Shown: positions 1 to 64,000 of the stretch, piece by piece
Numbering within the stretch: the stretch's first letter is position 1
How the letters are laid out: each line of letters begins with the position of its first letter
Assembly (NCBI GenBank): GCA_031763025.1
Contig: JASSKH010000007.1
Coordinates: 12,010,454-12,074,453, forward strand
Source of the DNA: Macrocystis pyrifera
Lineage: Eukaryota > Sar > Phaeophyceae > Laminariales > Laminariaceae
Direction of reading: 5' to 3'
DNA: 64,000 nucleotides
Notes under the pieces: model-generated
Databases searched by the model: none
What the model was told of the DNA's origin: nothing
What the model saw: the letters and a program-made list of their open reading frames with translations, nothing else
Translations under genes and position numbers: made by a program

Positions 1-226
1 GTCTCAAAATATTGAAACTTGCCAATTTGGCAAGTTTTTGGAAATTGGGATTTTCAAGTCTTCCTAACAACTTGCCAAATGAAATGGCAAGTCCAAATTT
101 CCATAAACTTGCCAACGAAGGGCTTGGGGAATACCCACGAAAAAGCTTGGCAAAAAACTTGCTAAATTGGCAAATCCAAATTTCCAAAAATAATCCAAAT
201 ACTTGTCTTTAAAAAAACGACCCTAA

Positions 227-896
227 GGCTGTTTCCTATGCGGTTCGATTTCGAGCTTCAGATTTGTATTTTTCGATCTCAAAAATGAATGACCCTGGGT
301 CATCAGATTTTCAAATCGAAAAATGGCATGCTCTTTAAATTCAAGATGTTATCCACGACAGCAAACAGCAGCAGAACGATCGATGAGTTGGACGGTCATG
401 CAGCTGTATAGCGACGTTGCTTCGCGCCCGACGCGTGGGCAGCGCGTCCCTCCGTGGCCAGACTAGAGTCGGCTGGCGCGGGCTCGGGCCTAGAGACCAA
501 GAGAAGCGCACTCGGCACGCGCCTCTGCGTGGATACGTACTCGTAGACTACACTGCTGTACAGCAGCAGCAGCAGTCAGTATCAAAATGAAACATAAAAT
601 ACCAAGACAGGTTGACTCTAGCGCACTCGCCACGTCTCTTCGCCGCCAGACCAGAGGCAGTCAGCGTGGGCTCGGACCCTTGGGTCCTACGCGCAGGGCA
701 GCGCACCAAGCGCGTCTCTTCGCGGCGCCAAACCACAGTAACAGCAGTTGGTCTCGGCGTTTGCTCGAATCCCTACACGCACAATAAATCTGATTTTTCC
801 GCATAGGAAGACCCTTTCGATTTGCCAAGTTCATATCTGGAAATGCCATCGGGTCAAAATCTGAAGCTCAAAAATCGAACCGCATAGGAAACGGCC
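227..896. mobile_element. PIF/Harbinger-like MITE, 670 bp
   Basis: Terminal inverted repeats of about 39 bp begin GGCTGTTTCCTATGCGGTTC on the left and GGCCGTTTCCTATGCGGTTC on the reverse complement of the right end. The element is flanked by the trinucleotide TAA at 224-226 and 897-899, a 3-bp TWA-type target duplication as known for PIF/Harbinger elements. It has no transposase coding capacity. Inside are a short CAG run near 560 and two GC-rich segments that resemble each other (about 418-520 and 610-720). The family call rests on duplication size and GG-starting ends; mobility would need a transposase supplied elsewhere. Confidence 0.72.
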
Positions 897-898
897 TA

Positions 899-1250
899 AT
901 GCCGAATTTCGAGGTGGGAACCAGGAAACACACAGCAAAATCGAGTATGTGTACAAAGGGTTCAAGGGCCGAGTTAGACCGACAAGCCGAGCGTATAGCG
1001 ACGCTGACCCTGGCCTCGTGTGCCCAACTGCTGCTGCTGCTGACGATTTCCTGCTTCTTAAAATAATGAACCCGAAAGTCACATCGTCACGGATACATAC
1101 GACCGCGTACGTAAATGTTCGTTCGTGCTGGTTCAGCACAATACAGAATAACCCGTATTCGCCCAGCATGATGCATCGCAGATATGGCTACTGCAGGTAT
1201 GTATTACTGAGGTCGCGCCTCATTACCACCAATTACTACAGCAGCAATAT
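899..1250 (-). repeat. Inverted copy of parts of the 3.9-9.3 kb repeat block
   Basis: Bases about 899-1041 are the reverse complement of a segment found near 6160-6350 (a GAGGCCAGGGTCAGCGTCGC core followed by a TTGAACCCTTTGTACA stretch). Bases about 1117-1245 match the reverse complement of 3951-4065, the left end of the tandem duplication. No coding potential is seen. Confidence 0.6.
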
Positions 1251-1863
1251 GAATGTCAAGACACATTACACAGCAGCAGTACATGATACCTGGTATAACA
1301 AGTTAACCTTCGCCCGCAACTGGGTGCGCAAAAAGTAAGAGTTAAAGAACGTACGGTACACATGGTGCGAACGCCCACATTTTGCACATTTCCGTCGCGC
1401 TACGTACTCTGCACAGATCGCACTCGCACTCCGAGCAACAAGATTACCTGGTACTACTTGATGCCTCTGGGGCGTACTCTGCATACTAACTGTACCAGCT
1501 ATTGTATTGAAGAGTTGGCTTCACGCCGGTGGCTGGTGGTCCGGCTCTTTAAAAATATTGGTACCTGTGGCGTACCAGTATATACTACTGGTACCACAGG
1601 TACGTCATTGTTTTCTAGGTCTCGTCTCTCGCGGTCTGGTAACTTTTATTCTCTCTGGGACGAAGAATCAGCAAGGTCACCACAGCGGGTGTTGGCTGCG
1701 CTGGGTAACAGCGGTGGGTAGAACGATGACGACGACAGAAACAACAACGACAACAAAATACACCGCAGCAATTCGAGTGTATCATTGTACGCACATGTGA
1801 CAAGTACACCCGCCCTCCACCGCTGTCTTAAAATACACCCCAAGTGGGGAAAAAGGCACTCAC

Positions 1864-2501
1864 AGGAACCCCACGGTCATGAACACGCTCGGCACGGCCG
1901 ACAGGCCCAGCATGTACCGCCACCCGCCGTCCGTGTCCGCAAACAGCCCGTCCACCACTCCGGCCACCACCTGCCCCACCGTGATAAACAGCGTGTTCAG
2001 CGTCACCAGCTTCCCGCGGACGTGGGTGGGGGCAGCCTCGGATATATACACCGGCGTCGCAAGGCTCGTCAGCCCAATGCCCAGCCCCACTATTAGTCGG
2101 CCCATGACTAGACCCGCGTACGATCCCGCAGCCGCGAGGATCACAGCCCCCAGGGTGAAAATGACCGCCGCCAGGAGGATGATGGGGCGCCGGCCCCAAT
2201 GTTCCATTGCGGGGCCTCCGGCGATTGCGGCGGTAACTGCGGCCGCGATGGTTATTGTTACAACTACCTCTTCCTGGACGTCAGAGAGGTCGAAGTCGTC
2301 CGCTATGAGGAGCATCGCGCCGGAGACGACCCCCGTGTCATAGCCGAACAGGAACCCGCCCAGGGCGGATGTGACGGTCAACTTGAGCACGAACCAGGAG
2401 AAGCCGTCGTCGCGGCCGCGGTGATCTGCGCCTTGCTGCTGCTGCTGCTGCTGCCCGTAGGCGTTGTGGATGTTGTTGATGTTGTGTTGGGACTGCATCA
2501 T
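1864..2501 (-). CDS. First exon of an MFS sugar/inositol transporter
   Basis: The 213-residue reading frame starts MMQSQHNINN, has a poly-Q run at residues 17-23 from a CAG repeat, and then reads as the N-terminal half of a sugar-porter-family MFS carrier. GGFLFGYDTGVVSGAM marks TM1, GRRPIILLAA the loop before TM3, and PVYISEAAPTHVRGK the conserved segment after TM4; about six membrane spans fit. The family moves hexoses or myo-inositol across membranes, usually with protons. The frame ends at a good donor, CCT then GTGAGT at 1863, so the stop just after it is intronic. The expected PESPRW motif and TM7-12 are not seen in 1-1862. The next exon is therefore either beyond the window edge, behind an intron longer than 1.8 kb that would contain the MITE, or lost. 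Substrate is inferred from family only. Confidence 0.8.
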
Positions 2502-3950
2502 TGTTTGACCGCGGCTATCGGCCTGGTAGTGATCGGAAGTGCCTTCTCTGCCGAGGGGGGGGGGCTCGTCCCGGTTCTCCGGCTTGCGGGTCCGCCCGCG
2601 CCGTCTTCATCGTTGCCGTCCAAGAACCCTTGCCGCATGTATCGGCCTCGACTATTAATAGGTTCGATCCTCATGCCCCACGGCCACGAAGGGGAAAAGA
2701 AGAACACACCCGGTGGGTTGCAGCTGTGTGCCAAACGCAGTCCACGACTGCAAATAGCAAGTAACTGGTGTGTGAGGAAGGTCGTCTCAATGAAGTCGGC
2801 GGAAAGCCACACAACGAAGCTGTTGCACGACAAACCACGATGATAACGCGATGCGGGGAACCACCGCGGACGCTATTATTCTGTTAACACACACTGCTGC
2901 TGAGGTGCTGGTGATCGGTCGCAGCACTACGAGAAGGAACACCATCTCCGGTCCCCAGCAGGTCGGAAGAACTGGTACTCATGTAGAAATGCAGGCTTTC
3001 TTCAATAGGGTGCATGTTCCGAGCAGAATTAGCAATGTTCGGGCCTGACTCATGACGTAGGCCAATCACACACGCTAAAACCAACCAAATTGTGACAAAA
3101 TTCGTACGCTGATTGGATGATGGCTTGATGACATGCTAATTCCGCCGCCGATCGCAACACGGCACAGCGCCTACAGCAGCCGAAGCGCCTCACAGCAGAT
3201 AGAAGCTCTCGATAGAGGAAGCACCTGACGACCGCGCAGCGAGCAGCTAGCTGCTGCGACAAGCAGCAAGCACGCCGCCAAATCAGGTGATGCCACTGGA
3301 CAACCCCGAGACTGGAGACACAGATCACAGCAGAAGGAAGTAGAGGAAGAAGAGTGCGATGCGATGGAAGCTTGACAAGAAGCTGTTGAGCGAGAACCCA
3401 AAAAGCCAAAAAAATGTACCAGGTACCTGGTATAAACCAGAGGCAGGGCCACCTCGACACCCCGACAGCAAGCATGGTATATATGCATCGGTTGGAACTC
3501 GTACGATCACAAGAACTAGCTATATGTCGTTGCTGCTGTTATTGCAGCGTGTGTGCTGCATTGTCGCAAAGAGAGAGAGCCTACTCCCCCAAATCCGAAC
3601 GTCGATCGGCGAGAAGAGACGAGGCAGGCAGGGACTTTGGGAAGAGTCGGGGCGGAATTGTAAGGACCGTTGGGACATAAATATGAAGATCAAACGGTCG
3701 TTACATTATTGCCCAGAATGGCACGTGCGTATCATTCGGGGTCGTGCATGGCTGGGGATCCCACATGCTGCAACGAATTGAGGTGATTTAAATACCTACC
3801 ACCTGTACCAGGTATGATGTAGCTCTACACAAGATCTTTCGAATGTGGCTATTTCCAGCTTCGTATGCGCTCGTGGTGGTGGCGTCGCAGCAGAGAGCAT
3901 ATGGCACCGGCAACAATGAAACAACTCGAAAACATTAGCGACCCTGTATA
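2502..3950. other. Intergenic, no gene recognised
   Basis: This is the 5' side of the transporter exon and beyond. Only short unsupported frames are present on both strands. A copy of the palindromic GGTACCTGG-type word that recurs through the window lies at 3418-3432. I see no RNA gene or mobile element ends here. Confidence 0.5.
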
Positions 3951-4078
3951 CTAGTAATTGGTGGTAATGAGGCGCGACCTCAGCAATACCTGCAGTAGTC
4001 ATATCTGCGATGCATCATGCACAACATTTGTGCTGAACCAACACGAACGAACATCTACTGCTGCTGTACCTACTACCT

Positions 4079-4399
4079 GAATCCGGCGTCCCCGGTGGCT
4101 TGGTAGGTGGTCCGCGAGCCTATCAAGATCAATTTCGTGAGTTCGAGTCTCACCGAGTGCACGCTCACATAGGGACTTTTTCTTGCATAAAATTGATTAG
4201 CGGAAAGCGCGAGAGCGTGAGTTAGCTGTACATTCGATGAAAATCGACGAGCAGTGGGAATGCTGAACCCTATGCGCGATAAAAACTAAAGGCACGTACC
4301 GGGGGGGGAGAAGGGACGACACCTGTGACCACGGCTTGTCCAGAAGATCGTCGAGGGTAAAACCTCCTACGAGTGGGCTGGAAAGTAAAAGTGATGATG

Positions 4400-4427
<28 letters not shown>
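4079..4427 (+). mobile_element. SINE copy 1, tRNA-like head and poly-A tail
   Basis: The 5' head has a near-consensus RNA polymerase III A box (TGGCTTGGTAG, 4096-4106) and a B box core (GTTCGAGTC, 4141-4149), 45 bases apart as in a tRNA. The T-arm is perfect: GTGAG, a 7-base loop, CTCAC. The acceptor and anticodon stems do not pair, so this is a tRNA relative and not a tRNA gene. A body of about 240 bp follows, then 28 A residues at 4400-4427. The matching position in tandem copy B (near 7372) lacks the whole insert, which shows it is an insertion. A second, 5'-truncated copy lies at 46512-46741. No clear target duplication is visible for this copy. Confidence 0.78.
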
Positions 4428-4430
<3 letters not shown>

Positions 4431-4539
4431 GCCGTCGTTGGTGAATCTCATAACCGTAAATATTCTTGGCATCATATATATCCTGCTCTTGAAAAACACA
4501 GACAGCATAGCAGTACGGACACACCTGTAACAAATACAA

Positions 4540-5850
4540 GGCACTGGATTTCGTGTGCCCGAAGACGGAAAATAAATAATTCTCTCTATTTCCAGTACGA
4601 AATAATTAAATTGAAATTTTGTTCTCCCCGAATCCGGAAAATAAATAATAAGCTAGCTATTATACGTTCAAAAACGCAAGGTGAATGAATGTACTTGTGG
4701 CACAAAAAAAAAAGTCACAAATGGAAAAAAAAAGCGCACACACACTCACAACTTTTATTGAAATAGTTTTTGTCGTGTGTATCCTGGTATTTCCACCTCG
4801 AAATCCGGCATAATAATTTGAAGACGAAAATATGTACTACTGCTGTGTGACCACAGAAGTTATTACTTGTAGTCGTAGCGTATCTCTCGGGAATTCAAGA
4901 ATCGGCACAGACACTGACTGGTTGTGCTGGATGTCGACGGGTGGAAAGAACAAGACGACAAAATAAATTGCCCCAATTTCAATTTAATTATTTCGTGTGC
5001 CCGAAGACGGAAAATATTTCGTGTGCCCGAAGACGGAAAATAAATAATTCTCTCTATTTCCAGTACGAAATAATTAAATTGAAATTGGGGTCAATTTATT
5101 TAATTGTTTTGGTCAGATAGCATTTCCGAATCGAAAAATAAATATTTACCGAAAGGTTCCTCGAAGATTTTATATATATATATATTTATAAGGAACTAAG
5201 AAAACACGTCATCTGTGAGTTCAACCGATATATTTGAATAATCAGTCGAACGAAAAAAAAAAAACGCAGGGTCTAATGCGGGTCAATACATGCAAAAACC
5301 GTTTCGCAGAGCGAATCCAACAACAGCATGCAAAAGAGTACTGTGATTGTCATATAAAAGAAGCGGGGAAGCAGGAACGTGGCGGTGAATCAAGCCGTGC
5401 GTTGAAGTTAGTACCAAGATGCAAGCTTTTTATTACACGCACGTCAAAGAGTCAATATAGAATAATACCAGGTATTATATATCGTACTGGAAATAGAGAT
5501 AATTATTTATTTTCCGTCTTCGGGCACACGAAGAATTATTCACACTTATTAGAACAATGTTGCAGCAGGTCTTGACATACAAGTACGAATAAATTATTCA
5601 TTTTCTTATTCACACTTAGAACCATACTATTAAAACAACAGAAGTAACGAAAACAGCCGTAGCAAGAAATCCCCGGAAGAATTATTCACACTTATTAGAA
5701 CAATGTTGCAGCAGGTCTTGACATACAAGTACGAATAAATTATTTATTTTCCGGATTCGGGGAGAACAAAGACTGATTAAATTGCTATGGCATGTGCTGA
5801 ACCATTTTTTGCAACAATTATTTATTTTCCGGATTCGGGGAGAACAAATA
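4540..5850. repeat. AT-rich nested repeat cluster
   Basis: A unit containing CGTGTGCCCGAAGACGG and a following AAATAAATAATT stretch occurs directly near 4553, 4992 and 5020 and inverted near 5505-5530. A partner unit with TTCTCCCCGAATCCGG occurs directly near 4620 and inverted near 5750 and 5830. A 75-bp piece near 5530-5605 is repeated at 5675-5750. A (TA)n tract lies near 5170-5190. There is no coding potential. Comparison with copy B of the tandem duplication suggests these are insertions into copy A. Confidence 0.6.
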
Positions 5851-6060
5851 GACACACACCTGATGTATATTTTTTCTTTTTCTGTTTTTCCAACAGCAAG
5901 TGTTTTCTGGTTGAAATTCGGCATAATTAATTTGAACACGAAAAATCTGCATCTGAAAATATTTGTCCAACAGAAGGCGCTTCTTTCTCGTAGCAGGTGC
6001 CACCACTACTTGCTTGTACTGATGTACGACATCTATATACAGCAGCAGTGTTTCTCCAGC

Positions 6061-6230
6061 AACAAAAACAGCAGCAGCAGCAGCAGTAGCAGTGGGACGC
6101 ACGAGGCCAGGGTCAGCGTCGCTGTACGCTCGGCGGCTCGGCTTGTCAAGTTAACCCTTGAACCCTTTGTACACATCTACAGCAGCAGCAGTGTTTCTCC
6201 AGCAACAAAACAGCAGCAGCAGTAGCAGTA
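6061..6230. repeat. CAG/CTG triplet tracts
   Basis: Interrupted CAG runs occur near 6071-6092 and 6180-6228, and related runs near 7960-7985, 8235-8255 and 8520-8540. They sit at the same place within each repeat unit, next to the GAGGCCAGGGTCAGCG core, so they spread with the larger duplications and not independently. Confidence 0.7.
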
Positions 6231-7221
6231 GGACACACGACGCCAGGGTCAGCGTCGCTGTACGCTCGGCTTGTCAATCTCACCCCTTGAACCCTTTGTA
6301 CACGTAGTCGATTTTGTCCTGTGTTGGTTTTGAACTCGAAAAATCGGCATAATAATTTCAAGACGAAAAATCTGCACTCGACGTGCTCTGTCCAAGAGAG
6401 AACTTCTCGTAGCAGGTAGCAGGTGCCACCGCTACTACAGATGAAGTACGACATCTATCTACAGCAGAGCTTCTCCAGCAGCACAACAGCAGCAGCAGTA
6501 GGACACACGAGGCCAGGTCAGCGTCGCTGTACGCTCGGCTTGTGTGTGAACCCTTCGTACATGTGTTTCCTGGTCCCGAACTCATAATTTGAAGACGAAA
6601 AATGTACAATCTGACGTGTGTCCAGCAGAGCTTCTTCTAGCAGTGCCACCACTACTACTACTGCTGTACAACAACTATTATACAACAGATACTCTCCTGC
6701 TTCTCAGTCCCCTCATCAGCAGGAGGGTGGGCCTGCAGCATGTCTCGGGGACATGACCCGAACGCTCGTTGCTGTGGACAGGCACAGTCTGCCTACCTAC
6801 GAGTACTCGTAGAGCTGTCGCTGGGTTTCAAAATATATAATGTGTCGTGGGTTCTGTGTTTTTTCAACATGGCCCAGCACCAACATGTGCCTACACACGT
6901 TGCCACACCTAGCTCGAGCTGCTGCGAACGACTTACCACCGCACCAGCACCAGGAGGTCTGTTTTGTGTGCGCGCGTCCACAGAGCCCGCCGGGACTGGA
7001 ATTGGTGCGGTGTGCGTCGAGGGCGGTGGTCAAACGTTGCCCAAAAAAATGTTGAATCACACACACACACACACCCCACCACACACACACACATACAGAG
7101 AAACTCAAAACAAGGCACCCCACGCTCGTATCCGAGCCGCTATGAAGAGGCTTTTTTTTTCTTGGAAAATTCCAAGAAAAAAAAGGCTCGCCCGCTTTTT
7201 GGGCGCTTCGCGCGCCTCATT

Positions 7222-9257
7222 ACTAGTAATTGGTGGTAATGAGGCGCGACCTCAGCAATACCTGCAGTAGTCATATCTGCGATGCATCATGCACAAAACA
7301 TTTATTTGATTTGTGCTGAACCAACACGAACGAACATCTACTGCTGCTGCTGCTGTACCTACTACCTATACGCCGTCGTTGGTGAATCTCATAACCGTAA
7401 ATATTCTTGGCATCATATCCTGCTCTTGAAAAACACAGACAGCACAGCAGTACGGACACACCTGAAACAAATACCAGGTACTGGATTTTGTCGTGTGTAT
7501 CCTGGTATTTCCACCTCGAAATCCGGCATAGTAATTTGAAGACGAAAATATGTACTACTGCTGTGTGACCACGGAACTGGCTGTCGACGGGTGGAAAGAA
7601 CAAGACGACAAATAGACACACACCTGATATTTTTCCGTTTTTTTTTTTTCCAACAGCAAGTGTTTTCTGGTTGAAATTCGGCATAATTAATTTGAACACG
7701 AAAAATCTGCATCTGAAAATATTTTCCAACAGAAGACGCTTCTTTCTCGTAGCAGGTGCCACCACTACTTGCTTGTACTGATGTACGACATCTACATACA
7801 GCAGCTGTGTTTCTCCAGCAACAAAAACAGCAGCATCAGCAGTAGCAGTGGGACGCACGAGGCCAGGGTCAGCGTCGATGTACGCTCGGCGGCTCGGCTT
7901 GTCAATCTAACCCTTGAACCCTTTGTACACATCTACAGCAGCAGAAGTGTTTCTCCAGCAACAAAACAGCAGCAGCAGTAGCAGTAGGACACACGACGCC
8001 AGGGTCAGCGTCGCTGTACGCTCGGCGTGTCAATCTCACCCCTTGAACCCTTTGTACACGTACTCGATTTTGTCCTGTGTTGGTTTTGAACTCGAAAAAA
8101 TTCGGCATAATAATTTCAAGACGAAAAATCTGCACTCGACGTGCTCTGTCCAAGAGAGAACTTCTCGTAGCAGGTAGCAGGTGCCACCGCTACTACTGAT
8201 GATGTACGACATCTACAGCAGAGCTTCTCCAGCAGCAAAACAGCAGCAGCAGTAGGACACACGAGGCCAGGTCAGCGTCGCTGTACGCTCGGATTGTGTG
8301 TGAACCCTTTGTACATGTGTTTCCTGGTCCCGAACTCATAATTTGAAGACGAAAAATCTACAATCTGACGTGTGTCCAGCAGAGCGCAAAATAATTTCAA
8401 GACGAAAAATCTGCACTCGACGTGCTCTGTCCAAGAGAGAACTTCTCGTAGCAGGTAGCAGGTGCCACCGCTACTACAGATGATGTACGACATCTACAGC
8501 AGAGCTTCTCCAGCAGCAAAACAGCAGCAGCAGCAGGACACACGAGGCCAGGTCAGCGTCGCTGTACGCTCGGATTGTGTGTGAACCCTTCGTACATGTG
8601 TTTCCTGGTCCCGAACTCATAATTTGTAAGACGAAAAATCTACAATCTGACGTGTGTCCAGCAGAGCTTCTTCTAGCAGTGCCACCACTACTACTACTGC
8701 TGTACAACAACTATTATACAGCAGATACTCTCCTGCTTCTCAGTCCCCTCATCAGCAGGAGGGTGGGCCTGCAGCATGTCTCGGGGACATGACCCGAACG
8801 CTCGTTGCTGTGGACAGACACAGTCTGCCTACCTACGAGTACTCGTAGAGCTAGCTGGGTTTCAAAATATAATGTGTTGTTGGTTCTGTGTTTTTTCAAC
8901 ATGGCCCAGCACCAACATGTGCCGACACACGTTGCCACACCTAACTCGAGCTGCTGTGAACGACTTACCACCGCACCAGCACCAGGAGGTCTGTTTTGTG
9001 TGTGCGCGTCCACAGAGCCCGCCGGGACTGGAATTGGTGCGGTGTGCGTCGAGGGCGGTGGTCAAACGTTGCCCAAAAAAATGTTGAATCACACACACAT
9101 ACACGCCTCACCACACACACACACACACACATACAGAGAAACTCAAAACAAGGCACCCCACGCTCGTATCCGAGCCGCTATAAAGAGGCTTTTTTTTTCT
9201 TGGAAAATTCCAAGAAAAAAAAGGCTCGCCCGCTTTTAGCGCGCTTCGCGCGCCTCA
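7222..9257 (+). repeat. Tandem duplication, copy B
   Basis: This is the second copy of the block starting at 3951, in direct orientation and immediately adjacent. It keeps the pre-insertion arrangement at the SINE site and at the AT-rich insertion sites of copy A. Near 8390-8560 it has its own extra partial repeat of the unit starting with an AATTTCAAGACGAAAAATC word. No gene was recognised in either copy. Confidence 0.75.
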
Positions 9258-9448
9258 TTATTATCGAGAATGCCTGCGCAAGCATTTTTTTTTTTTTTAT
9301 AAATTTTGAAATACGTCAGCTGTGAGTTATTGGAAAAATTTCCTTTTTTTTTCGCCTCCCCAGGCCCCACTATTGAAAAATTACTAACCTCCCATAAAAA
9401 AAGGGGCAAATGCCAAAATAAGGTATACCTGATCCGTTTGAGCCAAAA

Positions 9449-9917
9449 TCAGGTACATGCTAAAACCAAGTAAAAAATCCGCGCCACGAGCGGTGTGATG
9501 TCCATGACAATCCGGTAAAAAAAGAATGCGCCTAAAGCATTATAAGCGTGCCACATGGCCTCCAAAAAAATCTGAATTGTTTTGTGTTCTTCAGGGTGTA
9601 GGTACCACGGGCTCCACTTGGACCTGCAAAGAGTCACTATTAATATGCTTCGTTTGTTTCGCCACGGCGGGAGCGCCAAGAGTATTTACTCTGGCGCCCC
9701 CCCCCCCCGTTGACAGCTTTAAAGCTTCCAGGCCGTCCTCGCGGAACCGCCTGCTCGCCACGAAATTATCTTGCCGTACCAAACCTGAGACCACCTCGGC
9801 GCGGGGTGGTGCAGACGAAACGCCGAGTGTCCATGGTGCTGTAAAGACTGCTGTGAACATAGAAAACAACAGAGTACACCCCAAAGGAGAAAAAGTGACA
9901 CCAGCATACATACGCAT
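9449..9917 (-). pseudogene. Possible host gene fragment cut off by the gypsy insertion
   Basis: Just outside the left LTR, on the minus strand, a frame starting near 9917 opens with a hydrophobic stretch (GCTLLFSMFTAVFTAPW), and a second frame ending at 9449 contains FLEAMWHAYNALGAFFF followed by a second hydrophobic stretch. A pyrimidine-AG junction (TTTGCAG then GTCC, about 9625) lies between them and could be a splice acceptor. I do not recognise the product. If real, its 5' part would lie beyond the LTR element, right of 21593, where I found no matching exon. It may equally be chance open frame. Confidence 0.22.
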
Positions 9918-9924
9918 GTATTCA

Positions 9925-10202
9925 TGTTAAGATCCCGGGTTGCGGGACACTTTGTATCCCTGGACAGGTCTGCCTTTTAAGTCGGTAAACATTGCACTCA
10001 CATGTGTTGTTTGCTTAGCTATAGAAGAAGAGCAGTTTTATTCCTTTCGTGCACGCGGAGACTGAGACCAAGCTCGTGCTCCTCTGGAAAACCCCTAGTT
10101 TTCCATCTAAGATACGCCTTCCAAGTACTACAAATACGTTCCCAGTGACTAAACCCAGGTAGTTACCGGTCTTTCAATCTCATACAAGACCATATCTTAA
10201 CA
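9925..10202 (-). repeat. 3' LTR of the gypsy element
   Basis: The 278-bp LTR begins TGTTAAGAT and ends ATCTTAACA, giving perfect 9-base terminal inversion. It differs from the other LTR at one base that I can see, T versus G in the TTACCGGTCTTT / TTACCGGGCTTT segment near 10170. TTCA precedes it. Confidence 0.95.
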
Positions 10203-10733
10203 CTAGCCCACTCTGATGAGCCGTATATGCAGAATTATGGGAAATTCGTGGAAACCCCGATTCCACAAGCTAGAACATGAGTCGAAGATGCGGCTCCTCA
10301 AAACCCACTCCCACACCTCTGAACGGCGAGGCAACGAAGCCGGCAAAGTACGTAAAAAAAATAAGTAGAGGGAAGACCTAACCTTAAGGGGCAGGAAGAA
10401 ATCGTCGATGAAAGCCATCGCCATACCGCCCGCACGGGGGTGGGCGAGGAAGATGCACGGAAAAGCGAAAAGTGCGTACGGGAACAAAAAGAAAAATAAT
10501 ACGGAGGACGACAAGAACCACCTATACCCAGTCCACCACTCTGGAAGCGCGTCCCAACACCGAGCGGGGGGGGCAGGACAGAATACGCAAAAACACATCC
10601 CCGACCCAGTTCAAATATATAAAAAAAAAAGAAAACACACCAGAAACATATCGGGCAGACAAAAATTCATCCCCCAAGGCCCAGGAAGACGACAAAAAAT
10701 AACTAAATAACGAGTGCAGTCAAGACGCGAAAT
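10203..10733 (-). other. Gypsy 3' untranslated region
   Basis: This is non-coding sequence between the chromodomain frame and the 3' LTR. The segment next to the LTR (TAGCCCACTCTGATGAGC...GTCGAAGATGCGGCT) recurs at 35755-35880 and 60018-60130 in other LTR-element remnants, so it is a conserved family signature. The sense-strand bases touching the LTR (CAGAGTGGGCTAG) are at best a weak polypurine tract. Confidence 0.7.
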
Positions 10734-11480
10734 TCAGCTATCCACGGCGGCACCTCGAGATTCATCTACGTTACGCTGGACCCCCCGTGTAAACGCGCTA
10801 GCCAAGTCAATTTGCAGACACCAAGAACCTCGTACAGCTCTCGTCGAAGTCGTGTAGCGCGCCGGAGAAAGGGGAAGCTTGATGGGTCCCGGGTCGTCCA
10901 AAAATCGAACCAAATATATTCCATCCGTCGGTGTAGTTGCGCTGATTTTCCCGAGCCACCACAGACCGTCGTCGCCCTTGTACCAAAAGTGGGCCCCGTT
11001 GGGAAGTACAGTGTTGCTGTATCGGCGGAGCCAATCGGCGTGCGATACGCAACCATAGCCGGGTGCTAGAAACCGCTCGCCGTTACTCCGGGAAAGCTCC
11101 CGTTGTGCCCCGCCAATTCTCATTCGGCGATACAGGCGGTTGGTTTGGCGGTGTTGGTTCGGAGTGCCGGCCCAGTAGCGCAAAATGGCGTTGCGAGAAA
11201 GCTGAAGGTCCATTTCCCGTTCCCAGGATGGCCGGGAAAGTCCCTTCCAGTGCGTCTCGTACATCACCGCGATGACGCCGCCTCGACCTCTAACCGATTG
11301 ATGTCCAGTAATCTTTTCCACTTCGAGTCGTTCAAGAGGGGTCGAAACGTCGTCCTCGGTGACGTGGTACGGAGGGGATTTCTTGGAGAAATTGTTGAGC
11401 ACGTATTGCGTCAACCCCGCAGGCAGATACTTCGGCATGTCGCCACGGTCGTGGGGGTTGGCACAGGGCTGCAGCGTTGA
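10734..11480 (-). CDS. Gypsy pol C-terminus: chromodomain plus unknown domain
   Basis: The frame is open from 11717 to 10734, but its first 75 or so residues are a shadow. The real part enters by frameshift near 11470, continuing the integrase C-terminal frame. It holds a chromodomain-like stretch (VEKITGHQSVRGRGG, then YETHWKGLSRPSWE, residues 132-184 of the open frame). Chromodomains in chromoviruses steer integration to marked chromatin. A further domain follows, with FWYKGDDGLWWLGKI and YLVRFLDDPGPIKLPL, which looks Tudor/SH3-like by its aromatic pattern, an inference only. The same tail recurs in relics at 37430-37612 and 62410-62670, so it is a family character. Confidence 0.75.
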   Translation of the reverse strand, partial: STLQPCANPHDRGDMPKYLPAGLTQYVLNNFSKKSPPYHVTEDDVSTPLERLEVEKITGHQSVRGRGGVIAVMYETHWKGLSRPSWEREMDLQLSRNAILRYWAGTPNQHRQTNRLYRRMRIGGAQRELSRSNGERFLAPGYGCVSHADWLRRYSNTVLPNGAHFWYKGDDGLWWLGKISATTPTDGIYLVRFLDDPGPIKLPLSPARYTTSTRAVRGSWCLQIDLASAFTRGVQRNVDESRGAAVDS

Positions 11481-12340
11481 ACAGATACGCGCCGGCGAGC
11501 CTCGGCGCCGGGCATATCGGAAGGAAGATCCAAATACAGGAGCTTTGCTCCGAGAGGAGATCCATCCGAGGTATCTGCAGAGGAGCAGGGGCCAACTGCT
11601 AGAACTTTGTAGGGGCCCGTCCAGTTTAGGGAGAGTTTGGCCTTGAGGACCTTGGCGTCCGTGTCTGGTTTCGCGCCCTGGCGGATGGTGGCCGCCGTAT
11701 TGTACACCCACACCCAACCACCAACGTCAAATTTGGGGACCGGACGCAGAGCGTCGGAGAGGGCGGAGTTGCGGCGGTTCACGCGAGCGACAGTGAGGGC
11801 GTGGTGTTCTCGAACGATGTCGTACGCGCGCTGCTGACGGTCCGTCGCCAAGTCGCAGTAGGCGAGATGGTCGCGGGCCAAACTCTGGTGGCCGGCGACT
11901 CCTGCACGTTCGAAAATCGTGAGAGGGAGGCGTGGGAGCCGACCCATATGTACCTCGTTGGGAGCCAGACCCGTGGCGGCACTAACGGAATTGTTGTACG
12001 CAAATTCGACGTGAGAGAGCTGCTCATCCCAGTTGTTTTGGAGCTCGTTGATGACCATTGCCAACATCTGGGCCATCGTGTGGTTTACACGTTCCACCCC
12101 ACCGTTGCCGTTTGGGTGGTAGGAGCTTGTGGCAATTTTTCGAACCCCGAGAAGCTGATATACCGCATGCGAAAGCTTGGAGCAGAACTGGAGGCCGTTG
12201 TCCGAGAGGATGCTGCGCGGGCACCCCCAAAGAGGGATATACCGGTTGATGAGAATGCTAGCCGTGCCCTCAGCGGTGAACTCTGCCGCTGTGACGGCGT
12301 ACGTCAGCCCGGCGGCTGAAACGATCAGTGAAAAGCAAGA
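11411..12340 (-). pseudogene. Gypsy integrase catalytic core and C-terminal region, broken
   Basis: DDE integrase core. The first Asp is in VSIDYFGPLPV at the end of the frame to the right. The second is in SILSDNGLQF (about 12200) and the Glu in NGNGGVERVNHTMAQ (about 12090). A beta-rich C-terminal part follows (LNWTGPYKVLAVGP, about 11600). Two lesions are visible: an in-frame TAG at 12342-12344, just before the LLFTDRFSRR segment, and a one-base frameshift near 12300. A third frameshift near 11470 separates it from the chromodomain frame. In the family this enzyme joins the cDNA ends to host DNA. Confidence 0.85.
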
Positions 12341-12341
12341 T

Positions 12342-13739
12342 CTAGGTATTACCTCGAGGCGTCACCGGGAGGGGGCCGAAGTAGTCGATGCTGACGGCGA
12401 TGCCGGGCCCTTCTGGCAAGGGCAACGTGATGGAGGGCCACCGGACCGTCTGCCGCGACGTTTTTCGTGCCTGGCACTTTAAGCAGTTGCGTAGCCACCA
12501 CCGAGTGCAGATGCTCATGCCGATCCACCAGTAGAAACGTTCGAGCATACGTAGGGTGCGCGCGGTTCCTAGGTGGCAGGAAGCCGTAGAATGGCAAGCC
12601 TGCATGACCCAGGGGCGCATGAGCAGCGGAACATAAATGCGAATAGGCTCGTCGTTCAATAAGTAGGCCGTACGGCCCACCGGGCGTGGCGTATCCAACG
12701 CAGGAGGGGGAGACGGCTGTCGGACAAGTAGAACGATGCCCGCGTCAGTGGTGTGCAAGCGGCCTTTGGCGGCCAGCTCTTGAACTTCCGAAAGGGGAGG
12801 TCGCTGGTGGGAAGGGAAACCTGGTAAGAAGTCGTCTGGCAAAACTTCCGGTCGGCCAAGGGCTATGTAGCGCATGGCGGCATTGCTCGCGGGCTCAGCC
12901 TGTTGTTCCCGAGCCCAATCGGCGTGCGAGTAGCGCGCTGCGGAATCACCGAACTGAAACTCGGCAGCTGCGCCGAGTGCGTCCAAGTTGGTCGAGGTGA
13001 CGGGAGGTGCGTCAGTTGGCGGCGGAAGTCGTAAAAGAGGAGTTCCCACGGGCTCGGTGCGGTCGCGGCCGGACGGGATGGGTACCGTCGGGACGGACGA
13101 GGCGGCAGGAGTCGGGGCCAAAACGACGGGTGCGGGCGGTCGTGGCCGTGGGGCTCGCAGCGGGGTGGTAGCGCGCCGGGCTGATGGTCTAGGGGTCCCG
13201 CCGGGCCCGAAGCCATAATCAACAGCAGGCGGCACGGCGCCAGCGGCGGCGGCTGTTCGTCGGCGCGTCCGCGATGAGATGCGGCCTGAAGACGGCAAAA
13301 CGTTCGGAGGCGCCGGGTTGCCAGGCGGCGATGGGGTAGACGCGGCCGGATCAGTGAGCACGGCGGAATCTGTTCCCTGTAAAGTGCTCGTCGGGGGAGG
13401 AGCATGCTGGGCGACAATCGTCGCTGCATCGGGGGCTTCTGCGGAGCCCTGGCCTGAAAGGGAAGACGCGGCCGGAGCAGTGCTCACGACGGAATCTTCG
13501 ACCTGTAAAGTGCTCGTCGGGGGAGGAGCATGCTGGACGACAATCATCGCTGCAGCGGGGGCTTCTGCGGAGCCCTGGCCTGAAAGGGAAGACGCGGCCG
13601 GAGCAGTGCTCACGACGGAATCTTCGACCTGTAAAGTGCTCGGCGGGGGAGGAGCGCGCTGGGCGACAATCATCGCTGCAGCGGGGGCTTTTGCAGAGCC
13701 CTGGCCTGAGAGGGAAGACGCGGCCGGAGCAGTGCTCAC
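12342..13739 (-). CDS. Gypsy linker with 42-residue repeats and integrase zinc-binding domain
   Basis: The 465-residue frame opens with tandem repeats of a 126-bp unit (AAAGTGCTCG recurs at 13381, 13507, 13633 and 13759), giving a 42-residue Pro/Ala/Ser-rich repeat around APPPPSTLQVEDSVVSTAP. A low-complexity Pro/Arg-rich spacer follows. Then comes YSHADWAREQQAEP, which resembles VSHADWLRRYSN in the extra C-terminal domain, and then the HHCC zinc-binding domain (CHSTASCHLGTARTLRMLE, with CLKCQ) and the start of the integrase core. The long repeat-rich linker between RNase H and integrase is unusual. The open frame is preserved to the amber codon at 12342. Confidence 0.8.
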   Translation of the reverse strand: MSTAPAASSLSGQGSAKAPAAAMIVAQRAPPPPSTLQVEDSVVSTAPAASSLSGQGSAEAPAAAMIVVQHAPPPTSTLQVEDSVVSTAPAASSLSGQGSAEAPDAATIVAQHAPPPTSTLQGTDSAVLTDPAASTPSPPGNPAPPNVLPSSGRISSRTRRRTAAAAGAVPPAVDYGFGPGGTPRPSARRATTPLRAPRPRPPAPVVLAPTPAASSVPTVPIPSGRDRTEPVGTPLLRLPPPTDAPPVTSTNLDALGAAAEFQFGDSAARYSHADWAREQQAEPASNAAMRYIALGRPEVLPDDFLPGFPSHQRPPLSEVQELAAKGRLHTTDAGIVLLVRQPSPPPALDTPRPVGRTAYLLNDEPIRIYVPLLMRPWVMQACHSTASCHLGTARTLRMLERFYWWIGMSICTRWWLRNCLKCQARKTSRQTVRWPSITLPLPEGPGIAVSIDYFGPLPVTPRGNT

Positions 13740-13830
13740 GACGGAATCTTCGACCTGTAAAGTGCTCGTCGGGGGAGGAGCGCGCTGGGCGACAACGTCG
13801 CTGCAGCGGGGGCTTCTGCAGAGCCCCGGT
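13370..13830 (-). repeat. 126-bp tandem repeat (four units) in the pol linker
   Basis: Four direct units with starts at 13381, 13507, 13633 and 13759, in phase with the reading frame. The units are nearly identical, which suggests recent expansion or homogenisation. Confidence 0.9.
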
Positions 13831-15504
13831 CGCCCCCGGAGGGTACGACAAAAACCGAAGCGAAAGCGGCGGTGGCGGGGGGTGAAAAATCCCCCAAGCC
13901 AGGACGGCGGTCGACGGTGGCGACGGAGGCAGATACACGAGCGACGAATCTCCCCGAAGGAGCAGAGAGGTCGTCAATCCTCATACGTGGCCCGTGTGTG
14001 CGAAAATCGCGAAAATCCGAAGGGGCGAAAGGTAGCCCACCCAAGACGGCACTTTCACTGCGGGACACCAGCCCACCCAAACCGACACCAGGGGTCGGCG
14101 AAGAGCGAGTGTGAAGCCCGCAGGCTCGGATGAGGAAGATACCACCGTCCTCGACGGGGTTGAGGCAGCTAGACCCACTGCGGTCGTGTTCGGTGGCGGG
14201 CTCTGGCAAGCGGGAGAGGAAGTCAGCATTTCCGTTGGCGCTGCCCTTGCGGTACTCGAGGGTGCGAACGCAGTGAGGAACTCGAGCCACCGTTGGACTC
14301 GCGCGTTGTGGTCCCCTACTTTGGCGATACTCTCAAGTGCTTTGTGATCCGAAAATATTCGAAACTTCGTGCCCCACAGGTAACCCCGGAGTCGTTTGAT
14401 AGCACAGACAATGCTGCCAGCTTCCAGGTCCAACGGTGTCCAGTGCATTTCGGAATCGAGGGTAGCGCGGCTGATATAAGCAATGGGCCGTACCGAGCCG
14501 TCCGGTTGTTCTTGTTCGAGCGCGGCACCGAAACCGTCGATGCAGGCGTCGCAGTACACGTGGAAGGGGCGGGAGCCGTCGGCTACGGCATCCCAGTCAG
14601 GGAAGACCAAAATCGGTCGGGCCGCGAGCTCGGCGAGGATCTGGCGGACGATAACTTCCATAGCCGGCGTGAAGACATACTTGACCCCCTTCCGGAGAAA
14701 GGCGGTGAGAGGACGTATCCGTTTGGACAGGTCGGGCAGGAATTTGCGATAATATCCTACGCCGCCCATCAGGGCACGGACCTGCTTGAGGTTCTTGGGC
14801 ATGGGCATTTTCAGCAAGGCCGAAACTTTTTCCGCATTAGGGCTTATACCCGCGGGCGAAATAGAGTGGCCCAGAAAATTGGCGTCCGTGGCGCCGAGGC
14901 GAGCCTTCGAGGGGGAGAGCTTGAGGTTGTGTTTGCGCAGGCGTTCGAAGAGGGCTCGTATCGTCTTGACGTGGGCCGTCGGGTCAGAGTCGAAAACAAT
15001 CACATCATCAAGGTAGGCCGCCACCTGTGCCAGGCCTTTAATGACTTCGTTAATCACTTTGACGAACTAGCCGGGCGAAGCACTGCTGCCTTGGGGCATG
15101 ACGAGCCACTCGTAAAGGCCCGTGGGAGTGCAGAACGCCGTAGGAGAGACGGTGTCCTTGTGCGCGGTAATCTGGTGGAACGAGGAGACCAAATCGAAGA
15201 GGGAAAACACCCGTCCCTTCCCCAGGGAGTCGAGGACTTGGTCCACGCGAGGGATAGGCAGCTGGCTGAGTTTGCTGATCTGGTTGAGTTTTTTGTAGTT
15301 CACGGTGATCCGAACGCCACCAGACTTTTTCGGGATGACCACCAGCGGGCTCGAGTACGGAGAAGTCGAGTGTTGGATCAGACCAGCCGCTAAGTACTGA
15401 TCCAAGGTGGCCTCTACTTCCTTGGCCAGGATGGGGTTGATGCGGTGCGGCCTGGACGTGACAGGAGCGCTTCCTTCCGGGACCGAGATCACGAAAGGCA
15501 TCAA
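13736..15504 (-). pseudogene. Gypsy reverse transcriptase and RNase H, broken
   Basis: Synthesises cDNA from the element RNA and removes the RNA strand. RT landmarks in order: IPKKSGGVRITVNYKKLN, then VFSLFDLVSSFHQI (motif A Asp), YEWLVMPQGSSASPG (motif B), AAYLDDVIVF (YLDD catalytic box) and FLGHSISPAGI. RNase H shows YCDACIDGFGAAL, then LDLEAGS and FSDHKALESIA (Asp, Glu, Asp). An in-frame TAG at 15067-15069 sits where the family normally has Trp after ASPG, and the frame resumes at 15057. A one-base shift near 14268 moves the RNase H end into the frame running 14290-13736 (TLEYRKGSANGNADFLSRL). Without suppression the protein would be truncated. Confidence 0.92.
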
Positions 15505-17303
15505 CGAGCAGGAACCAAATTCCGACTTGGACTTCGAGAAAACGTCAGGAAATTCGCAGAGAACGTCCCCCAGCTGTTCAATGACCGCAGGGGTCCAGCC
15601 TGTGCCGTGGAGATCAAAGCCACCTCCCGCAGATGCGCCGGCAAGCGTGCCCAGATGCGCAGGAACGAAGCGCGCTGTTCTGAGGTCAAACGCTCAAGCA
15701 GTGCAGGCGAGGGCGAGGCTGGAGCTGCGAGGGGGGGGGGAGTAACTGCTGAAACCGGACACACCTCACCTAGTCCGGAGGGAGGGCTGGGGTCTCGGTT
15801 GTCCTGCTGCAAAACGTCCAGCGGAACGCTCAGCAGTGGGGCGTGGGCGACGCCGAGGACATCCCCCGGCTCGAGAGCCGCCACTCCAACGAGGGGAAGA
15901 ACCTGCCGTCCGGAGGAGACGAAGTGCTCCTCGACCGAGGGTAGGTCGGGCTGGGGCATCATGTCGACCAAATAGTGTCCAGTGAGGGCCGGGGAGCCAT
16001 CGCTCCGAACCAAATTGACAGCAAGCAGCTGGGGAGCGTCTGACAGGGTGACGCCTGCTGCGCCCTCGTAGCGTAGATGGAAGCCTCCACCCGAAGCGGC
16101 GGAGTCGATGGCGTACACGGACATGCCTGTCGGGGCGTGGTGAACTAACTCCAGCTCGCCAAAAACGCGTTGATCAGACGGCCGAGGTGGCAGAGAGCGG
16201 TAGGAGAAACTATTAAAGCGCATCCAGCTGTCACGTCCCAATAATACAGTATGCTGCATCACCGATGGGGGAACCATGCAGGCCCAAACTGCGAGGGAGC
16301 AAGTAGGGTCATTTTCTCGAAAAAATTGGACGCTTAGGCGCACGCTCGTCGAAGCCTTCAGAGGGGCCGATTCGCCAAAACCCCCCCAAGAACGAGGGGC
16401 GCCGTTCTGCTCGCACGCGAGGGAGGCCGCACCAACAGAGTGCATGCGATCCAAAACATCTCGCCGGATGAAAGTCTGCGGGGAGCCAGTGTCGAGAAGC
16501 GCCACGCAACCAAAAGGTGCAAGAACGCCAGCTCCGCTGTGAATCGCGATTTTCGTGGTAAAAGAGGCGTCATCGAGGGTAATGGTGCCCCCGACGAGGC
16601 AGGGGCCGTGTTCTGGCAGCGCGAGGGAGGGGTCGACACTAGGTGCGACAGCCAAAATCTCCGGGCTGTGATCAGCCGGCGCGTCAGAAAAATGGGTCGA
16701 AAACTCCAAAGGAGGACCTGGGCAAGCGCGGGCCACGGCCAAAGGGCGGGGCGGCGCTGGTGTAATGTCATGAATTCCGTCAGGTCTGGTTGGGGTGCAG
16801 AATTGGTGAGAGGAGGCGGGGTGTGCCAACCCGGCCTCACTTGATCGGAGGGTGTCGCGAATGGCGGAAAGAGCTTTACCGAGCAAATTTTTCCCACGCC
16901 ACCGAGAGGGGTCGTGAGCTTCGGGGTCGTCTGCCCGCAAACCGATGCCCCACACGGCATCAAAAGGGCTGGCTTCAGCCAAAATTTTGGTGCCAGTGCT
17001 CAAAAGGTGCTGCTTCATGACCGGGTTCTGCGAGAATTTGGCAAAATTACCAGCAAGGACGGCGTCTTCCCGAACACGGTCCCAGATAGCGCAGTCGAAA
17101 TTATGCACGCCTCGACCGCGGCGTTTGTGCTCGCGTGGGTCTGGCGAGGCCATAATCCGCTCCGCTGAGCCGTGGTCCTGGAAAAGGCGAGCCTTTTCAG
17201 CCATCATATACTGCTCCGCGCAGGAATATGATACATCGTCGACGACAAAAGACGAGGGAGACCACTGCGAAAAATAAGAGGGGGGCTGCCAGAACAGTAC
17301 CAC
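15501..17303 (-). CDS. NADAR domain fused to retroviral-type aspartic protease
   Basis: A 600-residue uninterrupted frame. Residues 1-157 are a NADAR (YbiA-like, DUF1768) domain: VLFWQPPSYFSQWSP, then YSCAEQYMMAEKARLF with the conserved Glu, IMASPDPREHKRRGR, FDAVWGIGLRADD and NLLGKALSAIRDTLR. NADAR proteins act on ADP-ribose-linked or riboflavin-pathway N-glycosidic bonds. A Pro-rich spacer is followed by an aspartic protease with ALLDTGSPQTFIRRD (Asp about 271) and HTVLLGRDSWM. The first displayed codon is GTG; upstream in the same frame the sequence continues to the gag stops (TAG at 17400), so NADAR is probably made as part of a gag-pol readthrough product. A frameshift near 15620 leads into RT. 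The domain call is strong; its role in the element is unknown. Confidence 0.9.
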   Translation of the reverse strand: MVLFWQPPSYFSQWSPSSFVVDDVSYSCAEQYMMAEKARLFQDHGSAERIMASPDPREHKRRGRGVHNFDCAIWDRVREDAVLAGNFAKFSQNPVMKQHLLSTGTKILAEASPFDAVWGIGLRADDPEAHDPSRWRGKNLLGKALSAIRDTLRSSEAGLAHPASSHQFCTPTRPDGIHDITPAPPRPLAVARACPGPPLEFSTHFSDAPADHSPEILAVAPSVDPSLALPEHGPCLVGGTITLDDASFTTKIAIHSGAGVLAPFGCVALLDTGSPQTFIRRDVLDRMHSVGAASLACEQNGAPRSWGGFGESAPLKASTSVRLSVQFFRENDPTCSLAVWACMVPPSVMQHTVLLGRDSWMRFNSFSYRSLPPRPSDQRVFGELELVHHAPTGMSVYAIDSAASGGGFHLRYEGAAGVTLSDAPQLLAVNLVRSDGSPALTGHYLVDMMPQPDLPSVEEHFVSSGRQVLPLVGVAALEPGDVLGVAHAPLLSVPLDVLQQDNRDPSPPSGLGEVCPVSAVTPPPLAAPASPSPALLERLTSEQRASFLRIWARLPAHLREVALISTAQAGPLRSLNSWGTFSANFLTFSRSPSRNLVPAR

Positions 17304-17495
17304 CCGCTCCGTTGTATACTCGAGAGTAGAGTCAAAAACCGACGGTGCCGAGTCGTCGGTGGCCGCAGTTGCGGCGTGTGGGGGGGGGAGTGTGCTTCTC
17401 TAAGAACACTGAGCCCCTGGTGCACGAGGCGAGTCCGGTTCCACGTATACTGGCTCTGTGTCACCATTGCCCGTAGGCAAAAAATCGCCAGAAGG

Positions 17496-19934
17496 TTACC
17501 TTGCTGCGCCCGATGATCTCTGTCCTGGACCAAAGGGGGCAGGGGGCTCTGAGCCCGTTCTGTTTGACGAGAGCTGCGATTCTTCCGAATTTAACGTGTA
17601 TGCTGTCCGGTTGATCTGACCGGAGGCCGTGGAGTCACCACTGGCTCGACGGACAGTGCCAGGTTTTTCCTGTTCCACTGGCGCCGAAGGAGCGCTGCGC
17701 ACATGGAGTGGCGTGCGCGAAGACGAAAGAGGGCCTGCAGACCCTGTAGACGTCTTCAAGAACGGTGCTCGGGTGGGGGGCAACAAAGGGTCCACCGGAG
17801 AGAGCTTCCATCCTGTAAACCTGGTGGGGAAGGGGGACGAGGTAGCTAATCTTGTCGACTCCTCCTTAATAGGAAAAAGGGTGGAGCGGCCACCGTTATT
17901 GCGAGGAAACTCCGAGTCGAGCTTCAACCGAGATCTCGGGGTTTCGGTGTTTGCCTTCCCGCACCTCAAACCGACCGCCACCGCATGGCCGGGAGGTGTA
18001 GGAGGGGGACACCCTAGCTGAAAAAAAACGACGCGCGACGGCGCGACACCCGTCGTGTTGCGCGGCGCGTAGTTTGGGAGAGAGGCGTTTATCGCGCCTG
18101 CTCTCGTGCCCAGGTTGAGGGGAGCGGCGTTTGAGGCGCGGGCTCCCGACGTCGGGGAAGGCGCCCGAGGGCTCCCCGGAAAAAGCTGTGGAGCTGAGTC
18201 GCTGCGTCGGTCCGAAGTACGGAGTAACGCGCGGGGCGGGAGCGGAGTACTGAGCGAGCCTGGGACGCGAGCATCTTGTGAAATCAAGGTTTTTTTTCCT
18301 GACAATGCTGGCGGCGGGCGGTCAGGAGAAGCCGAACCGCCGTCGACCTGTCAGTTACCGGTACGGAAGGTGCCAGGCTGGCGTCCATTCGGGTTTCCGC
18401 CCGAGGTATGTGAGGCGCCGTAGCGAACCCCCGAGACGGGAGCCGGGACGGAAGAGGCAGGGGCGGTCGAACCACCATGATGGCCGGGGTGGGACTGCTG
18501 GTGTCCTCGTGCCGCGTGTGTGTGGTAGCCATCACCTTGTCTGTGTTGCTGACCCTGACCGTGATGTTGCCCACGCGAGGGGCCGGGGCGACGCCTGTGT
18601 TTCTGCTGGTTGTATTTTTTCGGTCGTGAATTGTTCTCGCGGCGGTGTCTGATAAAGCGTTCTTGCCAACGACGGAACGCCTCGCCGTCGTCGCCGAGCG
18701 TTCCAAGGTCGGGGTTCAAGATACCACTAAGGTTTAAAAAAGGGTGCCTACACTGACGAAGAGTGTGTGTCTTCGTGACAGTTTAAACAGCGTCCTCGGT
18801 TTTCGCTAAGGGCGGCTGCGCAAGCTGACGATGAAAGTAGGCCGCTCCAGAGGGGAGGGTCCTCGGTCTGGATGGACATGCAAACGGCGTGAACTTCGGC
18901 ATAGTGGTGTTCTTCAAGGGGTCAGCAGTTGGAAGAGGTGTCAAGCCACGGGTCGAGGCAGTCAGGGATGGATTGTGGACATTCATCACAAGCGGATTAT
19001 TGCGCGATCCCGTCTGCCAAGAAGGCGACTGGGGAAGCGTCCAGCCCTGGCCGCGACCAATATTGGCGGGCCGGGGCCCCGACGGGGCGGATGACCGCGC
19101 ACCCGACGAAGAAGCAGGCAAAGAAAAATATTTTTCGCCGTTGACGGCAGGTGTCTTATTATTCGCAAGAGTCTCGAAAGCTAACCACATGGCGTCCAAA
19201 GTGCCGAACGGCCTCGAAACCGTAGCCAAAACTCCCGGGTACAGCGTCGGCATCAAGCTAGGGTACTGCTCGTTCACTGCCATCCGAACTACCTCCAAAA
19301 CGACCTCCACCCCCGGTGCCAAAACACGCTCAGTCCCCGTCGCTGCAGACACCACCCCTCGCAAGGCACGACTAAAATCGCAAAAAGGGGTCCCGTTTGC
19401 CACGCCAAAATTATGCAACTTGGTGTAGCTGGCCCCCGTGTTGGCGCGGTCAAAGTGGTTGCTCAGCAACCTCAGGAGGAGCGTGAACGCCTCCGGTCCC
19501 GACGATCCTGCTGCGAGGGCGCGCGACACCTGTCCAAAAAAATCATCCATCAAGGTAGTGAGAGGGGCGGTCGTAGGCTTGTCAGGCGTGATGGCGCGCG
19601 CGAAGGATTTCTTGAGAGGGTACTCCCAACCGGGTATCCAGTTAGTAGAACTAAGGCCTTCATGGCTGCCATCGTTGCACATCATGAGAATATCAGAGGT
19701 GGAGGCCTTTACCGAACGCATGAGTTGCTGTGCGGCCTCGCAAGGGTCGATCGAGGAGGGGAAAGGCAAGACAGAAATGCGCGAAATATCCTTCAGTCCC
19801 AGGCGTTTGTACGCCCGTTGTACGTCGGCAGCGTGCTGTTTTGCGGCGGCAGCGGCGGCGGAGTCGATCGCCGAAGTTCGGTCGTGAGCAAGGTTAGATG
19901 ACACAGGCAAGGCGCGGTCATCGGGCATGGTCAA
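17496..19934 (-). pseudogene. Gypsy gag: capsid-like and basic nucleocapsid-like part
   Basis: One reading frame runs from 19934 through the NADAR-protease frame (4.4 kb in phase), interrupted by stops at 18783 (TAA), 18351 (TGA), 17496 (TAA) and 17400 (TAG). The first 383 residues (MTMPDDRALP start) contain a helical, capsid-like region with LLRLLSNHFDRANTGASYTK and FGTLDAMWLAFETL. After the first stop comes a very basic His/Arg/Gln-rich stretch (RHRRENNSRPKKYNQQKHRR) that could bind RNA in place of a zinc knuckle; no CCHC motif is seen. The third part is Ser/Pro-rich with no domain. Either the copy has collected stops without losing phase, or some are read through. Confidence 0.7.
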
Positions 19935-19969
19935 ACGACCAAGACGCGCGGCGGAAGAAGCAACTTCAG

Positions 19970-21157
19970 TCAGCGCGAGGGGATCACTTGCCTCTTGCTG
20001 ATGGCGTGCTTCGCTGGAACGGGGGCTCTGGTGTTGCCGTCCGAGGAAGAGCTGGGGGAAGTAGCTCGACCAGAGTTGTCCCGCGGGCCGTACCGACCGT
20101 CACCCGATCGCTCCTTCCCCTTCCACCGGTTTTTTCTCCGTCCAGTCCCGTTGCGCCGAGACGAACTGCCACCCGTTTCCCCGCCCGAGCCCCGGCGGAG
20201 CCTGCTGTCCGGACCGGTCGGATCCCCTCCAAACCTCGTGCGCTGGCGGGCCTGGTCGCCAGCGCGGCTGCGAGCGCGGTCTCCGGCCACAGAGCTGTCG
20301 CCAGTTCCCCCGTGGCCGCTGGAGGAGGTGGGGCGGTGTCCAGCTTCCGGGATCGAGTAAGGGGGGGGGGGGGGGTCCTGGGGGGCAGCACGCTCCCGCC
20401 GCCTGCAATGAAGCTGGTACGCGGCCGGTCTCGGCCATTGAACCGTGGCGGAAGACGCTTCATGGGCCCTCCGTAGGCTCACCACCAGAGCCATTGTGTA
20501 GGCCTGGAGCTGTTGGTCCGACCAGGAGACGTCTGACATTCCCAGCCAAGCGTCGTGGACCGAGAGGCCTTCGGCCGGCAGCTCGCGTCGGAGGCGGCGA
20601 GCTGCAGAGACCACCAGAGCCGCCTCCTCGGGGGGGAAGCACGGGTTGGGCTCGGCCGCCATGCAGGCGACACTCCCCTGTAAAAAATCCAGGTCCCCGG
20701 GGCGCTTGGTCCGGGCGTCGATCGCGAGCACAGCGGGGGAACACGGGTCCGTGGGGCCAAGGCCGGGGGCTGGAGCGGCCTTCGCGGTGGTGGAGGCAAG
20801 TGGAAGGCTCTCCGTTGATGCCCTCGTCTGGCCGGCCCGGCTGGTCGCGGAGGAAGCAGCCGCCCGGGCAGCCCGCAGCGCCTCACTGGCCCGAGATATG
20901 GAGTCTCGCGCACAAGAGGCGGAGCGAGCGGCTTCCTCGGAAGTCGTGGCGGCAGCCGTGGCAATGGCGGCGGCGGCCGTGGAAGCGCGGGCGGCAGCTG
21001 CAGCCTCGAGCTCGGCCGATACACGCGTCCGTGCTCGATGGCTAGCCGTTGTCGCCGAGGCAGCCCCAAGGGCCTCGGCGGAGGCCAAAGCCTGCTCGGC
21101 TGCGAGGACGTCGGGGTGGGACTGCTGGGGGGCCCGGAGCCTCAGCGGCTCGGTCAC
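19970..21157 (-). CDS. Gypsy gag N-terminal Ala-rich protein
   Basis: A 395-residue frame, first after the 5' LTR. Residues 20-110 are Ala/Arg/Ser-rich with heptad-like spacing and could form a long helix or coiled coil. The middle (residues 150-250, around FPPEEAALVVSAARRLRREL) is more ordered. The C-terminal third is Arg/Gly/Ser-rich and disordered. It ends 36 bases before the next gag frame, in a different phase, so either two proteins are made or a frameshift separates them. I recognise no named domain. Confidence 0.55.
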   Translation of the reverse strand: MTEPLRLRAPQQSHPDVLAAEQALASAEALGAASATTASHRARTRVSAELEAAAAARASTAAAAIATAAATTSEEAARSASCARDSISRASEALRAARAAASSATSRAGQTRASTESLPLASTTAKAAPAPGLGPTDPCSPAVLAIDARTKRPGDLDFLQGSVACMAAEPNPCFPPEEAALVVSAARRLRRELPAEGLSVHDAWLGMSDVSWSDQQLQAYTMALVVSLRRAHEASSATVQWPRPAAYQLHCRRRERAAPQDPPPPPYSIPEAGHRPTSSSGHGGTGDSSVAGDRARSRAGDQARQRTRFGGDPTGPDSRLRRGSGGETGGSSSRRNGTGRRKNRWKGKERSGDGRYGPRDNSGRATSPSSSSDGNTRAPVPAKHAISKRQVIPSR

Positions 21158-21315
21158 CGTGAGGGGAAGCAGACCCTTCCACCTCTTGAGTCTCCATCAT
21201 GCAGTGGCCGGAACAAACTTACTCAACAACAATAGGAAAGCAAACGAATAAAAACAGTGACAAACAACGCAAACCGACAAAAAAAAGCGGAAAGTCCTAA
21301 GCCGAAGACGCCACT
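21158..21315 (-). promoter_or_regulatory. Gypsy leader with candidate primer-binding site
   Basis: In the sense direction the LTR is followed after two bases by TGGCGTCTTCGGCTTAGG (about 21297-21314), which has the TGG start expected of a site pairing with the CCA end of a tRNA. I could not match it to a particular tRNA. The rest of the leader is A-rich and non-coding. Confidence 0.5.
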
Positions 21316-21593
21316 TGTTAAGATCCCGGGTTGCGGGACACTTTGTATCCCTGGACAGGTCTGCCTTTTAAGTCGGTAAACATTGCACTCACATGTGTTG
21401 TTTGCTTAGCTATAGAAGAAGAGCAGTTTTATTCCTTTCGTGCACGCGGAGACTGAGACCAAGCTCGTGCTCCTCTGGAAAACCCCTAGTTTTCCATCTA
21501 AGATACGCCTTCCAAGTACTACAAATACGTTCCCAGTGACTAAACCCAGGTAGTTACCGGGCTTTCAATCTCATACAAGACCATATCTTAACA
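21316..21593 (-). repeat. 5' LTR of the gypsy element
   Basis: The 278-bp LTR begins TGTTAAGAT and ends ATCTTAACA, followed by the TTCA duplication. It is near-identical to 9925-10202. Confidence 0.95.
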
Positions 21594-21772
21594 TTCATGT
21601 ATATATACGTACCTTTACGTACGACGTACGAGTACAGAGTTTATACGTCAATACAGAAGAATTTCAACCGAGGGAGGGCAGACGCATACGGAGAGAAAAC
21701 ACAGTGTACGTATGGCCTCTCTGATTGGTTCAAAGTTGGCCAAAATCAGTTGAAAGCTAGACAGAGTAGAAC

Positions 21773-21913
21773 AAATCAGGTGTACCTTGGCCTTTTCGTG
21801 CCAAAATCAGTTACAATGTCAGCTTGGCCAAAAGCAGGGCTTCTGGTGTGTGTTTTGTACTTGATTTCAGTATGTAACTGTTTTTGGCACGAAAGTCTAG
21901 GTATACCTGATTT
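21773..21913. repeat. Small foldback element (141 bp)
   Basis: Two arms of about 42 bases are reverse complements of each other: AAATCAGGTGTACC... ending TTACA at 21815, and TGTAACTG... ending GTATACCTGATTT at 21913. The GGTATACCTGATTTTGGC word also occurs near 9422-9455 on the other side of the gypsy element. No coding potential. Confidence 0.65.
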
Positions 21914-22905
21914 TGGCAAAAACTCCCAAAAAAAAACTCATTTCGCTGTGCGGCCAAATTGTACAAATAAATGCCTGGAAGCGCCTCTACTTCCGTTTTT
22001 TTTTTCGTCACCGATACTTCGTTGTTCTGCTCTGAGCTGACTAGCTCAAAACTTTTCCATTGATCCAATATTTGGCAAAGCAGATATGGGCTCCTTGGTG
22101 CACTTCCGTGACGGTGGCAAAGCGGCAGCAGTTTCCGTGCCCTGCTTCCAGTCGGACCTCGTCGCTGAAGTTTGAAAATGGGCAAAAAATATGGTTCCAG
22201 GCGTTTGAACTTGATTTTCTAGTGCTGGAGCCAAGTATATTTTTGGGTACTGTAGAAAAGTATGATGGTAGCCCGGCAGCAGAAGCGTAGAACATGCTCC
22301 TTCGGTCTGCCGCTGCTCTTCCCGAGGATACAGTAGCTGCCGTATTAGCAAGGCCAGCACATACCACGTGTCTGCATATGCATCGATCGGGACATAAAAC
22401 TGCGTTATTTACGTGTTTCGACTGCCGGTACAAGCGAGAGCAGGATGATGATAGTAGCCGTTTCGTACATGATTTTGGTGATTTTTAGGCACCATTCTGA
22501 GGTCGACTGTGGCAGCTGGAGGTTTGATCCCTCATTTCGCAAGGCGGAAATGACATGACTGGCTGTATGCGAGCACACACACGGAAATCTGGTCAATTTC
22601 GTCAAGGTCTTCGAGTCGGACCTCGGCCGTGAAAATGGCCTAATCGGGCGGCGCAATTGCCTCGACCGAAGCTGTCGTTTGCTTGAAGCTGCGGTGAACC
22701 GAATTTATCCAAACCTAGGACGGCCAAGCGCCAACCAGCCACATAACAGGCTCTATCATGACTTGATAGAGTCCCTCTGAGCGTCCTGTGTCATTTGGGG
22801 GCTTCAGTTGGCAGGACGGTGACCGTGAAGAGTGCCTCAAAAGGCCCTACTCTGGGGCTGATCTCTGCTAAACCCCGGTTTCAATAATATTCGCGTTTTT
22901 TTTTT

Positions 22906-23030
22906 ATTAAGGATAGCTACCATGCTACCCAGCAGTAGCCAGTAATAGCCTATCTTGAGTCGCTGATCGGTAACATAAGCCGTCTGTGGCAAGTAGACCA
23001 CAGCAGCACAACGGGGTGCTATGGCAGTAC
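22906..23030 (+). repeat. Dispersed repeat, copy inverted at 32353-32482
   Basis: The segment from ATTAAGGATAGCTACCATGC through GCTATGGCAGTAC matches the reverse complement of 32353-32482 with scattered differences, including CTACCCAGCAGTA and CGCTGATCGGTA. Ends are not defined. Confidence 0.6.
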
Positions 23031-23104
23031 AACAGAGCGGTGTGTTACATGCCGATTGAGTAGATATGCGGCATGATCAAATGTCGTTTTGGTAGATTCA
23101 GAAC

Positions 23105-23173
23105 ACAAAAACTCGGGAGGACCCCAGATGATCAAACTGATGTTCAATAAGGGTCCCCGGGGTCCTCGGGTTT
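23105..23173. repeat. Short inverted repeat around GGACCCC
   Basis: AAACTCGGGAGGACCCC near 23108-23125 is mirrored by GGGGTCCTCGGGTTT near 23158-23173. It may be a small MITE remnant; no target duplication is evident. Confidence 0.35.
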
Positions 23174-23546
23174 GCTATGTGTCTACAGGTTGATGTTGGG
23201 TATTCGTGTTTTGTTTTTGTTTTGGTTGAGCTGAGACAAGCGAGACTGCACCGCGCACTTTCTCACTCTACTTCTCTCCCTTTCTTTTCTTCCATCCTGT
23301 CCGGTTGGACAAGACCGATAATAATACAACAGGCCTGAGAGCCTTTCTTTTGTAATATGCTCTTCTGAGCTTGATGGGAGTATTACACGCAGCAACCAGC
23401 TGGCAAAGCTCAGCTGATCGTGCTTTCCTCCACCGCGGGCTGCTTGACGTAACTCAGAAGTCGCGCACCACACGCCCAATGCAGAGTTCCTGTTAAGATT
23501 TGTTTATTGCACCCAAAATTATTTTGTGGGTAATGCAACACAAGTG

Positions 23547-25534
23547 CCTCGGATAACGTAACACTATTTTAATACTAAGGTTTCGTGTTTAACTTAATGT
23601 TATTATGGGGGCAGCGAAAGAAACCGCAACATTACGTTGTTGCTATTGATACGTCAACTACTTTCTGGATTTTGTGATAACATAGTGTTAGTGCGCTATG
23701 ATATTGGCGGGCAATCGCGTAACATTATATGTTGGAGTGTTACTTTGATCCCGCACTGTATATTATGACATTGTGTGAAGGTGTTAGGGTATGCAGCCCA
23801 TAGCGACTATTGTTAGCGTGTTAGCGGAATTCTTCGTGGCTATCGTAACACACGTTAAAGGGATATAGCGTACATGGTCAATTAAACGTTTGCTTTATAT
23901 TACCGTGTTAGCGACATCAGCCCGTAGTGAGTAACGTTATGTTAGTGTGTCAATGGGGTTCTTACTTGCTATCGTAACATCCTTTAGACGGATAACGTAC
24001 ACGGCCAAATAAACGCGTACAAAATCTATGTTTGTGTGTCATTAATAATAGTGAAATTCTTAGTGGCTGTCGTGAAAACACACGTTAGAGGGATGGCGTA
24101 TATGATCAATGCAGCGTTTACATTATGTTACCGTATCAGCCGCAGCTGCTGCAGTCCGTATCGAGCGACCTTATGTTAGGGTGTTACGCACGTCTCTTGC
24201 TATCATAACGTACGTCAAACGGATAACGTATAATAATATGGTGGATAGAACACTATTATTATTAACAATAGCATTCTGTTAATGTGTTACTAGTAGCTCG
24301 TATGCAATGTATGCAGTGACACAAGTTAGCCGATAACGTACACCCCCTATCTAACATCAACAATATGCTACTGCCGTGTTGTCTCGTACGTGCGAGTGTG
24401 CAGATTACGTTACAGATGGATAATAACGTACTATTGCGGAGGGCCATAGTAAATAGCACCTACGATATACACAAAAACCTATATATTTACCTATTTTTAC
24501 TAACAAAATTTGGTCCCATTTACTATGGTCCCCCGTAATAGCGGGATTTCCAGAAAAAAGGAGGCATTTATTTTAGGAGATTCCGCCTAAATATCCCCTG
24601 TTTGGGGGTTTTAAAATATGGAGGCGTTTTTTTACCGGGAATGCCATGCTATCCTCCCCCCCCGAGATATTTTTGTAGATATCCCCTACTGAGATGTTGG
24701 CGAAATTGGATAACACGGCTACGTTATGTTACTCCCACACGCCGCTTTACCACTAACACAGGTAACACATCTATGTTAGATCTCGGGAAGATCCAAAGGG
24801 TAACGTAGTAACATTACATTACAACGACTTCGGCCCCAACGGTAACTCAGTAACATATTGTTAGACCAGGATTGATTTTTATGGTGACACGGTAACGGAA
24901 CTTCCGCACTTAGGCTAACATCCTAACATAATGTTACGTATAGGCCGGCTAAGACTGTAACGCATCTAACGTACGTTATCCGCCTAAGGCAATCAGATGG
25001 GGGGGGCCCAGAGAACGTAGTGTTAGTCGTGCTGGCCACTGCGCTATGTTACGTTAGTGTGTTATCTGTAACATAATGTTATGTGTCAGTATAGTGCTGG
25101 CGAACATGGTAACGCTCTGTCAGGGTGTTATATGTATAACACTCCTCCTAAGGGTAACACTATGTTAGTGTGTTATGTCTAACATTGGGTCGACAGTAAC
25201 ATAATGTTATCGTGTTAGTAAATATGCGGATATCGACCTGGGCATGTTAGAGTGATAACGTGCGTGTTCGATCAAAGCCTAACACTGTGTTACGGTATCA
25301 GTTCAAGGACTCATCACGGCGAAACATAAATGTTCCTGTACCAGAGGTAGACAAGACCGAGCAGCAACATAACGTTAAGGCACGTGCACGTTCGTGGGTT
25401 TCCAGTTAACACTGTGTTGCCGCGTTTCCGTGATCGCTCCTCCGGTACTAACACTATGTTAGTACGTTACCACGTTCCTGTGTTAAGCCCCATAACATAG
25501 ATAAAGTGTTATCCGAGTGTTACGTTACCCGAGG
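23547..25534. mobile_element. 2-kb non-coding element packed with TAACA/TGTTA palindromes
   Basis: The ends are inverted copies: CCTCGGATAACGTAACACT at 23547-23565 and AGTGTTACGTTACCCGAGG at 25516-25534 (18 of 19 positions match). Between them the words GTTA/TAAC and TGTTA/TAACA recur every few tens of bases and often form short palindromes such as TAACATAATGTTA and AACACTATGTTAGTGTGTTA. There is no meaningful open frame. A separate MITE is nested at 24432-24540. No convincing target duplication was found, so the mobile-element call is inference; a satellite-like or structural array is the alternative. Confidence 0.5.
24432..24540 (+). mobile_element. 110-bp MITE family, copy 1
   Basis: Inverted ends TATTGCGGAGGGCCATAGTA and, reading inward from the right, TATTACGGGGGACCATAGTA. 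Ends in TA, as for Tc1/mariner-type insertions. Nested in the TAACA-rich element. Same orientation as copy 2. Confidence 0.7.
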
Positions 25535-25855
25535 TGTGAAGTCCTTGTAAATAAAACGGCGGCAGACGTGATTCCAGTGTCTTGGTTGTCGGGACTTTTT
25601 TGTGTGTCTAGTAATTAGTGGGCAGTGGGCAGTGTGGGCAGTGGAACACAAGTGGGCATCCTTTTTTTACTGTGTCATAGCCCGCCGTACTGGACAAAGG
25701 TGTCAGGACACATGTCAAGCAAGGCAAAACGTGTGCTGCCAAGGGTGTAGGGCCGAGTGTTACACGCTAAAACCTACCAAGTAGTATTTTAGTGTCAGTC
25801 GAGGCATGTCGAGGCAAAGTTTTGCTGCTGTCTGTCAAGGAAGGGGTGAAAAAGC

Positions 25856-25970
25856 TATTACGGAGGACCATAGTAAATAGGACCTACGGTACACACGAAA
25901 ATCTATACATTCACCTATTTTTACTAACAATATTTGATCTGATTTACTATTTATATGGTCCCCCGTAATA
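25856..25970 (+). mobile_element. 110-bp MITE family, copy 2
   Basis: TATTACGGAGGACCATAGTA at the left end and its inverted partner at the right. The interior shares CCTACGGTACACACGAAAATC-type sequence with copy 1 and, inverted, with copy 3. Confidence 0.72.
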
Positions 25971-26697
25971 CTACATTACTGCTGTCTCCTGGGTTGACAT
26001 CTTTGGTACTACTGGACGCTCCATCTTCTCTTCGTAATTGTTTTATCTCTGGTACATACCTCGCTACGTACTTCTTTCCTTTTTTATGTTCCAGATATGA
26101 ACGACCAGACTGCTGTCGGTACTGCCAATATGAACTGCGACCTATTGACTCATGGCGGCCGTGGTTTCCCCGTTAATCCGCCGCTATAGACCACAATACA
26201 AGCTGAACCTCAAGAATATATTTAAACAATCAGCAGTAGTACGGCTCACGAGGGGGTGGAGAGTTTCATCAGAGCTGTTCGCGAAAAAAATACTAAAAAA
26301 TTCTCCGCGACAAGAGGACAAAAAAAACACTGGTATCGCTGTATGTATGAAGGAGTCAGTCCGTGGCTCGAGTATATACTGCTACTAATGTGAGGAGGAA
26401 CTCCCGGTTCGACTCGATATCTACGGCACTTTCTTCCTTAGAGAGTACTGTTAGTAGCGTGTAGCACATGCCAGGTTTTGGTATAGGACCGGTACGGACG
26501 ATCCTACGAAACGACAATCAAACATGATGAAGAGGAAGAGCGTGTGAGCGAGGTACAAAAAAAAAACAAACTAGCATTCCGATCAGCAGTGATCGCTTGT
26601 CACGAGAGGCAATATCAACTGCCTGCTACTGACGATAACAACAAATAGTCCAGGAATATGGGTGACCACAGTCGCACAATAAGATACAGCAGCGGGA

Positions 26698-27681
26698 GTG
26701 ACACCACCGGAAGGTGAAGCCCCATTGCCAGAAGGCGAACCAGGAGTAAGAGGGCAGGCGGAGCCAGGACATGCTGCTTCGGTAGCCCCGGGGAACCCTC
26801 ACACCGCAAGTGACAGGGGGGGCCACGGCACCGGGACGCTCGCCCCCCCCTCTGATACAGCCCAGTGTTACCCCGGCAACAACTGGAGCAACTGCGTCCA
26901 CGCCCACCGGCGCAGTAGGGGGTGGGGGGAGCGCAAGAGGCAGGCGAGGTCGACCGCGCGGGTCTGGAAGGGGATCACGACCGGCGATAAGTGGAAGAGG
27001 GGCCGCCACGAGCCGGGGAGAATCTCTCGACCCGGGAGCGGCGAGCCGCCCCTGGCCCCTCGCGAGGAAGGGGGTGGCGATGGAGGGAGTAAATTTCGCA
27101 GGGAAGGAGGGGACGGAAAAGGAGGAGGTCCAGCGCCAGGGAGCGTATCGCAACTTCGCGCTTTCATCGCAGACGACCAAAGCGGTACGACCTGCGGGGG
27201 TTGTAGGGCAACGACTGCTCGAGGACACCGAGTGGTGGGGTTACCTTGTGGACGCCAACATGCAATGCATGCGTGGTGCGTGGTGAATGCAACCAGGCGA
27301 GGCGGGACGCAGGCACCGATGCTCTGCGACGCTAGGGGATGCACAGCTCGTCATGGAAGACGGGAAGCACTAGAAGCGGCAGTTCAGGCAGACCCCGGAC
27401 TGCGCGTTACGGCAGCGGGACTCGGAAGGAGACCTGACTACCGCGAGGATGGGCGCCGGGACGGGCTCCTCTATCCCTGGGACCAAAATACGTTGGGGAT
27501 CGCAGGACCACTAGACGATGTTCCCCTTGAGGACCTCCAACAACGCTTCGTCACTGTTATTAAAGTGCAGCCAGGATTGGCTACTGCTCACGCCAAGCTT
27601 ATCACCCACGTGCTTGGCCTCCTTAACCACGCCCTCGGAGAGCATCGCCCACACGGTCGGAGACGCCGACCTCACTCTTGA
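26698..27681 (+). CDS. LINE ORF with RING-like zinc finger
   Basis: A 327-residue frame. The first 150 residues are Gly/Arg/Pro-rich and disordered. About residues 158-222 carry ordered metal ligands: CGGC, then CGRQHAMHAWC, then CDARGC, spaced C-x2-C, C-x3-H-x2-H-x2-C, C-x4-C, which fits a RING-H2/PHD-like finger. RING fingers usually recruit ubiquitin-conjugating enzymes, but some mobile-element fingers bind nucleic acid; the role here is unknown. The frame ends as the RT-leading frame begins at 27678, overlapping by four bases, so either a frameshift or re-initiation links them. Confidence 0.65.
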   Translation: MTPPEGEAPLPEGEPGVRGQAEPGHAASVAPGNPHTASDRGGHGTGTLAPPSDTAQCYPGNNWSNCVHAHRRSRGWGERKRQARSTARVWKGITTGDKWKRGRHEPGRISRPGSGEPPLAPREEGGGDGGSKFRREGGDGKGGGPAPGSVSQLRAFIADDQSGTTCGGCRATTARGHRVVGLPCGRQHAMHAWCVVNATRRGGTQAPMLCDARGCTARHGRREALEAAVQADPGLRVTAAGLGRRPDYREDGRRDGLLYPWDQNTLGIAGPLDDVPLEDLQQRFVTVIKVQPGLATAHAKLITHVLGLLNHALGEHRPHGRRRRPHS

Positions 27682-29150
27682 GGGCAATCAAGCTTTGGTA
27701 CATCTTCCCGGCTCTACTGCACTCGCAGAATGGCCGAGTGAAGCGGCGCCAGAGGTTCGCGTCTGTCGAATGCGGTGATCTCACCCTTCTACTCCCGTGG
27801 TTAATGGAGTATACCCGTCGAACATCGACAAGACAGAGGGGTCAAGCTCGCGAAGTGACGGATGCTGATTTGTTCAAGAGGGCGTTATCAGCATGCCGCC
27901 CTCCAGGGGGGGTGACTGTCGCAGCACGCAGCCTCCTCGCGGAACCGCGCGCGCCGGGGAGCGAGGAAACGTGGGAGCGAGTAAAAGCAAAGTTCCCGGA
28001 GGAGGATCAGACCGCCGTCTCCGAAGCAGCAGCGGCAGCGGTGGCAGCAAGTTCTTCCGACTCGGAGAAAGGGAGTGGTCCCAAGTGGCGCCGGGAAGAA
28101 GAATTCGACCCACAAGTGGCTCTCAAGGTCATCGATTCTCGCAACGCGCTATCAGGCGCAGGAAGCGATGGCTTGCGCTTATCGCACCTGCAGTCAATTA
28201 TCAGGACTAGCATTGGGCGCGAAAAATTCGGGGCTGGCATTGAAGCCTTCTGGAGAAGAATTATCGACGATCCAAACGCCTTTCCACCGGAATTCTGGCA
28301 GCTTTTCCTGCAATCCAACCTCACTGCCTTGGGTGAAAAATGCCGCCCCGTCTGCGTAGGGATGACATGGAGACGCCTTTTCACAGCCGGGACTATACGG
28401 CAGTGGCGACCACGACTGGAGGAGACCAACCGCGAGGAGAGACAGTTTGGAGTCGAAGTACGAGGAGGGGTGGAGCAGGTAGCTTCGTACGCGCCCGGGT
28501 ACACCATGAGGCAAAAAACTGGCTGATTCTCACAGGCTGCTCCAACGCCTTCAACAGTACGGACGCCTGTGCTTGCAAAGGTAGCCACCTGCGCGCCTGC
28601 GCTTACACCGTTCGTGACAAAGTGTTACGGGGAAAGAACTGCTCCCGTCTTCTTCCAGATGGAATCGGGAGAAAGGCGCAAGATTGAATGCTCCAGTGGG
28701 GTACAGCAAGGGGATGCCATGGGGCCGGCGTTGTTCTGCATGCCTCTCTTGCCGGTGCTGAAGCGGACCCGAGCGGAGTTCGAGCCAAAAGGAGTGGAGA
28801 CATTTGCCTACTTAGACGACATCAGCATCGGAATGATAGAAATCACAAGCAACACTGTGGAAGTTGTGCCTTTCCTACAGCGTGAGCTGTCTAATATTGG
28901 CATTGCAATCAACCCGAGCAAAACGGTTGCTCTGCCCCCGAAGGGGCACGTACCTACGCCGAAACAAATCGCCCTTCTTTAAGGTATTGGCGTCCGCATC
29001 GCGAAACGGGGTGGAGTAAAGGTGGTTGGGGTTCCCGTCGGTACCGACGAATACGCGATGAAGAGCGCAATGGAGATAGTCCAAAACGGGGGAGCGGAAC
29101 AACTCGCGCGGATGCCAGACAAGCAAGCACAACCTGATCGCCACCGGCTC
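27678..29150 (+). pseudogene. LINE reverse transcriptase, broken
   Basis: RT landmarks in order: SGAGSDGLRLSHLQ (residues about 160-173), KCRPVCVGMTWRRLF, then in a shifted frame near 28524 WLILTGCSNAFNS, then back in the first frame CSSGVQQGDAMGPALFC (motif B) and FAYLDDISIGM (YLDD box, about 28804-28836). Motif A normally has Asp where this copy has Gly (TGCSNAFN), a loss of a metal-binding residue. A TAA at 28980-28982 is followed in phase by VVGVPVGTDEYA. In the family this enzyme copies element RNA at a nicked target. Confidence 0.85.
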
Positions 29151-29151
29151 T

Positions 29152-30690
29152 ATGGTGCAACGGACCGCCTATATAGAAAGAGTGATGGACCCGGAAATGT
29201 CCCTACCCGCATGCCTAAAAGCTGACGGCAACGCGATGTGGATGCTGGAGAAATTGCTTGATCTCCCGGGGACAGCAGAAGAAACGTCGTTCTTCGAGAA
29301 TGGGTGCCCAACAAATCAGTTGATCTTGCAGCCCTACCAACAGGCGCAGGCAAGACTGACCACGGGGGCCGGAGGGTTTGGACTGGCATCGGCTGAAGCT
29401 CGGAGGATGTCAGCGTCCGTCGGAAGCTTGGTGGCGACGGTGCCGGAGGTGCTTGCTGACCTGTCCGGCGCTATAGGGGACAAAGTCCGGAGGGAGCTCC
29501 CCGATTCAGACCTCGTCCGGCGCATTTGGAACAGCATCAGGAACCTCCGCGATTGGCATGGGGTTTCAGAAGAAGCCATGGCGAGCATCGTGCCGGAAAG
29601 CTAGCGGGATAGAGCATTTCGAGGAGGAGAGCAAGAGGCCTCAGGGTTGTCGGTTGCGGAAGTGTTGCCGGCACACGATGCCGAATCTATCAGCTCCAGC
29701 AAAGCGCAGCATAGACTGGGGAAGTTGATAAACCGAGTCCGTTATGAGAGACACGTTGCTTCGCTGGACCAGCTCCCCGTCGTGACGACGACCCAGTGAG
29801 GCACGGGTAACCCACAAGAAGAAAAAGAGTCGAGGGGTATGGCCAAGGCCCGGCAACGGAGCCAATCGGGACCAGGGGCTACTGCCTTCCTAAGGGTGAG
29901 ACCTGTCGACTCGGCCAGAGTCATCCCACCGTCAGAGTTCGTGGCGGCGGGACGGCGGTTTCTGGGGATTGAGGAGTTCCTGGCGGCAAGGTGCCCCTGC
30001 TGCGGTGCAGCGGAGGGTAATACGCGGCATGCACGATTATGTCATCGATCGGGCGCGCAAGTAAGCCAGCACCAGCCTCTGATGTATGCGCTTTCCCCCA
30101 CTTTTAAGAGGATATCCATCCGTCACCAAATGGAAAGCGGAGCCCCCTTCCACGCAAACAGGGATCTCCGCATGGACATCGTCATCGAGGCAGGAGGACT
30201 CCGAGATGCTAGGGTATCAGAGTATCGCAATAAAGCGATACTCCTCGACGTCACGTATGCGGACCCACAAGTGGGGGCCCACATGCGGGCAGGCAGCGCT
30301 GACCGAGACGGATCAGCTGATTCCACTTCTGAGGCGCGCAAGCGCAGTCACTGCGCTCGTCCGGGACAGGTGTCCTTCGACGAGCGCAGCTACAAACTCG
30401 CCACCCTCGCGGTGGAAAGCTTTGGGCGCTTCGGAGAGGAAGGCAGCGATCTAATTGATCAGTTGGTGGCAAGTATAGTCGGAGGGACGGACGGATCGTC
30501 TCTGGCACGGAAAGGCGTCTGCAAAGAACGCCTCTTCCAGATCATCTCGGTGACCACACAGGTCGCGTTTTCGCGCCGAGTACATATGTATAAACTAGCC
30601 CCGAGGGACCGCCAGGCCTCTAGGGGAAGGGAGGAAGACGCCAGAGGAATGCGACCAATGACCTGGGGATGGAACGTTAACGAGGAATAG
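29152..30690 (+). pseudogene. LINE C-terminal region with CCHC finger and PD-(D/E)XK nuclease
   Basis: Two frames in the same phase (29152-29604 and 29839-30690) with stops between. The first is helical with no named domain. The second has a zinc motif CPCCGAAEGNTRHARLCH (about residues 53-70) followed by nuclease-like signatures RDLRMDIVI and YRNKAILLDVTYADP, matching the R-x-PD/D...D-x12-20-E/D-V-T layout of REL endonucleases. This nuclease nicks target DNA to prime reverse transcription. The 284-residue frame ends at 30688-30690. Confidence 0.8.
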
Positions 30691-30860
30691 GATGTACTAT
30701 ACCGGTAGCTAAAATGAAATGATATGGGGAATGGAAATTGGGAAACGATTGGCAGAGAAGCGTATGAGGGATACTACTGATTTACGGAAGGATATTCGGT
30801 TTATATAGGAACGGCATCTACGCTATATTGTCGAAAGGCAAGCATAACAATAATAATATA

Positions 30861-31909
30861 CAGATATCCACGACCTTGGCGAATGGTGGGACCTCCGCGG
30901 GACAATACCCATGCGATGTGGTCTGGTCGAGAGCCTGGAGCCTACATCACCCCCCAATGTTAGAACGCGTAACACTGGAGAACCAAGTACAAATGGTACC
31001 GCGCTTTTGAACATCAAACGTTAAGAAGGGTGACAGATTTCTGGCTTTTAACTTTCAAAGGCATTGTACAGCAGTAGTAGCTGGTGTCTAGGCTTCGCCC
31101 TTGTTCATCTATAGTCATGTCACCCTTGTCGTAAAACCACGGACTTGTACGATCATGATTCGATTTACCAGTTAGTTAGTGTGTCAGCCATATACTACGA
31201 GTACTAAGTGTCAACCATTCTGCTAGTTAGTAGTGGAACGTGTTATTAATAGCGTCCTTCGCATGCACGCTTGCATGGTTCAGGCTTATAACACGGTCTG
31301 GGCGAGAACTTGGAACCTGCACTACTACTATTATTACTGCTACTGTCCTGTGCTACTACCACTGTTACTACTACCGCTACTACTTCTAATAATAATACTA
31401 CTGCTACTATATACAGCTATTAATAGCTGTAACACTGTTCTGTGCATCTTCGGATGCACCACACTACTGTTATTCTTATGCTTGCCATCCGACAATGTGT
31501 AGTGTTGTTCCAAAAAAAAGACTGAGGAACAGAAAGTGAAGAACTCTCCAGAACAAAAGCGCAGCAGTATCGTACGACAAAATCAAAGCCGATGTGACGC
31601 ACACGAAGACTACCACAACCAACATCCCTGCATCCCATACACCAAAAACGACCACTCCCCTCCTTGAGCACTCCCTAACATGCATCTAACAAAAACCCGC
31701 TGTTCATCGAAATGGTTGGTTTATATCTGCTACGCGCATGTTTCGACGCGCAGAAGGCCGAATATGGGAGTCAACCGGGGTGGCGTCGAGGCGCACGATG
31801 CCTTACTTCACGCGCACAAACATGCATAGCAGGTTCTATTTTTTGTGTAAATATCTTCAACCGTTTATTTGCTATTGTATCACCTCTCCCGCCAACCGTT
31901 GACAGTTTA
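30861..31909. other. No gene; triplet-rich tract
   Basis: Between about 31315 and 31420 the sequence is almost entirely TAC/ACT/AAT triplets with interruptions. The rest holds only unsupported short frames. Confidence 0.5.
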
Positions 31910-32145
31910 TTATATTTTGGGCGGAATCCCCGCAGGCGTGTGTGCACGGCTCCTGGATTAGAGCAGACAGTCCGCCGGAGAGGTAAGCACTTCAGCCGGT
32001 GTCGAACCGACAGGTTGTTGTTCAAGCTTCAACTCTCAGAAAAACATATGAAAGAAGTGACGCTTAATGCCAGTGTCGATTATCGGTATTGTTCACCAGG
32101 ACAGTATGAGGAGGAGGAAAAGGGAAAAATAAGTGAAGGGAAGTA
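31910..32145 (+). repeat. Dispersed repeat pair with 38048-38280
   Basis: Both segments contain GGCGGAATCCCCGCAG, GCCCGCC-type sequence, AGAGGTAAGCACTT and an AGGACAGTATGAGGAGGA-like stretch in the same order and orientation. The copy here also has GGTGTCGAACC, whose reverse complement (GGTTCGACACC) fits the B-box consensus, but no A box at tRNA distance was found. Confidence 0.55.
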
Positions 32146-32352
32146 TAGACGAGTCTCCGTGTGCACGGTCGATCGGTTACGGAGCTCTCAAGTCTCAAGA
32201 CCCCAGTGTGCGATGAAAACTAAAACTTGGACAAAAAACCTCGGCTGAACTCGAAACGGTATTTCGGGGTTCTGCCACATGCAAACCCGAGATAACTGAT
32301 CCAACGGAGTTCCCCCGCATACTACTGAATCGGCATTGGACATACCACGCTG

Positions 32353-32482
32353 CTTGTAGTGCCGTAGCTTAGCACTTTGTACTGCTGTTGTGGCCTACTC
32401 GCCACAAGCGACTATGATACCGATCAGCGATTCGGTATGGACTACTGGGTACTGCTGGGTAGCATGATAGATATCCTTAATA
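32353..32482 (-). repeat. Dispersed repeat, inverted copy of 22906-23030
   Basis: The reverse complement reads ATTAAGGATATCTATCATGC, then CTACCCAGCAGTACCC, matching the first copy over about 125 bases. Confidence 0.6.
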
Positions 32483-33447
32483 CGACCCCTCGATGGGGGC
32501 AACATAGTCAAACTTGCTACATTCAAGTATCGAATTGGATTACCCAATAACTACTGTAGGCTCTAACGTACTCTTGCTCGACACTTACTGCAAGTAAGTG
32601 ATAAAACTTACTCCGTTACATATTTTCAAAAGTTTCAACTCTGGTCGCTTGGTCGGTGTACTTCTCTGTATTTCTTGTTTGCATATTTCAAGTGTGTATC
32701 CGTTGCTATCTCGCAACAGATATTCATTACTCCTTTGCGTCGTAACAACGTCAACCGTTCTATGCTTCGTATATGGGTAACCAACCTATGTACAGCTAAT
32801 GCAACAACATGCCTAACCTGGCAACATACTAGGGTATACTATTGCTATGACAGGTTTAAAGCATGAGCATGCAAGCCGCAAGAAATACCACGCGTACCTT
32901 AGAACCCGCGCGGATCTCACTATAAAGTATACCAGACAGACGTACTTCGCACGATATTACTTCGTACGCTGAGTATTACGCGCCGTTACTGGCCGTAGGT
33001 TTTTACTTCTGAAAGGATACCAGTTAAACAGCAGTGTTAATTTTCATAGTTTGCTTCTTTACACATTCCAAACTGCCATGGTGTAGTACTGCCCAAAGGG
33101 TGAATTAACAGTTGAAGACAGGTTTGTGTCGGAGAGACAAGAGCTATTAATATTACAGCTAAATGATCACAAGTGTATCACAAGAATAAACATATCGATG
33201 ATCAGTTTGGTGACCAAGAACAGAGATAACTACGTGGAAGCCTACCACGTTTCTGCCGCCCCCCTGTACAAATAAGATATGTGTTGCTACTACAAAACAG
33301 ACCTTGGACAAATAGACGAGCAGCCAAACCACGTTTCTGCCGCCCACCCATTCAAAGAAGACGTGTGGTGCTACGTACTACGAGGCAAATAAATCTTGCC
33401 GTTAGGCGGATGCGACCCTGCGATGCAGATGTCCCTCCCAGCGATTC

Positions 33448-33605
33448 AGATGATATCCAGCGACCCCAAAAACGATGTTCCAGCAGCCCTAAAGCGATCC
33501 AGATGATGTTCAGCGACCCCAGAAGCGATGTTCTAGCAGCCCTGAAAGTGAAGATGTCCAGCGACCCCAGAAGCGATGATCCAGCAACCCTAAACGATCG
33601 ATGAT
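33448..33605 (+). repeat. Minisatellite, three units of about 52 bp
   Basis: Units share CCAGCGACCCCAGAAGCGAT and CAGCAGCCCTAAAGCGATCC-type sequence and are imperfect. Further decayed words (GGCGACTCCGAAAG, GCGATCCCGCGAAACG) continue to about 33850. Confidence 0.65.
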
Positions 33606-33879
33606 GATGCGGCGAGTCCAGAAGACGTGCTCCCCCGGCAATCCCGATAGATTGATGATACTGTGGCCCGATCCCGAAATGACACTTTGGCGACCTCACA
33701 ATTATGATGTCGTTAGTGCGGCGACTCCGAAAGCTCCATGGAACAGTGCTGTAGCGATTCGGAGAATTGTCTTTCCGGCAATCTCAAGCGCTTTCGTTTG
33801 CAGCGATCCCGCGAAACGTCTTTCCGGCGACCCCGCGTTGGTAAGGCGACCCCTATTATGACTGCGGTCCCTGTTTTAT

Positions 33880-34460
33880 TTTCGGAAGTCAAAATGCGAA
33901 GCCCCTGTCAAAGTCGTCGTCAAAGTTAACAACCGGCTTATTTTCGGTGTCATCGGGGCGGATTTGGGCTCCCATCGCAGCAGCCGTGTGCGTACTACTC
34001 GCCTGTGGGCGCCCCTTCCTTGCGCGTAGCAACGCGGCGTCGTTGTGCGTGGTCGTCTTATGCACAGAACACCACTTTTGCCCAGCACTGCCAGCTGATT
34101 GATCCAGATTTCTTCTTTTGGCCGGCGGGCTTGCTGCTTTTCCCGTCGGCCTTGGCAGGCACGGCGCAGCCGCTCCTGTACTGCCCTACCTTGCCACAGT
34201 TGTGGCACATGACAGCACTGGGATCAGGCGACGTTGATGTTGCTGTCATGTCCTTGCCACGTTCAGCAGTCCTTCCCGTTTTGTTCCTCGACGGCCCGCC
34301 CAGCTACTGTTAACAGTTGACGTTCAGTACAGACTGAATCTTCGGGAGATCGAAGTCTGGGTCCTTCCAGGTCATCAGCTTGACGTCCCGGTACTCTTCC
34401 GTGAGAGTCATACCACGGAACATGGATTTATACCCCTGAATGCGCTCGAAAGGCTGCCAT
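33880..34460 (-). pseudogene. Copia-type gag relic
   Basis: On the minus strand, a helical gag segment (GYKSMFRGMTLTEEYRDVK, near 34400) is followed by a zinc knuckle CHNCGKVGQYRSGC (about 34178-34208) and then, in a shifted frame, KWCSVHKTTTHNDA near 34055-34090. The WCS-H-T-x2-H pattern after a knuckle is typical of copia gag-pol junctions. The knuckle has Gln where CCHC needs His, so zinc binding is probably lost. No integrase or RT is found nearby. Confidence 0.65.
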
Positions 34461-35020
34461 TCGCGATAAAATCGCTGATGTTTCAGCAGAATAGTAGTTT
34501 ATCTCGTACATAGCAGCAGCAGCTATCCGCACTCGACCAGGACATCTGTGGTTTTGATCACGCGCAGTCGGTCTTACCCTGCTAGTAGCAGCAGTGCAGC
34601 AGCAGTGGTAGTAGTCTCGAACCAGTACGTCACGTACACACGAAATCAATCGATTCCGATATATCGCAACGGGGACCTCATTCGACCGAATGTACTCGTG
34701 ATCGAAAGCGAAATCGCCCGCCGCTTACTTCAAATGAGCGTTTCAACCGCTTCGAGATATTTACAGCAATATACTCGTTCTTGTTATCCAGGGTTCACCC
34801 ACGTGAGCAGCAGTATTATACTCGTGGTTTGTAGCAATAACTCCAGATGGCGATTATCGTGGTAGCTGTGTGCAATCCTTTGTGTCAGCAAGCAGCTCCC
34901 GATAGCGATGATCGTGGCAGCTCTGTATATTGTTTTTTATTATTGTCCGTTGTCGTTCTTCGTACAGCAGCTGGAGATGGTGATGATCGCCTCAGCTCTG
35001 TGTGGAGAACCTTAGTGCAA

Positions 35021-35294
35021 TGTGAAGGTGTTACCTACTGAGCTATAGGGGTAAAAGATCGATCGAATACCCAGCCCAAGGTAATCCTTGTAACACTCTC
35101 CCCCCCTCTGAACGGCGGGATCTTTGAGGCAGCGGTACCTTATATGGCCGCTCGCTGACCCTACCCGCTTCGTTTCAACACCTGGGGAGCCAGGGAGATA
35201 TGTCATTAGCGACCGCACGCGCCAGAGTTTCTATAAAATAAACGTTCGAAGTGCGCTTCGAACCCGTGTCCTGCCGACGACGCCAAATGTGGAG
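35021..35294 (-). repeat. tRNA-like repeat, single unit
   Basis: On the minus strand the right end carries a B box (GGGTTCGAAGCGC, near 35255-35275) and the left end a perfect A box (TAGCTCAGTAGG, near 35033-35044). Within one unit the B half precedes the A half, so the unit is a permuted tRNA-like monomer broken out of a tandem. Near-identical over 250 bp to 37619-37882. Confidence 0.6.
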
Positions 35295-35587
35295 AGGGAG
35301 CAGATATATAAGCTGGTAATATACACAGAGATGTCGATGCGGGATAGGGCACGCTGCTTGTAGTTCACGTCTTCTTCTTATTGCTCCACACAAGTGAGTT
35401 GAGGGAGAGGGAGAACTCGAGTGAGCGAGGTGGGCTTCGTCGGGGGAGACAACTCATCCCAGACGTTAACCACAACCAACATGCATGCAGGTACAGTCTA
35501 CCGGGACGTTTTCACAAAGAAGATTCCCCAACTATAACAGAAAGTTCTGCTCAGCAGGGAGTTGCTAGACTGGCTCCACTGAATGTT

Positions 35588-35735
35588 CCCAAAGCGCTAC
35601 GTGTAACCGTATAAGATTCAGATTCGCATACGGGTTATTCCCAAAACGCTACGTGAAACCATATAAGATTCGTGTACGGGTGCACATACCCAAAGCGCTA
35701 CGTGCAACCATATAAGATTCGCACACCTGTGATAT
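35588..35735 (+). repeat. Three tandem units of 49-52 bp
   Basis: CCCAAAGCGCTACGTG-type starts occur at 35588, 35640 and 35689, each followed by an AACCATATAAGATTCG-like stretch. Confidence 0.75.
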
Positions 35736-36701
35736 ATACGTTCCTCTGGTGTATGTGCCACTCCATCACGTTGGCCCACCCTGAAAAGTCGTAGATGCAG
35801 ATCACATGACGATAAAAGGATGATGATCATATCATCCCAAAATCGGCAAGAGAGATCGAAGATGCGGCTATTCAACACAGAAATGAGGTGATAGATCTAC
35901 CCCACGCCTCGAAGTGAGGTTACGACGCCTCACTTGAAAAATAAGCGACTATCCGGAAGGAGAAACAACGAAACACAAGAAACCAGACAAGGCGCACGGG
36001 CACGAAGAAAAACGAAGGCGAAATACGTTAGCGGGAAGTGCACCGCAAATATTGAAAGAGAACACATAAAATAAAACGGGGGTCTACAACGTGGGGACTC
36101 GAGGCTGACGGGAACGTGGAGCCAATGGACCAAGATGTGGGATCCGCGACGGCCAGCTGGTGAACACACTAGCACAAACTGGAATGTGACGGGGTCTTTC
36201 TTCTGAAAAGACATCCGCTAAGAAAAACGAGGGCATTAGGGAATGCCTCATGTACTACAAAGCAAGCAGAAACTGTAGGTCGTAGCAAGGCTAGTCGCCG
36301 CAAAAACCATTACGCTACTACGAGGGGGCCAAAAGAAACGCCTGGGAGACTGCAACAAAAACAGGGAATCTAAAGCAAGTCTCGTACGCTGAAAACGAAG
36401 TAGGAAGTACAAAGACAAGTCCAACCGATACGCAGGATAAGAAAAAATGAAAAAGCAGAAAAAATAAGTAGGCAAAAAGCCATGGTAGAAATACTGTAGC
36501 GCCACAGTTCGGCGGCCTTCACAAAGAGCAGCCGGTGGAAACGGTGTCGGAAAGTTGACGAAAGAACGCGAAGGCGTCCGGAAGTACAATACCACGATTT
36601 TGGAGTGGTATGTTTTAGCACAAGGTAAAAAAGTAGAAACATCATTAACACCACAATTTTGCGGTGATAGATTTCAAGTTGAAGGTAGAATCGCAAACAA
36701 T

Positions 36702-37180
36702 CCCGAAGGCACGGTACCACGACGGTTCGGCGGCCTTCGATCGAAGAGGCATGCGGAACCGTCAGTGGTAGAGTGAATAACCGAAGCCCATATCCCGAAG
36801 GAACAATACCACGATAGTTCGGCTGCCGTCGCTATAGAAAGCGAACGGGACCGGCAGCGGTAGATTGAAAACAGCACACAAACACACCCGAAAAGACAAT
36901 GCCACGACAGTTCGGCTGTTTTCGCTAGAGAAAGCGAACGGAACCGGCAGTGGAAGATAAAAGCAGCGCATCAATCACACCCGAGAATAGAATATCACGG
37001 CGGTTCGACTGCCTTCGCGAGAGAAAGCGAACGGAACCGGCAGTGGTAGAATGAAAATACCGGACCATGACACCCGAAAGTACAATACTATTTTGCGAAA
37101 AAAACAACCCCAAAAAGAGTAGACAGAAGAAACAAACCAATACCAGGTACATCCGAACGTACAATACCACGACAGTTCGC
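36702..37180 (+). repeat. 93-bp minisatellite in a gypsy 3' UTR
   Basis: Unit starts (CCCGAA/CCCGAG) at 36702, 36794, 36887, 36980 and 37073, spaced 92-93 bases. Each unit has an ACCACGACAGTTCGGCTG word and TTCGCT...AGCGAA hairpin arms. The fifth unit is interrupted and a further unit begins near 37153. Decayed units lie to the left as far as about 36480. Confidence 0.85.
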
Positions 37181-37429
37181 GGGTTTTAGGTAAAAGAGGC
37201 GAGTGGAACTGGCGGTGGTAAGACGGACGGAGCAAATCAATACACATGCAGTGCTAGACCTAAATCAGCCGAAACCTAAACCTAAAAGGCGGCGGCGTAC
37301 TGGGGTTGCAAAACGAAGGTAAACGCACCCGAACGATCCGAAGAAATACTCAATGCTAAAGGAGGCTATTCATGGGGGCCAAGAGGGGCAGTCAAAGGCC
37401 TACTGGGTCCGTCGGAACTGCGTATTTCC

Positions 37430-37612
37430 CCGCGAGCTAGGCTCTCAGTCTTATGGCGTTGTAAGCACCACGATCCGTGGATGGCGACACTGGAGGTGGT
37501 GTAGTTCGCCGGCCGGAGGCTGATCTTGACCGGTCCAGGGTCGTCGAGGAACCGGATGATGTTGGTGTTGATCTTGACCGGTCCAGGGTCGTCGAGGAAC
37601 CGGATGATGTTG
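37430..37612 (-). pseudogene. Gypsy pol C-terminal tail fragment with internal duplication
   Basis: The minus strand reads RFLDDPGPVKI twice in a row because a 48-bp segment (near 37525-37572 and 37573-37612) is tandemly duplicated, then ANYTTSSVAIHGSWCLQ. It is homologous to the end of the intact gypsy pol. Confidence 0.7.
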
Positions 37613-37618
37613 GTGTTG

Positions 37619-37960
37619 TGTGAAGGTGTTACCTACTGAGCTATAGGGGTAAAATCTCGATCGATTACCCAGCCCAGGGTAATCCTTATAACACTCTCCC
37701 CCCCTCTGAACAGCGGGATCTTTGGGGCGTCGGTACCGTATACGGCCGTACGCTGACCTAGCCGCTTCGTTTCAGTACCTGGGCAACCAGGAAGATGTGT
37801 CTTTAGGGACCGCATGCGTAAACGTTTCTATAAAAGAAAAGTTGGAAGTGAGATTCGAACCTGTGTCCTCGACGACGTCAAATGTGAAGGTGCTATCTAC
37901 TGAACTTTAGGGGTGAAAGATCCATCGAATACCAAGCCCAGGGTAATTTGAATAACAGTA
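37619..37960 (-). repeat. tRNA-like repeat, tandem of one and a third units
   Basis: TGTGAAGGTG starts recur at 37619 and 37883 (264-bp period). Across the junction the minus strand reads a complete tRNA-like head: an A box relative (AAGTTCAGTAG), CACCTTCACA, and a B box (GGTTCGAATCTC). At the left end only the A half is present (TAGCTCAGTAGG). Stems pair poorly, so this is a tRNA-derived repeat and not a tRNA gene. Confidence 0.65.
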
Positions 37961-38047
37961 GCAGGAATCCGGCTTCAGTCGTTGTCATTTATCGATAATG
38001 CTGGCGGCTCGCGGCTATGCAGTGCGTACGTAAATCGAAGGCTCATG

Positions 38048-38280
38048 ACTTCTTGGCGGAATCCCCGCAGTAGGCGTGTGTGCGCGGCTCCTGAGTTAGA
38101 TCAGGCAGCCCGCCGCAGAGGTAAGCACTTGAGCCGATTGGTTGTTGTTCGAGCTTGAGCTCTCGGAAGAACATGCCAGGTATGAAAGAACATGGCGCTC
38201 AAGGTCAGTGTCGGTTATAGTTCTTGTCCGAGAGGACAGGATGAGGAGGAAGAAGAAAACAAAAGAGAGGTGAAGAGAAG
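38048..38280 (+). repeat. Dispersed repeat pair with 31910-32145
   Basis: Same order of words as the first copy (GGCGGAATCCCCGCAG, AGAGGTAAGCACTTGAGCC, GAGAGGACAGGATGAGGAGG). It abuts the outer end of the LINE inverted repeat. Confidence 0.55.
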
Positions 38281-38349
38281 TGGACGGGTCTCAAAAACCT
38301 TCCAAACGCTTTTCCTCGGTTTTTTTTTCTCCATGTTCCGCGAGCTTTT

Positions 38350-40517
38350 ATGGTCTAATGTGTGCGTCCTTCACATTAAACCGTTATTTTATCCAGCACA
38401 ACAATCAGTATCCGTACCGATTCTTCCATCTAAGAGAGATAAGCCCTGTGGTCACAAAACTACGCCACAGAGATACTACATTGTTATGCAGTGAGCAGAG
38501 TAGGCAATGCAATGCCATGTCATCGTACTGGATACGACAGGCACGACATACACATTCTATAAAATAGAGAGAACGGAAGAAACAAAAAAAAACAAATCGA
38601 AAGAAAAACATAATAATGATAAAAAAAACAAAATGGCGTGCCCCCCCGTGGGAGATGTGGCAGACAATACAGAACGAGCTAAATAAACAAGTCCACTATA
38701 TTAAACACATACACGGAGTAATACTAAGAACCAATAGAAATAACAGGCAAACCGACGCGCAACAAAACAGAACAAAAACGAAAAGCATCCTCCAAGCAGC
38801 CGCAGCAGTTTGTGGTACGAGTAGCATAAACAGCTTTCACGTACTACTGTAGTTAGTCTGGTACCTTGCTACCCTGTCTCACATCTCTGTTCTGCTTTCG
38901 TCAATCATGCCCCACACCCGGAGAGGATGCGTCCGACGATACGAAACAAACAAAGTAGGCTCGTCATCCACCCACGCCACAAGACTTTTCTTTCATAAGG
39001 ACAGACTAAAGAAAGATAAAAAATCACATAAGAAAATCACGGAGGGTCAAAGCGCAAGAAGAAAAAGAAAACAAATACATATCACGTTCGAACCAGCTGA
39101 AGCAGTTGGTGGCACGAGTAGCATAGACATGTTCTACTTACGGTTCGGCCTGGTGCCTTGCTGCTCTGTCTGCCGTCTCCTTCCTACTTTCGTCCCCCGC
39201 GGTTTCCCTTATTACTCCTCCTGATGCCCCCCCTGCCCCCATTCCCTTGGTGGGGTCTCCTTCCACGCCCTCCCTGCCCCCATTCCCTTGGGCTTCACCC
39301 ACGGCGGATGCGCGGCGCTGCCTGCTCAGCTGTGCTTCCTCTTCGTGCCACCTCACCGTGTACCGTTCGGCTGCTTCAAGGACCCCTCGGTACCACTTCC
39401 CCGCCTTTTTTGCTGCAGTGGACCACAGCACGGTCTCAACTCCAAACACCAAGGGGGAGAGTTTCGTGGATCCTTCGGTGGCTCGGAACTCCCTAAGGTC
39501 TTCGACTATGCATCTGTGCCAAAATTCAAACTATCCGCCAGGTCTCAGGTTCTCTCCACCAGCCATCGTCCCGAACATTACCCGACTGGGTAATCGCTCG
39601 TTGCTTTGCCGTGCCACGGCCCCCGCAAACAAGAGGCGCCATTTACGAATGATCGTTTCGAAGCTCTCGCAAAGTGTCATCTTGAGGGCGTTCACGTACG
39701 ATAGGTTGGTGTGGACGGTACGAAGTCGGTGCTGGAAGTCAATGACTCGCAAGAGGATTTGGTGGTGAGCCGTTCGAAGCTTGGCGAAGTGTTCCGCTCT
39801 GAGGGTCCACATTACACACCAGTACAGCAGGGTCTCAATCACCTCGGCTTTCAGCATTCGAACTTTCAGACTAAGCGGGGCGACTGTCCTATCATACAAC
39901 TCCGGGCCGAACCGTTTGAGGCATGCCCGCATGAGACGGATCCGTCGGTCGATTTCGAGCGAGAAGTCGGTGCTCTCGTGGATAATGCCGCCTAGGCATA
40001 ATAGCTAGGTCGTCTGCTTATACCTCTGGCCTGCTGCTTCGATGGCGAGCGGTGGGGCGAGGGTTGTCTGGTCCGGTGTTCGTAGCAACATTGTCTCTGT
40101 CTTATTTTCCGGTACCGTGAGGCCTGCTGCTTCGAAGACAGTCACGATGACTGCCATCATTTTAGGGAGTCCTTCAGTCGACTTCGAGACCATTCCTGCG
40201 TCATCGGCGTACAACATGCCCCATGCAGCCGTTCGCACGCATGCCAACAGCTTCTGCTCCTCTGTTCCGACTACTCCAGCATCATTGAGTCGAAGCAAAT
40301 CCCTTACGATGGCTTCGTCTTTGCTGAAGCGCACCAACACAACGTGTAACGCAGCAGCGAAGAACACGTCGAACAGTAATAGTGATAAAACGCAGCCTTG
40401 CCACAGCTCCTGCGACATCAAACCATTCCGAGTGCTCGCCGTCATCCGCGTGGACGTCGATCGCTGCTGTTTCTTACCTTGACCTGTGCATCTTACACCG
40501 AATTTCTTGATTGGCAT
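38350..40517 (-). mobile_element. LINE copy 1 (5'-truncated), minus strand
   Basis: Contains the RT C-terminal half (40517-39138) followed in the sense direction by about 800 bp of 3' UTR. The 3' UTR and protein end are matched in inverted orientation by 41740-43100, and the protein by the LINE at 58.7-61.8 kb. Confidence 0.75.
39138..40517 (-). pseudogene. LINE reverse transcriptase, C-terminal 460 residues with two stops
   Basis: One phase throughout. RT motif B (QGCVLSLLLFDVFFAA), motif C (LYADDAGMVS), then GLTVPENKTETMLLRT. A TAG at 40005-40007 replaces the Gln of the QTTQFLYLGG segment seen in the 58-61 kb copy. The post-RT region reads LKVRMLKAEVIETLLYWCV, IRKWRLLFAGAVAR and VMFGTMAGGENLRPGG, then TAG at 39531-39533, then the tail with HRCIVEDLREF and AAKKAGKWYRG. 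The RT N-terminus and endonuclease are missing. Such enzymes copy LINE RNA at a nicked target. Confidence 0.82.
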
Positions 40518-40619
40518 GAGGAACCGAGCCTCAAGTTCATACTGGCAGGTTCAAGCACGAAGCCCAAAATTGCGTCAGTCACGAATGCCGCATGCAGTAG
40601 TTATGTCACCTACTTGGTA

Positions 40620-41739
40620 TCATACTGACCGTAGTAATCAGCGGAAGAGGGTAACATAGCCCGTTTTTTTGTCGAGGACCTAAGAAGGCGGGCGCTAGCG
40701 GCGAAACTGTGCAGCATAGGGCTTACCACTTGTTCGAGATTTGGTCTGATTGCCTTAGGGTCAGGTACGGTTGCTCTGATTGGCTTAGGGTTAGGTTTAG
40801 ATATATTAGTCTCGTACACAGTGTGTGTCAACCATTTTCTCGGAGAAGTGGAGTACAACCCTCGAAACTCTTTATCCCCAGCAACTGCAGGCCTTAAAAA
40901 AAGTCAGTAACAGCCAGGAATTTCCATATTAAAACACCAGTGTTTTTCTCCTGGACGAACCGGTTCCAGGTACTCCAAGGCATGTCTGTAAACAGTTTCG
41001 CGCAAATATTCCAGGAACTGATTGCGTAGGACCAATATCAAGTCCTAGTTAACGTTGAAAGTTGATCCTACACGCTGAAACAAAGCAATTACAAGGCAAT
41101 GCCTTCTTTTTGGCACTTTTACCGAACAAGAGTCCAATATCCACGCCGTGTTTTGGATATCAATCCTGATCATTTGCGTCCGTGTTCTATGATCCCCTGC
41201 CAAGACGTTGACGAAGGGGCCTTTCTTTTTGTTTTTCCGCCCGGGAAAAAAGAAAATTTGGATCTCCTGAGATCCAAAATGTCGTCCCATAAAATACAAA
41301 CCAAAAACATCTGGTAAAAAAACAACAAAAAACACTCGGTAACGGGTTGGCAGGGCTTCATGGAACACGTGCTGCCAAAGTTCAGGGTCTATCTCCAACA
41401 AAACGGCGAGGACATTGGATGCTCACGAAAATTGGGACGATATGTACTTGAACCAGCGCGTAACCCCCTTCAGAACTGCACCCACGTTTTTTTTAGAAGA
41501 AACTGCTTGGGATTAGTGTAGGATCCTTTTAGCAGTGGTATACAAGCACCTGGTACCTGATACCTAAGTACTTCCTAACTGCGAGCCTTCAACGGTAAGC
41601 AGTAGCCAGCGCGAAGCATGTAATGCCTGAAATGGCAGTCTGAACCGCCGAGCTGTGCACTCAACGCTCACCGTCCTCAGCTATTACGAGTACACATATA
41701 AACCACGTACACGAAAGTGTATATGATACTAGGTGTAAT
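40620..41739. other. Spacer between the two LINE arms; no gene seen
   Basis: Only short unsupported frames. A GATTGGCTTAGGGTTAGG-like double repeat lies near 40735-40800. Confidence 0.45.
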
Positions 41740-43100
41740 CTACCGGTCGGGTCCTTCTAGTTGATGTTGTAGAGCGGAGAACGGAGGAAGATTGTCGTGA
41801 TCCGATGTCGGAAATCTCGTCAGAATCTCCGTTTCCGAACTACAGTAATCAGGATCACGTATATGTTCGGGACGATGGCTGGCGGGGAGAACCCGAAACC
41901 TGGCGGATAGTTCAAGACCTGGCATAGATGCATAGTCGAAGACCTTAGGGAGTTTCGAGCAGGGCCAACAGAGCACTCTCCCTTGGCGTTTGGAGTTGAG
42001 ATCGCGCTGTGGTCCACTGCAGCAAAAAACAGCGGGGTGGTACCGAGGGGCCCTTGAAGCAGCCGAAGGGTTCATGGCGAGGTCGCACAAGGATGAGACA
42101 TAGCTGAGAGGGCAGCGCCGCGCGAACGCCGTGGGTGGTGCCCAAGGGAATGGGGGGAGGGGGGGCAACAGGAAGAGTGGAAGGAAACCCGACCAAGGGA
42201 ATGGGGAGAGGGGGGGCTACAGGAGGAGTGGAAGGGAAACCGCGGTTGACGAAAGCAGGAAGGAGACGGCAGACAGGGCAGCAAGGCACCAGGCCGACTA
42301 GTACATAGAACATACCTATGCTACTCGTGCCGCCAACTGCTGCAGCTGGTTCGCACGTGATCTGTCTTGTTCTCTTTTTTTATTGCGCTTGATCCTCCGT
42401 GATTTTCTTATTCCTGCTTTATTTTTCTGTCTCCTTGTCCTCAGGAAAGGAGTCTTGTGGCGTCGGTGAATGACAAGCCTGCTTTATTTGTTTCGTATTG
42501 TTTGACGCATCCTCTCCGGAGGTGGGGCATAGTCGACGAACGCACGACGGAGACGGCAAACAGGGTAGCAAGGTACCAGACCTACTAGTAGGGAGAACCT
42601 AGCTATGCTACTCATACCATGAACTGCTGCGGCTACCTGGAGGGTGCTTCGTGCTTCGATTAGTCTGTTATTTCCCTTGGTTCTTAGGCTTTCTCTGTTT
42701 ATACGTAGTGGTGCTGTTTCGTTAGCTCGTTCTTCCCAGGGGTCTGCCACATCCGCTACGGGGAGGCACGACAGTTTTTTTCTTTTTTTTCTCTTTCGAT
42801 GCGTTCTCTACTTTCTGTTCTTTTGCATTTTTTTTTTCGTTTTGTTTGTTTTCTCTCTTTCATATAATGTGTATTCTCTCTTTCATATAATATGTATATC
42901 GTGCCTGTCGTATCCAGTATTATACGCCATTGCATTGTCTACTGTGCCTACCGCATAACAATGGGTAGTATCTCCGCGGCGTAGTTGTGAGACCACAAAA
43001 CTTGTATTTCTCTAGGATTGAACAATTGGCACGGACACTGGTCGTGCAGGAGGATGTCGACGGGTGGAAAGAACGGTTTGATGTGAAGAACACACACATA
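41740..43100 (+). mobile_element. LINE copy 2, 3' end only, plus strand
   Basis: The reverse complement of most of 38350-39590 at moderate identity. On the plus strand it reads FGTMAGGENPKPGG, TAG at 41908-41910, then WHRCIVEDLREF-like and AAKNSG-like segments, followed by the shared 3' UTR with GCAGCTGGTTCGCACGTG, a GGAGGTGGGGCATAGTC stretch, TACTGGATACGACAGGCACG-type sequence (inverted) and GATGTCGACGGGTGGAAAGA near 43060. Confidence 0.75.
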
Positions 43101-44160
43101 TATGTATGATATGTCCAACCGTATGGGTGTGACCTGGTGTATTCGGTATGCCAGAGAAACCGACTTGCCGTGTGAGGGGACTGTGGAGCGATATGACTGC
43201 GTTCTTGCTGGGGGCTGGCCGTACTCATTACGCACTCGCAAGGAATCGACGGCTGGACGCGCTTCAAAACGTCTGGTACCTGGAACCGGTATTTGCCGAT
43301 GGTCTAACGACGTTCTAAGTACTCGTACTATCTTGCACGCTGTGAAAGTTAAATATTAGCTGTCCGTTCCGATCCCCACGCTGATCATCATCCCTGAACT
43401 CGAGGTAGGGCATTCTCAACCCCACTCCGCACATCGACGAACAAATCTAACGTTGTGGCATCATCATAGAAAGAGATGGCGGGCAGTACTGACGGGTACT
43501 CCGAGGCTGACACAAGAACACTACAAGTACGAGTTACCATCATCGCTATTGCGACGGTTACAATTCGCCGGACTCACTCTATAAAACGTATGTACTTGTC
43601 AATTGGTCTACAGGTACTACAGCAGTAGTTCCTGTGCAAGAAATCTTCACCAAGGGGGTTGACACCAATCGCATCTCCCGGCTGAATAACAACGAGAGCG
43701 AAGAGAGACTACACAGCAAGAAAGGAAGGGGGAGCCAAAAAAATGTGAGAAGAGCACATCACGACACGAAAGGGCAGCGAGGACGACCAAACAAATCCAC
43801 GACTTGCCCCTCAACTTACTGCTCCTGTGGGAGATCTAAAAAGAAACTCCCAAACATGCAAAACAAAACATGAAGAAACAAAACTGACACGCCGGGACGG
43901 AATCAAAACAATAAAACTAGCAAACTATTACATACACTACAACTCTGCCGCCACGAACAAAAAACATAAATATCCGCAAAAATACGGCGAACGAACATGG
44001 ACCCATGCTATGCCACAGAAAAGAGTCAACAGCAGTTCAAGAGTATTTCAGCCACATGGTGGTCCTCCCTGCACCCCCGCCCTACCTCCAAGGCAGTAAC
44101 CCTAAGGCACGAGCTAACAAAAAAAATGCCCAGCAAATACGGCGCTAATACCAGCTCTCG
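43101..44160. other. No gene recognised
   Basis: 3' flank of the TRIC gene and of the LINE arm. A-rich on the plus strand with no coherent protein. Confidence 0.45.
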
Positions 44161-44164
44161 GGAG

Positions 44165-46139
44165 CTACACCATCGTTGGAAGGCGCAGGTCGAATGAGCA
44201 CGCGAGCAGACGCAAAATGATGACGAAGAAAAATCCGACGCTTATTCGCACGAGAGGGTCCTTCGAGTGCCGTCGGGCAAGCAGATACGCCGCAGAGCCG
44301 ATGGCCGTCGTGCTGACGTACATCTGGGCGTGTGACGAAAGCACTAACACCGGAGAGGAAGTCATTATCTGCAGCAGCCCCCAAGGAGCGTTTTGCGGCG
44401 GTGGGGGGGGGGGAAGGAGACGCGCGAATAATCTCAGGAATATCGTACTGTTACAGGGGGGAGAATAATGACGCTCGCTGTTTTAATATTGACCCTTGAT
44501 GTTGCCGAGAAGAGTCAACCACGGCTATCCCTGCAACTCCGGGATAACACCCGCAGATTTCAGGCAGAAAAACACCTATTACGGGGGGCCATAGTAAATA
44601 GGACCACATATTGTTAGAAAAAATATGTGAATATCTTGTTTTTTGTATGTACCGTAGGTCCTATTTACTGTAGTCCCCCGTAATAATACGTTTTTGCTTC
44701 TTTTGCCCTGGCGGTGCCTGAATGCGAAGTAGCGCCCATTGGGCGGCGCGGAAACGGTCGATTCCGCGCCGTCATGCGTAATTCGGCAGCAGCTATTCGG
44801 AAACCTAATAGGGTAGGCGTGCGACGCACTAACGGTGCAAGCAAGAAGGGTTCCGAGACTCGGCTGCGGGTTCAACAGGCCGGTGACTGCAAGGCATAAC
44901 AAGCTTAGACCTCGATTCTCCTCTCCCTCCACTCCCCTCCGCCATGCGGCATCAAAACTTCTACAGGTTGTCGTGTACGGTACTCGAGCCCTCGGGGTAC
45001 AGCACCAGTCTTGCGCCGACACTCGAGGGCACGGGCAAGTGACATATGCCGTGCGGCAGCCAAGGACGCATTAGGCAGTACTCGTACTCACATCGCGCAA
45101 GATTCCCCCCCCAGAGCAGGTAATGCAGCAGATGAAAATCGTGATGAGCGGATGGAAGCCCCCGCGGATGCCGTGCTGCGTTCCCGCGACCGCAAAAGAC
45201 GCGAGCCCGATCGTGTCTATCGTTTGCGAGAGCCACCCGTCCATGCCGGTGCCCATGTGCGAAAGGTGGGACACTCGTGACAAAATCGGCCACAAAATGA
45301 AGGTCGTGAGCGCGGTCACCGCGCATATTCCCACGTACTCGACCTGCGGGGGAAGGGGCGAAAAGGCAAAAAAAAAAACGCACCCGTAGTAAGCATCCGC
45401 CTTCGAAAACACGGAGGGGTATCGTCTAAGCGGGGGTGGCCTGTCCTGATCCGTCCGCCTGTAACGAGGAGTTTGTGCGCCCCATCGACCGTTTGGGCAA
45501 AGCTGGACCAAGTCATACGCAGCACAGGACATCTACTGTACGAATATACTAAGAAAACGAGTATTTAGCAACCCATGGTGAAATTTATAAGAAAACATCT
45601 CGCAAGAAATCATGGGAGTCGTTATACTGAATTTCGTTGTAGAACGCACCCATTCTTGAATTAAAAAAATCAACCTGAACTAGACTTCACAGGCATCCTG
45701 TGATGTGCACTACTGGTCAAAACAGCAGCGCTCTCACCTCGACCAGCCAAAAGACCGGGGTCTGGCCCATGAGCAGGTCGCGAATGGTCCCACCGCCCGT
45801 GGCCGCCATGATGCCGACGAACAAACATCCAAGGAGGTTCATCCCCCGCATGCCTGCCGTGGCTGACCCGCTCATCGCGAAAGAAACCGTCCCCACGTAG
45901 TCAAGAAGCCGAACAAGCCCGCCAGGGGTCTTGAGGGTTGGATACCTGAGATTCCCGCGAGATTCGGGCGTGCGAGCGAAGGAATACTCAGGGGGGTGTG
46001 GCAGTAAATGTGGGAACTGCTTGCTTGCTGCACGCACGCAGTACATAGCTTGCATAATAATCTGGTGGCTAGTTTGGCCAGGTACCGGTGCAGACAAGGG
46101 CTCACTCTCGAACAGTGAGCCTCTGTGTGGTTTTTCCAT
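44165..46139 (-). CDS. TRIC/UPF0126-type membrane protein, three exons
   Basis: Exon 1 is 46139-45738, exon 2 45343-45092 and exon 3 44368-44165, all phase 0, giving 285 residues. Junctions are GAG/GTGAGAGC, a long pyrimidine run then CCCGCAG/GTC, CGCGAT/GTGAGTAC, and CTGCTGCAG/ATAATG. The family (bacterial YadS/YicG, related to TRIC potassium channels) has two repeated three-helix units. Here LLDYVGTVSFAMSGSATAG and AATGGGTIRDLLMGQTP are in exon 1, IDTIGLASFAVAGTQHG and CSGGGILRD in exon 2, and YVSTTAIGSAAYLLARR and LRLLACSFDLRLP in exon 3. Both GG-x-x-R signatures are intact. The first 80 residues are non-conserved and might be a targeting extension or intron, because an AG near 45953 could be an acceptor. 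Intron 2 holds a MITE. Confidence 0.85.
44577..44685 (-). mobile_element. 110-bp MITE family, copy 3, inside TRIC intron 2
   Basis: TATTACGGGGGGCCATAGTA at the left and inverted TATTACGGGGGACTACAGTA at the right. The interior (GTACCGTAGGTCC) is inverted relative to copies 1 and 2. Confidence 0.75.
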
Positions 46140-46511
46140 GTGTCATCCAGTTAATTCGAAACTAACAGCCTGTTTCTAAAGTAGGTGCAGATAACAGTAT
46201 TGATAACAAGAGCAACAAGGTCGGTCGGTCGAGCGAAGGCATGACCGACGAAGGCGGCCCAAGGGCACCAGCAATGTGCCGGGCGACCGGGCAACCGACG
46301 AGTGACCGACATACACGGTGCGGCTTGCCACTCGATAGGCGAAGGCTGCCAAAGGTCGCGGGACGCGGATCGCAAACAAACACCGAACGGCCGGGCGATC
46401 GACGGTCTATCGAGCGACGGTGCGACTAACTCGATGAGTACACTTTTAGTTTCTAACATACTATAATAAATACGTCGTCGCGCAAGAACGCGCCTTGCGT
46501 ATTGCAAGTAC

Positions 46512-46741
46512 TGTATTTTTATATATATTTTTGATCATCACTTTCACTTTCCAGCTTAACTCGTAGGAGGTTTTGCCCTCAGCGTTCTTCTTCTGACAAG
46601 CCGTGGTCACAGGTGTCGTCCCTTCTCCCCTCCGGCGGCACGTGCCTTCATTTTTGTCGCGCATAGGGTTCAGTATTTTTATCGAATGTTGCCAACTCAC
46701 GCTTTCGCGCTTTCCACTAATCAACTTTTATGCAAGAAAAC
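46512..46741 (-). mobile_element. SINE copy 2, 5'-truncated
   Basis: The reverse complement of the body of the 4079-4427 SINE, from TTTTCTTGCATAAAA through GAAAGTGATGATC, ending in an A/T-rich tail. Flanked by CAAGTAC at 46505-46511 and 46742-46748, a 7-bp target duplication. The tRNA-like head is missing, as expected from incomplete reverse transcription. Confidence 0.82.
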
Positions 46742-46897
46742 CAAGTACCTAGTATTGTACAGTATGCATACTGTACAATACCGGGCACTACGTAATATTA
46801 ATAATAAGTATTCCCATTCTAGGTTTTCATCTTCAATTCCGATTATTTCCATTTCTCGTGTTCCTCATTTATCGTTCCTCTTTTTCTTCGACCTTTA

Positions 46898-47399
46898 GGC
46901 CACTTCTTATGCAGTCGGATTTGAAGTCAGTTGAAAAAGTCCCTTTCAGCACGTTCGCATGAGCTTTTGCCCCGGAAATGTTGAAAATTGGTCTTTCTCG
47001 CCTCAGAATGTGTCGGAGTTCTCTCTAAGATTTATCAGGGGGTGCTTCCCGCTTCTCGAGGGGCCCGGTTGCAAGAAAACCGTCCGCACTTTTTTCCGAT
47101 CCAACTGAGGTTAATATGATTACGATCGTGGATCGGATCGAAAAATACGCTTTTTTCGATCCGATTGGGCGTTTGGGTAGTATTTGACCGAGTTGAATCG
47201 AAAAAGTGCGGTCGGCAATTTTCTGTATCTGGGTGCCTAGAGAAGCGGGGAACACCCCCAGATAAATCTTGGAGAGAGGTCGGACCCATTCTGGGGCGAG
47301 AAAGACCAATTTCCAACATTTCCGGGGCAAAAGCTCATGCGAACGTGCTGAAAAATACTTTTTCAACTGACTCCAAATCCGACAGCATAAGAAGTGGCC
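46898..47399. mobile_element. PIF/Harbinger-like foldback MITE, 502 bp
   Basis: Arms of about 200 bases are inverted copies: GGCCACTTCTTATGCAGTCG at the left and GGCCACTTCTTATGCTGTCG reading in from the right, with matching TTCAGCACGTTCGCATGAGC inside. TTA duplications lie at 46895-46897 and 47400-47402. No transposase. The 3-bp TWA duplication and GGCC ends resemble the element at 227-896. Confidence 0.85.
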
Positions 47400-47402
47400 T
47401 TA

Positions 47403-50315
47403 GCAGAGCAGTTTGCAGAAGCCCGTGTACCCCTGTACGTCCGTACGTACATACGCATATACGTATATACATACCGGTACATAATATTGATTTTCTCACG
47501 CCATGTTACATAAAAACTTGCGGTGTGCTTTACATGTTTCTAATAAGTACTATCCAAAAATAGCATCAGCTGCCGAAGTAGCGTCAAATACGTACCGGTA
47601 TGAGTATTGCGAATATGAAACTCTATAGGGGCCCGGATCTACTAATAAAAGTATTGAGAAGCACGGTCCCATCAACCGTTTACGCACCGTGAGAATTTTG
47701 CAGTACGAGTGTCAATCTAAAAACCCTTTCGGGAAATCGGACGGGAAGAGCGACGGGGCAAAATAAATGACGATCACCGCATCGGCCATCTGCTTGGTTG
47801 GTAGGGCTGTAAGTTGGCTGACTATAAGTCGCCGACTAGCTATTTAGTTGGCTACCAGGTACCGGTAGTTTATAGGTATTACAGTCCATTGCGTGCGGTC
47901 AGTTTGCGGGGTTTTGCGCCTTTGTATCTGACTGGCGCATCTGTGACCCGGCCATGTGTATTATTTATTGATAAACACGAAGCCAGATAGTGGGACCCCT
48001 GCGCAACCCAACCAACAAGTAGCCGTCGACTCCGGCAAGCTCGCAACCCTTTTGATTTTGGGCCATGGTACATTTGGTGTACGGCTTACGATGCACTACG
48101 CAAGGGGTCGTCGTCGACACGGGCGCAGCATGGTCCTTACCCGTACCGCTTGGCATTGTTCTCGCACTCGCAGACGGTCGACAAATACAGATGAATAAAA
48201 ATGTTTTGGGTCGCTAAAACCCTGGGTCCCAGGCACTGTGGTGTGTGTTACGCAACTCCTTGCAGCCCGTGTAGTTCCGGTACTAGAACGTATCATCCCA
48301 AACGCCAGCAATGTCGGGTTGTAATCAGTACGCGTGCTGCCGATGCCGTAATCGGCATTATTATAGCAACGCCTGTGTCCCCCTTTTTTTAACTTGCGAC
48401 ACTCGCCAGAGTTCGAGTCAACCACATCCCTGAGGGGTAACTTGTATAATACCTGTACCGTCGTATATAAATGTACTGCTGTATGTTTGAGTCACATGTT
48501 GTTCTTCCACTGCCAGTTGGCAAATATCTGCCATGCAAGATCGTGCATGAACAGAGGATATCCTCCCGCTTTCGTGGATATTGGATCTTGTACCAAAGTG
48601 GTCACAGATCTTCGTAGATCTGTCGGTAGTTGAGGCGGGGAATTACCTTCCTCCGACAACAAGCAATTGCTGACGACAGCTATCATGATCGTCGATATGA
48701 GACGGGCTAGTGTCTCGTCTCATGATCTTTCACTCTCGGTCTCCCGTGCCGAGCATCACCGATATCTGACGTGTCCTACACGCTAAACCTTGCCTGAGAC
48801 ACACCTGTCTAATTTTCAAGTGCTGTAAAATCTGGTACTGAACTAGACACGTCATTGTGGTATGCCGTAAGGGAGCAATCCCGATACGCATTAATAGGTC
48901 CCTTTTTTGCCCTTTTTCGCTGCTGTTCGTAAAATTCAGATAACTCAACTGAAATTTTATGAAAGAGCTCAACATGTCTTGAGGAAAGCAAATATCGCCT
49001 CCCACAGCCTGAACATTGCCAGGTACCAGGTACCAGGAATGCAGTGGTGAGCACATAAGTATCTTGCTATACGCATGTGTAGCTATACCGGAGCAATTGC
49101 AACCACGCTAGCCGCTACACCCTCAGAACCATACGAGGCACGGTAGGGAGACTACAGGGAGGGATATGGTACTCTCGTACCTTCTACTGGTACGTACCAG
49201 TCCACGAGACTTGTTGTGCGAGTTCGAACACGAGTACGATACAACTTTTCAACCACGTTTTTTCTGTCGTCGTTCTGCTTTACACACTACCCAAATAAGA
49301 TGTTTGTTAAAAAAAAATGAGATCGCGCACGCATATACGAATACAAGTACGAACTCGTATTTCATGACTTGTCCCTGCTCGTTGCTGTGCAGCCCGGACG
49401 AAAGTCGAAAATGGTCAAAAGTGGAGTCGCGGCGTGAGGCACCGAGACGAAATGACAAGCGGTGCGCTACTTCCTCCAGGATAAGCACCACCTACGCGTT
49501 GGCTAGCTTTGTCCTGCTGGGAGTAGGGTGATCGATGGCCGTTTTCGGCCTCCAGTGGCGTATAATCTAAGCGGAGTATCGTACGAGGCATCCTGCGGGT
49601 ACCCGAATAGGACAACTTGCCACAGAGCAGCATCGGCGACCGACCAAGGCCGGCTTTGGGCTATCGCTCACGGTTCTTGTCGCGGGCTTCCCCTCGGGGA
49701 TTTACTCTAACCCAACTATGCGCCCCTAGGCTGGGCTAGGCTGCGGGTCCGGGGGTGGTGTGAGTGGGTTCCATATGCTGGATGGTCTCAAACGTAGCTC
49801 GCAATTTTTCGTACGAAAACTCTCGGACAACTTCGAACATCCAAAACGTCGATGGGGCAGAGATCTCGACACACACAACAGACTCCGCAGTTTCCTTGAA
49901 GCTGCAGCCTACTGATACGGGTCCAGGACGATGGGTGCCGGATGATCAACGCCACCCCGAGTCCGAGAGCTTGGTTCAGAAAATGTTGGATCGGCTCGAT
50001 CAGAGCTGAGGATTATTAATAGTGGCCTAACTCTGGGTGCGATTTTGGCTCTTTTCAAGGAATTTTTTCCTCCACACGTTACGGGCAGCTCTCAAACCAC
50101 CAAGATCGACCTGCATCGTCCTGGCATTGGCTCGGGTGTCTTTATTTCCCTACGTTGTGGTCTATAGCTCGCGGTCGGCAACCCGAGCATCCTCCATCCT
50201 CGGATAGGCACTGGAAATTTGTGCCTACTGGTGCCAATTAGAGGCGAATAGAAGAAGTTGTGATATGTTCATGCCGCGAAAAAAAAAACAGGGGGTATCC
50301 AGAAAAAAAATTAAT
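47403..50315. other. No gene recognised
   Basis: Short unsupported frames only. A CAGGTACCAGGTACCAGG direct repeat lies near 49019-49036. Confidence 0.45.
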
Positions 50316-50506
50316 GTAACTTCCCGTAGGGAGGTGGAGTTTGTGGAGGCGTTTTGGAATTCGAAGAAGTTGGGCAAAATCGTTAGACGAGGCGAGATCA
50401 GACGTCAGTTGAAAGCGTCTAGCCACCAGAGCTGCTCGGTATTAGACGGCCGCTGCGGCAACGAGAATTCGTAGCAGTAGTGGGCCCAGACAATTGATCG
50501 ACTTTC
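50316..50506 (+). repeat. Split direct repeat A1
   Basis: 191 bp from GTAACTTCCC to CGACTTTC, two or so mismatches from A2 (55933-56123). Confidence 0.92.
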
Positions 50507-50546
50507 TTCTCCGTCATGGCAGACCAGTCCTCCCTTCCAGCAAGAG

Positions 50547-52277
50547 ATGAGGATCACCCGCTTGATGTGGTGGGAGGCGCGGACGCACCGCTCCACGTGG
50601 GTGGTGGGCAAGGGGAAGGAGCTGGCCTGCCTGGGGCCCGGAGCACTTGCTGGAGGCATCGGCCAAGGCGGAGCCGCGGGTATTGGCCCGGGCCTCCCCG
50701 CAGCAGTAGCCGACCCCGCCATGATGGCGGTGCTACAACAGTTGTTGGCGAGTAACCACGCGATCGCGGCTCGGTTGACATGCCTACAAAACAGCCAGGT
50801 TCACCCGCAGCAGCAGGAGCAACAGCAGCAGCAGCAGCCACAAGAAATTCAACCACTACAGCAGGTGGCCCAACCCCCTGGGGGCGCTATCGCCGGCGGC
50901 CTGTTGGCCCCGTGGGCAGGCGGGGCCATGGGAGGCCAGCTGCTGCCAGCTTCGCATGACGCAAACCAGCAAGCTGCGATCTCCGCGGGCGTCAAAGCGA
51001 CCGCAAAGCAGGCGGCCGACCTATGGCACGCACCGAAAGGTCCAAAATTTTTCATCGCGAGGGGAGGCTTCAACATGCAGGAGGTGGTAACCCCTCCACT
51101 CCTCCTCATGGCGCTCAACGAGGTGGCCTTTGTCTCCGACGCCGTTACACAGCAGCTTCGATCCCTCTCGGAATTCGCGGTTGAGGCTTTTTACCCTCCT
51201 CTGCCAGCCGGACAGGAGCCGGTGGACATGCCGGCCGAAGTACACTTCGCCACGTTCGTTGCAGCTTTCATGGCGACCCTCGAGTACGGGATGGAGGGTG
51301 CGCAGGCCGTATGCAGGAACAGGGTGCGGACAGTGCGGGAAGAGCTTGAGCAGCTGCAGAAGTCGGTGGAGGTTTACCTGCGTAGGCACTATAAAACACT
51401 CCTGGACCACAAGGACAAGGTCCGCGAGGTGCTTATCGCAGCCATGAACGTCGGTCTGCAGGTGGGGATGATCGACCTCGCGAAGCAGGGTGGCGTCCTG
51501 CACCGGAAGCACCGATACGCAGCTCCCCCGGCCGGCACAGGCGTCCCCATGGCCCCTCTGGCGTTCACGCGGCTTAGAGAGCTTCTAGAGGAAGGCGCTG
51601 GCTCCAGTCTCACGGAGCGTCAGAGCTTCTGGACGCAGGCGCCTGAAAAATCAGGCTCCAAGAGGAAGGGAGTCCCCAACGCGGGAGGGCAGCGGAGTGC
51701 CCAAACGCAAGCCCGGGCTGGCGCCAGAGGAGGAGGCGGGTCCACGTTCAAGGATCGCATGCTGGAGCAGGGGACTCCGCCCGGCGTGTGCGATTTTGCA
51801 TGGCACGGCGATCCGTGCCCGCGCGTAAACTGCACTTTTTCCCACCTCCTGCCTGCCGGAAAAGGTCCGTCGGTCGCCGGGCCTAAACCGCAGCTCCAAG
51901 CACTGCAGCCGCCGCCGCCACCGCCACCGCCACCGCCACCCCCGGCGCTGCTGCACCAGCCGCCGCAGTATCAGCGGCCGCGGCGGCGGCCGGCGGGGGA
52001 ACGGCAGCAGGAGGGGGGGGGGGGTGTCACGTCAGCCGAGCGTCGCACGGTTCAACTACGTGGTCGGCGGCCGGGGAGGTGCGTCCGCCGGGGGTGGAGC
52101 GGGCCGGGGGAATGGCAGCATCTGACAATACGGGCTCTGCCATCCGGCAGGGCCGACCGAAGGGGGGGCAGGGGCGGCCGGAGAATGGATAGTTTTCGGA
52201 GACGACGCCAGGAGGGCCATGGGAATTCTCCATTCACCCACTCCCGGGTCGGTATCGCCGGCCCTGTTTCACGGTGA
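50547..52277 (+). CDS. Ngaro gag-like protein with CCCH finger
   Basis: 576 residues, uninterrupted. Low-complexity Gly/Ala and a Gln-rich stretch (residues 90-115) precede an ordered region (about 165-360) with FIARGGFNMQEVVTPPLLLM and a helix with REELEQLQKSVEVYLRRH. A CCCH finger follows at about 411-430 (CDFAWHGDPCPRVNCTFSH, C-x8-C-x4-C-x3-H), as is usual for DIRS-order gag proteins. The C-terminal 120 residues are poly-Pro then Arg/Gly-rich. An ATG at 50516 in another phase (MADQSSLPARDED) might be the true start if a frameshift lies near 50600-50760. It presumably packages element RNA. Confidence 0.75.
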   Translation: MRITRLMWWEARTHRSTWVVGKGKELACLGPGALAGGIGQGGAAGIGPGLPAAVADPAMMAVLQQLLASNHAIAARLTCLQNSQVHPQQQEQQQQQQPQEIQPLQQVAQPPGGAIAGGLLAPWAGGAMGGQLLPASHDANQQAAISAGVKATAKQAADLWHAPKGPKFFIARGGFNMQEVVTPPLLLMALNEVAFVSDAVTQQLRSLSEFAVEAFYPPLPAGQEPVDMPAEVHFATFVAAFMATLEYGMEGAQAVCRNRVRTVREELEQLQKSVEVYLRRHYKTLLDHKDKVREVLIAAMNVGLQVGMIDLAKQGGVLHRKHRYAAPPAGTGVPMAPLAFTRLRELLEEGAGSSLTERQSFWTQAPEKSGSKRKGVPNAGGQRSAQTQARAGARGGGGSTFKDRMLEQGTPPGVCDFAWHGDPCPRVNCTFSHLLPAGKGPSVAGPKPQLQALQPPPPPPPPPPPPALLHQPPQYQRPRRRPAGERQQEGGGGVTSAERRTVQLRGRRPGRCVRRGWSGPGEWQHLTIRALPSGRADRRGGRGGRRMDSFRRRRQEGHGNSPFTHSRVGIAGPVSR

Positions 52278-52959
52278 GAGTCAGGTACCGAGAAACAGAA
52301 TCAGTGACGCAAGCAGCAGATCATTTGAGACAGCGCCTCGACAAGAGACCGTAAGGCAAGAAGAAAATATGATCCACGCAGGAGCTCAGGGTTGCAGCAA
52401 GCCAGCCCACTCGTCCCATCCACCCTCGCATGACCCACACACGCACCCTATCACCCCCAGCCGCAATGCGCACGCATCCCTATCGCCAGCCAAGTCCTTC
52501 CACCCAGCTTTGCAAAAACCACACGCCTCACCCCCCGCAAAAACACACCGAGACATATCAGACGCGCATGCATCAGCGAATAACCAGAAGAAGGGAGTAA
52601 TTGATAAAAGGGACATTCAGCCTGAACAGAGGGCCAGATTACCCCACTTCGTTGCGAATCGGGACAGTACCGAGGTTGCGGAAGGCTCAGTACAGCAGGC
52701 TTGGTGTGGGCAGAGGGCCAGATTACCCCCTTCCGACGACGCGGAAGACTCACACCACAGCACAGAACAGCTTGAGCAGAGGGCCAAATTACCCCACTTT
52801 CACGCGAATCAATACAGCGTCGATCCCGCAGAAGGCTCAAATCAGAAGGGCCGTCCACCCGTTCAGTACAGAGAAATCCCCACACCAGCACAGTCGTCAC
52901 ACAAATCCCCCAATGCTTGTGCGCACACGCGCTGCCCAAATTCTTGGACGAACTCGTGA
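52219..52959 (+). CDS. Ngaro linker frame upstream of RT, with repeats
   Basis: A 246-residue Pro/His/Ser-rich frame overlapping the gag end by 59 bases. It contains a three-times repeated motif: EQRARLPHFVANRDS, then QRARLPPSDDAED, then EQRAKLPHFHANQYS, about 30-45 residues apart. It ends as the RT frame opens at 52917 in another phase. No named domain; it could be the N-terminal part of pol reached by frameshift, or non-coding. Confidence 0.45.
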   Translation: MGILHSPTPGSVSPALFHGESQVPRNRISDASSRSFETAPRQETVRQEENMIHAGAQGCSKPAHSSHPPSHDPHTHPITPSRNAHASLSPAKSFHPALQKPHASPPAKTHRDISDAHASANNQKKGVIDKRDIQPEQRARLPHFVANRDSTEVAEGSVQQAWCGQRARLPPSDDAEDSHHSTEQLEQRAKLPHFHANQYSVDPAEGSNQKGRPPVQYREIPTPAQSSHKSPNACAHTRCPNSWTNS

Positions 52960-54005
52960 CACTGAGAAAAAAGTTCCCAGTTGAGAGGATACTGATGAGT
53001 AAGGCCGACGTGTCGGATGCCTTTAGGAACGTGCGGGTGGATCCGGACCAAGCACACAATTTTTGCTACACCGTAGGAGATCTGGTGGTGATTGATTTTC
53101 GTTTAACGTTCGGATGGTCGGGATCGCCGGGTTTCTGGGGTGTCATATCGGCCGCGGCCGAACACGCGCACTGCAACACCACACTCAAGTCGAGCCAGCT
53201 ACTAGAGGAAGGAAAAAGCATGATGGCCCACGTTAAGGTGGTAGATCGATAGGAAGAAGGCACACCCGCGCCGATTCTCCCAGACGCCAAAATTAGAGCA
53301 CACAGCGGGGGAGAGATCTCTGACCCATTTTTCACAACCGTGTACGTAGACGACTACCTCCTAATCAGGGTTCAACATTCAGACGACGACAAGTCCGCCC
53401 TGATCGCATCAGCCTCTCTTGCCTTGGATCACGTGCGCTTATTTGGTCCCGCGGAGGAGGGAGTTACGCCCATCTTAGCCCCGAAAAAGAGTACGGACTG
53501 GGACTCCAAGATTGACGCGTTAGGGTTCACTATCAACTCGCACAAAATGAGAATCTATTTCCCACGCGAAAAAGCTGAAGCTATAAAAAGGTTGCTGCTG
53601 GAGCAGTGGCCCTTGAACAGAAAGCGTGCGACCGCAAGGGACGTTCTCAGCATGGCCGGGAAGCTGTGGAACCTCACGTACGTGGTGCGAGCGGCCAGGT
53701 ATTTTGTACGGAGGCTGTTGCGTCTGACCGGATTACACGATGCGAGCGCAAGGAAAAACCAAAAGGGCATGGTAGAGCTTGGCAGAGAGTTTCACGCTGA
53801 CCTCTTGTTTTGGAAATGGGCGATAGATCACGAGCTTCTAGTAGAAGGAGAGACGCTTAGTGCGCCCTGTTACACGGCAATAACACGACCCGCCAAAAGG
53901 CACTACCTGTCGGACGCGAGTTTCGAGGCTGTGGGAGGATTCTGTGCTGAGAAGAGGGTTTTTTTGGAGATACGACTTGCCGATAGAGCTGACTGCCGAA
54001 CTTAA
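52917..54005 (+). pseudogene. Ngaro reverse transcriptase, one amber codon
   Basis: RT motif A MSKADVSDAFRNVRVD, motif B FGWSGSPGFWGV, TAG at 53250-53252, then in the same phase motif C TVYVDDYLL (YVDD, near 53340) and LGFTINSHKMRIYFP. The RNase H start (YLSDASFEAVGGFC) follows. A frameshift at a run of seven T near 53958 passes into the next frame. It copies element RNA; the amber codon is the only lesion inside RT. Confidence 0.88.
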
Positions 54006-54501
54006 AAGGAAGGCCGATCTACAGGAGACCTGTACCATCACCATCAACCTGTTAGAATTACTGGGAATGGTTGTGACTGCGTGGGTCATGCTAGAATTGG
54101 TGGGAGACCGCCCGGATGCGGCAGGGGACCCGATCTTGATGCGAGGGGACAACATGGCCGCCGTATCATGGGTATGTCGAAGCGGTGGGGCGACAGACAA
54201 AAGGGCGTGCCTACTCATGAGAATGTTGGGTCGCCTTGAACTCGCGGGAGGTTGGAACCACACTGCGAAACATATTCCGGGCGCGCAGAACGTTTTAGCC
54301 GATGGGATTTCACGGTGGCGTAGACAGATACTGGCAGACAAGGTCAGGGAGCTGATTCACTCCAGCGAGTGGTACGAACAACCCATTGGTCGGCGGGGTT
54401 CGGGGATTTTCGATGTTGTGCTCCAGACAAAGAACATCCTCACTAAACACGACGACATTCTATGGAACCTCATGATGAACGACGCAGAAGAACTCGGTTG
54501 A
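53944..54501 (+). CDS. Ngaro RNase H
   Basis: The frame continues RNase H after the T-run slip: LLELLGMVVTAWVM supplies the Glu, LMRGDNMAAVSWVCRSGGAT the second Asp, and HIPGAQNVLADGISRW the C-terminal signature common in DIRS-order elements. It degrades RNA in RNA-DNA hybrids. It ends 40 bases after the recombinase frame begins. Confidence 0.85.
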   Translation: MLRRGFFWRYDLPIELTAELKRKADLQETCTITINLLELLGMVVTAWVMLELVGDRPDAAGDPILMRGDNMAAVSWVCRSGGATDKRACLLMRMLGRLELAGGWNHTAKHIPGAQNVLADGISRWRRQILADKVRELIHSSEWYEQPIGRRGSGIFDVVLQTKNILTKHDDILWNLMMNDAEELG

Positions 54502-55650
54502 CTCACACGTTTTTTATAATGCATGTCTCGCTCAACACATGGTATGCATACCACACGCCCACGCGCCAAACACGAACAGGGAACGACAACGGAGAAAACA
54601 AGGAAGAGGTGGCGAGGTTGGTCGAAACGCTCGCGCTTGGTTCAGTCGCGAAGAGTACTCAGAAAAACTACTTAGCGAAGTGGAACACCTGGGTGAAAGA
54701 GAGACAAGCACAGGGGAAAGGGCCGTGGTTGCAGACAGTTGACGATCCCGATGCAACGCTGACGGAACTGCTCGAATTCATGACGTCCCGCTGTTTCTTG
54801 CACAAGAACCAGCAATCGACCGTCAGAGGGTACTTGGCGGCCATTAACTTTTTCCACAAGATGTTCGCAGGCCGGGAGCTACCCTTGTCTCATTGCATGA
54901 TAGTCGCAGTGGGGAAAGGGATAGACAGGGCGCACGGTATGTCTAAAAAGAAAAAAACAAGTGAGATTGCCCCTGACGTGGGCTATGCTCGCGGAAGGGC
55001 GACAGACAGTCGTGAGTATGGCAGACGGGGGTTACGTGATGTGGCCAGGACTCGCCGTGTCGTATTTCCTTTTGTGCCGAGCGTCGGAGCTATGGGCGTA
55101 CGCAAACGGACAGGTTCATCCCGAGTTTTGTCTGACACGGAAATGCATTTCTTTCTTTCACAAGGGGGTGCAGGTGGCGTTCGAGAACAGAGCGATCACC
55201 ACAGCAGTGCAGGTAAAGTTTTTGGCGTCAAAGTGCGACCAAAAAAGGGCAGGGTGCACCATCACGCGCACACGCCTCGTAAAGGAGAAGATGTCGGGGG
55301 GGGCGCAGATGGGGGCGTTCGAAACTCTGCTCGAACTGCTGGACGTATACCCCTTGCTACCAGCGGAAGCGCCGTTGACCGTTAGGAGCACCACGGCCGG
55401 GTGGAAAGTGTTTACTAGTACGGAAGCGGTCGCTGCGCTGAGACTCATGGTAGGTAGCAGCGGTAGAGACTCCATGCAGTTCGCACTGCACTCAGGAAGA
55501 ATCGGGGGGGCCACTCAGCTTGCGTCCCAAGGAATCTCGGGGTTGCAAATTCAGCGCGCAGGGAGGTGGAAGTCTCGGGCGTTTATGACGTACGTGAGGG
55601 AGGCAGGGGAAGGCGCAAACTCCGTTTCTGTTGCACTCGCCAATACGTAG
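54462..55650 (+). CDS. Ngaro tyrosine recombinase (frameshifted at an A run)
   Basis: The N-terminal SAM-like domain is in frame 54462-54960 (STQKNYLAKWNTWVKERQAQ, QQSTVRGYLAAINFFHKMFA). A slip at a run of seven A near 54950 moves into the frame ending at 55650. Catalytic residues: Arg in FLLCRASELWAYA, then HSGRIGGATQLASQG (His-x-x-Arg) and GRWKSRAFMTYVRE with the Tyr nucleophile. Such recombinases join the circular cDNA intermediate to the target. Both frameshifts in this element lie in homopolymers, so they may be sequencing errors. Confidence 0.87.
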
Positions 55651-55700
55651 GATAACGGTGATAGCATGAAAAGATGTTTGGAGTGGTCAGGCCATATGGG

Positions 55701-55930
55701 GTGAGTGTTAGATAGCCTCGCAGAGATTGGAGCGAGGCTATCAGAGTTCGGGCTAGCCTGATCCATGAAATGTAGGAGCGTTTGCATAAAAGGTAGAAGG
55801 GGGGATATGAACGGGGCTTGTGACGGTGTGAGTGATCGTTCGTATCATATGTGGGTTTTTTTACCGAATTTGCACAACAAGGGTAGTCTTCATGTGAAAA
55901 AATAATCCAGAATTCTTGAGCCATAACAAA
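55701..55930 (+). repeat. Split direct repeat B1
   Basis: 230 bp from GTGAGTGTTAGATAGCC to CCATAACAAA; matches B2. Confidence 0.92.
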
Positions 55931-55932
55931 AA

Positions 55933-56123
55933 GTAACTTCCCCTAGGGAGGTGGAGTTCGTGGAGGCGTTTTGGAATTCGAAGAAGTTGGGCAAAATCGT
56001 TAGACGAGGCGAGATCAGACGTCAGTTGAAAGCGTCTAGCCACCAGAGCTGCTCGGTATTAGACGGCCGCTGCGGCAACGAGAATTCGTAGCAGTAGTGG
56101 GCCCAGACAATTGATCGACTTTC
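55933..56123 (+). repeat. Split direct repeat A2
   Basis: 191 bp matching A1; starts two bases after the end of B1. Confidence 0.92.
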
Positions 56124-56201
56124 CCACCCGCCCGCCCTGACGCTCAAGAGGGGGGGGAATCAGGTTGCAACAAGTCGGTGTAATTTGTTTGGGTGTTGGT
56201 T

Positions 56202-56429
56202 GTGAGTGTTAGATAGCCTCGCAGAGATTGGAGCGAGGCCATCAGAGTTCGGGCTAGCCTGGTCCATGAAATGTAGGAGCGTTTGCATAAAAGGTAGAAG
56301 GGGGGATATGAACGGGGCTTGTGACGGTGTGAGTGATCGTTCGTATCATATGTGGGTTTTTACTGAATTTGCACAACAAGGGTAGTCTTCATGTGAAAAA
56401 TTAATCCAGAATTCTTGAGCCATAACAAA
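56202..56429 (+). repeat. Split direct repeat B2
   Basis: 228 bp matching B1; its CCATAACAAA end is the right end of the element. Confidence 0.92.
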
Positions 56430-57115
56430 CGTGTACTCTGTGCAAAACTTCGGGGTTGCTGTACCATTGTACGTTACGGGTACATACTGTACTCGTTTGG
56501 TATTCCTGGTGTACCCGCCGTCCACATTATCATCTCAACATGATACGAAACCAGGTGTACTACGGCCTGTACAGAAGTATTCGACAAGGACTCATCCTGA
56601 AGACGGGTGGAGCAAAGTAAGTGACAGCAGTATGTCAGGACGAGTGGTGCACGACGGGAATCACCAAGGCGCACCGGCTGGTACGCTGCTAGACAGAGCT
56701 CTCCTGTAACCGCAGCAGGAGTACACACACGTATCTTACAAAATTATGAAATACGTCAGCTGTGAGTTCGACTGAATAAGTAGTTGATACTCAACTTTGC
56801 AAGCTGCGTCATGCGTCTCGTCTACATCCTATTTTTAGTGAATTGTACAAGTGTTAAATAAGCCGTACTTGTGTCATATGATACGGGTACCGCATACGAC
56901 AGAACAAACCCGTTCGTATGTCAGAGGCTGAAAGCAAACAAGCAGAAACACGCTTTGGCGAACAAAACCCCAAGGGTATCCTTCCTCCGCGCGGATGAAG
57001 CGAAGGCGGTGACGCATGACAAGCTGAGAGAATGTTAGAGCGAAAACAGACGCCGCGGCGCGTTTCATGTATACCAGGCACCTTGTATTTACACAGCAGG
57101 TACGTTACCTCGTAC

Positions 57116-57447
57116 CTGCTCAAGGCCTCTGTAGGAGGCACAGCCTGGCGGTTGACGCTGTCACCGATGCCGGCCCGATGGAACAAGGGCTCTTTTGTTC
57201 CCCGACGACGCAGAACTGCACCGCCTCGAGTGCGCATAGCTCCCTCCATTGTAGGTGGAAGCTTCATACCTAAACCAGCCCCCTTGCATCCATCGCAAGC
57301 GTGTCTTGCCTTCGACTCGTCACCTATCGCTCCGCCGGCATGATTACTGCTACGACTACTGCTGCTCCTGCTGCTGCTTCGACTCAACGCCGTCGTCGCT
57401 CGCACCGACCAGGCCAGAGCGATCAGCACAACACGAACTAGTCGCAT
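57116..57447 (-). CDS. Possible first exon of a secreted or organelle-targeted protein
   Basis: An ATG at 57447 opens MRLVRVVLIALAWSVRATTA, a good signal peptide with an Ala-x-Ala-like end. A Ser/Arg-rich segment follows (poly-Ser from a CAG-type tract), then DGCKGAGLGMKLPPTMEG and PLFHRAGIGDSVNRQ. A GTACGAGG donor-like site follows GAGCAG at 57115. I do not recognise the protein and found no second exon. It could be a chance frame. Confidence 0.3.
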
Positions 57448-58635
57448 TCTCTCGATACCAACGGTCCGCAAATACCGCCTACCAATATCTAGACAAAGGG
57501 TACAGAGGATACACCATTTAAGCAGAGAAGAGAGGATGCCGGGTGCGGGACATGAGGTGGAGAGCACCCCAGCAACCAGCGCAACCCGGAGGCGGCGCAA
57601 TTATACAGAACAACGCCTCCGTTCATGTTTGGAAACCCTTGGAATCAAAAACGTTGTTTTTCAAACTTCGAACCATAACGCTCTACAAGTATGTACCTCG
57701 GCTGCACACGACGCTGCTATGTAGAACAGCCACAGACTGTGTGCGTGATGCCAAATACCAAATCAAAGCCATGCTACACGTCCCACGCGGCACTTGAACC
57801 ATAAAGCTGCTCTTCCAAGTCGATTTTTTTACGGTTTTCACCAAATGACAACAACTGCCCGCCGTCCTCCTACTTTGTTTGGTACATACGGTTATCACCG
57901 ACAGACGACAGCAGTCTGACTTTCGCACGCTGTGGGGAGAACCTGGATGCGGCACATGCTCGAGGTGTTGGTATGTATGTATGATCTCGGGGCTGTCAGC
58001 CGGTCGTGGTCGTGTCAACCTGTATCCCGTCGCCCGATGGTGTATTGTGGTTGTTGTCTTCGTCCTTTCTACCCAGCTTCATCAGTACACCCAGTGTCCG
58101 TTCTGATTCCTTATCCTAGTCTAGGAGAGATAAACACTGATTCATTATCCTAGAGAGACCAAAAACAAAAAATAATCGATAATTCAAGGGTGAAGCAAGT
58201 GAAGTGCCAGCTTACCGGGTACGAGACAGAACACAACAGCACAAGCTAGACTAGAAAACAAGAACAAAAGGACAATAAATCAAAGTAAAATCTGCAATGG
58301 AACATAGTACAAACGACGCAAGGAGATCAGAAAGGCTGCTAGATGGAAAGCATACGTACTCAGGAAGGACATACAGCTGCCGCGCGGACGACGCAGCACG
58401 AAGGAGAGGAAGATACCGGCATACGAACGGCGGGGCGGGGAAAGGAAAGAAAGGGAGAGACAAGGCAAAAAGCAAGAAGGAATAGAGAAGGGAAAAAAGA
58501 GAACATCGTACTCCAGACGGTGATAGTAACATGGGTGCACGTCTGACCTATAAAATCAATTCGGGAACCTAGCCACACCCTTTGCCGTCTCCTTCTTACT
58601 CTCGTCAATAGCGGTTCAAAGCTTTAGTACTGCCG

Positions 58636-58638
<3 letters not shown>

Positions 58639-58666
<28 letters not shown>
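58639..58666 (+). repeat. Poly-C run of 28
   Basis: Twenty-eight consecutive C on the plus strand near the 3' end of LINE copy 3. Confidence 0.95.
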
Positions 58667-58669
<3 letters not shown>

Positions 58670-58709
58670 TGAACGACTCAACAAGAAACAAACAAATATC
58701 TACTAGACT

Positions 58710-58789
58710 TCAAGAGCTATAGTCGAACCGATACCTAGCCGCTCGATCTATCAATTCGTTTCTGCATTCGTCGACAGCTGTATCGGTAC

Positions 58790-58833
<44 letters not shown>

Positions 58834-59552
58834 TCCTTGTCGCTGCTCTTGGCTCCCTCAGTCGCGTAGCGCAGCCGGCTTCTCTGCGCCTCGTCCCTGT
58901 GCCACCTCGCCATGAAACTGTCCGCCGCTTCGGCAATCCCCAGGTACCACTTCCTGCTCTTCTTAGCCGCCCTCGTCCATAACACCGTATCTACCCCGAA
59001 CAGCAAAGGGGAGCTTTCCGTGGACCCCTCGGTGGCTTGAAAAACCCGGAGGTCGTCTGCTAGACACTGGTCGGCCTGGTCCTGGGTTCTTTCTACCAGC
59101 CATCGTCCCAAACATCACCCAGCGGGTCAGCCGCTCATTGGTCGTCCGCTGTATGGCCCCCGCAAAGAGAAGGCGTCGTTTGCGGATGGTTGTCTCCTCT
59201 CACAGTGTGCCTTTTTGAGGGCCTTGGCGTACGACATGAGGTGGTCAGTGCGTTGTCCGCGCTGGAAGCCAATGATCCGTAGGAGGAATTTGGTGTGCCG
59301 TTCGGAGCTCAGCGAAGTGTTCCTGGCCAAGAGTCGACGTCATGCACTCGTACAGCAGGGCCTCCATCACCTCGGCCTATAGCATGCGAACTATTTAAAT
59401 GAACGGGGCATCTTCCATATCATACAGCCCCCGTTCGGACCGATTGTAGCATGCCCGTGCGAGTCGGATCCGTCGTTTGGTCTCTGGCATAGTGTCAGTG
59501 CTTGCGACGACAAGACCGCCCAGGTACAAGAACTGTATCGTCTGTCTATACC
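58710..59552 (-). pseudogene. LINE copy 3, C-terminal part
   Basis: Reading on the minus strand: QTIQFLYLGGLV, ETKRRIRLARACYN, EHFAELRTAHHR in shifted phases, then LRIIGFQRGQRTDHLMSYA, then SSPLLFGVDTVLWTRAAKK and a run of 13 Gly coded by the 40-base C run. It aligns with 39138-39990. Several frameshifts and a TAA near 59394. Confidence 0.75.
58792..58831 (+). repeat. Poly-C run of 40
   Basis: Forty consecutive C on the plus strand, read as poly-Gly on the LINE sense strand. Confidence 0.95.
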
Positions 59553-60229
59553 TGTGATGCGGAGCCCGCTCTAGGGTAGTGGTAAGGGTAGTGGCAAGGG
59601 ACGCAGGTTGTTCTGGCAGCTGGAAAGCAGTGCTTCGCTTCTTCTGATTTAGATCTTCTTATTGATGTCGAGAGCTGAGGAGGTGCTCTGGTAGAGAAGT
59701 GAGAGGTAGGGGGGCGGGACTCGACGCCCAGATATACTCGTCCCACCCCACGCCACAAACTCTCCTAAATTCCTCTTATCTGATGTACTCCAACAGAACT
59801 TTCCTAATGGCTACCGATCGTTCTTCTGCTAATATAAGAACTTCTCACTTCGTAGTCCTATCTGCATCACGGAACATTCCTAAAATAACGATACTCTCGA
59901 CTAACGGAATATCCGCCGGGTTAATCCATTCTTTGGATTATTCTCGTATTCGTGGAACTACAAAACTGCAACGTATTATCTATATCTATAGCCCATGAAT
60001 ACTCTACTCATATCACATTAGCCCACCCTGAATAGTCGTATATGCAGACCACAAGATGGTCGGAGGGTGATGACAAAGTTCATCCCGAACGGCCAGAAAA
60101 AGGTGGTCGAAGATGCGGCTATTCGAAACAAAAGAAATGAGGCTATAGATCCCCCCACACCTCGTAATAAAACCCAAACACTACGTATTATCTATATCTA
60201 TAGCCCATGAATACTCTACTCATATCACA
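59553..60229 (-). mobile_element. Deleted LTR element inserted in LINE copy 3
   Basis: One LTR at 59553-60017 (465 bp, TGTGAT...ATCACA ends), then 165 bp of internal sequence matching the gypsy 3' UTR signature (TAGCCCACCCTGAATAGTCG, GTCGAAGATGCGGCT), then only the last 47 bp of a second LTR (60183-60229, identical to 59971-60017). TACC flanks both sides (59549-59552 and 60230-60233). Orientation by analogy with the gypsy element. Confidence 0.8.
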
Positions 60230-60267
60230 TACCTCTGTGCTGCTGCTTCGAGGACGAGCGGTGGGGT

Positions 60268-61763
60268 CTAGGGTGCTTGGTTCGGTGTCTGCAGCAGCAT
60301 GGTCAACGTTTTCTTTGCGGGTACGGTGAGACCTGCTGCTTCGAAAACCATCACAATGACGGCCATCATTTTCGCACGGCCTTCCGCCGACTTAGACACA
60401 ACGCATGCATCGTCCGCGTACAGCATATCCCATACTGTGCTGCATACACAAGTTAGTGGGTCAACCTTCACCCCGTCCTCCCCGAGGTCCTCCTCGAGGT
60501 GAACCAAGTCCCTTACAATATCTGGGTCTTCACTGAAACGTACCAGCACGGCGTGTATCACAGCAGCGAAGAAGACATTGAACAGAAGAAGCGGCGACAA
60601 CACACATCCTTGTCGCAGCCCCTGAGTACCGTCAAACCATTCCGAGTGATCGCCGTCATCCGTACGCACGCGAGCTCGCATGCCTTCGTGGAGCTGGCGG
60701 ATAACGGTTAGCATCTTCTCTCGTACGCCGAAGCGTGCGAGCACCACCACCCACAACAGTTCTCGGTCGACGGAGTCATATGCTTTCTGCATATCGATGA
60801 AGCACATGCACAGGGGAAAGTTTCCAGCTCTTCCGAGTTCTTGCAGTAAGCGCACGACCAACAGCATGTTGACTGTTGATCAGGCTGGGCGAAAGCCGCG
60901 CTGTTCCTCGGGGAGTATCCCTGCGGCCTCGTAGTAGCTACTGAGGCGGGATGCAACCATTTTCAGCAAAACATTCTCTGAATGAGCGACATGCAAAATC
61001 CCTCGGTAGTTGTTGCAACCAGAGCGATCCTTCTTTTTGTGGAGGACCTTGATGGTCGCATCTTTCCATTGCTGGGGGACGTCACCTGTTCTCCACACGT
61101 TCACAAGTAAGTTGTGAAAGTACCGGATGAATTCGGGGTGGTCGATTTTCAGTAACTCGGCCGAAGGGAGTCTGGTCCTACCGCTTTCCAGTTTGGCATA
61201 CCCCGGATTACCGCCGTCATGTCATCCATGATCGATTCATCTCCAAGAGATGGTGCCAACGGACGTTTTGGAAATAGGGCGCTGATGGTTGGATCAAGCT
61301 TGGATGATTTCGTGGTCAGGAGGGTGCAGAAAAACCTCGCCCACCGTTCAAGAATGCGCACCTTGTCCCTTAGTAGCGTGACATCCTCGGCCCGGATGAC
61401 CTGATCCCTTCTCGCTTTTCGACCGTCCAACTCCATCGTGCCCTTCAAGTGTTTGTAGAAACCCCGGTGGTCGTTGTCGAAGAAGAGTCTCTCGGTTTCA
61501 GCAAGCTACTCTTCGAATTAGGCGTGTAACGCAGTATCAATCATCCTTCGCAGATTCCACCTCGCCGTCCTCAGCGTCTTCCGCGCGATTTTGTCCTTCT
61601 TGGCGTGCATGACTCGTCGGGCATCCTCCCTCGCATCCCATATATATAGCTCTGAAAAAGTAGCTGTGCTGGACGACGCAATATTATTCGTGAGAGTCTC
61701 GACATATCGCGCGCGCGGCACGCGCTCAGAGTACAGCAGTCTGATCACTGCTGCGGGGGGCAC
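60268..61763 (-). pseudogene. LINE copy 3, RT core and N-terminal part
   Basis: In sense order: a segment with DAREDARRVMHAKKDKIARK, then RWARFFCTLLTTKSSKLDP and [16 protein letters not shown], then [20 protein letters not shown] and [10 protein letters not shown], then the 199-residue RT frame with [18 protein letters not shown] (motif A), [19 protein letters not shown] (motif B) and [12 protein letters not shown] (motif C). Frameshifts or stops separate the blocks at about 61500, 61130 and 60875. Motif spacing is that of APE-type LINE RTs, but the endonuclease is absent. Confidence 0.87.
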
Positions 61764-62020
61764 CGAAACGCCATCTGCCGCGTAGGAGGAGTGTCATAAC
61801 TCAGCTGTCGTTCCTCGCCGTGGGGAAGTATTTTCGTTCTGGGTTGTTTGACGCGGTACGAAGCAAAATTTCAGATACGAGATTAGTTTGCACTCGAGTC
61901 AACGGTGCCCTGGCTCCGAAGATACTCGTACAGTACGTATGCGAAATCGCACGGATACTCTTTCTTTCGATATTTCATCTGGTACTTTCATACCCTGAGG
62001 GGGCACGGCTTGTTTCCTTT

Positions 62021-62042
62021 GGGGGGGGGGGGGGGGGGGGGG
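62021..62042 (+). repeat. Poly-G run of 22
   Basis: Twenty-two consecutive G on the plus strand. A 12-G run lies near 62320. Region 61771-62405 otherwise shows no gene. Confidence 0.9.
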
Positions 62043-62405
62043 CGAATCCAATGACGCTGCTATACTCCTGCTCATTCCCCCATGGAAACAAGCTGGCGCT
62101 AGTTTCGGTGCCGGACGGTACCCGTGCCCCTTGCCTTTGGATTTTCCTCCCTTCTTCCTCTCCCGGTGCCTCGTCAGGAAGGTTCGTGGTACGTAGGTTC
62201 CCTGTTTTTTAACCGCTACCGACGTATATTGTCTTACTTTTCAACGAAGAAGGCAGAGCGATAACCCCTCTCGGAGACGGAGAGCAGTTTGAAATGCTTG
62301 GTTTTGACAAATGGTAGAGGGGGGGGGGGGATCTGAGGAGTCACATCTTCGATTATCACGTCATTTTATAGGGGAAACTTCCCCCCCCACCCCTCCCCCC
62401 GATAT

Positions 62406-63785
62406 TTCGTTAAACTTGCAAATATTTGGCTGCTTCATCGCGTGCGATAGCATTTTCCGAGAGACTCTGGACGGCCGCGAGGTGTAGGGTTCGGGGCAAT
62501 GGTTGAAAGGCCCTCGGTTTCGGATATTGAGCCACATATATCGAATTTCGCTGAACCGCAGAGGCCAAGTTTTGACGAGCGACGTAGCCGTGAGCGGAAG
62601 ACAGGAAACGACCGTCCTTAGCGCGAGTGAATTCGCTTAAGGCGGCACTGACGCGCATGCGGCGGTACAACTGATTGGTCTGCCGTTTGTTGCTAGGGTG
62701 CGCCGAGTCAGAAGTGTACGACGTGTTGGCAAAAGTACTGTGAACATCCGCTCCAGATTCCCATGTTGATCGAAGAACGCCTTTGTAGCGTGTTTAGTCG
62801 AGTTGTGTGCGACATCCAACACTCAGGATCTTTTCCTCCGGCGGATAAGAGCGATGACGACCCCGCCTCTGCCGCGCATGGACGGATGGCTGGGATGTCC
62901 TCGGCGCATACACACGCGCTCGAAGGACACAGATGCGCCGTCCTCGGTGACGTGGTATGAAGGGGGTATAGTCATGTAGTCGTTGAGGACTTACTCCTGT
63001 GTCTACCACGCAGGTAAGTATCGTGGAAGAACGTCGCGTGCAGTGTGTCTTGGCACAGGACCTGTAGCGGACCACTGAAGTACGACAGTGGGCACTTGCA
63101 CCAAGCATATCGTTCAAGAGGTCAAGGTATAGCAACTTGGCGGACAAGAGCCGGCTATTCGGGGTCGCACCCGGGGGCAAGTGTCCGACCGCCAATAATG
63201 TATGCAACCCGATTTCGACAAATTCGCTTCGAGAACCCAATTTTCAATCGACGCGGCCCTTCGCAGCCTGGCTAGTGGGTAGACGCGGTTTTGTAGACCC
63301 ACACTTCCCACCCGTCGTTGTAGGCTGGTATTTGTCTGAGCGCGTCGGACAGCGCATATTTCGACGTGGGAGATTGTGAGGGGTCGGTATTTCTTGCCCT
63401 AGCTCGTACGAGCGCTGCTGACGAGCGGCAACCAAATTATAGTGTTCGGGCTCATCACGATCGAGGTACTGGTGGCTTCGAGCATATGGGTAATCAAAGG
63501 CAATGAGGGAAGATAGATGAGGGTGGTTCATGTGCTTGGTGATGATATTGACGGTGTTGGCTGTGAGCGAATTCTACGTACGGCAGGTGGAGGTCCTTTT
63601 GCTGGTTGTAAGGGATAACCTACTCTACTAAGTCGCCGCTCACTGAGTAGAGTAGTAGGTTTATCCAACATAACCAACACCATGCCTAGCATATGAGCCA
63701 TTGCGTGATTCACCCGCTCGTTGCCACAGACTAGCACCCAAAACTGGATTCGACTCTCTCTTACGAAGGTGGGCTCAACCCACAC
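62406..63785 (-). pseudogene. Decayed gypsy integrase-chromodomain relic
   Basis: Minus-strand sense order: ERVNHAMAHMLGMV (integrase after the catalytic Glu, near 63715), ARQQRSYELGQE-like text near 63410, a segment near 62930-63010 matching the start of the chromodomain frame in DNA (CCTCGGTGACGTGGTA), and YRRMRVSAALSEFTRAKDGRF near 62600-62670, matching YRRMRIGGAQRELSRSNGERF in the intact gypsy. Many frameshifts. The element probably continued beyond the window. Confidence 0.7.
63613..63666. repeat. 54-bp inverted repeat inside the gypsy relic
   Basis: GGATAACCTACTCTACT and, inverted, GGATAAACCTACTACTCT surround a short loop. It lies in the integrase part where the intact relative has no such sequence. 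Confidence 0.6.
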
Positions 63786-64000
63786 CTCACACTGTATTTG
63801 GTGCTCGACTAGTCATAGACGATCTACAGCTTTCTTCAGTATATATTCATTGCCGCAAATCCCCCACCCGCACAAACGGCAAAATCGCCAACGCGTGGAA
63901 TCTTACTTTAAAATTCCAGTGACTCACTGCCTTAAAGCTTGTAAACAGCAGGCGGAAGCTTCTAATGTTGTTGGTGACCTTTGCCGGAAAGGGTGCTGAC

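Follow-up and report, generated by a model that had tools for sequence, protein, structure and literature searches.

The window, a 64-kb stretch of the genome of the brown alga Macrocystis pyrifera, carries on its minus strand an LTR retrotransposon of 11.67 kb. The element is bounded by two direct repeats in the same orientation, the 5' LTR at positions 21316-21593 and the 3' LTR at 9925-10202, each 278 nt long, ending in TG...CA and differing from each other by 1 mismatch in 278. TTCA is present on both flanks as target-site duplication and a sequence containing TGGCGTC, a candidate primer binding site, adjoins the 5' LTR. Using the LTR as a query against the genome from which the window derives, we found at least 38 other matches of 277-278 nt and 98-100% identity (42 rows, i.e. 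the two LTRs of the window, 38 near-full-length and two short matches; 40 of 1868 candidates scored). Read along the minus strand, the order is gag, NADAR, protease, reverse transcriptase (RT), RNase H, integrase zinc-binding domain, a weak integrase core and a weak chromodomain, with the protease placed by motif and homology only. Judged by this domain order and the Pfam matches, the element is a Ty3/gypsy LTR retrotransposon.

All parts of the element lie on the minus strand. The gag ORF (18783-20099), which is closed by a stop and lies in the phase of NADAR, has 38% identity to the gag of the public protein P0114 (E 3e-47). An open frame taken from the ORF list (15501-17399) comprises the NADAR domain (PF08719, 16845-17294), a linker and the aspartic protease region (15636-16637), which contains LLDTGS at 16482-16499 and has 111 homologous proteins; no Pfam protease match was found in this region. 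The reverse transcriptase (14860-15336) is spread over two ORF pieces with a stop between them (PF00078, E 7.3e-11 and 5.1e-09) and has its YLDD motif at 15004-15015. It is followed by RNase H (14266-14574; PF17917, E 1.4e-29), the H2C2 zinc-binding domain of the integrase (12459-12629; PF17921, E 1.2e-12), an ORF piece for the integrase core (11411-12361) with a weak rve match (E 0.036) and 72% identity to the integrase part of L157, a more distant copy in the same genome, and a weak chromodomain-like segment after the integrase (11172-11324; PF00385, E 0.0025, under the curated cut-off). Tandem 126-bp (42-codon) repeats lie between RNase H and integrase (13334-13826; TRF, 3.9 copies, 93% matches). 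The same period, with fewer units, occurs between RNase H and integrase in another copy, L158 (its positions 8590-8834), and L157 has repeats of another kind.

Elsewhere in the window, a block of duplicated sequence (3935-9263) shows direct repeats spaced by about 1.76, 2.03 and 2.7-3.3 kb. Nested inverted repeats (I2, I3, I4 and I6) at 38850-42587, 83-88% complementary and with arms about 2.3-3.5 kb apart, may represent either a palindromic insertion or the remains of an old DNA transposon, and a further inverted repeat at 46897-47400 has 182-nt arms that are 87% complementary and 140 nt apart. A search with Rfam gave no match in the window.

A sequence-only reading of this DNA had placed a complete NADAR domain ahead of the protease in one open frame, and comparison with the Pfam profile, which it had proposed as a check, bears this out: PF08719 covers residues 36-185 of the ORF 15501-17399 and positions 2-163 of the 163 in the profile (E 1.3e-50; 172.3 bits against a cut-off of 35.1), and LLDTGS follows later in the same ORF. 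The Glu segment, the WGIG segment and the NLLGK helix that it had named were all found. NADAR occurs only once in the window: after it, the best tblastn match has an E value of 0.7. The same reading described the frame as in phase with gag, which is correct for the gag ORF starting at 20099, but the phase is interrupted by four in-frame stops, at 18783, 18351, 17496 and 17400. Downstream of NADAR and protease, pol is split across several ORFs, with one stop within RT. Low LTR divergence combined with such frame breaks fits either decay of this copy or transposition from an already broken template. Longer frames are found in relatives. In P0114, a single frame of 1054 amino acids covers gag, a CCHC knuckle and the greater part of NADAR. 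In L158, a single open frame runs through NADAR, protease, RT and RNase H, with the integrase match in another frame. In L157, of which the RT is 70% identical to that of the window copy, one open frame holds matches to NADAR, protease and RT, to integrase and to the first part of RNase H, the remainder of RNase H and gag matching other frames. The longest frame around any NADAR among those listed counts 2349 codons.

To place the window copy among its relatives, the genome (537 Mb, 223 contigs) was searched with the NADAR profile, which yielded at least 150 matches, all above the cut-off (150 matches scored among 1264 candidates). From these 150 loci 70 were taken, namely the best 30 and another 40 picked among those listed without an inner stop. 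A protease region follows NADAR on the same strand in 69 of the 70, not always in a common frame, L042 being the locus without it. NADAR is full-length and free of stops in 59 of the 70, a share that reflects how the loci were picked and does not extend to the whole genome; in the remaining 11, a stop is present or the profile is covered incompletely. These 59 domains divide into two families, A with 31 members, among them the window copy, and B with 28; the one pair compared between the families has 50% protein identity.

With the protease region alone as a query, 111 proteins were retrieved, 73 of which carry NADAR and 38 of which do not (the 7996 candidates with most words in common were scored); a biased count of 115 out of 153, which adds proteins found through NADAR and the ORF of the window, was set aside. 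All 38 proteins lacking NADAR have at most 152 residues ahead of the projected protease start, where about 225 are needed to hold NADAR (about 153 residues) and a linker of at least 72. More than 100 residues are present in three of them. For P0262, no match was found to residues 1-84, and residues 84-150 align at 83-96% with the linker of copies that bear NADAR, which could mean that a different frame encodes NADAR there. P0264 has no trace of NADAR in the sequence present. P0329, an Undaria gene model, passes directly from gag into the middle of the protease region, and here NADAR may truly have been deleted. With this possible exception, none of the 38 is long enough to show that the domain is absent. 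The sequence-only reading had considered that other family copies might lack NADAR at this site, making it a one-off insertion; instead, 73 of the 111 have it and the 38 others are too short. The profile match, the count from the protease query and the genome copies together rule out a one-off insertion or a chance similarity; with the signs of selection given below, NADAR is supported as a standing, selected part of the polyprotein, present ahead of the protease in many copies and several families. The element proteins with organism names, P0010 and P0016, are from Ectocarpus.

AlphaFold2, run on 40 sequences, predicted the domain with a pLDDT of 94.6 and a pTM of 0.88. Both Foldseek and VIA-align give 8bau, described as the NADAR of Phytophthora nicotianae with bound ADP-ribose, as the best match and YbiA as the second best, far ahead of the other matches listed, so that the predicted fold is that of YbiA. 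Active-site residues were taken from PMC11543638 and mapped onto the elements by eye through the alignment. In 74 element NADARs (73 public ones and that of the window), E45, K52, K75, R79, W89, E125, D130 and W133 are each kept in 70 to 72, and in the 59 copies of the own genome 3 of 279 (family A) and 4 of 252 (family B) active-site cells are changed. E125, the conserved charged position in the last strand, is Glu in all 59 stop-free copies and in 71 of the 74 element copies, including the window; by this residue, Glu and not Asp or His, the element domain is assigned to the YbiA subfamily. Other positions vary. The position of R93 holds Cys in 53 and Arg in 15 of the 74, and Cys in 9 of 11 rows taken as bacterial (4 of the 11 with organism names). 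F84 is Phe in 72 of 74 and position 86 is not conserved; in the P. nicotianae enzyme, which has 33% identity and which the source consulted does not place in a retroelement, these are Tyr84 and Asp86, the latter being Cys in the element. Taken together, the active site looks intact from its residues.

Selection on the domain was examined by pairwise NG86 dN/dS on the 59 NADARs, pairs which are not independent of each other. The check across copies that the sequence-only reading had suggested points to purifying selection between the families, with an A-B dN/dS of 0.173 (505 pairs, a further 363 being saturated), and the protease has a between-family value of 0.222 (42 pairs, 13 intact copies). 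Among closer pairs the ratios for NADAR and protease are 0.44 and 0.45 at dS 0.1-0.3, 0.54 and 0.53 at dS 0.02-0.1, and 1.49 and 0.98 at dS below 0.02, the NADAR value above 1 in this last class being as expected if copies decay freely once inserted. Over the 70 loci, with A and B combined, nonsynonymous and synonymous variants of NADAR number 172 and 69 among singletons against 51 and 42 among shared variants (p 0.006), with p 0.012 in family A and p 0.24 in family B; an earlier count, restricted to the distinct sequences of the 59, had p values of 0.007 for both families combined, 0.010 for A and 0.31 for B. The same loci give 579/223 against 117/85 for the protease (p 1e-4) and 122/39 (3.13) against 27/22 (1.23) for the linker (p 0.007). 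Since the linker contrast resembles that of NADAR, the test within families does not single out NADAR. Between families, identity amounts to 43-63% for NADAR and to 20-32% for the linker in 8 of 9 rows (the 43% belongs to P0253, where NADAR starts at residue 1 of the protein, and may be low); the ninth row, P0003, with a truncated protease, has 67% for NADAR and 61% for the linker. The special constraint on NADAR is thus visible only between families and not within them.

With regard to origin, a tree of 74 rows puts the element NADARs on one side together with 8 stand-alone proteins and 9 unlabelled rows (support 99/90), and the bacterial and mollusc rows with 39 unlabelled rows on the other. 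The grouping of element and algal NADARs has 98/96 with 48 rows, from which the element row P0251 was left out, and 92/82 with 49 rows, where P0251, on a long branch, falls outside. The 8 stand-alone proteins are called algal on the names of 6 of them (Ectocarpus, Pylaiella and Scytosiphon), P0028 and P0174 being nameless. These trees put stand-alone brown-algal proteins as the probable nearest non-element relatives of the element NADARs, nearer than bacteria. PMC12477816 reports that blastp matches outside Ectocarpus are almost only bacterial and suggests possible horizontal transfer. The best bacterial relatives in genome records, Nannocystis and other myxobacteria, reach 54-56%, and the best 10 of 673 phage records reach 46-54% over the NADAR part only. 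Direct capture from bacteria is weakened, as element and brown-algal NADARs group against the bacterial rows, and on these trees a domain taken straight from bacteria is no longer the simplest account. Among 10 mechanically chosen ORFs beside two Nannocystis relatives, one matched a 2OG-Fe(II) oxygenase and none an ADP-ribosyltransferase. Bivalve NADAR proteins were also noted (P0004 from Mercenaria, P0077, P0086, P0096 and P0113, one of them with NADAR in duplicate); three of these were kept in the tree, where they make up a clade of their own.

The direction of transfer between element and alga is pointed both ways. The best trees nest the algal rows among element groups, which leans towards transfer from element to alga, and topology tests reject neither an element-only clade (p-AU 0.476) nor one that joins the algal rows to a single element group (p-AU 0.444). 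A Cys/His motif ahead of NADAR, detected by regular expression in 5 of the 8 stand-alone proteins and also in P0019, outside the element and algal clade, has a distribution that leans towards transfer from alga to element. Stand-alone NADARs with this N-terminal motif are P0142, P0175, P0195, P0028, P0082 and P0019, 4 of the 6 with brown-alga names; the motif has no Pfam name in the five scanned (the first five). A search of the own genome for a stand-alone gene with P0028 (115 rows) gave matches of 40-52%, none near the 81% seen among algal kin, in a search where an intron-split gene would score below element copies.

Whether the fusion had been described before was left undecided by the sequence-only reading; gag-NADAR-protease is already reported in PMC12477816 (2025). 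The architecture is known from Ectocarpus, and what is added here is the selection, the active site and the kinship to algal proteins. In that paper, Gypsy-12_Ec32 and its kin make up a Gypsy lineage of Ectocarpus that bears NADAR; the named example has a C-terminal chromodomain, and the authors do not settle on a role for NADAR but suggest RNA processing, whereas here selection was measured and algal relatives were found to be nearest; the likeness to Gypsy-12 is by description, and the genomes measure 537 Mb here against 200.2 Mb for Ectocarpus. According to the same source, Tx1 LINEs of the Pacific oyster carry a retrotransposon-borne NADAR as well, but in ORF1 of a non-LTR element; mollusc NADAR proteins stand outside the element and algal group in our trees. 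The polyproteins of nidoviruses, hepe-like viruses and picornaviruses, as described in PMC9503650, likewise hold NADAR inside a replication polyprotein, but these are RNA viruses without a DNA stage, unlike the element. The DarT1-NADAR toxin-antitoxin system requires a linked DarT and an Asp-type (BC4488) site, whereas the element is of the Glu type and the host genome gave no DarT match; for PARP, one exon-sized match was found in it.

According to PMC11543638, PMC11125620 and PMC11833690, tested NADARs take ADP-ribose off guanosine in DNA and RNA, and in PMC11833690 NADAR alone among the hydrolase families tested removed it from RNA guanosine. E. coli YbiA, however, is reported to act on riboflavin intermediates (PMC11543638) and not to rescue DarT1 toxicity (PMC11125620), so membership of the NADAR family alone leaves the substrate unfixed. 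Given the active site, the position in Gag-Pol and the selection, removal of adducts from element RNA or cDNA is the likeliest job of the domain, and we consider the chances about even that NADAR in Gag-Pol removes ADP-ribose from guanines of these nucleic acids and thereby spares reverse transcription. NADAR would be made as part of Gag-Pol and packed into the particle, perhaps freed by the adjacent protease. There, its N-glycosidase activity would strip ADP-ribose from guanine of the genomic RNA and/or the single-stranded cDNA, and bulky adducts would no longer block reverse transcription on the cleared template. The adducts could come from a host ADP-ribosyltransferase, making the domain a counter-defence, or arise otherwise, making it a repair function; the data fit both. 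Against the reading as a whole count the absence of a DarT match from the host genome, with PARP represented there by one exon match, the linker contrast that parallels that of NADAR within families, the lack of significance in family B alone, and the activity reported for E. coli YbiA. The narrower proposal, that the element packs an ADP-ribosyl-guanine N-glycosidase which clears host-made marks before and during reverse transcription, we hold to be possible but rather unlikely. If true, it would imply an unrecognised defence against retroelements in brown algae based on nucleic-acid ADP-ribosylation, countered by a domain akin to the zinc-finger-like NADAR proteins of the alga itself.

Two other roles each appear improbable. 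NADAR could be a nucleotide- or RNA-binding structural module for the Gag-Pol particle or for RNA handling, with catalysis secondary, as its site between gag and protease would suit and as may also be true of the NADAR domains in SNA-3, a trans-splicing protein of nematodes. The scissile-bond glutamates and pyrophosphate-binding residues are nevertheless nearly invariant, beyond what a pure scaffold needs, and SNA-3 loses function when the corresponding residues are mutated, although its authors allow for effects on folding. Alternatively, the substrate could be a small molecule, either a host signal derived from NAD or ADP-ribose or a riboflavin-type intermediate. The YbiA chemistry of PMC11543638 agrees with this, as do the phage NADARs proposed in PMC9503650 to act on diffusible ADP-ribose derivatives, but the latter paper argues that NADARs in RNA-virus polyproteins mainly target macromolecular marks, and a domain fused to Gag-Pol sits with nucleic acid. 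That NADAR is a passenger, captured once and carried without function, is very improbable: the decay of copies after insertion, with a singleton N/S of about 2.5 and dN/dS above 1 among near-identical copies, would agree with it, but it is disfavoured by the between-family dN/dS of 0.17 and the deficit of shared nonsynonymous variants, and NADAR is kept in families that differ at about half of its residues.

That a NADAR under selection is part of a retroelement's replication protein suggests a role for ADP-ribose chemistry in reverse transcription or in the life of the particle in this host, and the element offers a system for testing substrate, writer and purpose.
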